From contig NZ_AP024485.1 in the NCBI RefSeq assembly GCF_020886695.1, positions 1,373,001 to 1,437,000 on the forward strand: a DNA stretch of 64,000 nucleotides, read 5' to 3'. The number at the start of each line of letters is the position of its first letter. Within the stretch, counting starts at the first letter, position 1. The notes beneath the pieces are model-generated. The model was not told the DNA's origin. It saw nothing but the letters and a program-made list of their open reading frames with translations, and did not search any database. The stretch is from Pseudodesulfovibrio sediminis. Its GTDB lineage: Bacteria > Desulfobacterota > Desulfovibrionia > Desulfovibrionales > Desulfovibrionaceae. Of the stretch, positions 1 through 64,000 are shown piece after piece. The position numbers and the translations under genes are program-made.

Positions 1-940
1 GTGGTTCACGTTTCTGATGCTTTCTTCCGGCGAAGCCGTGCTTCAGGCCATTGTCGGACCGAGTTATTTCGCGGCCACCCGCTCCCTGTTCCCGGCATGG
101 CCCGTATGGCAGCCGCTGTGGGCGCTGGTCCTGCTGGCCACGACAGGTGTCCTGCTCTTCTTCCCCAAGCTCTTGAGCTATATGCTGATTGTCATCAAGA
201 CCCGGCGATCGCGCCTGTTCGGCGGGCCGTTCAGGCTCCTGCTGAGCATCTTCATCGAGGTTGTTTTCTCGGCCCTGCTGGCCCCCATCCGCATGCTTTT
301 TCACAGCAAGTTCGTGTGCATCACCCTTCTGGGACGGCAGATAGGCTGGGGATCGCAACAGCGGGACGACCGCCCCACGACCTGGGGAGAGGCCATCCGG
401 TTTCATGGTGGAGGCGCGTTGTTCGGGCTGCTTTGGGGCGGCGTTGTCTGGCTCTATTCACCCGATTTTTTCTGGTGGATAGCGCCCATTGTGGTGCCCA
501 TCATTTTTTCCATGCCGCTCTCCGTCATCACCAGCCATCATGGGCTGGGCCTCTGGTTGCGCAAAAAGAAACTGTTGCTCATCCCGGAAGAAGCCGCTCC
601 GGAAAAAGAGATCAGGGATGTCACCCGATTCACCCGGGAAATGGAAGACACGCCCGTCCCCCTTGCCCTGCCGCGTGAGGCAGGATTCCTGCGCACCCTG
701 CTCGACCCCAGAGTGAATGGTCTTCGACGCGCGCTGCTTGCCCGACGCGGCCAACACACCGGGAAAGTATCCAATGCCACCCTTGAACAGATTGAAGAGA
801 AAATTCTGCAGACCGGACCGGCATCACTGTCTGTCAACGAAAAGCTGACCCTGCTTCGCGATGCGGGCCGACTCCGCAGGCTCCACACCATGGCGTGGAC
901 CAAGAATAACGGCTCGCTACGCGAACGGTGGATGAAGTGA
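1..940 (+). CDS. opgH: Glucan biosynthesis glucosyltransferase H, C-terminal part
   Basis: The reading frame is open from base 2 to the stop at 938-940 and has no start in the window, so about 312 C-terminal residues are present. OpgH (MdoH) is the inner-membrane glucosyltransferase that makes the beta-1,2 backbone of osmoregulated periplasmic glucans. The visible part has several hydrophobic segments (residues about 27-50, 75-95, 130-165) and the family-typical stretches around RMLFHSKFV, GRQIGWGSQQRDDR and SVITSHHGLGLWLRKKKLLLIPEE. The catalytic GT2 domain lies upstream of the window. The tail after residue 200 is basic and probably cytoplasmic. Recognition rests on these remembered family motifs. 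Confidence 0.88.
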   Translation, partial: WFTFLMLSSGEAVLQAIVGPSYFAATRSLFPAWPVWQPLWALVLLATTGVLLFFPKLLSYMLIVIKTRRSRLFGGPFRLLLSIFIEVVFSALLAPIRMLFHSKFVCITLLGRQIGWGSQQRDDRPTTWGEAIRFHGGGALFGLLWGGVVWLYSPDFFWWIAPIVVPIIFSMPLSVITSHHGLGLWLRKKKLLLIPEEAAPEKEIRDVTRFTREMEDTPVPLALPREAGFLRTLLDPRVNGLRRALLARRGQHTGKVSNATLEQIEEKILQTGPASLSVNEKLTLLRDAGRLRRLHTMAWTKNNGSLRERWMK

Positions 941-1298
941 GTATTTCCCCCAAATCGCTCCGAAACTCCCGCCTCAAATCAGGTCGGAACTTCGGACGGA
1001 TTGACCGAAAACCACCACCCTGCACAGCCCAATCAACCAGACCGCCCCACCACTTTGGGAAGATCGCTCCCGACGCCCATGCAATTCTCTGCTTGAACCC
1101 GAGAGAATTGCCATGTAGGGACCGGCGTATGCACTGGTCACACCAAATGCCAAACGGCTTTATCTGGATTTTTCCCACTCGATTTCCGTGATCGTGACAG
1201 GACATCTGACACAAATGCCTTTTTCACACAGCGACATTGTCGTCTGTATACTTCATTTCTTTATTGATTGAGTCATAAACGTATTAAGGAGTTTTGAC
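941..1298. other. Intergenic region before the aldehyde dehydrogenase
   Basis: There is no convincing gene in these 358 bases: the short frames on both strands lack ribosome sites and recognisable protein features. The only functional signal is an AAGGAG ribosome-binding site at 1286-1291, seven bases before the ATG at 1299. No clear terminator for opgH was found. Confidence 0.5.
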
Positions 1299-2663
1299 AT
1301 GGCTATCCAAAGCCTGAATCCGGCTACAGGAGAAGTGCTCGCCACATTTGACGAATATACCCCTGAACAAACCAATGACATCCTGACATCCACTGCCACT
1401 GCATGGAAGACATGGCGCACGACAACGTTTGCCGAGCGTGCAGCCTGTTTGCAACGAGCAGCCACGCTGCTGCGTGAACAGAAAACCCGCCTTGCTGAAA
1501 CAATCGCCCTTGAAATGGGAAAACCCATTCGTCAGGGCAGCGCAGAAGTGGAAAAGTGTGCCGCTGTCTGTGAATACTATGCGCAGGAAGGCGAAGCCAT
1601 GCTTGCCCCGCAGCCGGTCGACGGGCCGGGCCGCAAGGCGTACATCACCTTCGAGCCACTGGGCACGGTCCTCACGGTCATGCCCTGGAACTACCCGCTC
1701 TGGCAGGTCTTCCGCATTGCCGCCCCCTCCCTCATGGCAGGCAACGGCGTGGTGCTCAAGCACGCCTCCAACGTTCCCCAGTGTGCCCTGGCCATCGAGC
1801 AGATCTTCAAGGATGCGGGCTGTCTCGAAAACATCTTTCGCACCCTGCTCATCGGAGCGCGTCAGGTGGAGGCCGTACTGGACCATCCGTCCGTGTTTGC
1901 CGTCAGCCTGACTGGCAGCGAATATGCCGGTCAAAAAGTCGCAGCCGCTGCCGGCGCACGCCTGAAAAAAACCGTCATGGAGCTGGGCGGCAGCGATCCT
2001 TTCATCGTGATGCCCGACGCGGACCTCGACGAAGCAGTCAAGGTCGCCACCCACTCCAGATGTGGCAACACGGGCCAGGCCTGCATCGCAGCCAAGCGTT
2101 TTATCGTCTTTGACACGGTCTATGATGCATTCGTGACCCGCCTTGAAGAGAGCATGTCCCGTCTTGTCATCGGCGACCCGCTGGACCAAGCCACGGACAT
2201 GGGTCCCATGTCCTCGACAACGCTCCGCGCCGAATTGCAGGGCCAGATTGACCGTTGCGTTGAGGCTGGCGGAACCATCCGCATGGGAGGGGCCACCCCC
2301 AAAGGGCCCGGCGCCTACTATCCGCCCACCATCATTACCGATGTCCCACGCACCGCCGCCATCTGCCAGGAAGAATTTTTTGGTCCGGCAGCGCTGATTT
2401 TCAGCGTCTCGTCCGAGGAAGAGGCGCTGGCTCTGGCCAATGACACTCCCTTCGGCCTGGGCGGCTCCATCTGGTCTCAGGACGAGGAAAGCGCTCTGGC
2501 CATGACATCCGAAATCAGGACGGGCGGCGTCTTTGTGAACGGACTGGTTCGCAGCAGCCTGCACCTGCCGTTTGGCGGGGTGGGCAACTCCGGCTACGGT
2601 CGTGAGTTGGGAACCTACGGCATCCGCGAATTCACCAACGTCAAATCAGTCTGCGTCGGCTAA
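1299..2663 (+). CDS. NAD(P)-dependent aldehyde (succinate-semialdehyde-type) dehydrogenase
   Basis: This 454-residue protein belongs to the aldehyde dehydrogenase superfamily. It would oxidise an aldehyde to the acid with NAD(P) in the cytoplasm. The catalytic cysteine is C262 in NTGQACIAAKR and the general base is E228 in MELGGSD. The N-terminal MPWNYPLWQVFR and the C-terminal PFGGVGNSGYGRELG are also family marks. Its length matches the compact Sad/YneI-like succinate-semialdehyde dehydrogenases better than the 480-500-residue types, but substrate cannot be read from sequence. It stands alone between opgH and a convergent kinase operon. The start is fixed by an AAGGAG site 7 bases upstream. 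Confidence 0.85.
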   Translation: MAIQSLNPATGEVLATFDEYTPEQTNDILTSTATAWKTWRTTTFAERAACLQRAATLLREQKTRLAETIALEMGKPIRQGSAEVEKCAAVCEYYAQEGEAMLAPQPVDGPGRKAYITFEPLGTVLTVMPWNYPLWQVFRIAAPSLMAGNGVVLKHASNVPQCALAIEQIFKDAGCLENIFRTLLIGARQVEAVLDHPSVFAVSLTGSEYAGQKVAAAAGARLKKTVMELGGSDPFIVMPDADLDEAVKVATHSRCGNTGQACIAAKRFIVFDTVYDAFVTRLEESMSRLVIGDPLDQATDMGPMSSTTLRAELQGQIDRCVEAGGTIRMGGATPKGPGAYYPPTIITDVPRTAAICQEEFFGPAALIFSVSSEEEALALANDTPFGLGGSIWSQDEESALAMTSEIRTGGVFVNGLVRSSLHLPFGGVGNSGYGRELGTYGIREFTNVKSVCVG

Positions 2664-2723
2664 AAAAAACGGCTGGCACAGGAACAAGCCTGAACCGCCG
2701 CAAGACGCAATCCGATCATCACG

Positions 2724-2764
2724 GCAGCCCGGGGAGAATGAACTGACCATTCTTCTCGGGCTGC
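2724..2764. terminator. Hairpin terminator between convergent genes
   Basis: The arms GCAGCCCGGGGAGAATG (2724-2740) and CATTCTTCTCGGGCTGC (2748-2764) pair almost perfectly around a 7-base loop. The site lies 60 bases after the aldehyde dehydrogenase and 45 bases before the end of the minus-strand kinase, so it could serve both. Only a short T-rich stretch follows. Confidence 0.65.
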
Positions 2765-2809
2765 TTATTCAAAATACCGAAATTCTCTTCCCTCTCCCTG
2801 AGTGCAACT

Positions 2810-4465
2810 CTACTCACGGTTCAATGGTAAGGTGAGGAAAAAGGTGCTTCCTTGTCCCACCTCGGACTGAACACGAATTGTACCACCATAATGCTCCACG
2901 ATCTGCTGTGAAATGGAAAGCCCGAGTCCTGACCCGTGCGTGCCTATATCCTTGCCCTCCTGCCCTTTGACCTGGTGGAACTTGGAAAACACCTTGGCAA
3001 TATCATCGACCGGTATGCCCACTCCCGTGTCTTCAATCTGAATCTGTATGGCATCCGACTCCGTATCCGGCGCGGCACGCAGGGCGACATGCCCTTTGTG
3101 CGTAAATTTCACGGCATTATTGAGCAGATTGATAATCACCTGAGTCATGCGGTCGGGATCAATGGTCATATCCGGCAGGTCTTCAGGGACATCAAACACG
3201 AGATCCAGGCCGGGAGTCTCGACGAACAACCCGTTGACCGCATCAGCGGCCCCTTTGAGAATCCGTGTGGGAGAGACGCGCTGGTCATCCCAGTTCATGC
3301 GTCCTGCTTCAATCCGGACCAGATCAAGGAAGTCATTGACCAGCCGGGTCAACCGCTCCCCTTCATTGACGATGATATCAAGGTTATCACAGATGCGATC
3401 GCCCATCCTGTTCATCTTTTCATCCACACCGGACGTAGGCAGAAACACCTTACAAAAATCCCGGTGGATAAGCTTGGCAAAACCGAGCACGCTGGTCAGG
3501 GGAGTCCGTAATTCATGGGAGACCGATGAAAGGAAAGCCGTCTTGTTCTGGTCGACTTCCTGAAGGCGGCGATTGGCCTGTTCCAACTCCAGAGCCTTTT
3601 GTTCAAGCTCGCTGGTGCGGTCAGCCACCAACTGCTCCAGTTGCTGGTTCATGTTCGCCAGTTCGGCCTCGGCTCGTTTTCGCTTTGAAATATCAACGAC
3701 AAATCCTTCGATCAGCTCCAGTTTTCCGCTGTCATCAAAGAGCCCACGACTGTTGATGACAATCCAGGTACGTGAACCGTCCTTGCGATAGACCTCCACT
3801 TCAAACCCCGAAACCATGCCGTGCGCCTCAAGAATCTCCAGCATCATGTCCCGACTTTCGGAGTGGACATACAGCTCATTGGAAATATTCCTCACACTGT
3901 TTATGAGTTCCTGCGGAGAGTCATACCCGGCGAGCACCGCCATGGCGGGATTGGCAGTCACAAACCGGCCGGCAGGCGTTGATTGGAAAATGCCCTCGAC
4001 AGCGCTCTCAAACAGATTGCGATAGCGTTCCTGTGCCTCGGCCTCCTGCTCCTCGGCCCGTTGCTGCTCACGACGCCCCCTGGCCTCTCGCAGTTCCCGG
4101 CCAATGGCTGGAATCAATCGGGACCAGTTGCCTTTCCTCACATAGTCGCTGGCCCCGGATTTGAGAATCTCGACGGCATCCTCTTCCACCAGCACACCGG
4201 AGATGATGACAAACGGCACATCCAGCCCTCGCTCCCGAACGATACGCAAGGCTTCTCGTCCATCAAAGGAAGGCATATGGAAGTCGGACAGGACGATGTC
4301 CCAGGTCTCTTCGAGCAGGGCATTCTCAAGGGCGGCAGGCGTCTCCACAATACGATAGACCGGATCATAGCCCCCCTTTCTCAACTGACGCAGCGTGAGC
4401 AGGGCATCATCTTCAGAGTCCTCGATGATCAGAAGTCGTATCGGTATACCTACGTTTTTCTCCAT
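2810..4465 (-). CDS. Hybrid sensor kinase: receiver, PAS and histidine kinase domains
   Basis: The protein has 551 residues. An N-terminal receiver domain (about 5-120, IEDSEDDALL and SDFHMPSFDG with the phospho-Asp) comes first, then a PAS/PAC sensor (about 150-270) and a coiled coil. A HisKA domain follows (SSVSHELRTPL), and last a HATPase (N box INLLNNAVKFT, G boxes DTGVGIP and GSGLGLS). It is cytoplasmic, with no membrane segment. It most likely takes phosphate or a signal from the kinases encoded just upstream. The ATG at 4465 shares one base with the TAA of the preceding gene (TAATG), pointing to translational coupling. The frame extends 20 codons further upstream, but that would overlap the neighbour. 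Last gene of a five-gene operon. Confidence 0.85.
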   Translation of the reverse strand: MEKNVGIPIRLLIIEDSEDDALLTLRQLRKGGYDPVYRIVETPAALENALLEETWDIVLSDFHMPSFDGREALRIVRERGLDVPFVIISGVLVEEDAVEILKSGASDYVRKGNWSRLIPAIGRELREARGRREQQRAEEQEAEAQERYRNLFESAVEGIFQSTPAGRFVTANPAMAVLAGYDSPQELINSVRNISNELYVHSESRDMMLEILEAHGMVSGFEVEVYRKDGSRTWIVINSRGLFDDSGKLELIEGFVVDISKRKRAEAELANMNQQLEQLVADRTSELEQKALELEQANRRLQEVDQNKTAFLSSVSHELRTPLTSVLGFAKLIHRDFCKVFLPTSGVDEKMNRMGDRICDNLDIIVNEGERLTRLVNDFLDLVRIEAGRMNWDDQRVSPTRILKGAADAVNGLFVETPGLDLVFDVPEDLPDMTIDPDRMTQVIINLLNNAVKFTHKGHVALRAAPDTESDAIQIQIEDTGVGIPVDDIAKVFSKFHQVKGQEGKDIGTHGSGLGLSISQQIVEHYGGTIRVQSEVGQGSTFFLTLPLNRE

Positions 4466-5178
4466 TATACCTGCCCCAGGAAGAAGAACACCGTTGTCCC
4501 GGCATGCTGTACGGATTCGGCCCATATCCGTCCGCCGTGTCGGTTGATGATTCGTTTGGCTGTCGCCAACCCCACGCCGAGACCGGCATATTCCTCGTCG
4601 TCATGCATACGCTGAAATGCACCGAACAGCCGCTTCTCAGCATAGTTCATATCAAATCCCACGCCGTTGTCCCGTACATACAGGACCTGATCACCTGCAC
4701 GGTCCATCTGCCCAACCTCGATGGCCGCATCCTGTACCCGGCTGGTAAACTTCCACGCATTGTCCAGAAGCTTTTCCAGTAGAAGACGCAACAATCGGAG
4801 ATCGGCAACTACCATGATATCTTCCTCAACATTGAACCGAGGTACATGATTATCGTATCGGGTTGACACAACCCCCTCCACCTCGCGGACCAGCCTGGTG
4901 AAATCGACTTCACCCAACGCCATCTCTCCACGCGACTCCCGCGAAATCAGCAGCAGTCCGTCAATGTACTCATGTACTTTTCTGCCGCCACTGCGCACCC
5001 GTTCAAGATACTCTCTGCCGGTCGCATCCAGTTGGTCGCCATAATCCTCGACCACCGCCTGACTGAAACCGTCGATGGCCCTGAGCGGCGCACGAAGATC
5101 GTGAGAGATCGCGTACAGGAGCTGGTCAATCTCAATATTCAACTCGTCAATCTTTGATTGGCAGTCATCGGTTTTCAT
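4465..5178 (-). CDS. Small cytoplasmic histidine kinase
   Basis: This 237-residue protein consists of little more than a kinase core. The H box is YAISHDLRAPLRAIDGFSQ near residues 22-40, and the HATPase motifs include KLLDNAWKFT and VRDNGVGFDM. The phosphoacceptor region is nearly identical in style to the HisKA domain of the symporter kinase two genes upstream (SHDLRAPLRAIDGFS), so the two probably arose by duplication and may share a response regulator. There is no sensor domain or membrane segment, so input must come from a partner. It lies 9 bases after the receiver gene and overlaps the next gene by one base. Confidence 0.85.
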   Translation of the reverse strand: MKTDDCQSKIDELNIEIDQLLYAISHDLRAPLRAIDGFSQAVVEDYGDQLDATGREYLERVRSGGRKVHEYIDGLLLISRESRGEMALGEVDFTRLVREVEGVVSTRYDNHVPRFNVEEDIMVVADLRLLRLLLEKLLDNAWKFTSRVQDAAIEVGQMDRAGDQVLYVRDNGVGFDMNYAEKRLFGAFQRMHDDEEYAGLGVGLATAKRIINRHGGRIWAESVQHAGTTVFFFLGQV

Positions 5179-5187
5179 CCGCGCACC

Positions 5188-5637
5188 TCAAGCCTGTTCC
5201 GGCCCGGTATTGAGTACCAGCCAATACAGCCCCAACTGTTTGACCGCCTCGGTAAACTGGTCAAAATCAACAGGCTTGCGGATGTAGCTGTTTGCCCCCT
5301 TGCCATACCCGTCCAACAGGTCCTGCTGCTCCTTGGAAGAGGTCAGGATGATCACCGGCAACAGCCGTGTCCGGTCGTCGTCACGAATGGCCTTGAGCAC
5401 CTCAAGCCCGTTTATCTTGGGCAGCTTGAGATCAAGCAGAATCATCTGCGGAGTGTCCGTCATGTCACGAAGGGCGTACTCTCCCTTGCAAAAAAGATAA
5501 TCAAGGGCCTCGGCCCCGTCTTTGGCAACGACGATTGAATTCATGATCTTGTTTTTCTTGAACGCCCGCAACGTCAAGGCAACATCGTCAGGATTGTCTT
5601 CAACCAAAAGGATGGATCCAGATGCATCATTGAACAT
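5188..5637 (-). CDS. Single-domain response regulator (Rcp1/CheY-like)
   Basis: The 149-residue protein is a lone receiver domain: acidic pocket VEDNPDD at about 12-18, phospho-Asp in LLDLKLPKINGLEV near residue 69, T/S in ILTSS and K in RKPVDF near 121. The longer insert after the second helix (LFCKGEYALRD) is typical of the Rcp1 class that partners phytochrome-like kinases carrying the DLRAP H box, and both neighbouring kinases have that box. With no output domain it probably shuttles phosphate. The ATG at 5637 follows the upstream gene by 16 bases; an upstream extension in the same frame would run into the kinase gene and is rejected. Confidence 0.85.
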   Translation of the reverse strand: MFNDASGSILLVEDNPDDVALTLRAFKKNKIMNSIVVAKDGAEALDYLFCKGEYALRDMTDTPQMILLDLKLPKINGLEVLKAIRDDDRTRLLPVIILTSSKEQQDLLDGYGKGANSYIRKPVDFDQFTEAVKQLGLYWLVLNTGPEQA

Positions 5638-5653
5638 GCTCCCTGCTCCCTGT

Positions 5654-8383
5654 CTACAGTGTGAAAAAGAAGGCGGCACCTTCATCGACTCGCCCTTCGG
5701 CCTTGACCTCTCCGCCATGTTTCCGAACGACTCTTTCAACAATAGCCAATCCGATACCGGTCCCCTCAAATTCTTCCTTGGTGTGCAGCCGAGAAAACGG
5801 CAAGAACAGCTTGTTGGCGTACTGCATGTCAAACCCGGCCCCATTGTCGCGCACGACAAACCATTCTTTCCCTTCCATTTCTTCCACAGAAAACGAGATA
5901 TGCGGTTCCTCTGTGTCCGCACTGAACTTCCAGGCATTACCGAGCAGATTCTCAAGGAGTAAACGGACAAGCCGAGGATCAGCCTCTGCTGTCAGTTTCG
6001 GCTGTATCTCCACATTCACATGCGGCCCGGCTCTGTGCAGTTCATGTGTCTCCTCGACGACATCAAGGACTATGTCGCTCATGTCCACGAGCTCTCGCTC
6101 AACCTCCAGAGCCGCCACACGGGACAGGGCAAGGATATCATCGATCACGTCGCCCATGCGCTGGCTCGCCTTGCGCACACGGTTCAAGAAATCAAGCCCT
6201 TCTGCATCAAGCCTGTCCGCATAGTCTTCGATCAGGGCCAGGCTGAATCCGTCAATGGCTCTGAGCGGAGCGCGCAAATCGTGGGAAACGGAATAGGAGA
6301 AGGCCTCCAGCTCCTTGTTGGCCGACTCCAGATCAATGGTCCGGGCCTTGACCCGCATTTCCAGATCCGTGGCCTGTTGTGAGAGCAGGCATTCTCGCTC
6401 CTTGTAGTAGTCCACGCGCCGTTTTAATTCACCGGGAGTCAGCTTCAGATCCGCCAGGATTTCAGCGTACATATTGGAAAGCCGCGCCCGCTCTTCTTCG
6501 GTATAGACGTCAGTGTCCATTATCGCGGTATGCGCTTCTGCCGCCCCCACCGTGCCGGACAACCTCTTTTCCACCTCTCCAAGCAGCTCGGCAAGTTCGG
6601 AAAGAGAAACCTTGCAGCACTCTGACAGCCCGACCCTCTGCACGCTTTTCACGAACATGTTTTCCGCATCTTCACTTTCCACATAATGTGTCAGGGTCTT
6701 GATGATGGCATGCGTTTTTGATGTGAGGTCAATGGTCGCATTGTCGGAATCATGCAGCGAAGGGGTTTCTGAAGCAAAAATATTGACGAAATCACGCGCC
6801 AGTTCAATGCCCGAGGCCCTGGCTTCACAGAGCATGGAGCCGGTCATGTACAACCCCACATTAAACAGCATGGTCCAGAACACGCTTTGACTGAGCGGGT
6901 CCATGGAGGTCATGCCGAACAGTGCCTCAGGTTTGAGAAAAGCCATATTGAACAGACCGAACTCGGTGATTTGTTGAAAGAACGGGATGTTCTGTGCAAA
7001 GGCTGGGACCACCAACGTGTAGAACCAGATGGCGTAGCCAGCCACCAGTCCGGCCTGTGCGCCAACCTTGTTGCCCCGCTCCCAAAAGATACCCCCGAGG
7101 ATCGACGGGGCGAACTGCAAGGCGGCAGCAAACGAAATCATGCCCATATTGACCAGCATGAACGAATCGCCCACCGCTTCATTGAACCAGTACCCCGTGA
7201 GAATGACCAGTGTCACGCCGAACCACTTGAGCCGAAGCAAATGACGGCGCAATGGCCTCAAAAATTTCACGGCACTGAGGACTGGCAGGAGGATATGATT
7301 GGTGAGCATGGTCGAGAGAGTCATGGACGAAATCATGACCATGGAGACAGCGGCCGAAACACCCCCGATATAGACGAAAAGCGCCAGCCAGGGGCGGTTG
7401 TACCACATGGGCAGTCTGAGCACATAGGTGTCGGCCATGGTCTCGGCAAAGCCGACCCGCATGCCCTCCAGGGCAATAGGCACGACAAAAATGCTGATCA
7501 GCAGGACATAGAGGGGAAAGAGCCACATGGCTGTGGCGATGTGCCTTTCTTCGCTGTTTTCAATGACGGCCACATGAAACTGCCGCGGCAGAAACATGAT
7601 GGCGGACATGGCCAGCAGCAGGTAGGTGGACCATGTGGAGTACGGAGTCTCCACTGAGCCGGACACTGTCACGATTTCGTCCACGGCAACACCCGCCGTA
7701 CGCGCTGCTGAAAAAAGGTCCGCCACACCGTTGTGCGCGATATAGGTGATGAATATGCCGCACGCCAGAAAGGCGGTCAGCTTGACAATGGATTCCATGG
7801 CCACGGCAGTGACCATGCCCTGATGGCGCTCGGTGGGGTCAATTCGACGAACACCGAACATGATGGTGAACGTGATCATGAGGATAACGGCAATGGGTCC
7901 TATTTGTGACTGTACCCATGATATATTGGTACCGGAATCAGTGGCGATGATGCCGAATGTGGCGACAACCGATTTTATCTGTAACGCGATGTAGGGAGTG
8001 GAACCTGCCAAAGCCGCGCATGAAGCCAGCGCGGCCAGAGAGCTTGACCGGTCATAACGGGCCGAGATGAAATCCGCGATGGAGGTGATATGATACCGGT
8101 TCTTGATGCGTGTCATCCGGCGCATGATCTGCCACCACAGGATGATCGTCAGGGTCGGGCCAATGTATATTGTGGTGAACAGCATGCCTGAAGTCACGAC
8201 CTTGCCCACGCTGCCATAATAGGTCCAGGAGGTGCAGAACACCGCCAACGACAATCCATAGACCAACGGACTGCCCGCGATCTTCCGGCTCAGTGCGGAT
8301 TTCCCTTCAACCCATTGCGCCAACAGAAAAAGCAGACCGAAATACAACAGCAGGACGAGCAGGACGGTCAGTGGACTGAACAT
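5654..8383 (-). CDS. Sodium/solute-symporter-like sensor histidine kinase (CbrA-type)
   Basis: The 909-residue protein is a fusion. Residues 1 to about 510 form a multi-span SSS (PutP-like) transporter domain, with the first helix FSPLTVLLVLLLYFGLL and the motif FCTSWTYYGSVGK. A linker of about 150 residues resembles the STAC region of CbrA-like sensors. Then come a coiled coil, HisKA (SYSVSHDLRAPLRAIDG) and HATPase (LLENLLGNAWKF, DNGAGFDMQYA, GTGIGLAI). Proteins of this build sense or import a small molecule such as an amino acid or short organic acid and pass the signal inward. It heads the kinase cascade, two bases after a tiny membrane protein gene and 16 bases before the receiver gene. 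Ligand unknown. Confidence 0.88.
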   Translation of the reverse strand: MFSPLTVLLVLLLYFGLLFLLAQWVEGKSALSRKIAGSPLVYGLSLAVFCTSWTYYGSVGKVVTSGMLFTTIYIGPTLTIILWWQIMRRMTRIKNRYHITSIADFISARYDRSSSLAALASCAALAGSTPYIALQIKSVVATFGIIATDSGTNISWVQSQIGPIAVILMITFTIMFGVRRIDPTERHQGMVTAVAMESIVKLTAFLACGIFITYIAHNGVADLFSAARTAGVAVDEIVTVSGSVETPYSTWSTYLLLAMSAIMFLPRQFHVAVIENSEERHIATAMWLFPLYVLLISIFVVPIALEGMRVGFAETMADTYVLRLPMWYNRPWLALFVYIGGVSAAVSMVMISSMTLSTMLTNHILLPVLSAVKFLRPLRRHLLRLKWFGVTLVILTGYWFNEAVGDSFMLVNMGMISFAAALQFAPSILGGIFWERGNKVGAQAGLVAGYAIWFYTLVVPAFAQNIPFFQQITEFGLFNMAFLKPEALFGMTSMDPLSQSVFWTMLFNVGLYMTGSMLCEARASGIELARDFVNIFASETPSLHDSDNATIDLTSKTHAIIKTLTHYVESEDAENMFVKSVQRVGLSECCKVSLSELAELLGEVEKRLSGTVGAAEAHTAIMDTDVYTEEERARLSNMYAEILADLKLTPGELKRRVDYYKERECLLSQQATDLEMRVKARTIDLESANKELEAFSYSVSHDLRAPLRAIDGFSLALIEDYADRLDAEGLDFLNRVRKASQRMGDVIDDILALSRVAALEVERELVDMSDIVLDVVEETHELHRAGPHVNVEIQPKLTAEADPRLVRLLLENLLGNAWKFSADTEEPHISFSVEEMEGKEWFVVRDNGAGFDMQYANKLFLPFSRLHTKEEFEGTGIGLAIVERVVRKHGGEVKAEGRVDEGAAFFFTL

Positions 8384-8385
8384 GC

Positions 8386-8607
8386 CTAGTCCCCCTGATC
8401 CCGTTCTTCATTCATATGAAAACACGCCCCCATGACAATCAGCAGGCAAACGATGACTGACCAGGCAACAATCACATACCCGAACAGACGCTCTGCCCCA
8501 GAATCCGAAGGCAGGGAAAGAAGAGGCCAACTGAAAAGCAGCAGTCCGACATGAAAAAGCAGGACAGCAAAACTTGACGTCTTGAAAAAATTGACAATCC
8601 GGTTCAT
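8386..8607 (-). CDS. Small two-helix membrane protein preceding the symporter kinase
   Basis: A 73-residue protein with two predicted membrane helices (about 12-32 and 41-63) and an acidic, charged C-terminus (MNEERDQGD). I do not recognise a family. Its stop is two bases from the start of the symporter-kinase gene, so they are co-translated. Small membrane subunits directly upstream are common for SSS transporters (compare yjcH-actP), which suggests an accessory subunit of the sensor. It is the first gene of the operon. Confidence 0.65.
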   Translation of the reverse strand: MNRIVNFFKTSSFAVLLFHVGLLLFSWPLLSLPSDSGAERLFGYVIVAWSVIVCLLIVMGACFHMNEERDQGD

Positions 8608-8931
8608 GACCGCACTCCCCCTCGCCTCTCAATTCCATGTACACAGGTTGCTACTCATCGGGAATTTTCTTACTTACTAGCACCATAGCAGGTATTTATA
8701 GCAATTGCGACTCTTGAGCTCCATACTGTCGCTTCATTGTCCGTGATACACCGTTGCATGCAAACAGCTGTTTCCAACGCAACACACGCCCGATACCCAC
8801 AGGAGGATCGTATCAGCCGGTGTACCGGCCTGTGCATCCCCCTCTTTGAAGCAATACGACAATAGGTCTTGTTACCGAGCAACTTATTATATAGAGACTG
8901 GCCATTGAATAATCCAAATAAAGGACTTGTC

Positions 8932-9219
8932 GTGTTTATCATATCGTTAACGTATATCTGCGATCTCAACAAAATTGACGCATTTCTCGATGAACACGTC
9001 AGTTTTCTCAAAAAGGAATATGAACGAGGCCACTTCATCGCCTCAGGGCGCAAGGTTCCCAGAACCGGAGGGATCATCCTGGCTCAGGTCGATTCCCTGG
9101 AGTCACTCAAAGCGATACTCGAATTGGATCCCTTTCACAGAGAGGGACTGGCCTCATATGACATACAGGAATTCATGCCGAGCATGACCGCCAAAGGGTT
9201 TGAGCGTCTCCTGGATTGA
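8932..9219 (+). CDS. YciI-family protein
   Basis: A 95-residue YciI-like (YCII) domain protein that begins at a GTG: an AAAGGA site lies five bases before it, and homologues start with the equivalent of FIISLTY. The family has a ferredoxin-like fold. The conserved His and Asp are usually read as active-site residues, matching GHFIASGRK near 38-45 and LELDPFHREGLASYDIQEF near 68-86 here. Function in the cell is unknown; some relatives are dehydrohalogenase-like. A 21-codon longer version from the ATG at 8869 has no ribosome site and would add non-homologous sequence. It is followed within 12 bases by the remains of an acetate transporter gene. Confidence 0.75.
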   Translation: MFIISLTYICDLNKIDAFLDEHVSFLKKEYERGHFIASGRKVPRTGGIILAQVDSLESLKAILELDPFHREGLASYDIQEFMPSMTAKGFERLLD

Positions 9220-9230
9220 CATGTAGAGGG

Positions 9231-9386
9231 TTCACCCTGCTGGCCATCCACGACTTCACTCACATCAAGATTCTCGACACCGTGGCCGGTTGGGAAGGCA
9301 TCATCTGCGGCGGTCCCGCTGTCTATCTTGCCATGGCAGAAATGCTCAACGAACAATACGGCCGTACTGTTCTGCCCATAGGCTAA
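9231..9386 (+). pseudogene. satP: Relic of acetate/succinate transporter SatP (C-terminal 51 codons)
   Basis: The frame 9231-9386 encodes a clear C-terminus of the GPR1/FUN34/SatP (YaaH) family: AGWEGIICGGPAVYLAMAE followed by NEQYGRTVLPIG and a stop. Nothing upstream in any frame encodes the first five helices, and the YciI gene ends only 11 bases before it. So about three quarters of the gene is gone and the fragment lacks its own start. The intact ending suggests a fairly recent deletion that fused the YciI region to the gene tail. Confidence 0.75.
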
Positions 9387-9417
9387 GACGCCACCCCGCA
9401 CACATTCACCAACAAAG

Positions 9418-9447
9418 AAAGGACGGTAACCATGGTTACCGCCCTTT
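9418..9447. terminator. Bidirectional hairpin terminator
   Basis: AAAGGACGGTAAC (9418-9430) pairs with GTTACCGCCCTTT (9435-9447) with one mismatch, flanked by an A-run on one side and T-run on the other. It lies between the satP relic and the convergent barrel-protein gene that ends at 9493. Confidence 0.7.
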
Positions 9448-9492
9448 TGCGTCCGAATGCACACCGTTTCAGCCTCGGAGCCTCTGAACTGA

Positions 9493-10530
9493 TCAGAAGC
9501 TGAACCCGAGCCGGGTGACAACCTGATAATCTTCGCCAAGTCCGTATCGGCTGTTGCGCTCCGGCGTCTCGGTATAGCCGTTGAGATCACGGTAGATGAC
9601 CAAGGGAACACCCACAGACAAATGGCTGCTGTCGGTTATCTTCCAGTGCACTCCGGGAGTAATGTATATGGTATGACCGCCGGTGGCATTATCAGCGGAG
9701 TCATCGTACCAATGACGTTGCTGATCCACTCCGTTGAGCTCCAACTCCAGATCAAAATACCTGTTCAGCGCAAAGCCGTATCCAAGGTCATATTTGAACT
9801 GGTTGCCTTTGCGGGAATCATGCGATCCCTGCCCGGAGATGGTATACATCATGTGGGCGTCCAACCGGGAACGGCCGAAAATCTTGGTCGCACCCACCTC
9901 GAATTTCGGGTCCCACGAACCGGTGCCGAGCTGTCCGCCAGGGCCGATATACTTGTGAGCATTGGAATATGGCAGACCGTTTTCATGGTCCGCATCGCCG
10001 GTGGGCAGCTTGAGTCCCGCCCCCAACGCAAGGTTCAGCCAGTCACCGCTCCGCTGTGTCATCAGGGCATACCGGCCCATGACAACGACATCACCCAGAC
10101 CTGTGACCGTATCCGTATCCCAGGGCTTAGCCAGATTGCCCGGTTTCCGTTTGACCTGCTTGTCCCAGAACGGCACCACGACACGCGCTTCAAAATTCTC
10201 GAACAGCCCCGCTTTTGCCGTGAGCTGCAAAGACTGATTCACCCGATCATATTTGCTGCCATAGCTGCCATTCATCTGCTCGCTTCCGTTGTACAGCGAA
10301 TCCTTGTGTACATAGCGATATTTGACATTGGCCGCGATCTTCCCTTTGGGGAGCACCAGCCCGTTGGACATGTTGACCGGACTGATGCATTTGACCGGTT
10401 TTTTCTTCTTCACCTGCTCTGGCACAGCCTCTTTGTCCGTGTCTGATTCTGCATACGCCAGTTGCGCTCCCCCAAGCAGAACCAGCCATACACAGACAGT
10501 TACAACTCCCATAAATCGTTTCACAATCAC
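9493..10530 (-). CDS. Outer-membrane beta-barrel protein (Phenol_MetA_deg-like transporter family)
   Basis: A 345-residue protein with a clear signal peptide (about residues 1-27, ending AQLAYA). Many alternating amphipathic strands follow, and the chain ends in phenylalanine (LGFSF), the usual barrel-insertion signal. Strand patterns such as GLFENFEARVVVPFWDK, GLGDVVVMGRYAL and LGAGLKLPTGD resemble the Phenol_MetA_deg family of predicted outer-membrane channels. The substrate is unknown. It is a single gene, divergent from the TonB-receptor operon, with a 717-base region between the two starts. Confidence 0.7.
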   Translation of the reverse strand: MIVKRFMGVVTVCVWLVLLGGAQLAYAESDTDKEAVPEQVKKKKPVKCISPVNMSNGLVLPKGKIAANVKYRYVHKDSLYNGSEQMNGSYGSKYDRVNQSLQLTAKAGLFENFEARVVVPFWDKQVKRKPGNLAKPWDTDTVTGLGDVVVMGRYALMTQRSGDWLNLALGAGLKLPTGDADHENGLPYSNAHKYIGPGGQLGTGSWDPKFEVGATKIFGRSRLDAHMMYTISGQGSHDSRKGNQFKYDLGYGFALNRYFDLELELNGVDQQRHWYDDSADNATGGHTIYITPGVHWKITDSSHLSVGVPLVIYRDLNGYTETPERNSRYGLGEDYQVVTRLGFSF

Positions 10531-10775
10531 CTCACTTGGTTCGCGTCCCCGCCCTCCTCTTCAAGGCAACGGGTCATTACGGTTTTGCACTTCAAAACCA
10601 GAACTGCGCATGAATCGTCTCATGCGACATTCACCAACACATTGAAAATATTGATATTTATCACAGGATCGTCAGACACCCTGTTCAGCTGTTCACTGCG
10701 GGACAAACCAAGTAAACGACCTTGCAAAACAGAGTTAACCAGCTAATAAGCCAGTATTTTATTTGTGCCAATCCA

Positions 10776-10801
10776 GTCACGCCTTTGTATGAAGGCGTGA
10801 C
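10776..10801. promoter_or_regulatory. Perfect 10-bp inverted repeat in the divergent region
   Basis: GTCACGCCTT and AAGGCGTGAC form a perfect hairpin with a 6-base loop, 246 bases upstream of the barrel-protein start and 450 bases before the TonB receptor. No U-run follows, so it may be an operator or an attenuator hairpin. The rest of 10531-11247 has no convincing gene or riboswitch. A 73-codon frame at 10843 lacks protein features. Confidence 0.4.
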
Positions 10802-11108
10802 ATGCATCAAAGCTAGACCGGATAACAGACGACGCACGAGATATGCATAAAGGAAGGACGAGAATCGAAGGGCAACGCAAGGGGCTGGACCGCCTTTTCA
10901 GAGCCATATCGCCTTACTATACCTCAATCCCTACTCATTTGTTCAGCCATGAAGAAAAGGATGTGAGAAAGGTAAGACGCAATTCATCCACCTTATTTTA
11001 CTTTAAAAAAAAATACTCCGATCTTTTTATTTCATCTTGTCGCAGTGCCAGAATGTTGGTATGAGCCCTCCCTGTGACATGCTTGCGTAAGCATAATAGA
11101 TTATTAAC

Positions 11109-11130
11109 ATTATGCCTAATTAGGCATAAT
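11109..11130. promoter_or_regulatory. 22-bp perfect palindrome upstream of the TonB-receptor operon
   Basis: The core TTATGCCTAATTAGGCATAA (11110-11129) is a perfect palindrome, extended by one A/T pair on each side. It sits 117 bases before the receptor ATG, in AT-rich promoter-like DNA (TTATTAAC just before it). Its half-site TTAGGCATAA recalls the inverted repeats bound by DtxR-type metal regulators. No regulator is encoded next to it. Confidence 0.5.
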
Positions 11131-11247
11131 ACATTTGGGATGACGGCTGATGTTGAAACTCATGAAAACGACCTACTCCCCGGGGGCAATGGGATAGGTC
11201 ATACGCCGAGTTGCTGCTTATTTTTTGCTCACACACGAGGAAAGAGG

Positions 11248-13224
11248 ATGAAAATCAAGAAACTGCTACTGTTGGTCGGACTGCTCACCCTGCTGTCCGC
11301 CACAACAGTACTCGCACAGGACACAACACCAGAAGAACAGGACCAGGCCGAATACACCCTCGGCGAAATCGTGGTCAAAGATTCGACCAGTAACCTTGAA
11401 AACTCCCTGTCGGTGACGGAAATCACTGCCGAGGAACTCAAAAACTCCGGCGCGCGGACCCTGGCTGATGCCTTCAAACTCGTGCCGGGCGTCACGACCC
11501 GCACGGCTGCGGACGGCACCTGCCGCATTGATATTCGCGGCATGCGCACCAGAAACGTCAAACTGCTGCTCAACGGTATCCCTTTTCAATCCGTTCTGGA
11601 CGGCCAGTTTGACCCCGACACCATTCCGGTGGAGAACATCGCCCGCATCAAGATCACCCGGGGCGCCAGTTCCGTGCTGTATGGCAACGACGGCAACGCC
11701 GGTGTCATCGACATCATTACCAAGAAAGGCACCAAGGACTTCAAGGGCACGGCAGGTGTCATGGCCGCTCAGGGCGACCTCTACAAGGTGCAGAGCACCA
11801 TTGCCGGCGGAAGTGACAAACTGGATTTCTATGCAGGCGCCAGCTACCTGACCCGTAACGGCTATCCCATGTCCTCTGATTACTCCGACAAGGACAACCA
11901 GCAGGATTCCGATCTGCGCAAGAACAGTGACCGCGAGCACGTCAACATCCTGGCCAACACCACCTACCAGGCCACGGAGAAGACCAGCTTCGGTGCCGTG
12001 ATCAACGCCTTCCAGGGCGAGTACGGCAAACCGCAGTCCGCTCTTAGAAAGGTCGGCTCCGACCCGTTCACCAAAAAGGTCAAGTATGAGCGTGTGGAAG
12101 ACTACAATGGGCTTGATCTGCAGTTGGCCATGAATCACGAATTCAACAAGACCGTGGACACGCGACTGATGGCCTACATCAGCCGCGAATACACTGAGAC
12201 CGACCGCTACGACTCTGACAGTTTCAATTCCCAGAATGCAAAGGACTCCTTCCACAGCGAGGGAACCTCGACCACGTATGGCCTGAACAACCAGTGGGGC
12301 TACAGCACTGACTCCCTCGGTCGCTTTGTCCTGGCCGTGATGGGTGAACGGCAGAAGTGGCACGAAACCGGCTTCACTCAGCCTGCCGCTGGCGCTTTCG
12401 CCGATCTCGACACCAATGAGACCCTGAGCAACTATTCCGCCGCGTTGCAGGATGACCTGACCCCAATCGAGGATCTGGGAATCTCCCTCGGCTTCGGTCT
12501 CAACGGGCAGTCCCGCACCTCCAAGTCTACCGGCGCCTACACCTACACCGTGGCAGGTAACTACCAGCTTCTGGAAGGAACCAATCTGAAAGCGTCCCAT
12601 GCCCGCAAGATTCGCACCCCCTCAATCCAGAACCTCTACGACTCGGATGCAGGCAACAAGGACCTGACCACTGAAATCACATGGCATTACGAGGTCGGAT
12701 TCTCCCAGGCGCTGCCTTTGGCTTCCACTCTGGACTTCAACGTCTTCCGCATCGATGCTGAAAACTACATTGAAAAAGACACCAACGGCACCTATCAGAA
12801 CAACGACAACTACCGCTTCCAGGGCGTTGAAACGACCCTGAGCAGCGCAGTGTATGAAGGACTGAACACCCAGATCGGATACACCTATCTGGACAGCCAG
12901 AACCTCTCCGACACTGCCGGTACCGACAGGTTGCAATACCGCCCCAGGCACAAGCTCACCGCCTCTGCCACCTATGTGGCTCCCACGCAAACCACGGTGT
13001 ATGCCAGCATCCGCTACATTGCCGACCAGTGGGCCATGAACAATGACAACACCAAGCGCATGCCTGACTATTCCATCGTGGACATCAAGATCAGTCAGCA
13101 GATCATCGAGACGCTGTCTGCCTATGTCGGCGCCGACAACCTGCTTGATGAAAACTACTGCGAATCCTATGGATTCCCCAGACCGGGCCGGACCATATAC
13201 ACCGGACTGGACTACACGTTCTAA
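11248..13224 (+). CDS. TonB-dependent outer-membrane receptor
   Basis: The 658-residue product has a signal peptide (about 1-24, cleaved after VLAQ). A plug domain follows (about 45-160: TLADAFKLVPGVTTR, IDIRGMRTRNVKLLLNGIP, RIKITRGASSVLYG), then a 22-strand-type barrel ending in GLDYTF. A possible TonB box lies in EYTLGEIVVKD near residue 35. It would import a ligand too large for porins (metal chelate, haem, corrinoid or similar), powered by the TonB2 set encoded later in the same operon. The ATG at 11248 follows GAGGAAAGAGG closely; the frame extends upstream but without a signal peptide. The ABC ATPase gene starts 26 bases after its stop. Confidence 0.88.
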   Translation: MKIKKLLLLVGLLTLLSATTVLAQDTTPEEQDQAEYTLGEIVVKDSTSNLENSLSVTEITAEELKNSGARTLADAFKLVPGVTTRTAADGTCRIDIRGMRTRNVKLLLNGIPFQSVLDGQFDPDTIPVENIARIKITRGASSVLYGNDGNAGVIDIITKKGTKDFKGTAGVMAAQGDLYKVQSTIAGGSDKLDFYAGASYLTRNGYPMSSDYSDKDNQQDSDLRKNSDREHVNILANTTYQATEKTSFGAVINAFQGEYGKPQSALRKVGSDPFTKKVKYERVEDYNGLDLQLAMNHEFNKTVDTRLMAYISREYTETDRYDSDSFNSQNAKDSFHSEGTSTTYGLNNQWGYSTDSLGRFVLAVMGERQKWHETGFTQPAAGAFADLDTNETLSNYSAALQDDLTPIEDLGISLGFGLNGQSRTSKSTGAYTYTVAGNYQLLEGTNLKASHARKIRTPSIQNLYDSDAGNKDLTTEITWHYEVGFSQALPLASTLDFNVFRIDAENYIEKDTNGTYQNNDNYRFQGVETTLSSAVYEGLNTQIGYTYLDSQNLSDTAGTDRLQYRPRHKLTASATYVAPTQTTVYASIRYIADQWAMNNDNTKRMPDYSIVDIKISQQIIETLSAYVGADNLLDENYCESYGFPRPGRTIYTGLDYTF

Positions 13225-13249
13225 CGGATCGGGAAACGGTCATAACCTT

Positions 13250-14599
13250 ATGTCAGAACATCTCCGCATACGCGATCTGCACATACGGTTTGCCAACAGG
13301 TCGACCGCGATACTCTCGAATATATCCCTCTCGGTGGGGGCCGATGAATGCCATTGCATCGTCGGCCCGACCGGGAGCGGGAAATCCAGTCTCCTGCTCG
13401 CCGCAGCGGGGTTGCTCCCTGCCGAGTCGTGCTTCGGTTCGGTGGAACGGCTCTCGCCGTCCGGCGCGGTCTTCCAGAATCCCAGCACCCAGATTCTGTG
13501 TGATCACGTCGGTCCCGAGACCGCCTTCTCTCTGGAGAATGGCGCAGTACCCCCGGAACGCATGCCCGAGATGGTGCAGCACGCCCTTGCCGAGGCCGAC
13601 CTGCCAGTCCCCACGCACACGACCACGGCCAGCCTGTCCATGGGCCGCCAATACCGGCTCGTACTGGCCGGTGCTCTGGTCACGAAACCGGGGCTGCTCC
13701 TCCTTGACGAACCGTGCGCGCAACTTGACCCTGACGGCTGCAAGGCGGTGGCCAAGGTCATTGACCGCGTCCGGGCGCGAGGGGGCGGCGTACTGTTGTG
13801 CGAGCACGAACCGGAGGCCCTGACCGACCGCATCACCCATTGGTGGAAACTGGACAACGGCACCCTCCTGCCCGCTGCCCCGCCCAACCATGCGCAGTCA
13901 ATACACGTCCTGCCGCAGGAGACCGCCCGGCCCGACAACGCAACCGCCCCCCTCGCTCGCCTGAGCGACATCCATCTTGCCTTTGGGGACAAACAGATTT
14001 TTTCCGGTCTGGATGTGGCGATCCTGCCCGGCGAGGCCATACACATCGAAGGTAAAAACGGCAGCGGCAAATCCACGCTCATCCGTGTCATGACCGGCTT
14101 TCTGGCCCCGGACTCGGGCACGGCGACTCTGTTTGGCGAGCCGGTGTCTCCGGCGAATCTTCGCGGACGCGTCGGGTTGGTACTGCAAAACCCGGTCGGC
14201 CAGCTTTTCGAGGACACGACCGAGCAGGAACTGCTGTTTGCGGCCAAACGCAAAGGCCTGCCGCATGCACGGGACAGGGTCCGCCACATTGCCGAAGTGC
14301 TGGGCATCTCCTCCCTGCTGGACCGTGCGCCTCACCTGCTCAGCTACGGGCAGCAACGACTGGTCACACTGGGCGCATGCCTGACGCAGGAGCCGGAACT
14401 CCTGATACTGGACGACCCCTTTGCCGGTCTGGACATGACGGTCAGAACGCTGGTCCGCGACCTGCTGGATACAGAACGAAACGAACGGGGCATGGCCGTG
14501 ATCATAACCGGGCACAACCCGCCCTCGCCTCTCCGCTTCACCGATTTTTACACGCACGAGTTGCGTTTTGCCGGAGGTCGCCTTGAATCTCTGGCCTGA
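13250..14599 (+). CDS. ECF-type transporter energy-coupling ATPase, two fused ABC domains
   Basis: The 449-residue protein carries two complete ABC domains. The first has Walker A GPTGSGKSS near residue 38, signature LSMGRQYRL and Walker B LLLLDEP. The second has GKNGSGKST near 270, LSYGQQRLV and LLILDDP. In the second, the residue after the Walker B Asp is Asp instead of the usual catalytic Glu. This suggests one strong and one weak ATP site, as in other asymmetric ABC proteins. It would power the EcfT and S component encoded next. The start at 13250 leaves 26 bases after the receptor gene; the next gene begins inside its last codons. Confidence 0.88.
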   Translation: MSEHLRIRDLHIRFANRSTAILSNISLSVGADECHCIVGPTGSGKSSLLLAAAGLLPAESCFGSVERLSPSGAVFQNPSTQILCDHVGPETAFSLENGAVPPERMPEMVQHALAEADLPVPTHTTTASLSMGRQYRLVLAGALVTKPGLLLLDEPCAQLDPDGCKAVAKVIDRVRARGGGVLLCEHEPEALTDRITHWWKLDNGTLLPAAPPNHAQSIHVLPQETARPDNATAPLARLSDIHLAFGDKQIFSGLDVAILPGEAIHIEGKNGSGKSTLIRVMTGFLAPDSGTATLFGEPVSPANLRGRVGLVLQNPVGQLFEDTTEQELLFAAKRKGLPHARDRVRHIAEVLGISSLLDRAPHLLSYGQQRLVTLGACLTQEPELLILDDPFAGLDMTVRTLVRDLLDTERNERGMAVIITGHNPPSPLRFTDFYTHELRFAGGRLESLA

Positions 14600-15284
14600 T
14601 GCAACCCGACGTCCCGCACGCTTCGCACCCCCGGCATGGCTCATGCTGGTGCTCTGCCCGCTGCTCTCGCTGCTGGCGGTGACCTGGCATGGACCGGCGT
14701 CCCTGCCCGTGCTGGCCGGAGCCGAAGGCGTCCTGCTCCTTCTGTCCCGCCCCGGCTCGAAACTGCTGCTGCGCATGGGCATCGCCTGTTTCTGGCAGAT
14801 CGCTGTGGTCACAGGCCTCTATTGTCTCCGCTTCAGCGTGGACCAGTGGCAGAACGGTCTGGATGTGTCCCTGCGCCTGATCCTCGTTTTCATTCCGGGC
14901 ATGCTCACCATACGGCTAGTGCCTCCGGCGGCCCTGGAACGCATTCTCTGCCGCATCCTTCCGGGCAACCTGCCGTTCGTGGCTTCCTGCTGCCTGCGGT
15001 TCTTTCCCATGCTGCTGGAACGCATCCGCATCATCCATGAAGCACAGGTACTTCGCGGCGCGCGCGTGTTGCCCAGGGAACTGCTCAACCCGCGAAACTG
15101 GCCCGACGCCGTGTCCTGTATCGCTCTGCCAGCCATAGTCCAGAGCATCGAGCTGGCAACAGAGATCGCGGACAGCGCCCGTATCCGCGGGTTCGACATG
15201 CGCACCAAACGCACCACATGGCCCTTGAACGAAGTACAACGGCATGCCGACGCCGACACCACCGCAAAGGACGCAAGCCAATGA
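14583..15284 (+). CDS. ECF transporter transmembrane coupling protein EcfT (CbiQ family)
   Basis: About 233 residues with four to five hydrophobic segments in the N-terminal two thirds. They are followed by the two coupling-helix signatures of the family, EAQVLRGAR near 155-163 and DSARIRGFD near 198-206. EcfT links the two ATPase domains to the substrate-binding S component in the inner membrane. I chose the TTG at 14583 because GGAGG lies five bases before it; a TTG at 14568 would add five residues without a ribosome site. It overlaps the ATPase gene by 17 bases and ends in ATGA with the next gene. Confidence 0.85.
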   Translation: MNLWPDATRRPARFAPPAWLMLVLCPLLSLLAVTWHGPASLPVLAGAEGVLLLLSRPGSKLLLRMGIACFWQIAVVTGLYCLRFSVDQWQNGLDVSLRLILVFIPGMLTIRLVPPAALERILCRILPGNLPFVASCCLRFFPMLLERIRIIHEAQVLRGARVLPRELLNPRNWPDAVSCIALPAIVQSIELATEIADSARIRGFDMRTKRTTWPLNEVQRHADADTTAKDASQ

Positions 15285-15835
15285 CGACACCGGCATCATC
15301 CACCACATTGCGCGACATCCTGCTTATCGGGTTCTGTGCCATCTTCATGCTGGTGGCAAAGATGGCCCTGCGCCTCAACCTTGGCATTCCGGGGCACGCC
15401 ATGTTCTTCACGATCTTTTTCCTGATCCTGCCCCGCGCGGTGACCGGACTGCGGTTTGCCGCCACAGCCACCGGACTGGCCGCTGGGTTGGCATCCGTGC
15501 TTCTGGGCATGGGTAAAGGCGGCCCTCTGCTCCTGCTCAAATTTCTCTTCCCGTCCCTGTTCGTGGACGCGGCCTTCCTGCTCTTTCCCGGCTACGGAGG
15601 ATCACTGATCTTCTGCGGCCTCGTCGGACTGGTCGCCGCGGCATCCCGCATCGCCGGGGTGATGGCCACGGATTATCTCGTCGGCATGGACACCGCAATC
15701 ATCATGGCCCACGCCACGCTCAAGACAATAGGCGGCGCCCTGTTCGGCGCAGCCGGAGGCTTGGCCGTGGCTCCCATTATCCGCAAACTCAAGGCCCGGG
15801 GCATGATCTCCGTCGCCCCACATCACCGAGGTTGA
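15281..15835 (+). CDS. Probable ECF transporter substrate-binding (S) component
   Basis: A 184-residue, very hydrophobic protein with about six membrane helices, the size and topology of an S component. It follows EcfT with an ATGA overlap. I cannot assign it to a known vitamin or metal class. Notable polar positions are in LNLGIPGHAMFF near 33-44 and MATDYLVGMDTAIIMAHATLK near 131-151, where a conserved His could bind a ligand. Because the operon starts with a TonB receptor, the substrate is probably a large chelate or cofactor delivered across the outer membrane first. Confidence 0.7.
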   Translation: MTTPASSTTLRDILLIGFCAIFMLVAKMALRLNLGIPGHAMFFTIFFLILPRAVTGLRFAATATGLAAGLASVLLGMGKGGPLLLLKFLFPSLFVDAAFLLFPGYGGSLIFCGLVGLVAAASRIAGVMATDYLVGMDTAIIMAHATLKTIGGALFGAAGGLAVAPIIRKLKARGMISVAPHHRG

Positions 15836-15838
15836 ACA

Positions 15839-16573
15839 ATGCGCTATTATCTTTGTATTGACGACACAGACAACTTGGAAACCAAAGGCACGGGCTGGCT
15901 CGCCGAGCGCGCCTGCAACCAAATGACGGAACTGGGACTGGGCACATTCTCCCGCATCAGTCGCCATCAGCTCTTTGTGCACGACGACGTCCCCTACACC
16001 TCGCACAACAGCTCCATGTGCGTGGAAGTGCAGGAATGCCAAAACCCGGACACGATTATCCGGCACATGCAAACTTTTCTGGAAGAAAATGGCGCTCCAG
16101 GTTCAGACCCTGGGTTGTGTCTGGTGGGTGAAGACCTGTCCGAAGCGGCCCGTAAGCGGTTGATGCAGTTCGGCAGAGACGCAAAATGCACCGTGCTGAA
16201 CAAGGGGCTGGCCTATGCCCTTGCCAGTGAACTCAATGTGCACCTGTCCGAACATGGCGGCACGGGCGACGGCGTTGTCGGCGCACTGGCCGGAGTCGGG
16301 CTGCGCATGGAAGGCCAGGACGGTCGTTACCGCGGTTGGTGGCATCTCGGCCCGGAGGGCATATCCATGGCCGCTGGCGAAGTGGCTCGAAAATGCGGTG
16401 CGTATCATGTACAGGACGAGGAAGGCACGCCGCTGGACAACGATGCTCCGATTCTGCTTCAGGAACGCATCAAACTGATTCGCAGAGACGGACGCCCTGT
16501 CCTGCTGGCCCAGCCCACGGGATCGAACGGTTCCATGCAACTGCTGCACAAGGACGCCCTGAAAATTTATTAA
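15839..16573 (+). CDS. TiaS-like IDDTD-motif protein in the transport operon
   Basis: The 244-residue protein opens with YYLCIDDTDNLETKGTGWLA, the signature of the COG1571/TiaS family. In archaea TiaS attaches agmatine to the tRNA-Ile2 anticodon using ATP. This bacterial version is much shorter than archaeal TiaS (about 420 residues) and lacks its OB-fold and zinc-ribbon tail. A tRNA role is therefore unlikely; the shared part would be the nucleotide-handling domain. A second conserved patch is SEHGGTGDGVVGALAGVGLR near 138-157. It starts 3 bases after the S-component gene, so it probably serves transport or processing of the imported compound. Exact role unknown. Confidence 0.65.
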   Translation: MRYYLCIDDTDNLETKGTGWLAERACNQMTELGLGTFSRISRHQLFVHDDVPYTSHNSSMCVEVQECQNPDTIIRHMQTFLEENGAPGSDPGLCLVGEDLSEAARKRLMQFGRDAKCTVLNKGLAYALASELNVHLSEHGGTGDGVVGALAGVGLRMEGQDGRYRGWWHLGPEGISMAAGEVARKCGAYHVQDEEGTPLDNDAPILLQERIKLIRRDGRPVLLAQPTGSNGSMQLLHKDALKIY

Positions 16574-16619
16574 TACGCGCCCTTGCGCCGCCATATGAAC
16601 ACCCACAAGGAGACTGTCC

Positions 16620-17441
16620 GTGATGTTACCCCTCCGCACCGCAACCGTGTTGCTCTGCCTGATCCTGACCTGTGCTGGGACCACGGTCACGGCAGCCGAA
16701 TCCCCGGAAGACAGCGGGGTACAGGCCGGGTTTTCCAAGGTGGAAGCTGCGGCCCGCAAGGCTGGCGCGGCTGGAACCCGGGCTGAAAAATGGGCTCGTG
16801 AGCGGGAAGCCCTGCTCAATGAAGCCCGTCAGCTCCTCTTCGACACCGAGGCCACCCATTTTGCCGCCACCCGGCAGGAAGCCTACATCGCCCGAGAAGA
16901 AGCGGACATCCGGGAACTCTCGGACCGTCTGACCGAAGCCCTAGCGACCCGCAGCGGCCTGGAATCGGTCATGGAGGCGCTGTACGCAGATCTCGCCCGC
17001 GCTGTTGAGACGGGACTGCCCTTTGCCATGGACGAACGACAGACCCGGCTGGCCCTGGTTCGCCGCACTCTGGACGACCCCGACATCGCGCCCGGAGACA
17101 AGCTCGGCAGTCTGCTGGAAGCCCTGCGTATCGAGGCCGGGTACGGCCTCTCCATCGAAGCCGAAGACGCGATCATGTCCGTAAACGACACCCCCACGGC
17201 ACTGACACTGTTGCGCGTGGGCGGACTGGCGCTGTTGCGACTGCCCGCATCCGGTGTCTGGGTTGAACGCTACAATCCGGCCACGCACCACTGGGATCGA
17301 CTGGATGACCCCGGTTCACGCGAGCTGATCAAGACCGTACAGATCACCCGCAAGCGGCGTATCGCTGAGCTGGTCACCCTGCCTGTTGGCTCTCTGAAAC
17401 AGCTGAAGTCCGCGACTCCCGCATCCTCGGAGGCCCAATGA
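16620..17441 (+). CDS. DUF3450 periplasmic protein of the TonB2 system
   Basis: A 273-residue exported protein with a signal peptide (about 1-25, ending VTAAE). A long charged coiled coil follows (about 30-130), then a conserved C-terminal part including VNGTP-like VNDTPTALTLLRVGGLALL. DUF3450 proteins are regularly encoded just before TtpC in TonB2 clusters, as here, and are thought to act in the periplasm with it. GTG at 16620 and ATG at 16623 are both possible; AAGGAG at 16607-16612 fits either. The stop overlaps the next start (ATGA). Confidence 0.8.
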   Translation: MMLPLRTATVLLCLILTCAGTTVTAAESPEDSGVQAGFSKVEAAARKAGAAGTRAEKWAREREALLNEARQLLFDTEATHFAATRQEAYIAREEADIRELSDRLTEALATRSGLESVMEALYADLARAVETGLPFAMDERQTRLALVRRTLDDPDIAPGDKLGSLLEALRIEAGYGLSIEAEDAIMSVNDTPTALTLLRVGGLALLRLPASGVWVERYNPATHHWDRLDDPGSRELIKTVQITRKRRIAELVTLPVGSLKQLKSATPASSEAQ

Positions 17442-18835
17442 GACGTATCGCCCCGCTCGCTCGCCTCTGTCTCTTTTTTGCCCTGACCCTGTGCGTACCC
17501 TCCGGGGCATGGGCCGCGGACGGTGACGCTCCTGCCGCGCTGTCCGATCTGGCCAGGGCCATGGACGCCCGGACACACGACGTCAACGCCCTCCTCGATC
17601 TGGACGCCGAACAGTTGCGCAGTCGCGTGGCGGCCCTGCGCGCGGCCCTGTCCGCCGAAGAGGCTCGTCTGGATACGGCCACGGCGAAGCTGAAAAAACT
17701 GCGCGCCCAAAAAGCGGCGTTGACCAGGGAATACGACGAGGCCGCTGCTGACATGCGCTCCGTTGAGGACACTGTTCGCACCAACACGGCCCAGACGCTG
17801 ACCTTGCTGACCGACAGCGCCACCACCTCTTTGATCCCGTCACGGCTGCAACCATTGGAGGCACTGGCCGACTCCAGAGCCTTCCCCGGAATCCCGGCCA
17901 TCACCACGCTCGGCGCACTGCTGCTGGACGAGATCCACTCCGGGGCAACAGCACAGGTGACCAAAAGCACATTCCTCGGCCCTGACGGGACCACGCGTTC
18001 AGGGCTCCTGCTGCGTGGCGGCGCGCTCTTCCTCGGGGCAACCGAGGACGGCAACGCCTTTCTGCTCACGCCCGGCTCCACCCCACCACAGGCCGTGGCG
18101 GTCACTCCGGGGCAGGCGCAGGACGAAATCCTGTCCTGGGTCGATGATGCCGGCATCCGGCTCCCGCTGGACCCGGCCCATGGCGCGGCGTTGTCCCTGC
18201 TCCAGGCAAGGCGGACACTGGCTGACTGGATGCAGGGCGGCGGCATGCTCCTGTGGCCCATTCTGGCGGCAGGATTCCTGGCGCTTCTGGTCATTGCCTA
18301 CAAAGCCGCACGCCTGCTCAATGCCCGCCCAAGCCCCAAGGATTTTTCGCTGCAACTCGGATCGGCATGGGAGAGCGGAGGCTGGGACGCCGTTACCGGA
18401 CTCCTCCATTCGCTGCCCCGTGTCCCGGCGGCCAGAGTCCTCCTGTGGGCCACGCCGGGGGGTGACGTTCCCCAGTGCGACAAACAACTTCAGGAAGGCT
18501 TTCTTTTCGAGATCAGGCGGCTGGAGAGCATGCTCGGATTCATTGCGGTCATGGCCGCCATCGCCCCGTTGCTCGGCCTGCTGGGCACAGTCACCGGCAT
18601 GATCGATTCCTTTCAGGCCATCACCATATTCGGCACGGCCAACCCGCGCATCATGTCCAGCGGCATCTCCGAAGCGCTCATCACCACGCAGGCCGGGCTG
18701 GGCGTGGCCATCCCCGTGATCGTCATGCACCATTTTCTCAAGCAGCGCGTCCAGACCCTTGCCGGTGACATGGAACAACTGTGCGCGGCTCTGCTGGCCC
18801 TGCTGCCCTCAGACAGCGGAGACGCCCATGAGTGA
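17438..18835 (+). CDS. ttpC: TtpC-type MotA/TolQ/ExbB proton-channel protein with periplasmic extension
   Basis: The 465-residue protein has a signal peptide (about 1-27), a periplasmic coiled-coil and beta-rich region of some 220 residues, and a C-terminal MotA/TolQ/ExbB domain. That domain has three membrane helices (about 270-290, 370-395, 415-435; motif APLLGLLGTVTGMIDSFQ). This build is that of TtpC, the extra component of Vibrio TonB2 systems that connects the ExbB2/ExbD2 motor to TonB2. The order DUF3450, TtpC, ExbB, ExbD, TonB, TPR matches such systems. It overlaps both neighbours by a few bases. Confidence 0.8.
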   Translation: MRRIAPLARLCLFFALTLCVPSGAWAADGDAPAALSDLARAMDARTHDVNALLDLDAEQLRSRVAALRAALSAEEARLDTATAKLKKLRAQKAALTREYDEAAADMRSVEDTVRTNTAQTLTLLTDSATTSLIPSRLQPLEALADSRAFPGIPAITTLGALLLDEIHSGATAQVTKSTFLGPDGTTRSGLLLRGGALFLGATEDGNAFLLTPGSTPPQAVAVTPGQAQDEILSWVDDAGIRLPLDPAHGAALSLLQARRTLADWMQGGGMLLWPILAAGFLALLVIAYKAARLLNARPSPKDFSLQLGSAWESGGWDAVTGLLHSLPRVPAARVLLWATPGGDVPQCDKQLQEGFLFEIRRLESMLGFIAVMAAIAPLLGLLGTVTGMIDSFQAITIFGTANPRIMSSGISEALITTQAGLGVAIPVIVMHHFLKQRVQTLAGDMEQLCAALLALLPSDSGDAHE

Positions 18836-19370
18836 TCTGTTCAGACCGGTCATCGACTTTGCCTACGCCGGCGGCGTGACCATGATTCCCCTGCTCCTCT
18901 GCTGCACGGCCATGTGGTATTGCATCCTGCGCGCCTGGTTCGAGGTGCTGCCCACACCGGGCCACCACTCCCACGCCCAACTGGCCGACACCTTTGCCTG
19001 CCTCTGCTCCGGGCGTACACACACGGACGCGCGGCTGGCCGCCTGTCTGGCTGAAACCATCCACGCACACACGCGCCGTCGCCTGTCTGCCGCCGCCGTG
19101 TTTGCGGGTGTGGCCCCGCTCCTCGGACTGCTTGGCACGGTCACAGGCATGATCGACACCTTTGACTGCGTGGCCCGCTTCGGCATGGTCAACCCCAAGG
19201 CGCTTTCCACCGGCATCAGCCAGGCCATGATTTCCACCCAGACAGGGTTGGTGGTGGCGGTCCCCGGACTCATCGCCGTCTATTTCCTGCGCCGCCGCGC
19301 CCATCGGACACGAGAACGACTGGAACGCTTTGGCGTCTGTCTGGCCAATCCGGAGGGAGGGACAGCATGA
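18828..19370 (+). CDS. exbB: ExbB-like proton channel subunit
   Basis: A 180-residue MotA/TolQ/ExbB family protein with three membrane helices (about 10-35, 95-115 with APLLGLLGTVTGMIDTF, 135-160). With ExbD it forms the proton-driven motor that energises TonB. It is short, lacking the long cytoplasmic loop of E. coli ExbB, which is typical of ExbB2. It begins 8 bases inside the ttpC gene and ends overlapping exbD by four bases. Confidence 0.88.
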   Translation: MSDLFRPVIDFAYAGGVTMIPLLLCCTAMWYCILRAWFEVLPTPGHHSHAQLADTFACLCSGRTHTDARLAACLAETIHAHTRRRLSAAAVFAGVAPLLGLLGTVTGMIDTFDCVARFGMVNPKALSTGISQAMISTQTGLVVAVPGLIAVYFLRRRAHRTRERLERFGVCLANPEGGTA

Positions 19371-19783
19371 GAACCCTGCGCCGCATCCAACGGGATGACC
19401 CCGTGGACATCAACCTCGCACCCATGGTCGACATGATTTTCATCCTGCTGATCTTCTTCATCGTGACAGCCAGTTTCGTGCACGAAAGTGGCGTGGAAGT
19501 ACAACGCCCTGTGGCGCAATCCGCCACCAAATCCGCAGACACGGCCATGATCATCGGCGTCACCGCTGACGGCGCGATCTCACTGGAAGGCCAGCGACTG
19601 GATATCCGCGCCCTGCGCCCCCGCATGGAACGTTTTGTTGCCGAACGACCGGCCGGAACCGTTGTCGTGGTCGCTGACAGGGACTGCCCCACCGGCATAA
19701 CCGTGCGCGTGCTGGACGCCTGCCGTATGGCCGGGGTGCGTTCAGTGAGCGTGGGAGCGCGCACAGTGGACGGCCCCCAATGA
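19367..19783 (+). CDS. exbD: ExbD-like biopolymer transport protein
   Basis: The 138-residue protein has a short cytoplasmic N-terminus, one membrane helix (about 20-40), and a periplasmic ExbD/TolR domain. The helix contains the essential aspartate in NLAPMVDMIFILLIFF (D22). Together with ExbB it passes proton-motive energy to TonB. It overlaps exbB by four bases and tonB by four bases, so the motor and TonB are translated together. Confidence 0.9.
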   Translation: MRTLRRIQRDDPVDINLAPMVDMIFILLIFFIVTASFVHESGVEVQRPVAQSATKSADTAMIIGVTADGAISLEGQRLDIRALRPRMERFVAERPAGTVVVVADRDCPTGITVRVLDACRMAGVRSVSVGARTVDGPQ

Positions 19784-20409
19784 CACTCTGGAAGGTGCCC
19801 ACGGCTTTTCTGGGGGCGGTGGGCATAACCATTGCCTTCTGCCTGCTCATTCCCATGCTCGGCACCAACCGGGATGCCCCGCTCCGGCTGGAAGAGAACC
19901 CCGTACCAGTGGTGATCGTGCCCCCCGAGGTCAAACAGCGTATAGCGTCCGGGGGAGGCACCACCGCTTCCGTTGCCCCGGTTCACTCTCCATCAATTCC
20001 GGGCCTCCCACTTCCGGTCCCCACATTACCGGCAACCGGCGATGTCCCTCTTCCGGCCCTGTCAGGTCCGTCGGGGCTCTCGCTGGCCGCGCCTGCCGCG
20101 CCCACGGGCGGTATGTTTGAACCCGGCGCACCCGCCTTTGACAAACCGCCACAGGTACTGACCCGCCTTGATCCATATTACCCGCCTGCCGCACGCAGGA
20201 CCGGCACTGAAGGACAGGTCCTCATCCGCGTACTGGTAGACGAAAATGGCCGGGTGGAGAGTGCAGACGTGATCCGGTCCGAACCGGCCGGGGTCTTTGA
20301 TGCCGCGGCTATCAAGGCCGTTCGCGGCTGGAGGTTCTCCCCGGCGCAACGTGCGGGACAGCCCGTGGCCGTGCGTATCGACATCCCCATCAGCTTCAGG
20401 TTGGACTAA
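19780..20409 (+). CDS. tonB: TonB energy transducer
   Basis: A 209-residue TonB protein with one N-terminal membrane helix (about 7-28), a short proline-rich linker (about 45-115; LPVPTLPATGDVPLPALSG) and a C-terminal TonB domain (about 130-209). The domain shows YPPAARRTGTEGQVLIRVLV and RGWRFSPAQRAGQPVAVRI. The linker is shorter than in E. coli TonB, as in TonB2 proteins, which need TtpC to reach across the periplasm. It very probably energises the receptor encoded at the head of the operon. Confidence 0.9.
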   Translation: MTLWKVPTAFLGAVGITIAFCLLIPMLGTNRDAPLRLEENPVPVVIVPPEVKQRIASGGGTTASVAPVHSPSIPGLPLPVPTLPATGDVPLPALSGPSGLSLAAPAAPTGGMFEPGAPAFDKPPQVLTRLDPYYPPAARRTGTEGQVLIRVLVDENGRVESADVIRSEPAGVFDAAAIKAVRGWRFSPAQRAGQPVAVRIDIPISFRLD

Positions 20410-20411
20410 CC

Positions 20412-21713
20412 ATGACTCGCACGTCCATCCTGCTGACTCGGCCCCTGCACATCCTTCTGCTCTTTGGTGTGCTTGTGAGCATGCACTGCCCCGCATTGGC
20501 GGACACAACCGAGAGTGAACGGCTCACTCCGCGACAGTTCGCGGCTGTGGTTGACGCAAGAAATTTCATGGACACAGGGCAGCCGGACAAGGCTGTGCGC
20601 CGACTGCTCCCTCTGGCACAGGGAGAACGCCCCCCGCTCACCATCCTCAGCCATCTGGCCTGGGCACAGGCTGATGCCAGGGATACGGACGCGGCCATGC
20701 AAACGTATATGCGGGCATCCGCCCTCTATCCCGAGGACGCCAACACAGCCCGGAACCTCGGCATCATGCTTCTTGAAAAAGGCCGCCCCCACAAAGCCGC
20801 GGCCATTCTGGAACAGGCATACAACCTGCAACCAGAGGGAGCCAAGGAACCGGCCCTGCTGATGCAGGCCGCATCCGCGTTGGCCAGAGCCGACGCATTC
20901 GACCCCGCATTGCGTCTCATTGACCGAGCGGAACATACGGCAAAGACGGTGCCGGTCGTCTGGACCGCACTGGCGGTATATTGCTGCCTGCGACTCGACA
21001 GGACACACGATGCCCTGCGGTATTGTCATGCCTGCACCCACGCGCACCCGGAGAGCGTTCAGGCATGGACCATGTTGAGCCGGGTCCTTGTCAGGCGCAA
21101 CGATCCTCTGGCGGCTGCCGCTGCATTGGAGACGGCACAATCGCTGGGCCGTTCTGACACGGATGCCGCGTCAATGGCGCATGCGCCCGACATTTCCGCC
21201 GAGCTGGCAAGTCTGTACGCCCGTGGCCATGCCTACGCCGAAGCGGCCAGGCTCCTGCCGCAGGACACGACTCCCCACGCCGCACTGCGTGCCGCGGAAT
21301 TGTTCTACCTGTCACGTCAGAACACAGCCGCTCTCAAGGCGCTGGACACGGAGGCACGCCGGGCTGACAGGACAGCCAAGGGACGCCTCGGTTCCCTCCG
21401 AGCCGCCCTGCTGCGCGGACGCATCCTCATGGACATGCGACACGATGACGAGGCGGTCGCGTGCCTGTTGGCGGCAGCGACGCCATCCCCGGCTGACGCC
21501 ACGGCAATCGAACATCGACTGCGGGGCGAGGCATTGCTGCTTGCCGGAGAAATCCGCTGGATGGAACGAGACTGGAACAGGGCCGCCCGCATATTCAGCA
21601 CGCTGGCCATGGTGCCCGGATATGGCAATACCGGGACCTCGCTGGCAACCAGCATGCGCGCCCTGCTCCGCGAGGCAGCATTGACCATAGACGACCAGAA
21701 GGCCGCAGAATAG
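20412..21713 (+). CDS. TPR-repeat protein closing the TonB2 operon
   Basis: A 433-residue protein with an N-terminal signal or anchor (about 10-28, PLHILLLFGVLVSMHC, with a possible lipobox Cys) and repeated helical TPR units (about 50-170 and onward). An example is ILSHLAWAQADARDTDAAMQ followed by LYPEDANTARNLG. TPR proteins at this position are a regular member of TonB2 clusters and probably scaffold the periplasmic complex. It starts 2 bases after tonB. No terminator is evident; 214 bases without features separate it from the next gene. Confidence 0.75.
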   Translation: MTRTSILLTRPLHILLLFGVLVSMHCPALADTTESERLTPRQFAAVVDARNFMDTGQPDKAVRRLLPLAQGERPPLTILSHLAWAQADARDTDAAMQTYMRASALYPEDANTARNLGIMLLEKGRPHKAAAILEQAYNLQPEGAKEPALLMQAASALARADAFDPALRLIDRAEHTAKTVPVVWTALAVYCCLRLDRTHDALRYCHACTHAHPESVQAWTMLSRVLVRRNDPLAAAAALETAQSLGRSDTDAASMAHAPDISAELASLYARGHAYAEAARLLPQDTTPHAALRAAELFYLSRQNTAALKALDTEARRADRTAKGRLGSLRAALLRGRILMDMRHDDEAVACLLAAATPSPADATAIEHRLRGEALLLAGEIRWMERDWNRAARIFSTLAMVPGYGNTGTSLATSMRALLREAALTIDDQKAAE

Positions 21714-21927
21714 CAACTATTCCAAACGGCTATAGGGACACCACGCCCAACTCCAAAAAAAACTTTGAAAGAATATCCTCACGTTGATGAAGATCAATGC
21801 GCCCTGATTCCGTGACGAGTAGAACAACCCCATCCATGCAGGAGTTGTGCGGTCATACCCGATGCCCACGTCCTCTGAACGGACCATCTCCGCCAAACAT
21901 CTAACGCTTTCAGAAAGGAAACGATCA

Positions 21928-23622
21928 ATGAGTGCACAAAACATAGTCGTCATTGGCGGTTCAGCCGCCGGTCCCAAAGCCGCGGCCCGAGCCAAACGGT
22001 TGGATGCTACAGCGAATGTTACACTCCTGCAGAAAGCCCCGGAGCTGTCCATGGCTTCCTGCGGCTACCCCTACTACATCGGGGGAGAATTCGACGAACG
22101 CAACCAGTTGCTCGCCACCCCCACCGGCGTTGTCCGTGATGAAGCATTTTTCGCTGCCGCCAAGGGCGTGAACGCCCAGGTGAATACGGAAGTGACAACC
22201 ATTGACCGGGACAATAAAACCGTGTCCTGCGTCAACACCGTCACCGGAGAAAAAGACACTGTACCCTACGACAAGCTTGTCCTCTGCACCGGCGCCACTC
22301 CCCGCCGTCCTCCCATTCCGGGCATCGAACTGGACGGGGTCCGGGCCTTGTCCGAAATGCGCGACGCCGACAAACTGCGCGAGCTGCGCGACACTGGCGA
22401 AGTCAAGGACGTGGTCATCGTGGGCGGCGGCCTGATCGGCATCGAAGTCTGCGAGGCCCTGGCCGAATCCGGCATGAACGTCAACGTGGTTGAAATGCTC
22501 TCCCAACTGCTCACCTTCCTTGACTGGGAAGTGGCCAAACTGGTTGAAAAGCATGTGAAGTCCAAAGGCATCACCGTGCACACGGAAAACGGCGTGTCCG
22601 AATTTCTGGGCGAAAACGGCAAACTCACCGGCGTCAAGTTGAACGACGGCTCTGTCGTCCCATGCGATCTGGTGGTGGTGTCCATCGGCGTTGTTCCCAA
22701 TGCCACGCTGGCCAAAGAGGCCGGACTGGAGATCGGTGATTTCGGCGGCATTTCCGTGGACACGCACATGCGCACATCCGATCCGTCCATCTATGCGGCG
22801 GGCGACTGCGTGGAGATCCCCAACCGTATCACCGGCAAAAAGGCCTACGCCCCGTACGGCGACCTGGCCAACCTCGAAGCGCGCGTCGTGGCCGATAACA
22901 TGATCCTGGGGGACACGGCTGTTTTCCCCGGCACCGTCAACAGCGGCATCTGCAAAGTCTTCAACCTGAGCGCAGGGTCCACCGGCCTGTCCGAAAAACG
23001 GGCCAAGGCCGAAGGGTTTGAGGTTGTCACCGCCACCAACGCCAGCCTGGACAAACCGGGTTTCATGGGTGCCAAGCTGCTCGTCTCCAAAATGGTGGCG
23101 GACGCCAAGACCGGCCGCATCCTCGGTTTCCAATGCGTCGGCCCCGGTGAGGTCAACAGGCAGGTCGCCGAAGCAGCCATGACAGTCATGAACGGCAACA
23201 CCATCTTCGACATCGGCGTGGCCGATCTCCCCTATGCACCGCCGTTCTCCCTGGCCATCGACCATTTCATCACCACGGCCCACATTCTCGAAAACAAAAA
23301 GGCCGGACGCATGGCCGGTATCAGCAACGCCGATGTCAAGGAACGCATCGACGAAGGCACCGCACCGTTCATCCTCGACGTCCGTGCGCCCACTGAGTTC
23401 GAGGAAATGCGCCTCAATGTCGGCGAAACCCTGATCCCGCTGGGCACGCTTCGCAACTCTCTGGACAAGCTGCCGCAGGACAAGGACGCCGAGATCGTCA
23501 CGTTCTGCAAGATCTCCATGCGCGGCTATGAAGCCCAGCGTGTGTTGGAAGCGCACGGCTGGACCAATGTAAAGGTTATGGAAGGCGGCATCATGGCATG
23601 GCCGTTCAAGGTTGAGTTCTAG
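21928..23622 (+). CDS. FAD-dependent CoA-disulfide reductase/NADH oxidase-like protein with rhodanese domain
   Basis: The 564-residue protein starts with an FAD-binding VVIGGSAAGPKAAARAKR and has the single redox cysteine of the CoA-disulfide reductase/NADH oxidase/Npsr group in SMASCGYPYYIGG (C42). An NAD site VVIVGGGLIGIEVCEAL lies near 170, and a second FAD motif near IYAAGDCVEI. The last 100 residues are a rhodanese domain with the loop VTFCKISMRGYEAQ (active Cys). Such fusions reduce CoA-persulfides or polysulfides with NADH and handle sulfane sulfur, which fits a sulfur-metabolising anaerobe. ATG at 21928 follows GAAAGGAAA. Single gene. Confidence 0.88.
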   Translation: MSAQNIVVIGGSAAGPKAAARAKRLDATANVTLLQKAPELSMASCGYPYYIGGEFDERNQLLATPTGVVRDEAFFAAAKGVNAQVNTEVTTIDRDNKTVSCVNTVTGEKDTVPYDKLVLCTGATPRRPPIPGIELDGVRALSEMRDADKLRELRDTGEVKDVVIVGGGLIGIEVCEALAESGMNVNVVEMLSQLLTFLDWEVAKLVEKHVKSKGITVHTENGVSEFLGENGKLTGVKLNDGSVVPCDLVVVSIGVVPNATLAKEAGLEIGDFGGISVDTHMRTSDPSIYAAGDCVEIPNRITGKKAYAPYGDLANLEARVVADNMILGDTAVFPGTVNSGICKVFNLSAGSTGLSEKRAKAEGFEVVTATNASLDKPGFMGAKLLVSKMVADAKTGRILGFQCVGPGEVNRQVAEAAMTVMNGNTIFDIGVADLPYAPPFSLAIDHFITTAHILENKKAGRMAGISNADVKERIDEGTAPFILDVRAPTEFEEMRLNVGETLIPLGTLRNSLDKLPQDKDAEIVTFCKISMRGYEAQRVLEAHGWTNVKVMEGGIMAWPFKVEF

Positions 23623-23724
23623 ACGTAGGACACCGACCTCGAACAGGGGCTCCGAATGCAGGCAATGAACATGGCACACCCACCTCTCCCCTGTGGGTGT
23701 TCCATGTTCTCTTCCACACTCTAT

Positions 23725-23754
23725 ACGGCCTGGGAGGGTCTCCTTCCAGGCCGT
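23725..23754. terminator. Hairpin downstream of the flavoprotein gene
   Basis: ACGGCCTGG pairs with CCAGGCCGT around a 12-base loop (23725-23754), 100 bases after the stop at 23622. There is no T-run, so it may be a weak terminator or mRNA-stabilising hairpin. The remainder of 23623-23997 holds no supported gene. Confidence 0.45.
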
Positions 23755-23997
23755 ACCAATGCAGGCAACCTGAAGCGCTCGTCAGCCCACTTGCCGACTT
23801 TACGACTAATGCGTAGTGATAAAGGCATGATGCCGACTGGCCGTTTGGCCCTAACGTTCCGTCATCATACGTAGACATATCTACCTGAATGGGTTTGATT
23901 CCAGCGGACACCGCAGCCCTTCCCTGCTTGGAGACACGCTGTTCTCCCCGGCCAGACGCAGCCGCAGTATCATTCGACTTGCCTTGGAGGCCACTTC

Positions 23998-24714
23998 ATG
24001 AACGAGCTGATTGCCCCGCATTTTCTGGACATACTCTGTCTGGCCATCTCCACGGGACTGTTCACTTTTTACCACCTGTATGTCTGGTGGAAACTCAAGA
24101 CAAACCCCATTTATACACTGTACGGTGCAACGAAACTGGCGAAAACAGCCTGGGTCGTGAATGTCATGGAAGAAAAGAATGACCTTCTGGCAGTGCAGAC
24201 GTTGCGCAACTCCACCATGGCCGCCACCTTTCTGGCCTCGACGTCAATTCTTCTTGCCGTAGGCCTGCTCACATTGTCCGGGCAGGGCGACGAATTGGGA
24301 CAGACATGGCACGCGGTCAACATGTTCGGCTCCACGGCACAGAGCACCATGACGTTCAAACTCCTTGTCATCCTTGCCAATCTGTTCATCGCCTTCTTCA
24401 ACTTTTCTTTCTCCATACGGTTGTTCAGCCATGTCGGATTCATCATCAACACCCCGCCGGAGGGAGGGAACTACGGCACGTCGTTCACGTTCGTCGCCAT
24501 GCAACTGAATAAGGCAGGCAGTTACTTCCATATCGGTATGCGGGCATATTACTTTCTGATCCCCCTTATCTTCTGGCTGTTCGGTCCACTGCTCCTGGTC
24601 TTTTCAACGATCATAGTGGTCGTGCTGATCTCCCGCATAGAAAGAACGCCCAAAATGGATTGCGGATACCTGTCGGCCTTTTTCAAAAAGTCGTGCACGT
24701 TGCCTCCTGAATAA
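23998..24714 (+). CDS. DUF599 family membrane protein
   Basis: A 238-residue integral membrane protein with four or five helices (about 8-28, 75-98, 118-145, 185-222). The conserved features are HLYVWWKLKTNPIYTLYG, AKTAWV and TLRNSTMAATFLASTS near residues 22-90, which mark DUF599. Molecular function is unknown. The start follows CTTGGAGG by seven bases. It stands alone, convergent with the large hybrid kinase gene. Confidence 0.75.
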   Translation: MNELIAPHFLDILCLAISTGLFTFYHLYVWWKLKTNPIYTLYGATKLAKTAWVVNVMEEKNDLLAVQTLRNSTMAATFLASTSILLAVGLLTLSGQGDELGQTWHAVNMFGSTAQSTMTFKLLVILANLFIAFFNFSFSIRLFSHVGFIINTPPEGGNYGTSFTFVAMQLNKAGSYFHIGMRAYYFLIPLIFWLFGPLLLVFSTIIVVVLISRIERTPKMDCGYLSAFFKKSCTLPPE

Positions 24715-24735
24715 CGAAATGTGAAGGGCTCCGCG

Positions 24736-24767
24736 CAAAAAAGGCCTGGAAGACGGTCTTCCAAGCC
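24736..24767 (-). terminator. Intrinsic terminator for the hybrid kinase gene
   Basis: The stem AGGCcTGGAAGA with TCTTCCAaGCCT (24742-24767) is bordered by an A-run at 24736-24742, which is a U-run for minus-strand RNA. It is one of a family of near-identical stems in this window (27928, 29584, 32161, 33981, 41422, 54886). Confidence 0.75.
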
Positions 24768-24830
24768 TCGCAAACCCACGGCATATCCTACTGATACAAT
24801 TATAAAAATCAGTCGTATCCGCCGACGCGA

Positions 24831-27383
24831 TCAGGCTGAGTCCTCGGCCTCCGACAGGACAAACTCCAGCACTTCCTTCAGCACATCCATTTCAACCGGC
24901 TTGGCCAGATATCCGTTCATGCCCGCTTCAAGGAACTTCTCCTTATCCCCGGTCATGGCATAGGCCGTTACTGCTATAATGGGAATATCCTTGTTCATTT
25001 CGCCTGCTTCCCCACGCCGAATGGCCTTTGTCGCTTCCACGCCATCAAGCACCGGCATCTGTACATCCATGAGAATGAGATCATAGGATTCGGCTTCCAG
25101 TTGTGTCAGCGCCTGTTGCCCATCCGTGACAGCCTGAACGTGGTGCCCCAGCATCTCGAACATTTTGGTCTCGACAATCTCGGAATTCTTGTCATCCTCG
25201 GCCAACAGTATCCTGAGCCCCCTTGAGACAAGAGGTTCTTCATCTGCCGGCGGAGTGTAGGCAAGAGGCTCGACAATTTGAAATGGCAGACAGAAGTGAA
25301 AGACCGTTCCCGCTCCCTCCTCACTCTCCACCGCCATGGTGCCTCCCATGAGGACAACCAGACGCTTGGTGATGGTCAGGCCAAGCCCAGCCCCCTGGTA
25401 CCTGCGCTTGAAATCCGTCTCCCCCTGCACAAAAGGCGCAAACAGTTTATCCAGCAGGCTATCAGGGATACCGATCCCGGGGTCGGCAACCGAAAACAGC
25501 ACATGATACTCGTCAGGTGTTCGCTGAGGCAGGGGATGGATATCAATGCTTATGGTCCCTGTGTCAGAGAATTTGATCGCATTGCCCACCAAATTGCTGA
25601 GAACCTGCTGAAGGCGCACGACATCTCCACTGAGCCTGTCCGGCATGTACGGAGGGATGGTAAGTTTCAACTCCAGTCCCTGTTCGTTCGCAGACGGGCC
25701 AAACAGCTGCACCACGCCGATGACGGCGTCATTGAAATCGAAAGGTTCCTTGAGAATACTCACCTTGCCCGCATCAATTCGGGACAAATCGAGGATATCC
25801 GTCAGGAGTCGGGTCAACCGCCCGCTGGACTGATACGCCGCATCAACATATTCCTTCTGCTCAACATCGAGCGGCGTTGCTCCCAGGAGGTGCAACATAC
25901 CCATGATGCCATTCAGGGGAGTCCGAATCTCATGGCTCATGTTGGCCAGGAACTCCGATTTGGCCCGGTTTGCGGCGACCGCCTCTTCTATTGCCCTGTT
26001 GCGCTCAGTGACATCCAGCACACTCCCCTTGATGTGGAGAAGATCACCGTTCTCGTCATACTCCCCCTGAAATGTCGAATGGTAGTGCCCGACACTGCCA
26101 TCCGGGCGGAGAAACCGCTGATCATAATGCCCCTGACCATGACTTGCAATGGCCCTGTCGAGCAATTCCTGTCCACGGACCTGTTCATTCGGCCAGGATG
26201 CCGAGAGAGCCAGAATCGAATCTATCTGCGGAGTGAACGTCTCGGAGTTCAACCCGAAAATTGTATACACTTCCTCGGACCACGTAACATCACCCGTCTT
26301 GACATCCCAGTCCCAGCGGCCCAAACCCGCCATACGCTGCACTTCCCTGAGATCTTCCTCCGCCTTTTTTCGGGCTGTGATATCTCTGGTTACAGTAAAC
26401 ATACAGGGGGTTTCGTCAACAACGGCCCCTGCAGCAGTAACCTCGGCATCATACTCGCTCCCGTCCTTGCGTCGATGTCGCGTCTCAAAAGAAAACTGTA
26501 CTTCGCGGGACACTGGAAAATCGGTGAGAATATCCTCTTTGGAATAACGCGCTTCGAAATCCCAGGTGTGAAGCTGTACGACCTCTTCCTGAGTATAGCC
26601 GAGCATGTCAGCAAATTTCTGATTTGCTTCTACTATTCGATGTTCACTATCCATGATGGCAATACCGTCCAGGGAAATATTCATGAGCGCTTTTCTTCGG
26701 CCGGCCTCCAAAAGCAGTGCCTGCTCAGCGGCCTTGCGCTCCGTAATGTCAATATGGGTGCCAAGCATACGGGTGGCACTGCCTGACTCGTCCCAGCCCA
26801 CACTTTTTCCCCGGGCAAAGATCCACCGCCAACTACCGTCCTTGGCGTGCATGCGAAACTCGATTTGAAACGGCTCACCAATTTCAAGGTGCGCCAGCAC
26901 AACGCCCCGAGCCGTCTTAACATCGTCGGGGTGCAGCAACTGCTCCCAGGTGGCAAAGGTTTCCGGCAATTCATACGGGACATAACCAAGCATGGTGTAC
27001 CAGCGGCTACTGAAATAAACTTTACCGGTCTTGATATCCCAATCCCAGATAGCGTCATTGACGGCATCCATGGCCAGAGCCAATCTGTCCTCACTTTTCC
27101 TCCGGCTTTCTATTTCACCAGCCAGAAGATACACATAGAACACACTCGCCCAACAGACCGGACCCATCATCTGAATGTAGTCTTCGGCTTCACTCAAATA
27201 CGGTACAACGACTATCTGTTCCAGGATATTGGAAAAAGCATGAAAGGCGCACCAGATGATCAATCCTGCGATAACACTCTTGGCCCGAACTTTTCGCGCG
27301 GTTTTCCACCCTGCAAGAAGGACCCATGCCGCGATGAGGCACAGCACAACGGAAAGACCGTCCAGGAAGAGTACGGGAGTCAT
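24831..27383 (-). CDS. Membrane-bound hybrid histidine kinase with three PAS domains
   Basis: 850 residues. Three N-terminal membrane helices (about 5-95) come first, then three PAS/PAC units (about 110-235, 240-360, 365-480). HisKA follows with [17 protein letters not shown], then HATPase ([30 protein letters not shown]). A C-terminal receiver domain has phospho-Asp in [12 protein letters not shown] and Lys in [12 protein letters not shown] domains suggest redox or small-ligand sensing. ATG at 27383 overlaps the stop of the small membrane gene upstream (ATGA), so the two are coupled. A 22-codon upstream extension is less likely. Confidence 0.87.
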
Positions 27384-27655
27384 ACGTTCTTCCTCTCCCG
27401 CTTGAAGGCCAACCACACCCAACAGGTCAAAAACAGCGTGCTGACGCAATAGAGCAGGTGCTCAAGAACATTCATGAAGTCAGACCAGAAAAATCCCTCC
27501 GCAATCGTCACCAATAGTCCGATATACAAGAGGAAATATCCTGTCACCAGCAGGTGAACCCGGGGAATCACTTTGAACTTGTCGCGGTAAATGAACAAGA
27601 ACAACACCACGGGCAAACCGAAGAAAGCGGTTAATATTTCATTAGCCTGTACCAT
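27380..27655 (-). CDS. Small three-helix membrane protein coupled to the hybrid kinase
   Basis: A 91-residue protein with three hydrophobic segments (about 8-22, 30-50, 58-80) and a basic end (KRERKNV). No family recognised. It shares a 4-base overlap with the kinase gene, and the same layout (tiny membrane protein before a sensor kinase) appears at 8386-8607. It may be an accessory sensor subunit. A GAGGTG site lies about 10 bases before the ATG at 27655. Confidence 0.6.
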   Translation of the reverse strand: MVQANEILTAFFGLPVVLFLFIYRDKFKVIPRVHLLVTGYFLLYIGLLVTIAEGFFWSDFMNVLEHLLYCVSTLFLTCWVWLAFKRERKNV

Positions 27656-28161
27656 GCAGAGACACACCTCGGCGCGCCCCAAAAAGAACGCGACATTACT
27701 TAATCATACACTATATATTACAACCATTTATACTACTGCAAAATTAACGAAAAGACGCTAAAACAGAGAGAATTCAGAGTCTATAACCTACGCTCATCTT
27801 TGAAAAATAACAATTAGAGAAGTGAAGATATCTGCCTGATGATGCCGATAGACGCTACGGTCAATGCCTCGGACTCCATTGCCATGGGCAAACACCGTGT
27901 CTGACCACTACCGCATGAACGCGAAAAGGCTTGGAAGGATGTCCTTCCAAGCCTAACTCGCTTTGGTAGAATAGGAGGTGATTACTCCACACAAATCCAT
28001 ATGCCGGCAATGATCCCATTTGCAAGCTCACCGGGTTCCGGTATGCACTCAACCCGCTCCTGAACGCCATGACTGTCGAATAAGACGCTTCCCTGCCCTT
28101 CGCCAGTTGTATTCGTTGCGTACCTGCCGGGGTCATATGCAAAAGAATCAGTCTATCCGTA
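27656..28161. other. 506-base intergenic region with terminator
   Basis: AT-rich DNA upstream of 27655 (27700-27830) is the likely promoter region of the kinase operon. The terminator of the alcohol dehydrogenase transcript lies at 27923-27954. A 93-codon minus-strand frame at 27861-28142 runs through that hairpin and is not credible. No gene supported. Confidence 0.5.
27923..27954 (-). terminator. Intrinsic terminator (repeated stem family)
   Basis: AGGCTTGGAAGGA pairs with TCCTTCCAAGCCT around two bases (27928-27954), with GAAAA on the left giving a short U-run on minus-strand RNA. It ends the alcohol dehydrogenase transcript about 210 bases after the stop. Confidence 0.65.
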
Positions 28162-29232
28162 TTACGGTCTGACGATAATCTTGATGTTCTCGTCCTTGTT
28201 GTTGATCAGCTCAACAAAGCCCTTCTCCACGATATCTTCCAGCTCAATCCTGCCGGTAATCATGGGTTCTGCCTTGAGCTGCCCATTGGCCAGCAATGCG
28301 GAAACGCCCTGAAAATCCTTCAAGGTGTAGGCAAGGGTGCCGATGACACGCTTATCCGTTCCACTCAGGCTGAAGAAGTTGAAGGAGCTGGGTTCTTCGA
28401 AAATACCGACGATAACCGCGCGTCCGGCATTCCTGAGAACGTCAACGGCCAGCGGGCCGGTGAACTTGTTGCCCACGCATTCGAACGAAACATCGGCACC
28501 GGAGCCATTGGTCAGAGTCTTGATCTCGGCTATGGCATCGCAATCCTTAGGATTGAGGACAATATCTGCCCCACATTCCTTGGCTTTCTCCGTGCGTGCG
28601 GTCGACATCTCCAACACGATGGTCTTACCGGCACCGGCTGCCTTGGCGGCCATGAGCGTTCCCAGGCCGATGGTGCCCGCGCCGATAATGACAACAGTCT
28701 CACCGAGGATGGAGCCAGCCTCGCGCACGGCCTTGAAACCTGTGGCCAAAGGTTCGATCAAAGCACCGGCTTCGGGAGACACGCCCTCGGGGAGGACATA
28801 ACACAATTCGGCGGGAATATTGACGTATTTTGCAAATGCACCATCGTTATGCAGACCGGTGAAGGCCAGCTTTTCACAAACATTATAGCGACCATCCCGG
28901 CAGGTCACACATTCACCGCAATGCTGACAGGCATCCGGAGCGACAAAGTCCCCCTCTTTCACATTGGTGACCCCTTCGCCAACCGCAACCACGGTACCAG
29001 TGAACTCGTGACCAAGAATCACGCTTCCCTGTTTACCGGTCAGGGGATGGGGAGCATCCATGGGAATGAAGATGGGACCAGCAACAAATTCATGGAGGTC
29101 CGATCCGCAGATGCCACACCAGTCAACCTTGATTTTGACCCATCCGGGCTGTGGGGTCGGGGGAACGGGAACGGTCTCCACACGTACATCCTGCTGTCCA
29201 TGCCAAACGGCGGCTTGCATTGTTTCGCTCAT
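28162..29232 (-). CDS. Zinc-dependent alcohol (2,3-butanediol-type) dehydrogenase
   Basis: The 356-residue medium-chain dehydrogenase has catalytic zinc ligands in WCGICGSDLHEF (Cys near 39) and GHEFTG (His near 70). Structural zinc cysteines lie in CQHCGECVTCRDGRYNVC, and the NAD fold is VVIIGAGTIGLGTLMAAKAAG near 170-190. Overall it is most like (R,R)-butanediol and related secondary-alcohol dehydrogenases, but substrate is not certain. The start is fixed at 29232 by homologous MSETMQAAVWHG and a GAGAGGATCC site upstream; a 40-codon extension is non-homologous. A sigma-54-like promoter lies 76-91 bases upstream. Confidence 0.87.
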   Translation of the reverse strand: MSETMQAAVWHGQQDVRVETVPVPPTPQPGWVKIKVDWCGICGSDLHEFVAGPIFIPMDAPHPLTGKQGSVILGHEFTGTVVAVGEGVTNVKEGDFVAPDACQHCGECVTCRDGRYNVCEKLAFTGLHNDGAFAKYVNIPAELCYVLPEGVSPEAGALIEPLATGFKAVREAGSILGETVVIIGAGTIGLGTLMAAKAAGAGKTIVLEMSTARTEKAKECGADIVLNPKDCDAIAEIKTLTNGSGADVSFECVGNKFTGPLAVDVLRNAGRAVIVGIFEEPSSFNFFSLSGTDKRVIGTLAYTLKDFQGVSALLANGQLKAEPMITGRIELEDIVEKGFVELINNKDENIKIIVRP

Positions 29233-29307
29233 AGGATCCTCTCTTTGGTTTATGTTATCAGACTTCCTGATCGCAACTATTGAGATTGTGAATAACCCAC
29301 CATAGAC

Positions 29308-29323
29308 TGCACCAGTTGTGCCA
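29308..29323 (-). promoter_or_regulatory. Sigma-54-type promoter of the alcohol dehydrogenase gene
   Basis: On the minus strand TGGCAC, five bases, then GTGCA matches the -24/-12 consensus (TGGCAC N5 TTGCW) with one difference. The invariant GG and GC have correct spacing. Transcription would begin near 29297, leaving a leader of about 65 bases. The activator is not encoded nearby. Confidence 0.55.
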
Positions 29324-29578
29324 AACCAAGGCCGGGAACACATGGACCACATAGCAGCCTACAAAACCAGGCATGTCATATCTGTCTGGATATTCAACTG
29401 TTTTTTATTCACACACTGATGGAATACATCGTGATGAGTGAACACCCGCCTTTCCCACTCCTGTCACCTGCAAAGTATCTACACCTGTTCAGATTTCGAG
29501 CAGGTCAAGCAAACCTGTTCAACTTCAGGACAACAGAGTGCTGCCCCCCCCCAGCCTGAAGCGGTGTGTTTCCCTACG

Positions 29579-29611
29579 AAAAAAGGCTCGGAAGGAAATC
29601 CTTCCGAGCCT
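29579..29611 (-). terminator. Intrinsic terminator of the gap gene
   Basis: AGGCTCGGAAGGA and TCCTTCCGAGCCT (29584-29611) form a 13-bp stem, with a six-base A-run on the left acting as U-run on minus-strand RNA. It lies 80 bases past the gap stop at 29692. Confidence 0.75.
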
Positions 29612-29691
29612 GAACGGTCGTTGGTATGGAGCCTGGGTATTTCACTCCATGGCGTTCTCCGACAGACGCCGGAAAACAGTTGTCATTGTGG

Positions 29692-30711
29692 CTACAAGCC
29701 CTTTTTCACCATGTAGTCAACGAGGTCGGCCACCCGGCAGGAGTAGCCCCATTCGTTGTCGTACCAGGAGTAGATCTTGGCCAAATTACCGCTTTGAACC
29801 ACGGTGAAGTCAGCCTCCACGATACTTGAATGCGGATTACCAATGTAGTCAGAGGACACCAGCGGCTCTTCGCTGTAGTCGAGGATTCCCTTCAGCGGAC
29901 CGTGGGCCGCATCACGCAGCACGGCCTTGAGGCTCTCGGTGTCCGTGTCCTTTTCGAGCACGGCCACGAAATCCACCAGGGAGACCGTGGGGGTAGGCAC
30001 ACGCACGGAGTAGCCTTCGAAACGGCCCTGCATCTCGGGGATGACCAGTGCCACGGCTTTGGCGGCGCCGGTGGAGGTGGGGATCATGTTGCACGCAGCG
30101 GCCCGCGCCCGGCGCAGATCCTTGTGCGGCAGATCCAGAATACGTTGGTCGTTGGTATAGGCATGCACCGTCGTCATGACGCCCTTGCTGATTCCAAAGG
30201 CCTCATGCACCACCTTGACGACCGGCGCGAGGCAGTTCGTCGTACAGGAAGCGTTGGAGACGATGTGGTGCTGTGCCGGATCATAGAGGTGCTCGTTTAC
30301 ACCCATGACCAACGTGATGTCCTCTTCCTTGGCCGGAGCTGAGATAACGACTTTTTTCGCGCCGGCCTCGAGGTGCTGACCAGCGGTGGGGCCGGTGCGG
30401 AAAATACCGGTGGCCTCCACCACGATGTCAACGCCCATCTCTCCCCAGGGGATATGACGGGGGTCGCGCTCGGCAAAGTTGTGTACCGTAAAGTCATCGC
30501 CGACCCGGAAGATGTCCCCATCAACGGTGATGGGTACCGGCAGGCTGCGATAACAGGTGTCGTGACGCAACAGATGTGCGTTGGTTTCTATGTCAAACAG
30601 ATCGTTGACCGCGACGACCTCAAGGGTGTCACGATGATATTCCCATATGGTCTTGAGCACTTGGCGACCGATGCGGCCGAAACCGTTGATGCCCACTTTT
30701 ATTTTGGCCAT
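29692..30711 (-). CDS. gap: Glyceraldehyde-3-phosphate dehydrogenase, type I
   Basis: A full-length 339-residue GAPDH. The NAD fold starts with [14 protein letters not shown], the catalytic Cys lies in [12 protein letters not shown] near residue 156, and the catalytic His follows in [12 protein letters not shown] near 183. The C-terminal motif is [12 protein letters not shown]. It catalyses the NAD-linked oxidation of glyceraldehyde 3-phosphate in glycolysis/gluconeogenesis. The GAF-domain gene lies 48 bases upstream in the same direction and may be co-transcribed. Confidence 0.93.
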
Positions 30712-30759
30712 GCTGTCCTCCCGAAGCGTTACTGACGCTCCTGATGCAGGTTCATGATG

Positions 30760-31314
30760 CTAGTCTTCAAACACGCGGTAGTTGAATTCGTCAGCCAACT
30801 CACTGGCACGTTTGAGCGCCTTGTACATTCGGGCATTTTCCAGAGCAAGGCCGGAAAGATTGGCTATGCACTGGAGGAAATCCAATTCTTCTTCGCTGAA
30901 TTCGCGGACCTCTCCCGAGTAGACCCGCAGCACGCCGATGACTTTATCACGCGCGTTGAGCGGTACCACAACAAGGGAGACAAGCCCCTCTTCCGATGCT
31001 TCCTTGGGATACTGGAACCGGTCGTCCTCGCGCACGTCGGCAATGGTCACGACCTTGCCTTGCAGCACTTCCTGGTCCAGACGGCTCTTGTCCACCTTCA
31101 CAGGTCCCTTGTGGGCATAGCGCTCACTGAGCCCATAGACGCCACCAGGTTTAAGCATGGTTTCGCGGGTATCAAGAACGCGGATAAAGCACCCTTTGGC
31201 CTCCATGGTGAGGGCTACCTCTTTGGCAATGGCCATCATTACTTCAGAGGGGTCCAGACTGGAGTTCACCGTCCGGGCTATATTATAGATTGTTTTGTAA
31301 AGCCGCTGGCTCAT
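30760..31314 (-). CDS. GAF-domain sensor protein
   Basis: The 184-residue soluble protein is a single GAF domain (about 15-165) with flanking helices: SSLDPSEVMMAIAKEVALTM, LVVVPLNARDKVIGVLRVY and the closing NLSGLALENARMYKAL. GAF domains bind cyclic nucleotides, haem or other small ligands, but no output domain is attached. Its position 48 bases before gap hints at a regulatory link to central carbon flux; this is inference only. Confidence 0.75.
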   Translation of the reverse strand: MSQRLYKTIYNIARTVNSSLDPSEVMMAIAKEVALTMEAKGCFIRVLDTRETMLKPGGVYGLSERYAHKGPVKVDKSRLDQEVLQGKVVTIADVREDDRFQYPKEASEEGLVSLVVVPLNARDKVIGVLRVYSGEVREFSEEELDFLQCIANLSGLALENARMYKALKRASELADEFNYRVFED

Positions 31315-31653
31315 ATCGTACCTGCCTTACTCATAGTTTCTTGAACAACTCCAAACCCCGCCAATCGAGGTTTGCATGAAAACCGAAATTTCGGTCATGT
31401 CTGCACAGATTAGGGCATCCACAAAAAAAATCAAAGAGAATCTGCAATAAATAATTGTGCTATGTAATTGTTGTAAAAAAACTCTCCTATAACCCGTTAA
31501 AAAAACCGGCGATCCGGTGAATTGCCGACAGTTGCGCAACGGTCGTTGCACGAAGTTTTCGGCTCTCGACGAGACCCTTTACTTACAAATCGAATGGAGA
31601 CACAGTATGGCAGCACTGTTTTACCGCCCCCATTTACATTCTTCGAGAGGACC
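31315..31653. other. AT-rich divergent intergenic region
   Basis: These 339 bases separate the GAF gene (minus) from the GNAT gene (plus). The stretch 31420-31500 is very AT-rich and probably holds promoters in both directions. No gene or hairpin supported. Confidence 0.45.
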
Positions 31654-32088
31654 ATGGAGATCAAAGAAATTCAACAAACGGACGTCTTCTACCAACGAGC
31701 ACGCGACCTCCGCCACACCCTCTTTTTCAAGAAACACGACCTCCCCTTCAGCATCCTTGATGATGAAAAGGAAGTATGCAGCGCGCATGTCGTGATAGTG
31801 GAAGGTGATACGCTGATAGGGTACGGACGCCTGACCCGACTGGACAACACCACATACCAGATATCCCAGATGGTCATAGACCCGCGACACCAGTCTCAAG
31901 GCTACGGCACGATGTTGCTCAAGGCATTAATTGAGAGAGCAGTCGCCTCAAGCGCCCAGAAGATCACCCTGAATGCACGAACCACGGCAACACGACTCTA
32001 CGCCAAACAGGGCTTTGTTTCCGAAGGCGAAACGTTCCCATCAAACACCACCGGCGTTGAACATGTGACGATGGCATATATACCTTAA
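31654..32088 (+). CDS. GNAT-family N-acetyltransferase
   Basis: A 144-residue GNAT protein with the acetyl-CoA pyrophosphate loop in MVIDPRHQSQGYGTMLLKALI (about 77-97, Q/R-x-x-G-x-G/A pattern). The last strand region is LYAKQGFVSEGE near 117-128. The acceptor substrate cannot be told. ATG at 31654 follows GAGAGGACC; a longer frame upstream lacks GNAT similarity. Confidence 0.8.
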   Translation: MEIKEIQQTDVFYQRARDLRHTLFFKKHDLPFSILDDEKEVCSAHVVIVEGDTLIGYGRLTRLDNTTYQISQMVIDPRHQSQGYGTMLLKALIERAVASSAQKITLNARTTATRLYAKQGFVSEGETFPSNTTGVEHVTMAYIP

Positions 32089-32155
32089 ATAGAGCGATGC
32101 CGGTGTCCCGTTCCCCATCCACCCGATTGCATGTACCTGTTTTTGTCTGCTCAGC

Positions 32156-32189
32156 AAAAAGAGGCTTGGAAGGAAATCTTCCAAGCCTC
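32156..32189 (-). terminator. Intrinsic terminator (repeated stem family)
   Basis: GAGGCTTGGAAG and CTTCCAAGCCTC (32161-32189) with five A on the left, giving a U-run on minus-strand RNA. It serves the 91-residue protein gene ending at 32259, and may also stop the plus-strand GNAT transcript. Confidence 0.7.
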
Positions 32190-32258
32190 GTATGTCAAAG
32201 AAGCCCGTGGGCTTCGAGCGGAGGAGCTTCCAGTTAGATCTGGAGAGAGCGACTCTTG

Positions 32259-32534
32259 CTAGATAATTCCTTCCGGCATCTCTTTACCTGGCAGAATTAC
32301 CGTTTCAACTTCTCCACTCTTCTTGATTATCTTGAATTCAACCACATATCCGCCATCCAAAAGCGCTTTGCTTTTGGGGAGCGTTTGGGTTGTATTCGAT
32401 TGTATATGTGACAAGATGCGATCAAGGTCATCGGACAAGCTGACAGTCTTGATGTATTCTCGATAGTGATCCGGTGGACACCCTGGATACAAACGACTTA
32501 TTTCTATTTCCTTGACGCTGACAGTCTGTGCCAT
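32259..32534 (-). CDS. Small protein of unknown function next to the papain-like protease
   Basis: 91 residues, no signal peptide or membrane helix. Visible features are a conserved-looking LYPGCPPDHYREYIK near 15-29 and a beta-rich C-terminal half with VVEFKIIKKSGEVETVILPG near 64-83. An AAGGA site lies about eight bases before the ATG. It follows the protease gene by 111 bases on the same strand, so it could be a substrate, inhibitor or partner. Not recognised. Confidence 0.55.
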   Translation of the reverse strand: MAQTVSVKEIEISRLYPGCPPDHYREYIKTVSLSDDLDRILSHIQSNTTQTLPKSKALLDGGYVVEFKIIKKSGEVETVILPGKEMPEGII

Positions 32535-32645
32535 GTTGCCATTATCCTTAAGGATTACTCTGGAGCGTTGCCAGTCATTGGCACGGAATCAACGACATGC
32601 TGATCCGTGATGACTTTTCCAGAACTCTACGCCAGCATAACGCGA

Positions 32646-33461
32646 TCATGTCTTCTTTATCAAGCGACTGAGGTTGAACATCTGGAACTGCAGAGGATTC
32701 ATATGACCTTCATAGGCAATCCAGAACGTACCGTCCTGGTTCGGGCCTGTACTTCTCCCCCAACTGTTTTTCAGCAGCCACGCACCCTTGCTGTCGCTCC
32801 AGCCAATGATCTGAACGGCATGCCCTCCCAGCGGATTACCACTTTCCTGTTGGTATACTGCGCCGAGTTGCCCTTCCTTCCAATAATCGTAGAAGTCCTC
32901 ATAGACATCGTAACGAAAATAGCAGGGACCATGGTCAAGGAGAGACTTCTTCATTTCACTTGCGTTGTTGGGAACCGTGTAGAAGCCCTGGCCGAGATAG
33001 TCGATACCTTGCGCTTCGAAGTCCTGGCATTCCCGTGTCCTTTCTTCAGGGCATCGAGTGGAGGCATCGTAATAGATTACATTGTGTTCAAGCCATGGCT
33101 TGTTGTTTTGGTAGAAAAGCAAGGCTCTTCCATCGCCTCCGCAGCACCCCTTCATCGTCGTGTTGCATGACACAAGCTGTTGTTCGGAGATGTTATACAG
33201 CTGACCGTTGAACTTGAGTATTTTTGATTCCATTGTTCCGGCGGCGGCGAAAGCCCAACAAGAGCCACACGTTCCCTGGTCCTTGGGAGGGCTAACCAAC
33301 CCGTAGTCTCTGGCGTCGTATTCAGATGTAGCCTGCTCCTCGAACAGGATGGCACTATCCAACTCCAGAGTCTCTATGGACACCATGAACTCGTTGTAGA
33401 AAGTTTCCTCGACAGCCTCATCGCCCAATCCATACTCTTCTGGCCTCAATATTTCGGTCAT
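32646..33461 (-). CDS. Papain-family (C1) cysteine protease without signal peptide
   Basis: The 271-residue protein has the complete papain triad. Q62 and C68 are in DQGTCGSCWAFAAAGT, H214 in GGHAVQIIGW and N232 in LLKNSWGRS. The typical GCCGGDGR follows at 105-112. The N-terminal 45 residues are acidic and may be a short propeptide. There is no signal peptide, so it should act in the cytoplasm, unusual for this family. ATG at 33461 has an AAAGGAGAT site seven bases upstream; a 19-codon extension is basic and lacks a ribosome site. The next gene downstream encodes a small unknown protein. Confidence 0.88.
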   Translation of the reverse strand: MTEILRPEEYGLGDEAVEETFYNEFMVSIETLELDSAILFEEQATSEYDARDYGLVSPPKDQGTCGSCWAFAAAGTMESKILKFNGQLYNISEQQLVSCNTTMKGCCGGDGRALLFYQNNKPWLEHNVIYYDASTRCPEERTRECQDFEAQGIDYLGQGFYTVPNNASEMKKSLLDHGPCYFRYDVYEDFYDYWKEGQLGAVYQQESGNPLGGHAVQIIGWSDSKGAWLLKNSWGRSTGPNQDGTFWIAYEGHMNPLQFQMFNLSRLIKKT

Positions 33462-33977
33462 AATGATCTCCTTTGATTCTTTACGAACACGTCTCAACCT
33501 CGTTGCGTGTTGCTCCAAGATTGATATGCAACGTCCGACTCAATAGTGAGAGTGCGTTCATGAGTGGCTAAAAGCTGGAATTCCAGCTGGTACATTTATC
33601 GATTCTGCTTGCTCTTGTTTCCCTACTACACACCTCCTTGGTATGGAGTGCCATCCTGCCCTGAGGATATCCTCTGCAAACACCGCGTTTGCCTTGTAAC
33701 TCGTCTATTCTGTGAATTGCCCTTTCGCCTCCGAAGACAACCCATGGGCAGCCGACTGTTTTGGCCAAACGTCCTGTACAGGGCTTTTTCACAGGAGTTC
33801 TTCTCTCCTAATCACACTTTCCGGTTGACGCACCAGCTTGTGCAAAGACGTACAAAACACTATTTTTTAAGGATATTTACACCGAATAAATATCAGAATG
33901 GAGATAAGCAGGAATGAACAGCGTGCTGTGTCGAACAGCGAGCCGCCCACTCAGTTTGTCCTCTTTTGTATCCCCAT
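33462..33977. other. Intergenic region upstream of the protease gene
   Basis: About 500 bases of AT-rich DNA with no firm gene. A minus-strand frame from a GTG at 33792 to 33568 (74 codons, five Cys) lies just upstream of the protease in the same direction. Its ribosome site is poorly spaced, so I do not call it. Confidence 0.35.
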
Positions 33978-34014
33978 AAAAAAAGACCTAGAAGGCTTTC
34001 CTTCTAAGTCTTTT
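33978..34014 (-). terminator. Intrinsic terminator of the TSCPD gene
   Basis: AAAAGACcTAGAAGG pairs with CCTTCTAaGTCTTTT (33981-34014), A-run on the left. It lies 50 bases past the stop at 34065. The stem is a diverged member of the AGGCTTGGAAGG family. Confidence 0.7.
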
Positions 34015-34064
34015 CAATCGAGGGCTGAACCTGGGGTGAAGCCCCCCATGTCTTCTTGAATGCG

Positions 34065-34358
34065 CTACTGGACCTCGGCTTTCAGAGCGACACACAATTG
34101 ATCAGCGCATGAAGTGGATTTCATGCCGCAAGTGATGCCACTGAGTTTGCTGATAACATCGGCAATCTCCATCCCTTTCAGCAGGGTGGACAAGGCCTTG
34201 AGATTCCCTTCGCATCCACCGACAAAATCAATGTAGGCCAGCTTGCCGTCTTCAACCGCGTAACGGATACTCTTTGCACAGACCTTTTCCGGTACAAATG
34301 TGACAGCATCGCTGGGAGCGCCAACATTCATTAATGAGACTTTCATAACTATACTCAC
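34065..34358 (-). CDS. TSCPD-domain protein
   Basis: 97 residues matching the TSCPD domain, also found at the end of some B12-dependent ribonucleotide reductases and as stand-alone proteins. The marks are the C-x-K-S-I-R start (VCAKSIRYAVEDGKL), the GGCEGNLKALSTLLKGM stretch and the ending GMKSTSCADQLC, giving four conserved cysteines. It probably binds a metal or a cysteine-linked group; cellular role unknown. Translation may start at Met1 or at Met5 (34346). Confidence 0.75.
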   Translation of the reverse strand: MSIVMKVSLMNVGAPSDAVTFVPEKVCAKSIRYAVEDGKLAYIDFVGGCEGNLKALSTLLKGMEIADVISKLSGITCGMKSTSCADQLCVALKAEVQ

Positions 34359-34395
34359 CTGGATTGCTTCTCTTTCGCAATCCTCTTGCTAAGAA

Positions 34396-34656
34396 TTAAT
34401 ATTCTTTTCTTCGAGCGATACTGCCACCCAGTACACTGAACGTATTCTCGACGATAAAAATAGCTTCCGGATCAATATCAAACACCGCCTGCTCCAGAGA
34501 ACGAAGCTGCAGGCTGTCCGTGATGGAAAAAACCATGTCGATACTGTCGCCGGTGTAGCCCCCTTTGCCAGGAAAAATGGTGGAATGCAACTTGCGCACT
34601 CAGGTGATGCTCTCTACCAGCTCTTCGCCCTTTCTCGTAAGAATACGGACCGCTTA
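34396..34656 (-). pseudogene. Relic of a YitT-family protein (DUF2179 end)
   Basis: The frame 34396-34599 gives FPGKGGYTGDSIDMVFSIT and FDIDPEAIFIVENTFSVLGG, the C-terminal DUF2179 domain of YitT-like membrane proteins. Upstream in the same frame AVRILTRKGEELVESIT continues the domain, but a TGA (34600-34602) and a TAA (34654-34656) interrupt it. The membrane part is absent because a decayed IS3 element begins at about 34700. Insertion probably truncated the gene, which then decayed. Confidence 0.65.
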
Positions 34657-34740
34657 TCGCTGGTTGAACAAAGTGACCTGCCCCCTCGAAAGCTGGCCCA
34701 CATCGAATGTTACGTGCATGGGCCACGAAGGAGGCAGGAA

Positions 34741-35153
34741 ATGGCCATCAAGCGACACACCCCTGAACAAATTATTTTCAAACTCAGAGAAGCTGATGTT
34801 GCCTTGGCTCAAGGAGCACGAGTTGCTGATGTCTGCCGTCAATTGGGCATAACCGAGCAGACGTATTACCGCTGGCGCAAAGAGTACGGCGGCTTGAAGA
34901 CGAGTCAGGCCAGGCAGCTTAAGTCGTTGAAGCGAGAGAACTCCAGACTTAAGAAACTCGTCGCTGATTTGAGTCTGGATAAGCAAATCCTTTCAGAGCC
35001 ACTCAAGGGAAACTTCTAAACCCAGAACGTCGTCGCAAATGTGTAAATCATGTTCAGGTAGTTATCGAGAACTGGCGGCAGGAATACAATACGATCCGAC
35101 CTCATAGCTCGCTGGGATACAAGCCGCCTGCGTCGGTCGCGCGGCTCCCCTAG
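34741..35153 (+). mobile_element. Internally deleted IS3-family element
   Basis: An intact 92-codon orfA (34741-35019; KRHTPEQIIFKLREAD, QTYYRWRKEYGGLK, leucine-zipper-like end DKQILSEPLKGNF) is followed in another frame by the first dozen orfB codons (PERRRKCVNHVQ). These are joined in frame to the orfB tail (ENWRQEYNTIRPHSSLGYK). The DDE catalytic core of orfB is missing, so the copy cannot move. The DR/IR ends could not be defined by eye. Confidence 0.75.
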
Positions 35154-35304
35154 GGGAACCCTAGGCTGGGGGCTGGAGAACCTCAGCAGAAAGAGTGCAG
35201 ACTAACATAAGCCCGGAACATCAACAGGGGGCAGGGCATGGCTTTCAATACGTCAATGTTGTATGCCACTTCATTCTCCTATTGCTTTGTAATCCGATGC
35301 ATAA

Positions 35305-36147
35305 CTATCGATTCATCACGAATGGGCTTCTTGGGTCACGAAGCTCTATTGCTCTGAAAGGTTCAAGGGCTTCAACTCCTCCAAACACGTCTTGTATCCA
35401 CGGAAGATGTTGTTTAATACCACCGCTCCGATACGGATCGTCAGTCATTTCGACCCAAATCCGATCAATTGAGAACCCTTCACCATGACTTAAGAACATT
35501 GAACCGCGGTAGACCCTCACCATTGAATTCCGGTCATTGGTGTCGAGAAAGGTCACTAAATTGGGGACAAGATCACGTGTAAGGTCATAGCGTCCTGAGA
35601 TGAATGGTTTGTGTCTATCAGAATAATCAAATGGTTGCCCCGCAGCACGCCAAGGCAAAGTACGAAGAGTAAACAAACCATAATGGTCTCTGTAAAAACT
35701 AAGAAGAGCCACTAAATTTTTATCATCTCCGAGATCGCAATAAATCGCTTCGCCCTTTACCTTCGGCTGGCGAGTGAATGGGGGGAAGCTTGTGTTATTA
35801 AGTTGTACCATGCTTGTGCAGCTTTTAAGGCCGGTCGGCGTTTTTACATCTATTCCTATGTAGTAAGTGTCCGTAGCGGGGAAAATTGCACCTAATACAC
35901 TGGCAGAAGCAACTATAAACAATAAAGCTACTGGTCCCGTCCAGACGAAGACAATGAATGGCTTCAGAACGCCGAATATGAGAAAACCTAATGAAAGGAG
36001 CAGACAAAAGGCATAAGCTGGAATGAAAAGATAATGAACTGGACCGGGCAGAGATGCGAATAAGAACAGCCAGGGGAATATCCAGATAAACAAGGAAGTG
36101 AAAAATACCGGATGTCTTTTTACAAAATCAGTGAGTATTTTTTTCAT
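35305..36147 (-). CDS. Hypothetical membrane-anchored protein
   Basis: 280 residues: three or four hydrophobic helices in the first 95 residues (about 14-35, 40-62, 66-92), then a soluble region of about 180 residues, probably outside the membrane. That region has a Cys pair (C112 and C137 approximately). I do not recognise the family. The gene is AT-richer than the left chromosome and sits between two decayed IS3 copies, so it is likely acquired DNA. Confidence 0.6.
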   Translation of the reverse strand: MKKILTDFVKRHPVFFTSLFIWIFPWLFLFASLPGPVHYLFIPAYAFCLLLSLGFLIFGVLKPFIVFVWTGPVALLFIVASASVLGAIFPATDTYYIGIDVKTPTGLKSCTSMVQLNNTSFPPFTRQPKVKGEAIYCDLGDDKNLVALLSFYRDHYGLFTLRTLPWRAAGQPFDYSDRHKPFISGRYDLTRDLVPNLVTFLDTNDRNSMVRVYRGSMFLSHGEGFSIDRIWVEMTDDPYRSGGIKQHLPWIQDVFGGVEALEPFRAIELRDPRSPFVMNR

Positions 36148-36445
36148 GGGATATGTGGCTATTTTACCAGAAAACTGGAGATATTTTACTCATTAAGGCT
36201 CTACAATTAGTGGACATCTTTAAACTTATCCTCCCCTCTTCCGCACATTTCGGGGTTTGTTCTGGCCATATAGCCCTCTGAGTCCTTGGACAAACGGCAT
36301 CCCACCTATCCACCGACCAAACGACTTGTTGCTTTGAACTCATCAAATTTCACCTTTCACATAAAGATCAAGATGTAAAGTACCCGTATAATAGGTCCAA
36401 CGCACAGTAGAGACTTCTGACACAAATTGCGTCCAGGAGTTTCAC

Positions 36446-37156
36446 ATGCGCAAATCAAGATTCACTGAGTACCAGATCGTCAGAATCCTCAATTCCGTGG
36501 AAGGACCAACAAGGACGTATGCCGTGAAAACGGCATCAGAATGCCACCTACTACAAATGGAAATCGAAATACGGGGGCATGGAGGCGTCCTACATCCAAC
36601 GGATGAAGGATCTCGAAGCCGAAAATCGCAAACTCAAGAGATGTACGCCGACCTCAGCCTGGAAAACACTGCGCTCAAGGACATCATCGAAAAAAAGCTC
36701 TGAAGCCAGTTGAACGCAAGCAGTTCGTTTCGCACATGGTCACGAGCATGAGATGAGCATCCGTAAGGCGTGCGCCGGAGCTATTGCGCCTACAAGCCGC
36801 ATCCTCGGGACGAGAGTGAATTGATCACTGCTTTGACTGAACTGGCCGAGAAGAAACCGAGATGGGGCTTCAGCAAGCTTTTTGCCTGACTTTGCAAGCC
36901 GGGCAAGCCGACACAAAACGCATACATCGAGCGCTTCAACAGGACCTATCGGGAGGAAGTGTTGGATTTATATATCTTCGACAGCTTGAGTGAAGTCCGC
37001 CAATGCACCGAGGAATCTATCAGAGAGTACAATGAGGAACGGCCTCACTCTTCACTGGGCAACCTGACGCCTGTGGAGTTTGCCATCCATTCCGGGCAAT
37101 TGCCCGGAATGGATGGGCTGGAAAGACGCCGGGAACTCATACAAGCCCGGACCTAA
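36446..37156 (+). mobile_element. Decayed IS3-family (IS407-like) element
   Basis: It starts with MRKSRFTEYQIVRILNSVEG, but frameshifts move the rest of orfA into another frame (YKWKSKYGGMEAS, then MYADLSLENTALKDIIEKKL). OrfB pieces follow with stops (EMSIRKACAG near 36750; EKKPRWGFSKLFA near 36850). After a deletion the orfB end appears: GKPTQNAYIERFNRTYREEV and YNEERPHSSLGNLTPVEF, ending at 37156. It is inactive. Confidence 0.75.
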
Positions 37157-37325
37157 AACGGGGGCATCTCCAACCGACCAGGAGGCTCTACTCGTAACTG
37201 GCCCTAAGATGGGGGACTTTACACCCCAAAGACCTGCTTTGGATAATGCTTCCGCCCCTGGATATAATCACCCTGAACGAGCTGGTTGAATCTTCGAAAG
37301 ATGCTCCATCGAAGATGGTACCAAT

Positions 37326-37484
37326 CTACTGCGACAAGATTTGAGTCTGCCCGTCTAATTGCGAGGCAAACTGGAGAACGGAATTGTTTCCACGAGCGTC
37401 ATATTCGACTACTGTTCCAAGCATTTCCCGGAAACCTGTAGAAACAAGCGCAACCATTACAATCCATTTCGCTAATTTCATCAT
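37326..37484 (-). CDS. Possible small exported peptide
   Basis: A 52-codon frame beginning MMKLAKWIVMVALVSTGF, which looks like a signal peptide, followed by a short polar tail. It is the third in a row of minus-strand small exported proteins (37832, 37531, 37326), separated from the previous stop by 46 bases. The ribosome site is weak, so the call is tentative. Confidence 0.35.
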   Translation of the reverse strand: MMKLAKWIVMVALVSTGFREMLGTVVEYDARGNNSVLQFASQLDGQTQILSQ

Positions 37485-37530
37485 CCTTGAAGTTATATGA
37501 AGCTCATTCCGATCGGCTTTACTATTTGGG

Positions 37531-37830
37531 CTATTGCTTTTTCCCCTCTCCCGTCTTCTTTTTTGGGGCTTCGACCTGATGAACGCTATAGTGTCTGCCT
37601 TCGCCACCGACACCGCGACCACCATCATTGCCCACACTGCCTGCCTGAACACCCCCAAGTTGTCCAAGAGTCGGCCCACTACCAGTTCCCGCACGGGACA
37701 TGCTCGATTGGATGGAGGACTCAACCTCTGCGGCAGCGCCCAGAACAGACTGTGCACAGGCAGGAGAAGTATAGATTATCAAGGTCAGAACAAAGGCCAA
37801 TGTAAATGAGAAAATTGTCCTCGAAGACAT
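37531..37830 (-). CDS. Small exported glycine-rich protein
   Basis: 99 residues: a signal peptide (about 1-26, FVLTLIIYTSPACAQS) and then a Gly/Ser-rich low-complexity region (GPTLGQLGGVQAGSVGNDGG) with a basic end KKKTGEGKKQ. No family recognised. It begins one base after the stop of the TPR protein gene, so they form one operon. Confidence 0.5.
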   Translation of the reverse strand: MSSRTIFSFTLAFVLTLIIYTSPACAQSVLGAAAEVESSIQSSMSRAGTGSGPTLGQLGGVQAGSVGNDGGRGVGGEGRHYSVHQVEAPKKKTGEGKKQ

Positions 37831-37831
37831 A

Positions 37832-38344
37832 TTATTTTACCTCCGCAATTTGCTGCTTTTTAAATTTTGCGAGCTGGATATGAATGGTTCTGTATGTGGT
37901 ACCGATGGAGGAGGGAACCTGTTCCCAGGTTTCAATGGCGTTGGCTGTGTCGCCAAGTTTGGCATATGACAGTCCAAGGTACACATAAATCCAAGGATAA
38001 TGTTTGGCCAGGTTCGGGTCGCCACCCTTGTCAGCCTGGATTTGCAAAGCCAGGTTGTACAGTGTGGTGGCGCGGGCATAGTCGCCCAAGGCGTAGGAGC
38101 ATCGGGCTGATCCAATGAAATACTCCGTCTTGTTCGGAACGGCCTGCATCAACTCTTCTCCGCTCTCAAGAGCCTTTTGCCAATACTCCCTGGCTTCCTC
38201 AGGATGATTCCACCGTTCTTTCTGCAAAGCACGGTTAATGTCCCTGTGGAACTCCAACTTGGGCAATCCCCATGCGTGCGACATGGCCGTCATGCCGAAA
38301 AGAAGAGCGAATGTGATTACCATTAAACTTGTGATGCGTCTCAT
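37832..38344 (-). CDS. Exported TPR-like protein
   Basis: 170 residues with a signal peptide (about 1-24, ending MSHAWG). TPR-type helical pairs follow, such as EEAREYWQKALESGEELM, ARCSYALGDYARATTLYN and LGLSYAKLGDTANAIETWEQ. It is probably a periplasmic scaffold. It starts at the ATG at 38344, and an 11-codon extension is not needed. First gene of a small operon of exported proteins. Confidence 0.65.
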   Translation of the reverse strand: MRRITSLMVITFALLFGMTAMSHAWGLPKLEFHRDINRALQKERWNHPEEAREYWQKALESGEELMQAVPNKTEYFIGSARCSYALGDYARATTLYNLALQIQADKGGDPNLAKHYPWIYVYLGLSYAKLGDTANAIETWEQVPSSIGTTYRTIHIQLAKFKKQQIAEVK

Positions 38345-38490
38345 GATGCCCTCATATTTGATCGTGATAGAACTCAATTATGCCCCGAATTTTCAAACTT
38401 GTCGGAACACCCCCAGAGGCAGCTCCAGACAAACTTGAGCGGCCAAACAAACGAATGGTTCATTCCTTAAATGGTCAGGGGGGGCTTGTA

Positions 38491-38510
38491 TGTCCGGGAA
38501 AACCCGGACA
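38491..38510. terminator. Perfect hairpin near the LuxR regulator end
   Basis: TGTCCGGG, AAAA, CCCGGACA forms an 8-bp stem with a tetraloop, about 100 bases past the end of the LuxR-type gene. No clear U-run; terminator function is a guess. Confidence 0.4.
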
Positions 38511-38607
38511 TCAACATAAAAAAGATGAAGATGAGATGGAATTGGATAAGAAAATGAGCATACCCAGCGTTTGTTTCAGCCTAGGCACACTGTGAATTCC
38601 CAAGCTG

Positions 38608-39240
38608 TTAGACAAGCCTGTATTCTCGGAGGGCATATTTTCTGAGGGCTTTCATACCATCGAGTTCGAGTTTCACTTGTATTCTGGAATAATACGTTTC
38701 CACTGTTCGGATGCTTACGTCGAATCGCGCTGCTATCTCCGCATTGGTTTCGCCCTTTGCAAGAAGGACAAGCACTTCTCTTTCCCGTTCGCTGAACTGC
38801 GGGGGCTCGACCGGGACATCGCTCAGGCCACCATCGGTTTCAAGACTCGCTGCCACCCGGGGGCTAAAATACGTGCCACCACCGAGTATTGCCTGTATCG
38901 CTTCCAACAGAACGACCGAAGTCTCACATTTGGTAACAAAACCTTGCACGCCGCGATTCAGAGCCCGCTTCACGATTTTCGCGTTTCCATGCATGGAATA
39001 GATAAGAACCGGGATGTCTCTTGAGAGGAGGTCCTGAACACAATCCAGTCCGGATTCATCACCCAAGGAAATATCCACCAGGGCCAACGTCGGGCGAATG
39101 GGATCAAGCAACGCCATTAGTTCATCCCGGCATGACGCTTCACCGCAAACCGCATGGCGCCCCTTTGCGAGCAGCAAGCCGAGCCCTTCACGGACAGCCG
39201 GGTGATCATCCACAATGATTATGTTAGCAACGGTGCTCAT
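38608..39240 (-). CDS. NarL/LuxR-family response regulator
   Basis: 210 residues: a receiver domain (about 5-120, VDDHPAVREG, phospho-Asp in LALVDISLGDESG) and a C-terminal LuxR helix-turn-helix (about 145-205, SEREREVLVLLAKGETNAEIA and FDVSIRTVETYYSRI). It should be phosphorylated by the 7TMR-DISM kinase encoded immediately upstream, with which it shares a 4-base overlap. The target genes are unknown; the exported-protein operon just downstream (37326-38344) is the nearest candidate. Confidence 0.88.
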   Translation of the reverse strand: MSTVANIIIVDDHPAVREGLGLLLAKGRHAVCGEASCRDELMALLDPIRPTLALVDISLGDESGLDCVQDLLSRDIPVLIYSMHGNAKIVKRALNRGVQGFVTKCETSVVLLEAIQAILGGGTYFSPRVAASLETDGGLSDVPVEPPQFSEREREVLVLLAKGETNAEIAARFDVSIRTVETYYSRIQVKLELDGMKALRKYALREYRLV

Positions 39241-41273
39241 ATCTCATCCTCTCCATGATTCTTCTGAAGGCCCAAACCACAGGCAACCGAGCAGGAAACC
39301 ATGGTCCCGCCGCCTTCGGATTCGTCAATATCCACAACCCGCAAATCGCCACCGATCATCATCGCCCGATGCGCCATGATGCTCATGCCCAACCCGCCTT
39401 TGGACCGGGCCGCCGCAGATATGCCAACACCATCATCACGAACCAAGAGAGTAGCCATACCGTCTCTAGAACAATCGAACGAGACCGTGATTCGTGTGGG
39501 GTTGGCGTGTTTAACGGCATTGGAAATCGCTTCCTGCGCAATGCGATAAAGCTGTGCCACCTGCATTTTCTGGCATATTTCGCAGAGTCTTTTATCATAA
39601 AAATCTATGGGAATACCGCTGGACCGAGAATACCGCTGAACCATGTCAGCTAATGACGGACCCGAGCCCGCAGCTTCCGACTCCAACGGCCAGATACCAC
39701 AGGATAGGTCGTATGCCTGGACCACCAATTCATCCAGGATGGCAGAAAGCTGTTCCAATTCTTCCTTTCCCCTCTCCGGGTTTTGCACTACCTGCGATAG
39801 CGATGCACATCTCAAACAAGCTCCTGTCAACTGCTGGCAAATGCCATCGTGGAGATCGATGCTGATACGACGTCGCTCTTCTTCGCTGATGTTCACGATC
39901 TCCCGTTCCAATCTGCTGCGCTCGGCAACCTCCTTTTCGAGATTGACGTTTTTGTTTTCAAGATCCTCGGAAAGGTTCTCGACAGCGGCAAAGGAATTGG
40001 AAAAACGTTGGGCCAACGCCACGGCTTGGGACAAAACAAGCGCAAATAACCCCACCGGCAAAAGACTCATCACATGGGTACCGAAGATAAGATAATATAT
40101 GTCGTGGGTTGAAGTGAGCCCGAGCAGGATTATGCCACAAAGAAGAATAAGGGAGCCGCTGTAACCTCGCCGGAAACAAACAAACAGCAGAAAGACAAAA
40201 TATGCAGTAAAAAATACAGCCGTAAGCGCAAATAATTGAAGCGCCATCTGATAAACGACACCGGGCAGAAACAGAACGGTGAAGAGAAAAAGAAGCCCTC
40301 GTATGTCAACGATATATAGAAAAACTCGCCCAAACTCTTTCGGGAATAACGACCTGTAGAATCTGTAGAGTATGGAAGTCGAAGAGGCGTAGCAGATAAT
40401 TGCTATCTTGCTCACGACGATGAATTTAAGCTCTGGGAAATAGGCCCTTATCAACCAGTCCGACGCATCATTGGAGGCAACAAGCATCGTCAAAACGATG
40501 CAATAAATACCGAAATACAGCGTGGAGATATCCTTCTTTCTCAATACGTAAAGGATGAAGTGGTACAATGCCATGATCAGCATGCAGCCCGCAAACAATA
40601 ACCCCCAGCTCCGTGCATTCTCATGGGCCTGTTCCAGCACCCCCGGCTCAGCCAATACGATTGGGTTTTGCACCCCACCGCCGGGAAAGAAGTGGTTGGA
40701 TATCTGCATTACCAGATCAACCGGCGTTCCATCGTTTGTGATCTTCGCCAGGACAAGCGACCGGTCCGGGACCTCCACCTCATCACTCCGTCCCACCACG
40801 CCGCTCGCAGCAAGCAGGGTCCCATTGGCCCAAATACGGTAAGCGGACCGGATCGAGAGCAGTCGCACTGTCAAATTATGAAGATCAGGGGGCAGCAGAA
40901 CACGCAAGCGGAATGTTGCCTGCCCAGTGCCAGGCAAAGGCTGCCCATTCAAATCATACTTTTTCCAGTAACCGGGAAAAGTCAGATAACCGCTCTTTGC
41001 CGGTGCATTGCCGCCAATCGCAAAGTCCTTAGGAGTCAAAAGCTGATCCCAATAAAATTCCCACTCCCCATCAAAAGCGGCCAGGCCGTCCCGGGTCGGG
41101 TCCCAATCGGAAAGATCAAGCACGCCACGCTCGGCAACTGGCATGGCCTTTTCATTTTCGCGAGCTCCGACAAGACAGACAAAGGCCACCATGATAAGCA
41201 AAAGGAATCGAATGTTCTTCACAAAAAATAGCCCTTCATAGAACTGTTCGATCAGATGGAAAACAACAAACAC
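39237..41273 (-). CDS. 7TMR-DISM sensor histidine kinase
   Basis: About 678 residues: an N-terminal signal/anchor, a periplasmic 7TMR-DISM extracellular domain (about 45-215, DGEWEFYWDQLLTP, FPGYWKKYDLNGQPL), and seven membrane helices (about 225-420). A coiled coil precedes a HisKA_3 kinase domain (ISEEERRRISIDLHDGICQQ) and a HATPase (AISNAVKHANPTRI, DDGVGI). The extracellular jelly-roll domain typically binds carbohydrates or related ligands. It is paired with the LuxR-type regulator. The start could also be the GTG 18 codons later (VKNIRFLLLIMVAF). Confidence 0.85.
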   Translation of the reverse strand: MFVVFHLIEQFYEGLFFVKNIRFLLLIMVAFVCLVGARENEKAMPVAERGVLDLSDWDPTRDGLAAFDGEWEFYWDQLLTPKDFAIGGNAPAKSGYLTFPGYWKKYDLNGQPLPGTGQATFRLRVLLPPDLHNLTVRLLSIRSAYRIWANGTLLAASGVVGRSDEVEVPDRSLVLAKITNDGTPVDLVMQISNHFFPGGGVQNPIVLAEPGVLEQAHENARSWGLLFAGCMLIMALYHFILYVLRKKDISTLYFGIYCIVLTMLVASNDASDWLIRAYFPELKFIVVSKIAIICYASSTSILYRFYRSLFPKEFGRVFLYIVDIRGLLFLFTVLFLPGVVYQMALQLFALTAVFFTAYFVFLLFVCFRRGYSGSLILLCGIILLGLTSTHDIYYLIFGTHVMSLLPVGLFALVLSQAVALAQRFSNSFAAVENLSEDLENKNVNLEKEVAERSRLEREIVNISEEERRRISIDLHDGICQQLTGACLRCASLSQVVQNPERGKEELEQLSAILDELVVQAYDLSCGIWPLESEAAGSGPSLADMVQRYSRSSGIPIDFYDKRLCEICQKMQVAQLYRIAQEAISNAVKHANPTRITVSFDCSRDGMATLLVRDDGVGISAAARSKGGLGMSIMAHRAMMIGGDLRVVDIDESEGGGTMVSCSVACGLGLQKNHGEDEI

Positions 41274-41388
41274 TATAACACCAAGAAAGCCAGCTTGATC
41301 TTCTCAGGCTCTACTGAACAGCAACCAGAAACCCTATCATGAGGCGGGAACACTCTCTATAGAGGATCAAACCAACGATCATCCGATA

Positions 41389-41506
41389 TCATTTGTATAT
41401 TCTTTTGTATATTCCACAAAAAAAGGCTTAGAAGTGAAATCTTCTAAGCCTTTGATTTCATTGGTGTAGTTGAATGAAATCGAACCCGCAACCTCTTGAA
41501 TGCCAT
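41389..41506. repeat. Direct repeat, site A (tmRNA-like attachment site with its terminator)
   Basis: These 118 bases are a diverged copy of 54853-54970. They contain TCATTTGTATATTCTTTTGT, the hairpin 41422-41453 and the core CGAACCCGCAACCTCTTGAA (from 41481). On the minus strand the core reads as the T-loop end of a tRNA/tmRNA gene followed by a terminator. See the copies at 42755 and 54853/54929. Confidence 0.65.
41418..41453 (-). terminator. Intrinsic terminator inside site A
   Basis: AAAGGCTTAGAAG and CTTCTAAGCCTTT (41422-41453) with a seven-base A-run on the left, so it stops minus-strand RNA. It is also the nearest terminator for the DUF3800 gene ending at 41665. Confidence 0.7.
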
Positions 41507-41664
41507 ACAGGAAGGCACGCGTGTAACATTTGAAATGCTTTGACTTTTAATTTTGAAGTCAACAGAAAACCAGTGATATTGGAGGCGTGTTGAAGGCGTT
41601 TGGTTGACCGGATGGTTGACCAAAATTGGGCCTGCTTACAGCCAAAAGTTGAACATTTAATGAC

Positions 41665-42480
41665 TCACAACACACAATCAGGAGCGTATGATCTGTACAT
41701 AGTTGAACACGGACATTTTTTTATTTTCGGATAGATATGACTCTTAGAAATCAACAAGGCCAAAATTGGTTCAACCCATGAAGCTATTTTCTCTTTCTCG
41801 CCGTCATATCCTTCCGCTGTTTTGCCTTCCGACATTTCAACATAAAGTCGAACAAAATAGCACAAGAAATCAGCCAGTTGAACCAAGCTCACATCTCTTG
41901 AGTCACAAAAGTACGGCACGTCAACAATTTGATCCAATCGTTCTTGCTTCTTTCCCTTCTTATAGAAAGAATCCGTCCATTCTGGAGGAGATTTTACGGC
42001 AGATAAAAAGCGAGCTTCTTCTCTCACTTCTTCATCAAACACCAAGACGGTGTTACCCTTGTTCTTCTTTTCGTTCTGATGAAACTTTTGCAATTGGAGA
42101 CAAATATGCATTCCCATAAATTGCCACAAAGAATTTATGTCGCTTGAGAGCTCTTCGTTTTTGAAATTATCTGAAAACAAGTCCTTATCGACAACAGAAT
42201 AGACTATCTTGTGCCCCCGATCCTTAATCCAAGAAAAAATTTCTCCGATAATCTCAGCCCTCTCTTTTCCTGGAACCCCTCTCCAAATGCCATTACCACG
42301 ATAAAAATCCCTAGTATGCAATTCCTGCATTGGTTTTTTTGCTTTATCGGATAATCCTAGCAACAATTTTTCCCACTCATTTTTCGTCCTACGCATACGA
42401 TATGAATCAACGATGACTCCTAGCATTACAGCAATAGGTTCATCACCTGTCCCGCTTTCATCTAAATAGCAAAACTTCAT
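41665..42480 (-). CDS. DUF3800 domain protein
   Basis: 271 residues beginning MKFCYLDESGTGD, the typical DES start of DUF3800, with a later acidic site (VLVFDEEVREEARF near 150) and the closing VSLVQLADFLCYFVRLYVEM. The family has an RNase-H-like active site of acidic residues and is common on mobile elements; function not established. Very AT-rich compared with the chromosome. It sits between sites A and B. A second DUF3800-like gene sits in the same position next to site C. ATG at 42480 or 42483 are both possible. Confidence 0.7.
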   Translation of the reverse strand: MKFCYLDESGTGDEPIAVMLGVIVDSYRMRRTKNEWEKLLLGLSDKAKKPMQELHTRDFYRGNGIWRGVPGKERAEIIGEIFSWIKDRGHKIVYSVVDKDLFSDNFKNEELSSDINSLWQFMGMHICLQLQKFHQNEKKNKGNTVLVFDEEVREEARFLSAVKSPPEWTDSFYKKGKKQERLDQIVDVPYFCDSRDVSLVQLADFLCYFVRLYVEMSEGKTAEGYDGEKEKIASWVEPILALLISKSHIYPKIKKCPCSTMYRSYAPDCVL

Positions 42481-42754
42481 CATGACCTTCTCGGTAATAA
42501 ACAACTTAAAGTAGACAACCCTATAACACCAACACAGGGAACGTTCAACCTACGTTTGACCAATGCTAGCAACTAAAAACAAGAAAAGATTAAACTTAAC
42601 CCCTCCCCCGCCTCAAACATCCTCCAACACAGTTCATACACAACTTTAATCAGCTATATTAAACATTTTGGTCATCAAATGGTCACCACCAAAAGAAAAA
42701 GGACCGCATAGCCTATCAAGCTAACCGATCATTTTTCTTCGGAAATTTAAGTGA

Positions 42755-42957
42755 TGGAGCTGGAGGGAATCAAACCCACGACCTCTTGAATGCCATTCTT
42801 GAGGGCATTCAACCAACACCTCAATATAACACTTTAAATAAACGGGACTTAATCATCGCCAAGCCTATTCGAAACACGCTGTAGCATGATGTGCGGAAGG
42901 CGCGGAATGTCGTCGTTTTTGCATGGCGTAGTGGGAAAAGCGGACACATAGCGGACA
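42755..42957. repeat. Direct repeat, site B (203 bp, matches site C)
   Basis: These 203 bases match 54929-55131 at the same length with about seven differences by eye. The left end reads, on the minus strand, as the tmRNA-like 3-prime end ...GGGTTTGATTCCC TCCAGCTCCA; the rest is element DNA shared by both copies. It is the left boundary of the ferrosome-bearing segment. The surrounding 42481-43080 has no gene. Confidence 0.75.
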
Positions 42958-42991
42958 TCGACTTGAATTTCGAGCCTAACTCTTATTGTGT

Positions 42992-43006
42992 TGATAATAA
43001 TTCGCG
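42992..43006. promoter_or_regulatory. Fur-box-like site before the plus-strand GRIR protein
   Basis: TGATAATAATTCGCG matches the left half and centre of the consensus TGANAATNATTNTCA (12 of 15 if N is free). It lies 74 bases before the ATG at 43081. Weaker than the other two sites in the island. Confidence 0.45.
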
Positions 43007-43080
43007 ACAGTTGACAGTTCCTCACAGAATCATGCAATACTTGGCTATAACACCATCTTCACCAAGCAAGGAGAGGACTT

Positions 43081-43509
43081 ATGAACGCAGCAACACAGGG
43101 ACGTATTCGGTTTAGGAATGAGGCTCTCAAGGTCACCGAGTTCGGCTTTACCTTACGGGATGCCCTGCTTGAGGTTAAGGGAGTTGTCCAGGTCCAGGTC
43201 AATAAACGGATCGGGTCCATTCTTATTCTGTTCGATAATACGAAAATTTCCGCCGAAAAAGTGTTGAGTAAAATCGCCGACGCACTTGGCGTTGATCTGA
43301 CCAAAGTGAAAAGCGGCATGAATGATGTCCACAAGGCGCTAACGGGCATGAAAGGTCGCCGCTATGTCAAGCGCGGCATGCTTGCGTCCATGGCTACTTT
43401 GCTGGGCATAGTGTACTTCTCGGAGAAGTGGCATGTCGCGGCTGGTGTAGCCTTTGTCCATCTCATCGCTCTCCATCTCTACCAAAACAAAAAGACACTG
43501 ATGAGATAG
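43081..43509 (+). CDS. Ferrosome-type membrane protein with GRIRF motif and HMA-like domain
   Basis: 142 residues. The start GRIRFRNEAL (residues 7-16) carries the arginine-rich motif also seen in the ATPase and in the protein at 47787. Next is an HMA-like alpha/beta domain (about 18-80: LRDALLEVKGVVQVQVNKR and SILILFDNTK) without the metal-binding CxxC. Two membrane helices follow near the end (about 102-120 and 121-136). Proteins like this accompany P1B-6 ATPases in ferrosome clusters. It is transcribed away from the other island genes, with a Fur-box-like site upstream and AAGGAGAGG seven bases before the start. Confidence 0.7.
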   Translation: MNAATQGRIRFRNEALKVTEFGFTLRDALLEVKGVVQVQVNKRIGSILILFDNTKISAEKVLSKIADALGVDLTKVKSGMNDVHKALTGMKGRRYVKRGMLASMATLLGIVYFSEKWHVAAGVAFVHLIALHLYQNKKTLMR

Positions 43510-43878
43510 CTGACCAGTCCCTCCTCGCCGGAAACCGGGAAGACTCCTTCCATGGATTGTCTGAATGTCGTCAGCCTGCTTTATGGATGGGCGTGCCGAG
43601 CGAGGCAAAGATTAGACAAAGATTAGGTCATGACAAATGACCCAATCCGAATTCGAGCGCATTACAGACCAGCACACCGCAGAGGGAAAGCAATACCCCC
43701 CCTGCCCCGAAGCACTCGTATGAAGCTGTTGCGACGTACGCTCTTCTTCAAGCGACAGGTAGACGTCCTGACGCACTTTTTTCATTGATCCCCCTTTGAT
43801 AAAGGTTCGGCCATCAAAGGAGGTGTCCACTGGGTGGAGGGCACGTTCCAGAACGAACACTTCCAGTTACGATTCCTG
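43510..43878. other. Intergenic region of the island
   Basis: No gene supported. Frames at 43428-43640 (plus) and 43612-43860 (minus) have no ribosome site or protein features. The region separates two convergent units. Confidence 0.4.
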
Positions 43879-43916
43879 AAAAAAAAGAAAAAGCCGACCC
43901 CTTTTAGTGGTCGGCT
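43879..43916 (-). terminator. Terminator of the ferrosome-like operon
   Basis: AGCCGACC (43892-43899) and GGTCGGCT (43909-43916) form a GC-rich stem. The A-rich tract 43879-43892 becomes a long U-run in minus-strand RNA. It lies 28 bases past the stop at 43944. Confidence 0.8.
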
Positions 43917-43943
43917 CATCATGCTTCGACAGAATTGAATTGG

Positions 43944-44348
43944 TCAGGGTTCATCTTCCAGGACCTCTTCTATTTCTTCTTCCAGTTCTTGGAGCAACGC
44001 TCCTTTTTGGCCTCTCCGATTGCCCCTTTTCCTTTCTGGTTCATCTTCCAAAGCCTCCAAGACAAGCCCAGAAAAGAGATCGCTCTGCCCTTTGCCGCTG
44101 CCGCGCATACCGAGGACCGACAAGGCGGCTATACCAGCTCCACCACCGCTCCCCCCGCCAGCAAAAGTGCTGATGGCTGCCACGCCGCCAAACAACATAG
44201 ACTGCTTCACGACATCAATCACGGCCTCCTGGTGGGAGACTTCGCCGTTTTTGTATCGCTTCCACATTTTGTAACCAGATATACCGACTCCGACGAGGGC
44301 ACCCAGTCCAGCAGCGGCCCATGGATTCTTTGGTAGAAGATTCTTCAT
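43944..44348 (-). CDS. Small membrane protein of the ferrosome-like operon, acidic tail
   Basis: 134 residues. Two hydrophobic glycine-rich segments (about 9-26 AAAGLGALVGVGISGY; about 48-80 MLFGGVAAISTFAGGGSGGG) are followed by a soluble tail: basic KRKRGNRRGQK-like, then strongly acidic EELEEEIEEVLEDEP. The GxG-rich helices recall small proteins of ferrosome and magnetosome membranes, and the acidic tail could bind iron. It is the last gene of the ATPase operon, 48 bases after the ATPase stop. No named family recognised. Confidence 0.6.
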   Translation of the reverse strand: MKNLLPKNPWAAAGLGALVGVGISGYKMWKRYKNGEVSHQEAVIDVVKQSMLFGGVAAISTFAGGGSGGGAGIAALSVLGMRGSGKGQSDLFSGLVLEALEDEPERKRGNRRGQKGALLQELEEEIEEVLEDEP

Positions 44349-44396
44349 GGTTTCACCTTATCAATTCCTTGTAACATTGCAAATACCCGCCCATGA

Positions 44397-46535
44397 TTAT
44401 TGCTCCGGCAGCATGGGGCGCATGCTGTAGGCGCATGTCAGGACCGTTCCCGAATTATGCAGCAACGCCAGCACTGCTGGAGTTATGAAGCCAAAGATAC
44501 CCAAGCCTATGAACAAGGTGTTGCTGGCCACAATGAACTTGTAGTTGCGCCGGATACGCTTCATGACCAGCCCTGAGATGGACATGGAATCAATAAGGGA
44601 ATCGAGGCGTTCGCTGGTCAGCATGACGTCGCACGTCTCCTGGGCGATGTCGGCTCCATGCTTCATGGATACGCCGACGTGGGCGTGGCTGAGGGCTGCG
44701 GAATCATTGATGCCGTCGCCGACCATGGCCACGGTGTAGCCTTCGGCGCGCAGGGTATCCACCAGCTCGGTTTTGTCATTGGGAAGGACCTGAGCGTAGA
44801 ACTCCTCGATGTCAAGTTCGCTGGCAACAGTCCGCGCTGAGGCCTCTCCATCTCCTGTCAACATGATGATACGCCTCATCCCCATGTTCTCCAGTCGCCT
44901 GATAAATCGGTACGCGGAATCCCTGACGGGGTCCTCCAGGGCGATGACCCCGGCCAATTCGTTGTCCACAGCCATATACAAAGTAGAATGCCCCGTATCC
45001 GTGCAACGCTTGATCTGAGCATCGGCAACATCAAGGTCAATCCCTTCATCCTCGTGGACGAAATGCCTGCTGCCGAGGATCATTCGCTTCCCGCCAAGGG
45101 TTGTGGATATACCGTGGGCAAGAATGTACTCAATCTCGGCATGGCGTTCATCATGGATAAGCCCCTCTTCATCTGCCTTGCGAACGACTGCATCTGCAAC
45201 GGGATGGGGGAAATGCTCTTCCATGCAGGCGGCATTGCGAAGAATGAACTCGCGAGAGTAACCGTTGACCGGACAGACATCGACCACCTCCGGGATGGCA
45301 CGAGTCAGTGTGCCGGTCTTATCCAGCACAATAGCGTCGACCTTGGAAAGTTGTTCGATACACTTGCCGCCCTTGATGAGCGCACCGAAATAGGCCGACT
45401 CCAGCATGGCGGAACGAACCGCGAGCGGCGTGGACAACTTTATGGCGCAGGAATAGTCCGCCATGAGCACTGCGGCCGCCTGCATCCAGTTGCGGGTAAT
45501 GACGAAGATAACGCCGGAAAGGACGAAGGAGAAGGGAACGATCTTGTCCGCAAGCTGGATGGCCTGGCCATGAATCTCCGCCTTCATGGCTTCGGAATCG
45601 GATATTACCTGCGCGATCTTGGCGAACCGGGTCTCGTCGCCAACACCTTCGGTGAGGATGACAATCTTACCCTCTTCGACCACGGTACCGGCAAACACCT
45701 CTTTGCCGATGCCTCGTTTGACGGAAAGAGGCTCCCCTGTCATGGACGACTGGTTAACCATTGCCGTGCCATCAGCGACCACGCCGTCCACCGAAATGCG
45801 AGCGCCAGCGCGAACCACGACGAGGTCACCCACTGCAACATTCTCCTGTGGGATTTGAACCTCTTCACCCTTGCGAAGCACCCACACCGGCTTTCCATCA
45901 CCGGCAAACAGCGATGCCAAATCTTTACGGGACTTCTCGCGAGTCCAGTCTTCCAAAGTTTCGCTGATGTCCAGCAGGAGATGGATGGTGCCAGCCGTAC
46001 TGAAGTCGCGCATGGCCAGCGCCGCGCCGATGGCGGCGCCATCAAGCACTGCCACGTTGAGCTTGCGTTGGAAGAGGTTGCGAATACCCTCGAATATCAA
46101 TGGGGCGACATTGAAGGCTGTCCAGTAGGGACGCAACCTCATGGGCATCAAAAGACGCGTGGTGTAAAAGTTGAAAACCTTTTTGGCAACGATCCAGAAA
46201 GGATTCTCCAGTTCAGCAGGCTCGTATATGCCCGGCGCATGGGCTGGCAGGGTGCAGGCAAGCTCGTCACCAAGGGCAGCACTGCGGCAATCCGACAACT
46301 CCGGCAGCAAAGGGATAGCCAAGGCATTAGCCACAACCTCTTCGACGCGCTCAGTAAGCATGCGATCAGGAACAAAGCGAACAAGCGCCCTGCCGGAACG
46401 TTCGCTGTAACTGAATTCGAGGTCGACTGCGTCATCGCCAAAATCAGCCAATATCCGTTCCTGCACATGCAGGACTTCCTGTCCTGAGTCGACTTCGAAT
46501 CGAATTCTACCAGGTATGCTTCGGACAATACTCAT
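44397..46535 (-). CDS. fezB: P1B-6-type metal ATPase, ferrosome ATPase FezB
   Basis: 712 residues. It begins MSIVRSIPGRIRFEV with the arginine-rich motif known from FezB, followed by a degenerate HMA-like domain. Then come membrane helices, the actuator loop (SSMTGEP), and the metal helix DYSCAIKLSTP with S362-C363-A364 (the SCA signature of group P1B-6 instead of CPC). The phosphorylation site is D405 in LDKTGT, and MVGDGINDSAAL marks the hinge. FezB is thought to load iron into membrane-bound ferrosome vesicles. It is encoded with small membrane proteins behind a Fur box. Assignment to ferrosomes is from these family features; identity should be tested by phylogeny. Confidence 0.8.
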   Translation of the reverse strand: MSIVRSIPGRIRFEVDSGQEVLHVQERILADFGDDAVDLEFSYSERSGRALVRFVPDRMLTERVEEVVANALAIPLLPELSDCRSAALGDELACTLPAHAPGIYEPAELENPFWIVAKKVFNFYTTRLLMPMRLRPYWTAFNVAPLIFEGIRNLFQRKLNVAVLDGAAIGAALAMRDFSTAGTIHLLLDISETLEDWTREKSRKDLASLFAGDGKPVWVLRKGEEVQIPQENVAVGDLVVVRAGARISVDGVVADGTAMVNQSSMTGEPLSVKRGIGKEVFAGTVVEEGKIVILTEGVGDETRFAKIAQVISDSEAMKAEIHGQAIQLADKIVPFSFVLSGVIFVITRNWMQAAAVLMADYSCAIKLSTPLAVRSAMLESAYFGALIKGGKCIEQLSKVDAIVLDKTGTLTRAIPEVVDVCPVNGYSREFILRNAACMEEHFPHPVADAVVRKADEEGLIHDERHAEIEYILAHGISTTLGGKRMILGSRHFVHEDEGIDLDVADAQIKRCTDTGHSTLYMAVDNELAGVIALEDPVRDSAYRFIRRLENMGMRRIIMLTGDGEASARTVASELDIEEFYAQVLPNDKTELVDTLRAEGYTVAMVGDGINDSAALSHAHVGVSMKHGADIAQETCDVMLTSERLDSLIDSMSISGLVMKRIRRNYKFIVASNTLFIGLGIFGFITPAVLALLHNSGTVLTCAYSMRPMLPEQ

Positions 46536-46609
46536 GCACCAACCATGATCCCATGCTTGTGATTTCTCATTTCACCAAACGGTCCGCTGAAAGCAGACCA
46601 TCGTCGCAG

Positions 46610-47068
46610 TTAGGAGGAAGTGGAATTCTTCCCTGCTCCAGTCTCGACAACAACTTTCTTTTCTGGTGCGGCTTTCTTGGCCGCAGGCTTCTTCGTCGGC
46701 GTCTTCTTGGGTGCAGCCTTCTTGGGTGCGGCCTTTTTGGGTGCGGCCTTCTTTTTGGGTGCGGCCTTCTTTTTGGGGGCAGCCTTCTTTTTGGGGGCAG
46801 CCTTCTTTTTCGGAGCCGACTTGGCTTCCTTTGCAGCTGCTGCCGCGGCAGCGGCCTTCTCCTCGTGCATGTACTTGGCCTCGGCGAGGTAGTCCTCTAC
46901 ATCTTCCTTGATTGTCTCGACGGTGCAGAGCAGCTTTTCTGTCAGCCCGTGTCCGCCCTGAACCAGACTTTGAAGAAGATTCTCACCCTTGCCTTCCTTG
47001 ACCAATGCGGTACCTGCTGCACCCAGCGCTGCACCCGCAATAAGGTATGCCAATCTATTCACAGCCAT
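46610..47068 (-). CDS. Membrane-anchored protein with AAPKKK-repeat basic tail
   Basis: 152 residues. One N-terminal helix (about 5-22, LAYLIAGAALGAAGTALV) is followed by an amphipathic region (about 25-65), an Ala-rich stretch and a highly basic tail of AAPKKK/AAPKKA repeats (about 83-135), like histone-H1 tails or phasin PhaF-type proteins. The tail could bind DNA, polyphosphate or the anionic surface of an iron store. Lies between fezB (75 bases) and the 47081 gene (12 bases) in one operon. The repeat DNA makes copy number changes likely. Not a family I can name. Confidence 0.6.
   Translation of the reverse strand: MAVNRLAYLIAGAALGAAGTALVKEGKGENLLQSLVQGGHGLTEKLLCTVETIKEDVEDYLAEAKYMHEEKAAAAAAAAKEAKSAPKKKAAPKKKAAPKKKAAPKKKAAPKKAAPKKAAPKKTPTKKPAAKKAAPEKKVVVETGAGKNSTSS
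46701..46817. repeat. Short tandem repeats encoding AAPKKK
   Basis: Units of 15-18 bases (variants of CTTCTTTTTGGGGGCAGC) repeat about seven times inside the basic-tail gene. Some units are exact copies, others differ by one or two bases or by three-base length steps that keep the frame. Confidence 0.75.
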
Positions 47069-47080
47069 AATCCCACCCTC

Positions 47081-47272
47081 CTAAATGTCCTTGGCCGGAT
47101 CCATTTGCTCAGCCATTTCGGTTACCGTTTTCTCAAAAAAATTCTGTCCCAATTCAGCCGCATCGCCCATGAATTCCTTCAACTCATCAGGATGCTTGAC
47201 AGCCATGTACCCGACGGCTCCCGCGGCAGCACCGACAGCGATCAGCAACAGTTTTTCCGTCAATTTGTCCAT
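47081..47272 (-). CDS. Small membrane protein of the ferrosome-like operon
   Basis: 63 residues from the ATG at 47272, or 66 from 47281; AAGGAG is better spaced for the inner start. One helix (about 5-25, LLLIAVGAAAGAVGYMAVK) and an amphipathic charged C-terminal half (PDELKEFMGDAAELGQNFFE). The helix resembles that of the 46610 protein (Gly/Ala-rich with a GAAxGAxG pattern), which follows 12 bases later. Unknown family. Confidence 0.55.
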   Translation of the reverse strand: MDKLTEKLLLIAVGAAAGAVGYMAVKHPDELKEFMGDAAELGQNFFEKTVTEMAEQMDPAKDI

Positions 47273-47355
47273 ATTCCACATACTCCTTGTGGTAGTAGAG
47301 AGTTACGCACTACCACAGTATGGATTTTTTAAAAATTATAGGGAATTATTTTTTA

Positions 47356-47610
47356 TCACCCGCGAACACGGGCAGCGGAGAGACGCCGAAGGGGAGCACC
47401 AAGGGAAGCGACAAGGAACCCATGACACACTGCACGTCCAAGCCCCAAACCGAGATAACTGCAGCCCAAGACACCTGCCAGGGACAAAAGCACGCATCCA
47501 GTCTGAAGGAAGGACTTATTGGGGCCTCTGGGAGCGTGCTCCTGCTCCGGTTTGATGGGTGTTCTATGATTTATGATAGACTTTCTATTGGATGTTTTTT
47601 CCGAAGGCAT
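47356..47610 (-). CDS. Possible small membrane protein, first of the fezB operon
   Basis: 84 codons: a polar N-terminus (about 1-33), one long glycine-rich helix (about 36-72, LLSLAGVLGCSYLGLGLGRA) and a basic end. It lies between the Fur-box-like site (47700) and the 47081 gene, which begins 83 bases later. No strong ribosome site, but the helix type matches the neighbours. Tentative. Confidence 0.45.
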   Translation of the reverse strand: MPSEKTSNRKSIINHRTPIKPEQEHAPRGPNKSFLQTGCVLLSLAGVLGCSYLGLGLGRAVCHGFLVASLGAPLRRLSAARVRG

Positions 47611-47699
47611 TAAATCACCGTGTCTTGCATTTATTTACGCCTGGGGCACGCGAAATCATTTTCCGCATCGTTTTCAGCGCATGATGGAATCGACTCTAT

Positions 47700-47714
47700 T
47701 GAAAACGATTCTCA
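47700..47714. promoter_or_regulatory. Strong Fur-box-like site before the fezB operon
   Basis: TGAAAACGATTCTCA matches TGANAATNATTNTCA at all but one defined position. It lies about 90 bases upstream of the 47356-47610 gene and in the only long gap of the operon, so the ATPase and small membrane genes are probably repressed by Fur with iron. Confidence 0.65.
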
Positions 47715-47786
47715 CAGTCAACATCAAAGCACACCAAAATGGTATGTTTTTGTATCATGCTTCAAAAAATTTTGGACACAGGGGGG

Positions 47787-48095
47787 TTATACGTAAAGAA
47801 TACCGTGCAGTTCTTTAACGATTTCTGCTGCGCGGTCATCATTATCGGTAGTGACGAGCTCTTCTAAGAGAGATGGCGAAACCCGCTCGGCATCGTACTC
47901 TATGAGTAGAGTCCGGGATAAGATATTCAGCTTGGTTTCGGTGACGGCATCCGGCATCTCAGGCGGGGATTGAGCCAAAGCCAATGCTTCCGGTTTTTCC
48001 ATGATGGCAAGGGCAAACTTGATCCGAATACGTCCCGGAAGGCTATGCTTGATGGATAGATACTTTCTCAGTGATGCTATCGTCGCGAAGTCCAT
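47787..48095 (-). CDS. Ferrosome-type protein with PGRIRI motif
   Basis: 102 residues with no membrane helix. After 18 residues comes LPGRIRIKF (P20-F27), the same arginine-rich motif as in the ATPase and the 43081 protein, leading into an HMA-like domain (SRTLLIEYDAERVSPSLLEELV near 59-80). This looks like a detached N-terminal domain of a FezB/FezC-type protein. It follows the fur gene by 60 bases on the same strand. Confidence 0.65.
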   Translation of the reverse strand: MDFATIASLRKYLSIKHSLPGRIRIKFALAIMEKPEALALAQSPPEMPDAVTETKLNILSRTLLIEYDAERVSPSLLEELVTTDNDDRAAEIVKELHGILYV

Positions 48096-48155
48096 TGTGT
48101 TTCCTCTCGTTGGAATGATACATCAGGCTGTCTTCTCATGCAATCAAACGATTGG

Positions 48156-48593
48156 CTATGCCTTCCCGCTACAATCGAAACAAACACCATAAAGGTACAT
48201 GCGATGTCTTGTCAGGGTGAACCCATACTGCTCGGCAATGTCAGCCTGCCTATTCTCGATGGCACCATCGAATATTTCGATGTTTTTCTGACAACGAATG
48301 CATACGAGATGGTCATGATGATCATGTCCATAAGCGTGTTCATAGAGAGCTCCCCCCTCCCCCACGTCAATGCTGTCGGCCAGCCCGGAATCGACCAGAA
48401 GCTTGAGAGTTCTATAGACGGTTGCCTGGCCAACCTCAGGAGCCCTCTCTTTGACGCGGGCATACAATCGCTCGGCAGAGAAATGCCCTTCAGTTTCAAG
48501 GAATGTTTCGACAATAACTTTTCGCTGCGGAGTCATACACAAGTTGTTGTCTTTGAGAAACTCTATGAAAACTTGTTCTGCTGATTTCGACAT
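48156..48593 (-). CDS. Fur-family iron regulator
   Basis: 145 residues with a typical Fur fold: winged helix (TPQRKVIVETFLETEGHFSA, VGQATVYRTLKLLVDSGLA), His-rich metal site YGHDHHDHLVC, and the structural zinc cysteines CIRCQ and CFDCSG. It would repress the three island units through the Fur-box-like sites at 42992, 47700 and 51736 when iron is ample. Encoded between the 153-residue unknown protein (27 bases before) and the PGRIRI protein. Being inside the island, it moves with its targets. Confidence 0.85.
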   Translation of the reverse strand: MSKSAEQVFIEFLKDNNLCMTPQRKVIVETFLETEGHFSAERLYARVKERAPEVGQATVYRTLKLLVDSGLADSIDVGEGGALYEHAYGHDHHDHLVCIRCQKNIEIFDGAIENRQADIAEQYGFTLTRHRMYLYGVCFDCSGKA

Positions 48594-48620
48594 AACTACT
48601 ATATATTGCTTTGATGTTGA

Positions 48621-49082
48621 TTAAAACCCAACTGCGGAAAGAAAGCGGGCTGAAGCAACCCCTGCGGCTATCTTGTTCCTAGTATTTTCAGTCAGTTCCA
48701 AATGTTCGACAATCTCAACCGGCGCGCTGTCGTTGGCACAGGCCAACACCAACTCGAAATCCTGACGTAACCGGGTAAAGGCAACTTCAATATCTTTGAA
48801 ACGGCTCCCCTGCGATCTCCAGGGCAAAGTGATCTTCCCCGAGTTCATGACCTGCTTGTGCGAAGGCGTCATCAGCGAATACCAATCAAGCGCCTCCCCA
48901 GCCCTTTCATCTTCATCGGGATAACAAAAGGAGCGCCATGAGGACGGCGGTTTCGGCAAGGCATTATCGATGACCACCTGCGGCACAGCGAGATCGATCT
49001 CAAACGGTTCAAGCTCGATTTCATACGTCAAAACCGGGCGGTGATTGCCGCGCTTCTTGTGAATTGACCACTGTATATTCAT
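48621..49082 (-). CDS. Unknown protein of the MoxR/VWA unit
   Basis: 153 residues, soluble, mixed alpha/beta, no recognised domain. Landmarks are HKKRGNHRPVLTYEIELEPFEID at 7-29 and WRSFCYPDEDERAGEALDWY near 50-69. ATG at 49082 has AGGAG seven bases upstream; a 12-codon longer version overlaps the VWA gene. It begins 10 bases after the VWA gene and ends 27 bases before fur, so it belongs to the same transcript. Confidence 0.6.
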   Translation of the reverse strand: MNIQWSIHKKRGNHRPVLTYEIELEPFEIDLAVPQVVIDNALPKPPSSWRSFCYPDEDERAGEALDWYSLMTPSHKQVMNSGKITLPWRSQGSRFKDIEVAFTRLRQDFELVLACANDSAPVEIVEHLELTENTRNKIAAGVASARFLSAVGF

Positions 49083-49092
49083 TACATCGCTC

Positions 49093-50406
49093 CTATTGTA
49101 CTTCGAGCACATCCCCAAAAGGCGGCACTTTCCGGCCGCCCCCGATCTGTGCCCATAACACCGGATATTCCGGCTCTTTCTCGGGATAATGGATGCACTC
49201 CATATCCGTTAGGTAGACCAGGCAGACCGGCGTGATGTTTTCCCGCTCCACCCATGAAAAAACAGGGCGGTAATCGGTTCCGCCGCCGCCTTCTGGCCGA
49301 ATCTCAAGCGGCAAGTCGTTACGGTCGAAAGAGTCGAAGCCGCTGACCTGACTGTCGCAGTATACAACGTGGATGGTCGTATCAAACGACTCCAGAATGC
49401 CGGACAACTCCGCACCGAACTGGTTCATCTCCGCCTCACTGATGCTGCCGGAGGTGTCGAGGGCTATAACAACTTCCGGCAGCTTCTGGTGTGACAAGGA
49501 CGGCAACACGACGTCCATGTGAAGAAATCGTTTGTTGGGAGGGGTCCAACTATAGTCGTCACGAGCCCTATCACAAATAAAACGGGCCAGATACTCTTGC
49601 CAGTCGATCTTGGGATACAGAACTTCGCCAATCAGCCGTTCCAATCCGCCGGGCAAATCGCCCATGTCGCGGGCCTGCTGCGCTGCCTGGGCCAGTGCCA
49701 GCGCCCATTCCTCGTCATTCCCGGACTCCTCCGCACCAGCTCCCTGCTCGCTTTGGCCGGAGTCACGGACTTCACCGCTCCCGCCAGGGTCGCCGAACTG
49801 CTCGCTGCCTTCTTGCCCTTCTTGCTCGCCGGTGTGGGTGTCGTTGATTTCACCATCGCCGCCAGACTCACCACCTGCCGACTGCTCGCCATCGCACGAA
49901 TCTTCGCCGTCCCTGGCCTCACCGGGCAAACCGTCCCACTCTGTATCGCCATCAGACTCACCCTGCTCATCAGAAAAAGAAGGACGATCTTCATCGTCAT
50001 GCTCTTCCTTGATTCTGAAATATATTTCATCGGCAGTGAGGGCATGGTACTTCGGATTGTCAAAATACTTTGGCGGCAGTTCTATTCCTGCCTTGAGCAG
50101 AATCCAGTTAATGGCATGATCGCAGGCGACATTCCACAATTGCGGATCGCGTCCCTTACGGCGGGTGTGATGCTGACAGGCCGGGTGCATCACGGTATGA
50201 GCCATGAGCCCCCGAACCTGCACATCGGTCAATCCATTCACATAGCCGGGATTGTAGGCAAGCCGCCTGCCGTCGGTCCACGCAGTGGCGCAACAGGTGT
50301 CTTCGGTCGGCTCCATGCGCAGGCACAGCGAACCGAAGAACGGATGTTCAAGAAGTAGGCTTGTCCGTGCCTTGATTATTTTCTGCTTTGCAGCGTCCAT
50401 GAGCAT
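49093..50406 (-). CDS. VWA-like protein with DUF2201 metallopeptidase-like domain
   Basis: 437 residues: an N-terminal DUF2201-type domain (about 15-125), a long acidic, glycine-rich linker (about 130-225) and a C-terminal VWA-like domain (about 300-437, VVIALDTSGSISEAE with the DxSxS metal site). The first domain usually shows an HExxH zinc motif. Here it reads H70-T-V-M-H74, so the catalytic Glu is absent and protease activity is doubtful. Such proteins work as partners of MoxR AAA+ ATPases, which is the gene directly upstream (TAATG overlap). Role in the island may be to assemble or remodel the metal-storage complex; inference. Confidence 0.8.
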   Translation of the reverse strand: MLMDAAKQKIIKARTSLLLEHPFFGSLCLRMEPTEDTCCATAWTDGRRLAYNPGYVNGLTDVQVRGLMAHTVMHPACQHHTRRKGRDPQLWNVACDHAINWILLKAGIELPPKYFDNPKYHALTADEIYFRIKEEHDDEDRPSFSDEQGESDGDTEWDGLPGEARDGEDSCDGEQSAGGESGGDGEINDTHTGEQEGQEGSEQFGDPGGSGEVRDSGQSEQGAGAEESGNDEEWALALAQAAQQARDMGDLPGGLERLIGEVLYPKIDWQEYLARFICDRARDDYSWTPPNKRFLHMDVVLPSLSHQKLPEVVIALDTSGSISEAEMNQFGAELSGILESFDTTIHVVYCDSQVSGFDSFDRNDLPLEIRPEGGGGTDYRPVFSWVERENITPVCLVYLTDMECIHYPEKEPEYPVLWAQIGGGRKVPPFGDVLEVQ

Positions 50407-51386
50407 TATAGCAAGACAGTGGAATTGGCCGTCGCCCAATGCGAAAAGGCTGGGGATTCCACTACGCCTCGGTGGTTTTTCACGGCATCTCTGACAAGGA
50501 GGACGCCGAACTCAGAGGGCAGTCGGGATGCGTACGTGACGATACTATCCGCAGTCTCCTCCCCGGCCATTTTCGCCAGGGCCTCGCACAAAGCGTACAA
50601 GGTCGCGGGTTCCTCGGGTACATTTGCGGTACTGGGATGGTTGATGACAGCATCCGGATCGGGCAATTGCTTGAACATCCGAGAAAACCCGGCGAACTCA
50701 GCTGCCGCGCCAGGACCAACTGTCCCTTTTAGCAGACTCAGTTCAAGTTCTTGGTCAGTTTCCATAGCGACTATACCGGCTGCGAACTCCCATGATCTGG
50801 GCGAAGGGAACGCTTTCTCATTTTTCTTGGGGTCAAAATTGTGCAAAAGATTAGGTCTGAAACGTATGAATGCCCTGACTTCCTCATGCAGATCTTTCTC
50901 TTCTGCCCAGGTCAGCCACGACTCGACATCAACGGCAAAATCGAGATGCACGAAACGGTTGGCAAGGGCGGAAGGCATGCGATGTGTCACGGCACGATCG
51001 CTTTCACGGTTGCCTGCGGCGATGACGGTCCACCCTTTCGGCAAAGTGTACTCTCCGACCTTTCGGTCAAGGACGAGCTGATAGCAAGCAGCTTGCACCA
51101 GCGGTGGGGCAGCGTTGAGTTCATCGAGGAAAAGAACTCCCTCTCCTTCAGTAGGTAGAAAAGAAGGAGGAGCCCAATGCGCCACGCCTTCCTTGACTGA
51201 GGGCAAGCCTCGAAGATCCACCGGATCAAGCAATACGGCGCGAACATCGGTTAATTCGACACCAAGATCATGAGCGACCTGTGCTACGACCTGGCTCTTC
51301 CCGACTCCGGGAGGCCCCCATATGAAGACGGGCTGCTTAAGCGGAATAAGAGTTTTCAAGGACAGTTTGATTTGATCAGGTTTCAT
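50406..51386 (-). CDS. MoxR-family AAA+ ATPase
   Basis: 326 residues with Walker A GPPGVGKS (24-31), Walker B GVLFLDELN near 93-101, sensor-1 Asn in TVIAAGNRE and an Arg-rich C-terminal lid. MoxR ATPases act as chaperones that activate or insert metal cofactors together with VWA proteins. Its partner is the next gene (one-base overlap). A Fur-box-like site at 51736 lies 350 bases upstream, possibly with a short leader gene between. Confidence 0.85.
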   Translation of the reverse strand: MKPDQIKLSLKTLIPLKQPVFIWGPPGVGKSQVVAQVAHDLGVELTDVRAVLLDPVDLRGLPSVKEGVAHWAPPSFLPTEGEGVLFLDELNAAPPLVQAACYQLVLDRKVGEYTLPKGWTVIAAGNRESDRAVTHRMPSALANRFVHLDFAVDVESWLTWAEEKDLHEEVRAFIRFRPNLLHNFDPKKNEKAFPSPRSWEFAAGIVAMETDQELELSLLKGTVGPGAAAEFAGFSRMFKQLPDPDAVINHPSTANVPEEPATLYALCEALAKMAGEETADSIVTYASRLPSEFGVLLVRDAVKNHRGVVESPAFSHWATANSTVLL

Positions 51387-51735
51387 TGTTCCTCACATGA
51401 AATGCACAACCCACGTGCATCCTGTCGGTCTGTTTGTTGTTAGGAGTAAATTAAGTACCCTTTCAAATGCCGCCATTGAGCAAACGGATATCACTGCAAC
51501 GGTAGCCATCTTTTTCACTTCTCGTTGAACTGTGCGACGAGATTTGGCCGCTGTCGTACCTGTAAGAATAATGACGCAACCGACATCCTTGATCGAGTCG
51601 ACAAAAGACACTTCTTCTCCAGAGAACAATTTAAGCAGCACACCTTCGCGTTTTGCTTCATTGACATATAACTTCTTGTTCTAACGACTTTCCCGACAAG
51701 AGCTGCGCACATGGGCCCCCCTCTTTTGTTGATAT
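51387..51735 (-). other. Leader region of the MoxR operon with unassigned small frames
   Basis: Two overlapping minus-strand frames exist: 51515-51712 (ATG with GAGGGGGG upstream, Cys-rich) and 51393-51641 (begins at a GTG; GEEVSFVDSIKDVGCVIILT). Joined by a frameshift they would give one protein of about 105 residues that starts at the good ribosome site, so this may be a broken or misread small gene. No family recognised. Confidence 0.3.
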
Positions 51736-51750
51736 TGAAAGTCGTTTTCA
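51736..51750. promoter_or_regulatory. Fur-box-like site before the MoxR/VWA/fur unit
   Basis: TGAAAGTCGTTTTCA is a near-perfect inverted repeat and differs from TGANAATNATTNTCA at two defined positions. It precedes the minus-strand unit MoxR-VWA-48621-fur-47787, allowing autoregulation by the island Fur. Confidence 0.55.
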
Positions 51751-51894
51751 TCAACTACATGTCTCTTATTTGCCTGTCAACAACAAATTGCAGCCTGTAT
51801 TAGTATGAATAAAAGAGTTGACTAACCCCCACTCCATTTACAGGAAACTCTCTTGATACCGACAGCTTATGCCAAATGTTATGGAGAATTTTTT

Positions 51895-52190
51895 ATGGAA
51901 TATAGCCAAGAGATAAAAGCCTTAGCGAAACAGTTTCAGTCAATTCTGAACGAACTCTTGGACTTAAAAAGCAAATTGCCAATCAATCTACAAAAATTGA
52001 ATCGGCAATTGACCTAGCTAAAAAGAAAACCTCTGATTACGAAGCTGAAGCACAAACGTCTGCTCATGATGCGGCTTCACTTCAAGGGAAAGTACAAGCA
52101 GCAAACCAGCGAGTTCTCAAACTTGAATCCGATGCCAAAGGGCTACTCAAAGCGGTTGAGTCTACAAGGGACTCGGCTTCAACAGCCTGA
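51895..52190 (+). pseudogene. Frameshifted small coiled-coil protein gene
   Basis: An ATG at 51895 (GGAGA upstream) opens 40 codons (EYSQEIKALAKQFQSILNEL...) that end early. A frame one base different continues as LGLKKQIANQSTKIESAIDL and AHDAASLQGKVQAANQRVLK to a stop at 52188-52190. Together this would be a coiled-coil protein of about 98 residues. The shift occurs at an A-rich run near 51963-51975. AT-rich, at the edge of the decayed IS3. Confidence 0.45.
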
Positions 52191-52196
52191 CCTGCC

Positions 52197-52860
52197 CTAC
52201 TCGTTTGTACCACCTGTAATGTTAGTGCTCTTCCCTTGGTGTTTGGAGGGCTGGCTCCACTCTCCCCCCGGGGGGAAAGTGACCTCTGGCGCAGGTGGCT
52301 TGTATTCCAGAGCACTATGAGGCCTGAAGGTATTATAGAGCTTCCCTGAGCGTTGTGAAAATTTCTCCATTAAGCAGCTCGTCACGCAATTTACCATTGA
52401 AACTTTCGTTGTACCCGTTCTCCCATGGACTTACAGGTTCGATAAACAAAGTCTTTACTCCAACGCGCCCCAGCCATTTCCTCACGGCCTTAGCCGTGAA
52501 CTCCGGCCATTGTCTGACCGGATGTGATCCGGTGCTCCTCGCTCAACGAACTGTCTGCTCAAGCGGTAAAGCACATCTTCCGACTTGAGTCTTCTGGCTA
52601 CCGGGATTGCAAGGCATTCACGAGTGAATTCATCAATCACCGTCAACATGCGAAAAGCTTTGCCATCATGAGTTCTTCCCATGACGAAGTCATAGGCCCA
52701 AACATGATTCGGCCAGCATGGACGGAGGCGAATGGAGGAGCCGTCTGCAAGCCATAGCCGTTTACGTTTCGGTTGCTTTTGCGGGACTTGCAGCCCCTCA
52801 CGACGCCAAATGCGCTCCAGCCTTGTGTGGCGGGCTTTCCGCCACTGGCAGGTCATCTTC
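52197..52860 (-). mobile_element. Decayed IS3-family transposase (orfB remnant)
   Basis: The minus strand encodes RLERIWRREGLQVPQKQPKR, NHVWAYDFVMGRTHDGKAF, MLTVIDEFTRECLA and DHIRSDNG. After a frameshift it continues with EFTAKAVRKWLGRVGVKTLF, SPWENGYNESFNGKLRDELL and, after a further shift, FRPHSALEYKPPAPEV. These are DDE-domain motifs of the same IS3 subgroup as the relic at 34741. The N-terminal part and orfA are missing, so it is dead. Confidence 0.75.
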
Positions 52861-52932
52861 TGGCTAACAGAAGAAGTCCGACCTGCTTTGCTCTGGGGCA
52901 CTGCCCCGAACTTATAACGGAAGGAGCATTCC

Positions 52933-53121
52933 ATGCGAAAATCCAACAGCCTCAACTATGGTGTGAACCGGGCAACCTTGTCCGGGAACAAACCAAAACA
53001 GTACCGAATCAGCCAAAACGCCCGACACTTCGCCAAGGTCTTGCGCCAGACAGGAATGGGTGCCCGCAAGTGGACCAGGGTAACTAAAAAACATTTTCAA
53101 CGCCCATCAAAAATAATATAG
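52933..53121 (+). CDS. Possible integrase N-terminal fragment
   Basis: 62 codons with a very good ribosome site (GGAAGGAG, seven bases before ATG). The sequence SLNYGVNRATLSGNKPKQYR and NARHFAKVLRQTGMGARKW resembles the N-terminal SAM-like arm-binding segment of some tyrosine recombinases, but it stops before any catalytic domain. It lies between the IS3 relic and the right end of the island, where an integrase would be expected. Tentative. Confidence 0.4.
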   Translation: MRKSNSLNYGVNRATLSGNKPKQYRISQNARHFAKVLRQTGMGARKWTRVTKKHFQRPSKII

Positions 53122-53132
53122 CTCCACTCACT

Positions 53133-53663
53133 TTAGAAGCTGCTCACACCATCTATCAACCGCAACATGTCCCTCTCAGCAAAGACACAGCCATCAATAT
53201 CTTTGCCGCTATAGGGTGTCTCGTTGAGTAAACCCGTAATCCATTGAATCTCACTCCGAGTCCTCGGCAAATGGCCAAGACGATTTTTCAGCATATACTC
53301 CATGTTGAACTTCATGTCGTTCATCGTTCCAAGCACACTTCGGCTATGGGTCTTGCCATAAGAGAACGGGGCAAGCAGCAACTTGGCTTGAGCTATTTGT
53401 GCTGATGTTGCTCCAATGCCCAGAAGAGCTATCTCGAAGTGCTTGATGAACACCTTGTCAAAGTTCATGAAGTCCTTCTTGACCAATCCGGGCATGAATA
53501 CGGCAAACCGAGTTTCATCATTAACCAATAGAACGGATTTTCTACGGAAGAATCTGAAGATGTTGCCATGCCAACCTTGTAGCCCACGTTGACTGGAAGA
53601 CTCTAGGATTTGTTCTGGTTTGATCTCACTTAATAGCTTCTGGGTGCATCCGATGTAAGGCAT
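53133..53663 (-). CDS. DUF6933-like hypothetical protein
   Basis: 176 residues starting MPYIGCTQKLLSEI. The pattern WHGNIFRFFRRKSVLLVNDETRFAVFMPG at about 31-59 is typical of a family of element-borne proteins (DUF6933 as I recall) of unknown function. No signal peptide or membrane helix. AT-rich, cargo of the right end of the island. Confidence 0.6.
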   Translation of the reverse strand: MPYIGCTQKLLSEIKPEQILESSSQRGLQGWHGNIFRFFRRKSVLLVNDETRFAVFMPGLVKKDFMNFDKVFIKHFEIALLGIGATSAQIAQAKLLLAPFSYGKTHSRSVLGTMNDMKFNMEYMLKNRLGHLPRTRSEIQWITGLLNETPYSGKDIDGCVFAERDMLRLIDGVSSF

Positions 53664-53829
53664 CTATGATCTCATCTCGTTGTGTGATGAAGGATTCCTC
53701 ACTCAGATAGCCACAATCGGACTTAGGATCAACTTAGATGGATATTCTAGGATGATGTGGTGGGTTATTCATTAAATTGGTATGGTGTACCCCTAATTCC
53801 AATACCCATATATACTCCGTGGCCAATTA

Positions 53830-54627
53830 TTAGTCATCTTCTGGTTCATTTTGAAGGTCGTTCAAGTTATCAATAAGAGTCTGGTATTCCTGCCTATAAT
53901 TATCAACCCTAATCTCGGCAATTGGAGGTCTGAAGATTAAGCCACGACCACTCCCAGACTTTCTTCCATCAGGCAAAGTAGTGGTCCATATTAATGGGAC
54001 AACTGAATTCAACATTTCCCTTGCTGCATCTAAGTTTTGCGGATCGTTAACACAGTACCGGAAAGAACCTAATACAATGTCCATTGCTGAGTTCGCATGA
54101 CTAGCCTCAACACAAGTAGCACTGAATAATTTGATCCTATCAAGCACTCGATTTCCATCAGGAAGTTGTAAGCCGGTACAGAACTTCTCTCCTAAATATT
54201 TCCACTGTCCCATACATGGCAGGTTATCTATGACACAAATCCCATCATCACCTACTATATTCAAATACTTGTTATACCTTCCAATTACGTAATCAGCAGC
54301 CCATTTTACATGACGGTCTTGATCCTGATTTCTAATAATCGCATGAAGTATAATATGAACGATAAACTTACATTCTAACTCGTTGCATAAAGCAATTACC
54401 TGACGCTTAGCATCCGTGCATGCTTCGATAGCAACTTGTTCTGGGCGCGCGTTTGTATCAAACTTAAGAACATCTGTAGAATTGTAACCAGCCTCTTGCC
54501 TGATATGCTTAATACCATCATCTAGATCACTGACGGCATCAACAGGCATCACTAGCCCGCCGTAAATAAAGAATTTATTCCTAGTACTTGGTCTTCTGTT
54601 CGTTTCATCTGTGAGCATAATATGCAT
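53830..54627 (-). CDS. DUF3800-like protein at the right island end
   Basis: 265 residues beginning MHIMLTDETNRR, with the Asp-Glu start of DUF3800-type proteins and a later acidic ICVIDNLPCMGQW near 130-142. The ending RGLIFRPPIAEIRVDNYRQEY is not usual for the family. AT-rich. It is positioned just left of site C, the same place relative to the element end as the DUF3800 gene at 41665. The start at 54627 is chosen over 54684 because the upstream codons add no similarity. Confidence 0.6.
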   Translation of the reverse strand: MHIMLTDETNRRPSTRNKFFIYGGLVMPVDAVSDLDDGIKHIRQEAGYNSTDVLKFDTNARPEQVAIEACTDAKRQVIALCNELECKFIVHIILHAIIRNQDQDRHVKWAADYVIGRYNKYLNIVGDDGICVIDNLPCMGQWKYLGEKFCTGLQLPDGNRVLDRIKLFSATCVEASHANSAMDIVLGSFRYCVNDPQNLDAAREMLNSVVPLIWTTTLPDGRKSGSGRGLIFRPPIAEIRVDNYRQEYQTLIDNLNDLQNEPEDD

Positions 54628-54852
54628 AACGATTCTCCAATGAATGCATGAATAGTTATACCAAGCCACATACACCGTCAACATGGTGTCTAATTCTGGC
54701 CCAATAGGTATACCCTAATGTCCTCAGGAAAATGCACGGACATTTAAGTTGACATTTCCCCCTTTCGGGCACAGGGGTGCTATCATCTTGGAATTAGGGG
54801 GACACCATACCTAATTCCCTATCCCCAAAACAAATCACCATCCACCCTGATT

Positions 54853-54970
54853 TCATTTGTATATTCTTTTGTATATTCCACGAAAAAAGGCTTAGAAGGA
54901 AAACCTTCTAAGTCTTTGATATCATTGCTGGAGCTGGAGGGATTCGAACCCACAACCTCTTGAATGCCAT
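54853..54970. repeat. Site C, left part (matches site A)
   Basis: 118 bases matching 41389-41506. The shared part covers TCATTTGTATATTCTTTTGT, the terminator hairpin and the core CGAACCCACAACCTCTTGAA (from 54945). On the minus strand it reads GGTTCGAATCCC, TCCAGCTCCA, then a terminator, as the 3-prime end of a tmRNA gene would. The T-stem has one mismatch and no CCA follows, so it is an attachment-site copy and not a functional end. Confidence 0.7.
54883..54917 (-). terminator. Intrinsic terminator inside site C
   Basis: AAAGGCTTAGAAGG and CCTTCTAAGTCTTT (54886-54917) with an A-run on the left; for minus-strand RNA it directly follows the tmRNA-like end. Confidence 0.7.
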
Positions 54971-55131
54971 TCTTGAGGGCATTCAACCAACACCTCAATA
55001 TAACACTTTAAATAAACGGGACTTATTCATCGCCAAGCCTATTCGAAACACGGTGTAGCATGATGTGCGGAAGGCGCGGAATGTCGTCGTTTTTGCATGG
55101 CGTCGTGGGAAAAGCGGACACATAACGGACA
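54929..55131. repeat. Site C, right part (203 bp, matches site B)
   Basis: 203 bases matching 42755-42957 with about seven differences by eye. Together with site B it brackets 12.2 kb that hold the ferrosome-like genes. Because site C joins the left flank of site A and the right flank of site B around one core, it looks like the junction between two tandem elements. Confidence 0.75.
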
Positions 55132-55481
55132 CGGAAAGGAATAGCCATACAACAAAGATCTCACAAATCGAACAACGCATGAGACTTGTCCTTGACACTT
55201 ACTGATTACGTAGAAACCCAAATGAGTTTGGAGCAAAAGCTTTCTTTAGCTGATTTTATAGATTTTTTTTAAATCTGACGCTGTCAGTATCTCCCAGAGT
55301 CCTCCGAATACATTCATGTCTTAACTCATATTTTTAGGGTGAAACAACTTCTGTCTTAAAGTAGCTCCGGATATCCGAGCCACTTAATGGGGGCGTTACG
55401 GCTGGCTGTTTACAAAATGCACCGTTCGGTTATCCAGTTCACACCCTGGTTCATCATACGGATTGTTGGGGGCTTGACGAA
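55132..55481. other. Intergenic region right of the island
   Basis: 350 bases with no supported gene. No 5-prime part of a tmRNA gene was found here, so the intact gene is elsewhere. The last 60 bases should hold the promoter of the MarR gene. Confidence 0.45.
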
Positions 55482-55979
55482 ATGGTTAAGTTGCTTTATC
55501 TTATTCTCATGAGCCTGACACAAGACGCAAAACACCTTATATACGAACGGTTGCGTAGAATCGTTGACAAGCATGTCCGTGTCGATGAACAGCCATTTTC
55601 CTTGAGTGACTCCGTCAAGCTATCCCCTCGTGAGGTCAGGGCCATCGAGTTCCTGGGGCAGAGCGACACGGTGAACGTAACCAACGTGGCGACCCATTTT
55701 CACTTTACCAAAAGTGCCGCTTCCCAGTTGATAAACAGGCTCGTGAAGCGCGACCTGGTCAACAAGGAGGTCGCGCCCAACAGCGACAAGGAATACCGTC
55801 TTACACTGACGGCCGACGGGGAAGCGGCGAGACAGCTCATCGCCGACATGAACCAGAGTCGGCTGGATATGTTTCTGGAGGCAATCCACGACTTTTCGGA
55901 CAAGGAGACAACCGCCACGGCCAATGTGCTGGGCGCGCTCGAAAAGCTGGTAGACCGGCGGCTGCGCCAGTTTAAATAA
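55482..55979 (+). CDS. MarR-family transcriptional regulator
   Basis: 165 residues with a winged helix typical of MarR: SPREVRAIEFLGQSD, VTNVATHFHFTKSAASQLI (recognition helix), NRLVKRDLVNKE and the wing SDKEYRLTLTADGE, then a long dimer helix. It heads the cluster that ends in an RND efflux system, the usual arrangement for a ligand-released repressor. The ATG at 55482 follows GGGGGC at fair spacing; a later ATG at 55509 lacks one. GTTAAGTTG, the left half of the proposed operator, occurs right at the start codon (55485-55493). Confidence 0.85.
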   Translation: MVKLLYLILMSLTQDAKHLIYERLRRIVDKHVRVDEQPFSLSDSVKLSPREVRAIEFLGQSDTVNVTNVATHFHFTKSAASQLINRLVKRDLVNKEVAPNSDKEYRLTLTADGEAARQLIADMNQSRLDMFLEAIHDFSDKETTATANVLGALEKLVDRRLRQFK

Positions 55980-55994
55980 TTTTTTTCCGCCAAT

Positions 55995-56010
55995 AGTTAA
56001 TCAACTTAAC
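55995..56010. promoter_or_regulatory. Proposed MarR operator, copy 1
   Basis: On the minus strand GTTAAGTTGATTAACT, 16 bases before the start of the FmdE-like gene. It matches 56826-56842 and 62694-62709 with the consensus RTTAARWWGATTAACY. Confidence 0.5.
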
Positions 56011-56025
56011 TTTTTTGAGGTCCCA

Positions 56026-56835
56026 ATGACTATGAGCCAGAATGATTTGAATACGCCAACTGTTCCGCCAAATTTTTATTCTATGGAAAACAGTTCGCTG
56101 CGTGATTCGCTGTATGAGACGGTCATCCACGAAGACCGCATGGCCTGCCTGCTCCGCGTGGGGGAGTTCCATGGCCATCTCTGTCCCGGTATAGCCCTTG
56201 GCATAATGTCCACGCTCACCGGACTCCGGGAGATGGGAATCCTCCATGCCGTAAACAACGGTATGGAGGATATGCTGGCGATCGTTGAGACGAACGCCTG
56301 CTTCACCGACGGGGTCCAGTACATTTCAGGCTGCACCCTGGGCAACAATGCCCTCATTTACCGTGATTTCGGCAAAACGGCGGTCACTTTCGCACTGCGC
56401 AGCCGCTCCCTGGCAGTTCGAGTCAGGGTGACGTCCGAGTATGCGCGTGTCATAGCCGAGGGCTCGCCCGACTTCTTCCCGCTGATGGAGAAAGTCGTCA
56501 GGGACCGGTCCGGTTCCGGGGAAGACGAGGCCGCCTTCATGAGGGCGGGCAGACAAGCCGCTGTCTATCTGATCAACCAAACTGCCGACAGATTTCTTTC
56601 CACCGCGATCGTGGAGCCCCTGCTCCCGCCCTACGCGCCCATCACCGAGACCCTGGTCTGCTCTGCCTGCGGCGAACCATTCATGGCAACCAAAGGGGTG
56701 TCAGCGGACGGCAAAATTCTTTGCCGTGCTTGTGCAGGACATGCGCACCCACAGGTCGAGGGCGGTGGAATCCTGTCCGTCCCCCCTGCTGACGAGGGAC
56801 GGGCATCGAATTTCCGCGCCCAATTGATTAAGTAG
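56026..56835 (+). CDS. FmdE-like protein with zinc ribbon
   Basis: 269 residues. An FmdE (formylmethanofuran dehydrogenase subunit E) domain spans about 35-180, with GEFHGHLCPGIALG at 46-59 and TNACFTDGVQYISGCTLGN near 88-106, where Cys and His bind a metal. A C-terminal zinc ribbon has CSACGEPF and CRACAGH. Outside methanogens FmdE proteins are stand-alone metal- or cofactor-binding proteins next to molybdenum or redox genes. Translation could start at 56026 or 56032. It lies directly under operator copy 1, and its end overlaps copy 2. Confidence 0.82.
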   Translation: MTMSQNDLNTPTVPPNFYSMENSSLRDSLYETVIHEDRMACLLRVGEFHGHLCPGIALGIMSTLTGLREMGILHAVNNGMEDMLAIVETNACFTDGVQYISGCTLGNNALIYRDFGKTAVTFALRSRSLAVRVRVTSEYARVIAEGSPDFFPLMEKVVRDRSGSGEDEAAFMRAGRQAAVYLINQTADRFLSTAIVEPLLPPYAPITETLVCSACGEPFMATKGVSADGKILCRACAGHAHPQVEGGGILSVPPADEGRASNFRAQLIK

Positions 56836-56842
56836 ATTAACC
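56826..56842. promoter_or_regulatory. Proposed MarR operator, copy 2
   Basis: GATTAAGTAGATTAACC covers the last codons of the FmdE-like gene, 84 bases before the activase gene. Same pattern as copies 1 and 3. Confidence 0.5.
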
Positions 56843-56925
56843 ATTTTCCACGCTTGTATTGGCAAAAGGCAATTCCCGGTCCACTTCGAGAAGGGAAGAC
56901 AACTACCTGCAAGGAGGGAGTACGA

Positions 56926-59900
56926 ATGCAAACTATTGGAATTGACATCGGATACACGTCGGTCAAAACCGTTATCCTGGACGCCTCCGGCGGAGTCGTC
57001 CACACCTCCTATACCCTACACAAGGGGCACGGGATTCGCGAACTGGCACGGCTCGTCAGGGAGATTCTGCGTCAGCCGGAAACGGCGGGCATCACTTATG
57101 GCGCGGTCACGGGCAGCGGGGCTTCGCTGCTGTCGAAATTCGGAGACTTCCATCAGGTCAACGAGGTCGCGGCTCTGGTGGAAGGCGCGTTGTTCCTGGA
57201 TGGATCCAGCTCTTCAATCCTGGAAATGGGGGGCCAGACAGCCAAGTACATAACCGGATTCTCGCCGGAGGACAAAAGCAACGTCCAGGTTTCCATGACG
57301 TCGAACTGCTCCGCCGGGACCGGCTCGTTCCTTGAGGAGCAGGTCTCAAGGCTCGGGGTGGGCATAGAGGAATATTCAGAACTGGCTGCCAATGCGGCCA
57401 GCGTCCCCCGCATTGCCGGACGATGCAGCGTTTTTGCCAAGACGGACATAACCCACCATCAGCAGGAAGGAGTTCCGGTGGCCGACATCCTGGCCGGATT
57501 GGCCCATGCCGTGGTCAGGAATTACCGCGGCGCGGTCATGCGGGGCCTTCCCAGGACGCCGCCGTTTTTCTTTGCCGGTGGCGTAGCCCGCAACCGAACC
57601 ATCCGGGAAGCCATGAAGACCGTGCTCGGCTTCGACGAGGACCAACTGCACGTCCATGAACACGCCGACAAAGCCGCAGCCTTCGGGGCGGCTCTGCTGG
57701 CCGCGGAACAACGGCTTCCCCTGGACCTGATCGCAGTCGTCGGCATCAAGGACAAGGCCGGGGCCGCTGGCCTGCACAGGCAGGATGCGGTGAGGCTGGA
57801 GCCTCTACTGGGGTTCGGCAAGGGCGATGCCGAGGGCAAACACGACTGCCCACGGCCCCATGCCGCCGCAAAGCCCGTGGACGCATGGCTGGGCATAGAC
57901 GTGGGATCCACCAGCACCAACGTTGTACTCTCGGACGGAGACGACCATATCCTCCAACATCTCTACCTCCGGACCGCAGGTGATCCCAATCGAGCTGTCC
58001 GTTCCGCGTTGCAGCAAATGATTCAGATTATCAATGGCAACATCCGGGTGGCCGGAGTCGGTGTTACGGGTTCCGGAAGGCACATGATCGGAAGACTGGT
58101 AGGCGCGGACCTCGTTCGGGACGAGATCACGGCCCAGGCCCGCGCGGCCGTAGCCATGGATCCCGAAGTGGACACCATCTTTGAAATCGGGGGCCAGGAC
58201 TCGAAATTCATCGCCTTGAAAAATGGCGTGGTTACGGATTTTCAGATGAATAAAATATGCGCGGCCGGAACAGGTTCGTTCATTGAGGAACAGGCAAAAA
58301 AACTGGGCCTCACCCTTGATGAGATTGGCCCCAATGCCCTAGCTGCTTCATCACCCATAAGCCTGGGCGAACGCTGCACGGTGTTCATGGAAAGCAGCAT
58401 CGCCGCCCACTTGTCGCAAGGCGCAGACATTGCCGAACTGGCTGCGGGCCTGTGCTATTCAATCGTCAAAAACTACTTGAACCGGGTGGTCAGCAACAAA
58501 CGCGTTGGACGCAAGGTATTCCTGCAAGGTGGCGTGGCGCACAATCAGGGCGTGGTCAACGCCTTCCGCTCCGTGACAGGAAAGAAAGTCATGGTACCTC
58601 CGTTCTTCAGCGTTACCGGGGCATACGGGGCGGCCATCCTGACCCGCGAGACCATGGCGGCGGAGCACCGTTCGGATACAGTCTTCAAGGGCTTTTACCC
58701 GCCGGATATTCCGCGCGCCAACTCCTCGGCGGCCGTGCCGTCACCGACGGGATCAGCCTTCAACAAGGAGCTCCAGGCGTTCATTTTCCGGGATTACGAC
58801 CCGACCATAGACCCTTCGCGCAAGACCGTTGGCATTCCCAGAGCGCTATTCACCTTCGGGATGTTCCCCATGTTCTATCCATTCTTCAAAGCCCTGGGCT
58901 GCAATGTAATCTTGTCCGAACCCACGTCCGAAAAGACCGTCCGTCTTGCCCAGGAATACTCCCTGGACGAGACCTGCTACCCCGTCAAGCTGATCAACGG
59001 CCATGCCGCGGAGCTGGTCGAAAAGGGGGTGGACTTCCTGTTCTTCCCGGACCTGTACACCGTGTCTCACCCCGGTTCCCTCTCCAGGCAGAACTATGGC
59101 TGCCCCTACATGCAAGCCGCCTTCAAGATCATCAACAAGGCCATGGACCTGAAGTCCAAAGGCATCAAGCTGCTGGCACCGACCATCGCCTTCAACCAGG
59201 GCAAGAAATTCATGCATAAGGTCTTCATGGATATGGGCTGGGAGGTGGGCGGCAACAAGGAACAGACCATGCTGGCCCTCACAACGGCCATGCAATCGTT
59301 CAAGGATTTTGAAGCCCGCATGGAAAAGCGCGGCAAGGACCTCAAGGACCTGGTCCCAGGACGCAAAACGTTTGTGCTGATCTCGAAAATATACGGTGTG
59401 GCCGATCCAGTGCTCAACCTCGGCATACCGGACAAGCTGGCTGAAATGGGCTATCAGACCCTGCCCTTCTACGCCCTGCCGGAAGTCGGCATCTTTGACC
59501 AAAACCCCAACATGTATTGGCCCTTTGGCCAGCACATTCTTGAAGCGGCCAAGCAGGTAGCGGCCCACCCCGACCTGCATGCTATTTTCCTGACGCACCA
59601 CGGTTGCGGACCGGATACGGTGACCGCGCACTATTTCAGGGAGATCATGGGGGACAAGCCGTACCTGACCATTGAAGTGGACGAGCACTCCTCCGGCGTG
59701 GGCGTCATCACCAGGGTGGAGGCTTTCGTCAACAGCCTGGAGCGCCAGGGAGCTGGAAAGGCCCCCGCACGGGAGTCCAAGACAAAGCCGGTTGCCATCT
59801 CCAGCAGCATCAAGAGACGAGACGGCACGCTCCTGCTGCCCAACCTCTACCCCTACTCCCAACTGTTTGCGGAATCCATGCGCAGGCGAGGGCATGATGT

Positions 59901-60897
59901 CACGCTCTTCAACGCGAGCACCATGGCCTCGGTGGATTTCGGCCGACGGCACACGGTGACCAACGAATACTTTTCGCTGGTGGCCCTGCTGGGAGACATG
60001 CTGCACACCCTGCGGCTTCCGCACATATTGCCCAACCGGTCCACGGTCGTGCTGCCGCAAAACGAGGGGGCGGAAGTGGACGGCCAGTACGCACGGTTCC
60101 TCCGCGCGAAACTGGATGAAACCGGATACGACGGCGTCGGGATCTGCGCCCCTTTCCTTGAAGACCTGCTTGACATGGACAGGGATCACCTAGACTCGAT
60201 ATTCCTCTGCCTCGTGGCGGGCGATCTCGTCATGCTCACTCCCCCCGCACACCGAAAGTACGTCCTGGAAACAATCCTGGAAAACGAACGAAACGGGAAC
60301 CTTGACCGCTGCCTACTGACCTCTATCGCCCGACACATTCATACCTGGAATGCAACGCCGGATACAGGCAAACGCGTGTTCGTCCTGGGTGAACCGCTGG
60401 TCATGTTCAACGATTTCCTCAATGACGGAACCTTCAAGCGCATGGAGGCAAACGGGCACCGGGTGGTCCTTGCCCCGCTGAGCGAATACCTCTGGAGCTT
60501 CTGGCGCGACCATCTGGCCCTGGACAATGGCCTGAACCGAAAAAACCGCAGCTGCCGCCTGTGCGATTTACAACGACTCATCCGGATCATCAGCGAGGAG
60601 CTCGGCCCGCAAACCCACTTCGCTCCAGATCTCGAATCACTCATGCTCGAAGCGGACCGGGGACTCGGATATTATACCGGAGCCTTCGGTCGCTACCGTA
60701 GCGTCAAGGCTGGGAGTCTCCCTCCCGGACCGGACGGCATCATCTCCGTCTCCTCGATGTATGAAAACACCGGAATCTCGCTGGAAATTCTTCGGAACGG
60801 ATCGGATGGAGGCCTCCCACACCTCCACCTGACCTTTGACGGCAACCCCAACGCCAATGACCGGATCAAGACGGAATCGTTCCTCCACTATCTGTGA
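56926..60897 (+). CDS. Giant acyl-CoA dehydratase activase-type protein: two activase domains, DUF2229 and C-terminal HgdB-like region
   Basis: 1323 residues. Two ASKHA (BadF/BcrA/HgdC) ATPase domains lie at about 1-265 (TIGIDIGYTSVKTV) and 320-570 (AWLGIDVGSTSTNVV). Each keeps the two Cys that hold the bridging 4Fe-4S cluster: NCSAGTGSF with GRCSVFAK, and ICAAGTGSF with GERCTVFM. A DUF2229 region with conserved Cys (VGIPRALFTFGMFP, DETCYPVKLI, NYGCPYMQAAF) follows at about 634-870, and then a further Cys-containing domain (about 960-1310). Such proteins use ATP to drive electrons to very low potential, as in hydroxyacyl-CoA dehydratase and double-cubane reductases. Having activase and reductase-like parts in one chain implies a self-contained ATP-driven reductase. 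Start at 56926 follows AAGGAGG. Confidence 0.85.
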   Translation: MQTIGIDIGYTSVKTVILDASGGVVHTSYTLHKGHGIRELARLVREILRQPETAGITYGAVTGSGASLLSKFGDFHQVNEVAALVEGALFLDGSSSSILEMGGQTAKYITGFSPEDKSNVQVSMTSNCSAGTGSFLEEQVSRLGVGIEEYSELAANAASVPRIAGRCSVFAKTDITHHQQEGVPVADILAGLAHAVVRNYRGAVMRGLPRTPPFFFAGGVARNRTIREAMKTVLGFDEDQLHVHEHADKAAAFGAALLAAEQRLPLDLIAVVGIKDKAGAAGLHRQDAVRLEPLLGFGKGDAEGKHDCPRPHAAAKPVDAWLGIDVGSTSTNVVLSDGDDHILQHLYLRTAGDPNRAVRSALQQMIQIINGNIRVAGVGVTGSGRHMIGRLVGADLVRDEITAQARAAVAMDPEVDTIFEIGGQDSKFIALKNGVVTDFQMNKICAAGTGSFIEEQAKKLGLTLDEIGPNALAASSPISLGERCTVFMESSIAAHLSQGADIAELAAGLCYSIVKNYLNRVVSNKRVGRKVFLQGGVAHNQGVVNAFRSVTGKKVMVPPFFSVTGAYGAAILTRETMAAEHRSDTVFKGFYPPDIPRANSSAAVPSPTGSAFNKELQAFIFRDYDPTIDPSRKTVGIPRALFTFGMFPMFYPFFKALGCNVILSEPTSEKTVRLAQEYSLDETCYPVKLINGHAAELVEKGVDFLFFPDLYTVSHPGSLSRQNYGCPYMQAAFKIINKAMDLKSKGIKLLAPTIAFNQGKKFMHKVFMDMGWEVGGNKEQTMLALTTAMQSFKDFEARMEKRGKDLKDLVPGRKTFVLISKIYGVADPVLNLGIPDKLAEMGYQTLPFYALPEVGIFDQNPNMYWPFGQHILEAAKQVAAHPDLHAIFLTHHGCGPDTVTAHYFREIMGDKPYLTIEVDEHSSGVGVITRVEAFVNSLERQGAGKAPARESKTKPVAISSSIKRRDGTLLLPNLYPYSQLFAESMRRRGHDVTLFNASTMASVDFGRRHTVTNEYFSLVALLGDMLHTLRLPHILPNRSTVVLPQNEGAEVDGQYARFLRAKLDETGYDGVGICAPFLEDLLDMDRDHLDSIFLCLVAGDLVMLTPPAHRKYVLETILENERNGNLDRCLLTSIARHIHTWNATPDTGKRVFVLGEPLVMFNDFLNDGTFKRMEANGHRVVLAPLSEYLWSFWRDHLALDNGLNRKNRSCRLCDLQRLIRIISEELGPQTHFAPDLESLMLEADRGLGYYTGAFGRYRSVKAGSLPPGPDGIISVSSMYENTGISLEILRNGSDGGLPHLHLTFDGNPNANDRIKTESFLHYL

Positions 60898-60943
60898 ACC
60901 CACCGTCCCCGGACTCGGTAAAAATTCCAACCAAAGGAATCAT

Positions 60944-61513
60944 ATGCTGAACGTTCTCAACATTTACGCGTCGCTCAACGGTCAGACCAGAAAGGTCAGC
61001 CGCGAGATAGAACGGGCCTGCGCCGAACAGGGGTGCACGGTCACTTCCCTTGATGTCGCAGGGCAAGAGCACCCCTACGACCTCCTGGCCCCGAACCTCA
61101 CCTTCATCGGGTCGGGCGTGTACACATGGCTACCCGGCAAGCCCATGCTCCAGTGGATCGACAGGCAGTTGAAACACGCCAGGGAGCATGAACTGATCAA
61201 ACCCGGCTCCCCCCGCCTGCCCGGCAGATTCGCCTGCGCCTACTGCACCTATGCCGGCCCCCATACAGGAGAGGCCGAGGCGATCCCCGCCCTCAAGTAT
61301 ATGGAGCAGCTCTTCGACCATCTGGGCATACCCGTGGTCGCCGAATGGACCATTCCGGGAGCGTTCATCCCGAAGAAAATGCGTTTCATGAACGTCCTGG
61401 GGCGGCTGGGAGACATCAGCGACAGGCCCAACGCGCACGACCTGAGCGAGATTCGCGAAAAAGTCCGCGGGCTCGTCCTGTCGCTCGAGGCCGCCATGGC
61501 CGGACTGAAATAG
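60944..61513 (+). CDS. Flavodoxin-like protein
   Basis: 189 residues with the FMN phosphate loop YASLNGQTRKVSREIE (about 8-23) and the second loop GSGVYTWLPGKPMLQWID near 51-68. A third region FACAYCTYAGPHTGEAEAIP is unusual because of its Cys pair. It is probably the electron donor to the giant activase-type reductase encoded 46 bases upstream. AAAGGAA lies five bases before the ATG. Confidence 0.8.
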   Translation: MLNVLNIYASLNGQTRKVSREIERACAEQGCTVTSLDVAGQEHPYDLLAPNLTFIGSGVYTWLPGKPMLQWIDRQLKHAREHELIKPGSPRLPGRFACAYCTYAGPHTGEAEAIPALKYMEQLFDHLGIPVVAEWTIPGAFIPKKMRFMNVLGRLGDISDRPNAHDLSEIREKVRGLVLSLEAAMAGLK

Positions 61514-61545
61514 ACGCGCCGCGAAAACAATAGAGAGGAGGAGCA

Positions 61546-62052
61546 ATGCCATCCGTAGACAAACGCCAATCCGCCTTTGGGCAACGAACAGAGCATTCCG
61601 GCTGCCCTTATGCCCGGGCCTTGCAGCGCCGCAGGTTCAAGCGGACCATGCAACGTGAGGTCATCTGGGATGTGCTCTGCCGTACCGAAGGGCATCCTAC
61701 CCCGGACGACCTGTTCGCGGAGACCATCAACCTCGGACACAAACTGAGCATGGCAACGATCTACCGCACGCTGAGGCTGTTTAGGCAGAACGGCCTTGTC
61801 CGCAGGGTGGAATTCGGCGACGGGCAAAGCCGTTACGAACAGCTGAGGGACGCCGCGCAGCACCTGCACCTTGTCTGCGACAGATGCGGACGCACCCTTG
61901 ATGTGGCCGATCCGGCGGTAATCGATCGCTACCGGGAGTTGGCGGACACCTATGCCTTTCGCATACACCAGCAGGCGACCTGCCTCTACGGCATTTGTGA
62001 CGCATGCAGGAAAAAAGCAATGACGAACTTGAGGGAGAATCATCATGACTGA
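61546..62052 (+). CDS. Fur/PerR-family regulator
   Basis: 168 residues. An N-terminal extension of about 30 residues with HSGCPYARAL precedes the winged helix (TMQREVIWDVLCRTEGHPTP, KLSMATIYRTLRLFRQNG). The metal-binding domain has HLHLVCDRCGR and CLYGICDACRK zinc cysteines. It may be a PerR-type or metal-specific Fur that senses the redox or metal state relevant to the reductase. GAGGAGGAGC lies just before the ATG. It overlaps the methyltransferase gene by eight bases. Confidence 0.83.
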   Translation: MPSVDKRQSAFGQRTEHSGCPYARALQRRRFKRTMQREVIWDVLCRTEGHPTPDDLFAETINLGHKLSMATIYRTLRLFRQNGLVRRVEFGDGQSRYEQLRDAAQHLHLVCDRCGRTLDVADPAVIDRYRELADTYAFRIHQQATCLYGICDACRKKAMTNLRENHHD

Positions 62053-62641
62053 GTCCAGGAAACAGTGCAAAGGAAGCGGCCGAACCTCCGGCGGACACGG
62101 CCCGAGCAGTTTTTGGCTGCAAGAACCGCAATCGGTCTTCGACCACTTGGCCCTGCAAAAGGGAATGGTCTTCGTGGACGCTGGTTGCGGAGCTGGGGAC
62201 TACACCCTGCATGCTTCAGCCATTCTCGGAAGCGGCGGGGTCGTCATCGCCCTGGACCAGGCCAGGCAGTCCGTTGAGTGGCTGAATTCCCGGACGCCAG
62301 AGCCCGGCAAGGCGCCGATCACAGCTCTTGCCTGCGACATAACCGAGCCATTGCCCCTGCAAAGCGGAATTGCCGACGCGGCCATGCTCGGGACGGTGCT
62401 GCACATCCGGCAGGTCCGCGACGGCGCCGCCGTGCTCTTCTCCGAGATGCGGCGGATTCTACGGCCCGGAGGCGTTCTGGCCGTGCTGGAGTGCAAAAAG
62501 GAGGAGGCTGATTTCGGCCCACCGCTTCACTCCCGCCTGTCCCCTGACGACGTGGCCGAGCTGGTGGCGCCGCAGGGATTCAAAAAGGAATCCGATCTGC
62601 TCTTGGAGCATACGAATCTGACCTGCTTCAGGGCCGGATAG
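62045..62641 (+). CDS. Class I SAM-dependent methyltransferase
   Basis: 198 residues with SAM motif I VFVDAGCGAGDYTLHASAIL near 43-62, the acidic end of strand 2 (VVIALDQA), and the later strand ILRPGGVLAVLECKKEE near 138-154. It resembles UbiE/ArsM-type small-molecule methyltransferases, but the acceptor is unknown. The N-terminus is His/Gly/Ser-rich (KGSGRTSGGHGPSSFW). Overlap with the Fur gene implies co-translation. The operon may end here, since operator copy 3 and a new start follow. Confidence 0.8.
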   Translation: MTESRKQCKGSGRTSGGHGPSSFWLQEPQSVFDHLALQKGMVFVDAGCGAGDYTLHASAILGSGGVVIALDQARQSVEWLNSRTPEPGKAPITALACDITEPLPLQSGIADAAMLGTVLHIRQVRDGAAVLFSEMRRILRPGGVLAVLECKKEEADFGPPLHSRLSPDDVAELVAPQGFKKESDLLLEHTNLTCFRAG

Positions 62642-62693
62642 GCTGTTGGCCCAATAGCCGGAGAAACGCACAGTCTTTTTTTTTGCACAGAAT

Positions 62694-62709
62694 GTTAAAA
62701 AGATTAACT
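62694..62709. promoter_or_regulatory. Proposed MarR operator, copy 3
   Basis: GTTAAAAAGATTAACT, 32 bases before the membrane-fusion protein start, so it would overlap the promoter. Matches the other two copies at 12 or more of 16 bases. Confidence 0.5.
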
Positions 62710-62741
62710 AAAAATCCCTATGGGACAGATGAGGGACCAGT

Positions 62742-63911
62742 ATGACCATTAAACGCCTTATTGCCGTGGCTGCCGCCATATTGCTGGTGCTTTGCGCCGG
62801 TGCCGGGGGCCTCTCCTTTTTCGTTTCAGCCCCCCCGGAGGATGTTGCGGCGTTGAACAAATCGGCGTTCGCTTCGATCGAGGATTCCATAAGCGCACCC
62901 GTCATGCGTCCCATTCCCACGGCTGTTGCCGAGCTTGTCGGGAATGGCCGTTCCCGAATATTTCCCGGCAAAGTCCGGGGCAACCGGCGCGCCGAACTGT
63001 CGTTTTCAGTTGGAGGCAAACTGGTGGCACTCAATGCCCAGGAAGGGAGCCGTGTTCAAAAAGGGCAGGAGTTGGCCCGGCTGGACCAGCGGGACTTCAT
63101 CAACGAACGGGACGCAGCCAGGGCCAGGTTCAAACAGGCAAAGCGTAATCTGACCAAATTCCGCAGCCTCCATAAGCAACGGGTGGTGACGCAGACGCAG
63201 TTCGACGATATCCGGACCGCCTATGACATTGCCCGCGCCGACCTGCAAATCGAACAAAAAGCACTGGAAGATACAGTCCTGCGCGCTCCGTTCGACGGCG
63301 TAGTCGTCAATCGGCACATTGAAAACTTCGGCTCTATCAAAAAAGAGGAAGCAATTCTCTCCCTACAGGACATATCAGGTATCGAGGTGGTCATCCAGGT
63401 CCCGGAGCGCCTTTTGGCGCGTGACGGAACGGACGGACTGACTCAGTTACAGGTCAACTTTGACGCCGATCCGCACGGGGATCGCTGGTTCAAAGCCTTG
63501 ATACATGAATATAGCATTGAGTCGGACAAAACGACCCGAACTTATGACGTTGTCGTTGCATTGGCGGCACCCGAAGACCTGAAGGTGTTTCCGGGAATGA
63601 CAGCATCCGTGCGCGCTCTTATCGACAAGAAAAACGGCTCGTCTGAAAAGCGTGGCGCAGCAATCACTCGGATTCCGGTCGAAGCCATTTGGAACGGGAT
63701 CGACGGAAAGGCGTATGTCTGGGTGATCTCCCTACAGGGGGGCCACCCCGAAAAACGGAAGGTTGAAATAGGAGCGCTGCGAGGGGATTGCGCCGAGGTG
63801 GTTAACGGACTGGAGCCGGGATCGCATGTGGCGATCGCAGGCGTCCAATCATTACAAGAAAACGCCCTTGTCCGGCCTCAGGCCGAAGGGAAGGAAGGGT
63901 TGGACGGATGA
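62742..63911 (+). CDS. RND efflux periplasmic adaptor (membrane fusion protein)
   Basis: 389 residues: an N-terminal membrane anchor or signal (about 5-28), a split lipoyl/barrel-sandwich domain (about 75-105 RAELSFSVGGKLVALNAQEG; about 180-210 LRAPFDGVVVNRHIENFGSI), and a helical hairpin between them. A beta-barrel domain (VFPGMTASVRALI) and a membrane-proximal end (GLEPGSHVAIAGVQSLQ) follow. It links an RND pump to an outer-membrane channel. About 65 residues before the first lipoyl strand are more than usual. It overlaps the pump gene by four bases. Confidence 0.87.
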   Translation: MTIKRLIAVAAAILLVLCAGAGGLSFFVSAPPEDVAALNKSAFASIEDSISAPVMRPIPTAVAELVGNGRSRIFPGKVRGNRRAELSFSVGGKLVALNAQEGSRVQKGQELARLDQRDFINERDAARARFKQAKRNLTKFRSLHKQRVVTQTQFDDIRTAYDIARADLQIEQKALEDTVLRAPFDGVVVNRHIENFGSIKKEEAILSLQDISGIEVVIQVPERLLARDGTDGLTQLQVNFDADPHGDRWFKALIHEYSIESDKTTRTYDVVVALAAPEDLKVFPGMTASVRALIDKKNGSSEKRGAAITRIPVEAIWNGIDGKAYVWVISLQGGHPEKRKVEIGALRGDCAEVVNGLEPGSHVAIAGVQSLQENALVRPQAEGKEGLDG

Positions 63912-64000
63912 ATCTGGCCGGATATTCAATGCGGCACAAGGCCGTCATGCTGGTTCTGATGAGCCTGGTTGTCCTTGGCGGAGTTTTTTCCTACGGCAGG
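63908..64000 (+). CDS. RND efflux pump, N-terminal fragment (cut by window end)
   Basis: The ATG at 63908 overlaps the adaptor stop (ATGA). The 31 visible codons show a short cytoplasmic start and the first membrane helix (AVMLVLMSLVVLGGVFSYG), as in AcrB-type pumps. The rest lies outside the window. Substrate class cannot be determined. Confidence 0.75.
   Translation, partial: MNLAGYSMRHKAVMLVLMSLVVLGGVFSYGR

Follow-up and report, generated by a model that had tools for sequence, protein, structure and literature searches.

Known fez loci and their comparison with the window

The fez cluster of Solidesulfovibrio magneticus RS-1 comprises three ORFs transcribed in one direction. The RS-1 plasmid was 100% identical to NC_012795.1 (8,000 bases searched), and the three ORFs are presumably FezA, FezB and FezC, names given by order and homology. 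In clostridial and Lachnospiraceae loci, a small DUF6110-type ORF precedes an SCA-motif ATPase, which in most cases carries GRxR. Elements that are non-autonomous, att-flanked and accreted at tRNA genes are known as CIME-type. The fez cluster of Rhodopseudomonas palustris CGA009 is described as six genes, RPA2333–2338 (PMC12016538).

The window analysed here is a 64,000-nucleotide stretch of Pseudodesulfovibrio sediminis (genome G000, genus g1), whose family code is common to Halodesulfovibrio and Solidesulfovibrio. Like RS-1, the window encodes homologues of FezA, FezB and FezC, with the SCA motif in the ATPase. The R-motif of RS-1 (GRMRL at the N-terminus of FezB, GRIRF in FezC) resembles that of the window proteins. 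The window differs by four additional genes, by the basic tail of its FezA, by a divergent fezC and by its island setting. The clostridial and Lachnospiraceae loci share the small ORF before the ATPase, but their FezB proteins form a subclade separate from the window FezB. The CGA009 and window clusters are both larger than three genes, a likeness of reported gene number only. With CIME-type elements the window unit shares att remnants at both ends, a tandem array and the lack of a Phage_integrase match; its excision or transfer is putative.

Genes of the fez module

43081–43509, + strand: fezC homologue; an HMA-fold domain, whose strand 1 carries GRIRFR, precedes a two-helix hairpin
43944–44348, − strand: small Gly-rich protein encoded in the module, aligned in 10 loci
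44397–46535, − strand: fezB homologue, P1B ATPase of 712 aa with SCA motif, D405 and N-terminal PGRIRF
46610–47068, − strand: fezA homologue whose basic tail is rich in Lys, Ala and Pro; 32% over 77 aa to the RS-1 FezA-like ORF (E 5e-10)
47081–47281, − strand: small FezA-like paralogue (RS-1 FezA-like ORF, E 1e-4), position conserved
47356–47610, − strand: small protein, first in the tm-gly-fezA-fezB run, position conserved
47787–48095, − strand: third R-motif protein, here hmaR, with PGRIRI and an HMA_2 domain

The locus looks like an apparently complete gene set for ferrosomes, small iron-storage compartments, on DNA bounded by tRNA fragments. The gene set and its repeats are real and beyond chance. 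When the RS-1 FezA-, FezB- and FezC-like ORFs were compared with 20 window proteins, their best matches were 46610, 44397 and 43081 (E 5e-10, 0 and 1e-8), and the FezA and FezC homologues adjoin the FezB homologue. The order hmaR-tm-gly-FezA-FezB-Gly-rich-FezC was kept in G116, G128, G185, G206 and G215. Because four further genes keep their order in these five other fez-bearing genomes of the genus, the module is counted as seven genes. We consider it quite probable that 43081–48095 is a seven-gene fez module of the Desulfovibrio-family type, a judgement that covers its island setting, mechanism and exchange jointly. In a 20-kb stretch of G025, a close RS-1 relative, tblastn at 1e-5 gave no match to hmaR, tm, gly or the Gly-rich gene. 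Relative to G206, purifying selection was evident (dN/dS 0.06 for FezB, 0.08 for FezC and 0.11 for the Gly-rich protein; dS 1.4–1.8), and dS was saturated for hmaR.

The ATPase motifs were located by residue: PGRIR at 8, TGEP at 266, SCA at 362, DKTGT with D405, and GDGIND at 606. The protein is putatively of class P1B-6. The phylogenetic analysis that had been proposed as a check placed it in a 17-row clade with RS-1 FezB (SH-aLRT 95), apart from the CopA/ZntA-type and tandem-ATPase groups; the tree held 72 of 125 candidate sequences, with most clostridial rows, G206 and G215 left out. The ATPase thus lies inside the FezB clade, since it groups with RS-1 FezB. The FezB proteins of the genus in this tree (window, G116, G128 and G185) formed one group (SH-aLRT 91) with G037 as sister (99). 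The grouping with RS-1 FezB and the FezA/B/C homology support, at the sequence level, the predicted likeness to the cluster of Desulfovibrio magneticus.

The GRIR motif occurs in three window proteins, the ATPase and, as predicted, two others: 43081 (GRIRF at 7) and 47787 (GRIRI at 21). FezC matched Pfam HMA_2 with 44 bits (E 2.8e-11) and hmaR with 36.6 bits (E 5.3e-9; cut-off 30 for both). R8, R10, R12, H118 and H132 of FezC were invariant in all 15 aligned rows, the two histidines lying in the hairpin. The AlphaFold model of FezC (pLDDT 87.5) had as best PDB match an HMA metal-binding domain at E 1.3e-3, with none at or below 1e-3. Heme has been reported in a FezC (PMC11334425). In each of the other five fez carriers of the genus, hmaR opens the module; tblastn did not find it in the G021 and G044 loci.

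The four small Gly/Ala-rich membrane-type ORFs were also present (43944, 46610, 47081 and 47356; membrane nature judged by eye). Comparison with RS-1 recast one supposed new ferrosome part, the basic-tail protein, as FezA with a Lys/Ala/Pro tail. This FezA had a sub-threshold match (E 0.012) to DUF6110, the family of the ORF preceding FezB in Blautia, and the RS-1 FezA-like ORF had no Pfam match. The position of 47356 is kept in several Halodesulfovibrio loci as well as in the other five fez carriers of the genus. The 43944 protein gave a poor structure model (pLDDT 55.8). It was rejected as a MamC homologue (E 5e-5, 23.5 bits against a cut-off of 100; 2 of 10 members match), and this similarity is a weak lead only.

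Putative Fur operators

42991–43021, + strand: putative Fur-type operator TTGATAATAATTCGCG, then a −35-like TTGACA, upstream of fezC
47698–47721, − strand: putative Fur box TTGACTGTGAGAATCGTTTTCAAT in the promoter of the tm-gly-fezA-fezB run

All six fez-bearing genomes of the genus keep two Fur-box-like sites, with small departures. The fezC-side operator was conserved in 6/6 aligned genomes, G185 differing at two positions, and was followed by TTGAC in all except G215 (5/6). Ahead of the tm-gly-fezA-fezB run, a site of the type TTGAC-N(2)-TGADAAYCRTTTTCAAT was found in 6/6 aligned genomes. Matches to the Fur consensus in the window were weak: five, each with 3 mismatches, against 1.4 expected.

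Repeats and tRNA-Ala island array

41455–41517, − strand: additional, incomplete tRNA-Ala 3′ fragment within the array (76% over 63 bp)
42752–42957, − strand: att remnant at the distal unit end; tRNA-Ala 3′ fragment (about 42755–42798) and 159-bp arm
54926–55131, − strand: att remnant at the tRNA-proximal unit end, copy of the 206-bp direct repeat

The bracketing repeats were genuine (42752–42957 and 54926–55131, 96% identical, E 6e-94), and their length is 206 bp, not the 203 bp first given. The repeat begins with 44–47 bp from the 3′ end of tRNA-Ala(GGC), and its core aligns with the intact tRNA-Ala at G000:1507442–1507517. tRNA-Ala fragments were found at both unit ends and along 92 kb. By their sequence, the repeats are att remnants, and they belong to a tandem array of islands that spans 92 kb below the tRNA-Ala(GGC) gene. 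The 12.2-kb unit (1415.7–1428.1 kb) had no Phage_integrase match; in the 92-kb stretch, this domain was found only at 1497.7–1499.2 kb. We infer that a tRNA-Ala integrase acting in trans has mobilised the unit or could do so.

No intact tRNA-Ala was found in the stretches that surround the other five fez loci of this genus. Among the matches listed, the att-core matches nearest to fez were about 54 kb (G185), 80 kb (G128) and 108 kb (G116) away; further matches exist in G185, G206 and G215. No relative therefore shows the unit moving, and it may be stranded. In other genomes, a regular-expression search detected no integrase close to the arms, but it also missed the known L132 integrases and is therefore uninformative. 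Rfam gave no match over the window at gathering thresholds, and the folded repeat was no more stable than its shuffles (z 1.11). The G+C content of the unit (0.507, window 0.543) decides nothing.

Neighbouring and passenger genes

48156–48593, − strand: Fur-family regulator (FUR 115.1 bits, E 2.6e-33); 70% to Fur1 of G116
48621–49118, − strand: member of the MoxR-VWA run without a Pfam match; 63–79% to the G116/G128/G185 orthologues
49093–50439, − strand: DUF2201 metallopeptidase-like/VWA protein (PF13203, E 1.2e-53), not fez-specific
50406–51386, − strand: MoxR-like AAA ATPase (AAA_5, E 2.2e-7), 81–83% to G116/G128/G185, not fez-specific
52197–52955, − strand: transposase (rve) gene fragments (PF00665, E 6.8e-12; PF13683, E 7.7e-5, below cut-off)
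53133–53663, − strand: DUF6933 protein, a passenger (PF22016, E 3.6e-39)
53830–54684, − strand: ORF of unknown family beside the tRNA-proximal att remnant, no Pfam match

The Fur regulator that the original prediction placed with the cluster was present at 48156. It probably belongs to the MoxR-VWA-Fur-Feo block, not to fez. The DUF2325 match of 51393 (7.6e-5) was below the cut-off.

Distribution and probable transfer of fez

The fez module was found in 6/36 genomes of the genus. The fez-protein tree pairs G000 with G206 (100/100), and RpoB rejects that pairing (p 1e-6). The pairing of G000 with G215, weak in the RpoB tree (70/74), is rejected on fez (p 9e-4). Because fez joins G000 with G206 while RpoB, the sole species signal here, rejects this, the trees suggest that fez was probably transferred horizontally between species of the genus. 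Hidden paralogy could mimic such a transfer.

The set had been predicted to travel as a unit. The fez proteins show a history unlike that of RpoB. None of the other five fez carriers of the genus was seen to have the 12-kb unit; the recurring part is the 5-kb module. We tentatively propose, at somewhat below even confidence, that the ferrosome is traded between species as a compact 5-kb cassette that has its own Fur boxes and fits into differing neighbourhoods, lying here in an integrase-less tRNA-Ala att unit. On this reading, a single recombination event between the att sites could suffice for a genome to acquire the organelle or to lose it.

In the proposed working, the two conserved Fur-box-like sites would drive the module, with Fur releasing the module when iron is short. 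FezA and the small Gly-rich proteins would shape a membrane vesicle, into which FezB would pump ferrous iron. FezC, through its two invariant hairpin histidines, may bind heme b and adjust the redox state of the iron. The R-motif/HMA domains of FezB, FezC and 47787 may serve to keep the proteins associated or to pass iron on. Should cells with this cluster form ferrosomes, a bacterial organelle would count among the traits that can be transferred, and its route could be traced. The split within one genus into 6 genomes with fez and 30 without offers natural pairs for testing the purpose of ferrosomes. The comparison also separates the seven-gene module from the Fur-Feo-MoxR block, and it names four accessory genes and two putative operators.

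Alternative explanations

Vertical inheritance with many losses, in which the ancestor of the genus would already have had fez and the flanking tRNA-Ala repeats would merely reflect islands inserted on both sides, appears rather unlikely. It is favoured by the single FezB group of the four genus members with G037 as sister, and by unit boundaries that are not seen elsewhere. G206 and G185 also have the same right flank, close to tRNA-Glu/Gln and moeA, consistent with an old position and later losses. The conflict between the fez and RpoB trees and the low count of fez-bearing genomes argue against it. So do the inner neighbourhoods, which differ: the Feo block lies in G116, G128 and G185, and none of it is near fez in G206 and G215. 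Transfer between species is the reading that we prefer.

A different role for the same genes is iron efflux without storage, FezB and its partners expelling ferrous iron at the cell membrane with no organelle. Most P1B ATPases act in export. In G116 and G128 the Gly-rich gene and fezC are separated by a cation-efflux (CDF) gene, and in 3/6 genomes fez has the Feo uptake block as its neighbour. However, the FezA and FezC homologues are as in RS-1, FezB is placed with RS-1 FezB, and Fur-box-like control is what one would expect of a response to scarce iron and not of efflux. We regard efflux as improbable. Least probable is that the MoxR, VWA, 48621 and Fur genes are functional ferrosome parts, an idea that the original prediction had raised for MoxR and VWA. 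Here they are directly upstream of fez; in G116, G128 and G185 they share its strand but lie about 13–18 kb farther upstream. Their distribution in the genus makes the role unlikely: VWA occurs in 19/36 genomes, absent from G206 and G215 (both with the whole module; 4/6 fez-positive) and present in 15/30 fez-negative ones (Fisher p 0.66, small sample). Among 14 of these VWA-bearing, fez-negative genomes, 7 had FeoB (at least 72% identity) nearby. Because MoxR, VWA and Fur belong to the Fur-Feo block and VWA is equally common without fez, they are probably not ferrosome parts.

FezB relatives on plasmids and in phage records

FezC had no match in PLSDB at 1e-3. FezB relatives were found on 20 plasmids (E ≤ 1e-100), 32–41% identical. 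The IMG/VR scan, which detects close relatives only, gave three stretches that fit a pattern, none confirmed. ATPase matches at 1e-30 occurred in 66 phage records. Two of these, both faecal contigs, carried FezB-like genes (41–42%) and may be bacterial DNA.

Identification of the fez Genes

By homology, the genes at 43081-48095 form a fez cluster; this kind of cluster is already known, and its apparently mobile setting is what is informative. The ATPase at 44397-46535 is of P1B type, as originally predicted, with PGRIR at 8, SCA at 362 and D405. The two further GRIR proteins (43081-43509 and 47787-48095) were present and each also has an HMA_2 domain, and the four small glycine-rich genes were recovered as Gly/Ala-rich small ORFs. 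For comparison, a genome was identified as Solidesulfovibrio magneticus RS-1, because one of its contigs (8,867 bp) matched RS-1 plasmid NC_012795.1 at 100% identity over the 8,000 bases searched. Its locus L177 encodes three consecutive ORFs of 86, 743 and 146 aa, which we take, from order and homology, to be FezA, FezB and FezC. Among the 20 window proteins compared, the best matches of these ORFs were 46610 (E 5e-10), 44397 (49% identity) and 43081 (E 1e-8), respectively.

A phylogeny, set beforehand as the check on membership of the FezB clade, was built from 72 ATPases out of 125 candidates. In it, the window ATPase grouped with RS-1 FezB and 15 others (SH-aLRT 95), separate from CopA and ZntA of E. 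coli and from a same-family tandem-ATPase group. Based on these best matches and the tree placement, 46610 is assigned as FezA and 43081 as a FezC homologue. The protein with a basic tail, proposed as a possible new ferrosome part, is thus FezA with a Lys/Ala/Pro tail. Its match to DUF6110 was weak (E 0.012), and none was found for the RS-1 FezA-like ORF. The predicted fez proteins would form ferrosomes and transport iron.

The predicted structure of FezC (pLDDT 87.5) is an HMA fold whose strand 1 carries the Arg motif. Among solved structures, the closest were metal-binding domains of HMA type (best E 1.3e-3; no match reached 1e-3). In its helical hairpin, H118 and H132 were invariant in all 15 sequences, RS-1 among them. 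PMC11334425 reports heme binding by the FezC of a different bacterium and links FezC to DUF4405. Window FezC matched DUF4405 only below threshold (E 0.032); it may bind heme.

Extent and Conservation of the Module

Five other genomes of the genus (G116, G128, G185, G206 and G215) share the gene order hmaR (47787)-tm (47356)-gly (47081)-fezA-fezB-Gly-rich gene (43944)-fezC. When 39.0-57.0 kb of the window was compared, DNA similarity to G206 or G215 was limited to about 42990-48105, so the shared unit is about 5 kb. Against G206, FezB, FezC and the Gly-rich gene showed purifying selection (dN/dS 0.06-0.11, dS 1.4-1.8), while dS of hmaR was saturated. In G116 (L139:11943-13118) and G128 (3305922-3307079), a cation-efflux (CDF) gene lies between the Gly-rich gene and fezC; the window is without it. 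Halodesulfovibrio loci have part of the module, and their Gly-rich gene, where found, precedes hmaR. No hmaR was found by tblastn at the loci of G021 and G044. Fez clusters of more than three genes are already known, since R. palustris CGA009 forms ferrosomes from six fez genes, as given in PMC12016538.

An HD-domain (HD_5) protein adjoins or is near fez in several genera (L156:11195, L144:5671, L145:13072, L146:13847 and L147:4240), and an HD-domain protein stands beside FezC in G025. HD_5 proteins also occur in the Fur-Feo block of some genomes of the genus (L139:1969-2658).

Upstream of fezC, TTGATAATAATTC was kept in all six fez-bearing genomes of the genus, with two differing positions in G185; TTGAC follows it in five, G215 being the exception. 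TTGAC..TGADAAYCRTTTTCAAT was found upstream of the tm-gly-fezA-fezB run in all six. Both conserved sites resemble Fur boxes. Scanning the window with a simple consensus gave 5 matches with 3 mismatches each against 1.4 expected (3/100 shuffles reached 5), slightly more than chance; the case for the putative Fur sites lies in their conservation. In C. difficile, FezA and FezB are required for ferrosomes and are Fur-repressed, according to PMC12574912.

Neighbouring Genes

MoxR (50406), VWA (49093), 48621 and Fur (48156) are part of a block with Fur2 and FeoB and probably not of fez. The Fur-family gene was present as predicted, but it more likely goes with this block. MoxR and VWA had been put forward as new ferrosome parts; VWA was found in 19 of the 36 genus genomes (E <= 1e-20), namely in 4/6 fez-positive versus 15/30 fez-negative genomes (Fisher p 0.66), which argues against this. 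Fourteen of the 15 fez-negative VWA loci were examined: nine had a Fur1 match adjoining VWA, and seven a nearby FeoB with 72% identity or more. In some genomes the block also holds a protein of SpoIIE type and one with an HD domain. The Feo part sits between the MoxR-VWA-Fur block and fez in G116, G128 and G185, and in G206 and G215 a search within 40 kb of fez turned up none of the MoxR-Feo genes. The window is without the Feo part; elsewhere in the genome there are other FeoB_N matches, the best two in 724- and 734-aa frames. The block too may travel to tRNA-Ala(GGC), because in the fez-negative G205 it lies (L174:8874-14107) about 3 kb from an intact gene.

The tRNA-Ala Island

The direct repeats predicted to bracket the cluster were confirmed (window 42752-42957 and 54926-55131, 96% identity), but they measure 206 bp, not 203. 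The repeat starts with the 3' end of tRNA-Ala(GGC). The source genome (3.76 Mb, single contig), of which the window covers 1373001-1437000, carries the following (chromosome positions):

1282066-1282141, minus strand: intact tRNA-Ala(GGC)
1507442-1507517, minus strand: intact tRNA-Ala(GGC)
1489435, 1487151, 1484839, 1440235, 1427929, 1415755: tRNA-Ala 3' fragments below the 1507442-1507517 gene
1483276, 1449239, 1414478: shorter tRNA-Ala 3' fragments, same stretch

Each of the six fragments displayed leads into a terminator-like left end, of which there are two kinds. Phage_integrase matches, the one family searched, occur in the island stretch solely at 1497726-1499183 (tyrosine integrases). 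From these positions, the fez unit (window 42755-54928) is bounded on each side by an att remnant and lacks a tyrosine integrase (Phage_integrase). The unit may be mobile at present. Between 1415000 and 1507517, the tRNA-Ala(GGC) 3' ends mark a tandem array of units.

Repeat matches were found in 36/36 genus genomes, some being tRNA genes themselves; those listed number 2 to 13 per genome, intact genes included. The regions examined around the other five fez loci held no intact tRNA-Ala, and among the matches listed the att-core matches nearest to fez were about 54 kb (G185), 80 kb (G128) and 108 kb (G116) away. The recurrent piece is thus the ~5-kb module rather than the 12-kb set suggested to travel as a unit; bracketing by tRNA-Ala remnants was seen only here.

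A 7TMR-DISM histidine kinase (window 39237-41273) lies just below a partial tRNA-Ala fragment. Its relatives (73-77%) lie near listed tRNA-Ala matches, 0.5 kb away in G104 and 6 kb in G164.

Probable Transfer and the Case for Vertical Inheritance

FezB was found in 6/36 genus genomes (E <= 1e-130). Six concatenated fez-module proteins joined the source genome with G206 (support 100/100) and rejected its pairing with G215 (p 9e-4); a G116+G128+G185 group was not rejected (p 0.053). RpoB placed G206 outside the other five (100/99), rejected the source genome with G206 (p 1e-6) and weakly favoured the source genome with G215 (70/74, 7-row tree); a 30-row RpoB tree put these two in a 14-row group (support 99). 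This conflict between the trees argues for transfer of fez within the genus. Against it, the species signal is one gene, RpoB, the right flank of fez is common to G206 and G185, and hidden paralogy is possible.

We also weighed vertical inheritance of fez, which we regard as unlikely. The relatives' fez loci have no att core close by among the matches listed, and the integrase search covered one family; these two points make vertical inheritance slightly more likely and our main reading slightly less so. That reading, which we still hold with good confidence on the sequences compared, is that a fez module sits in a tRNA-Ala island unit and was probably exchanged between species.

P1B ATPases Elsewhere

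Two or three clustered P1B ATPases were seen at L180 (G046), L181 (G192), L182 (G178), L183 (G048), L185 (G028) and L167 (G213). They are of CPC type with a GRxR N-terminus, SCA type and ACA/VCS type, in groups separate from FezB, and such clusters may be another metal system. FezB-like ATPases (41-42% identity) were also found in MT835525.1 and MT836292.1, faecal contigs labelled phage, which may be bacterial DNA.
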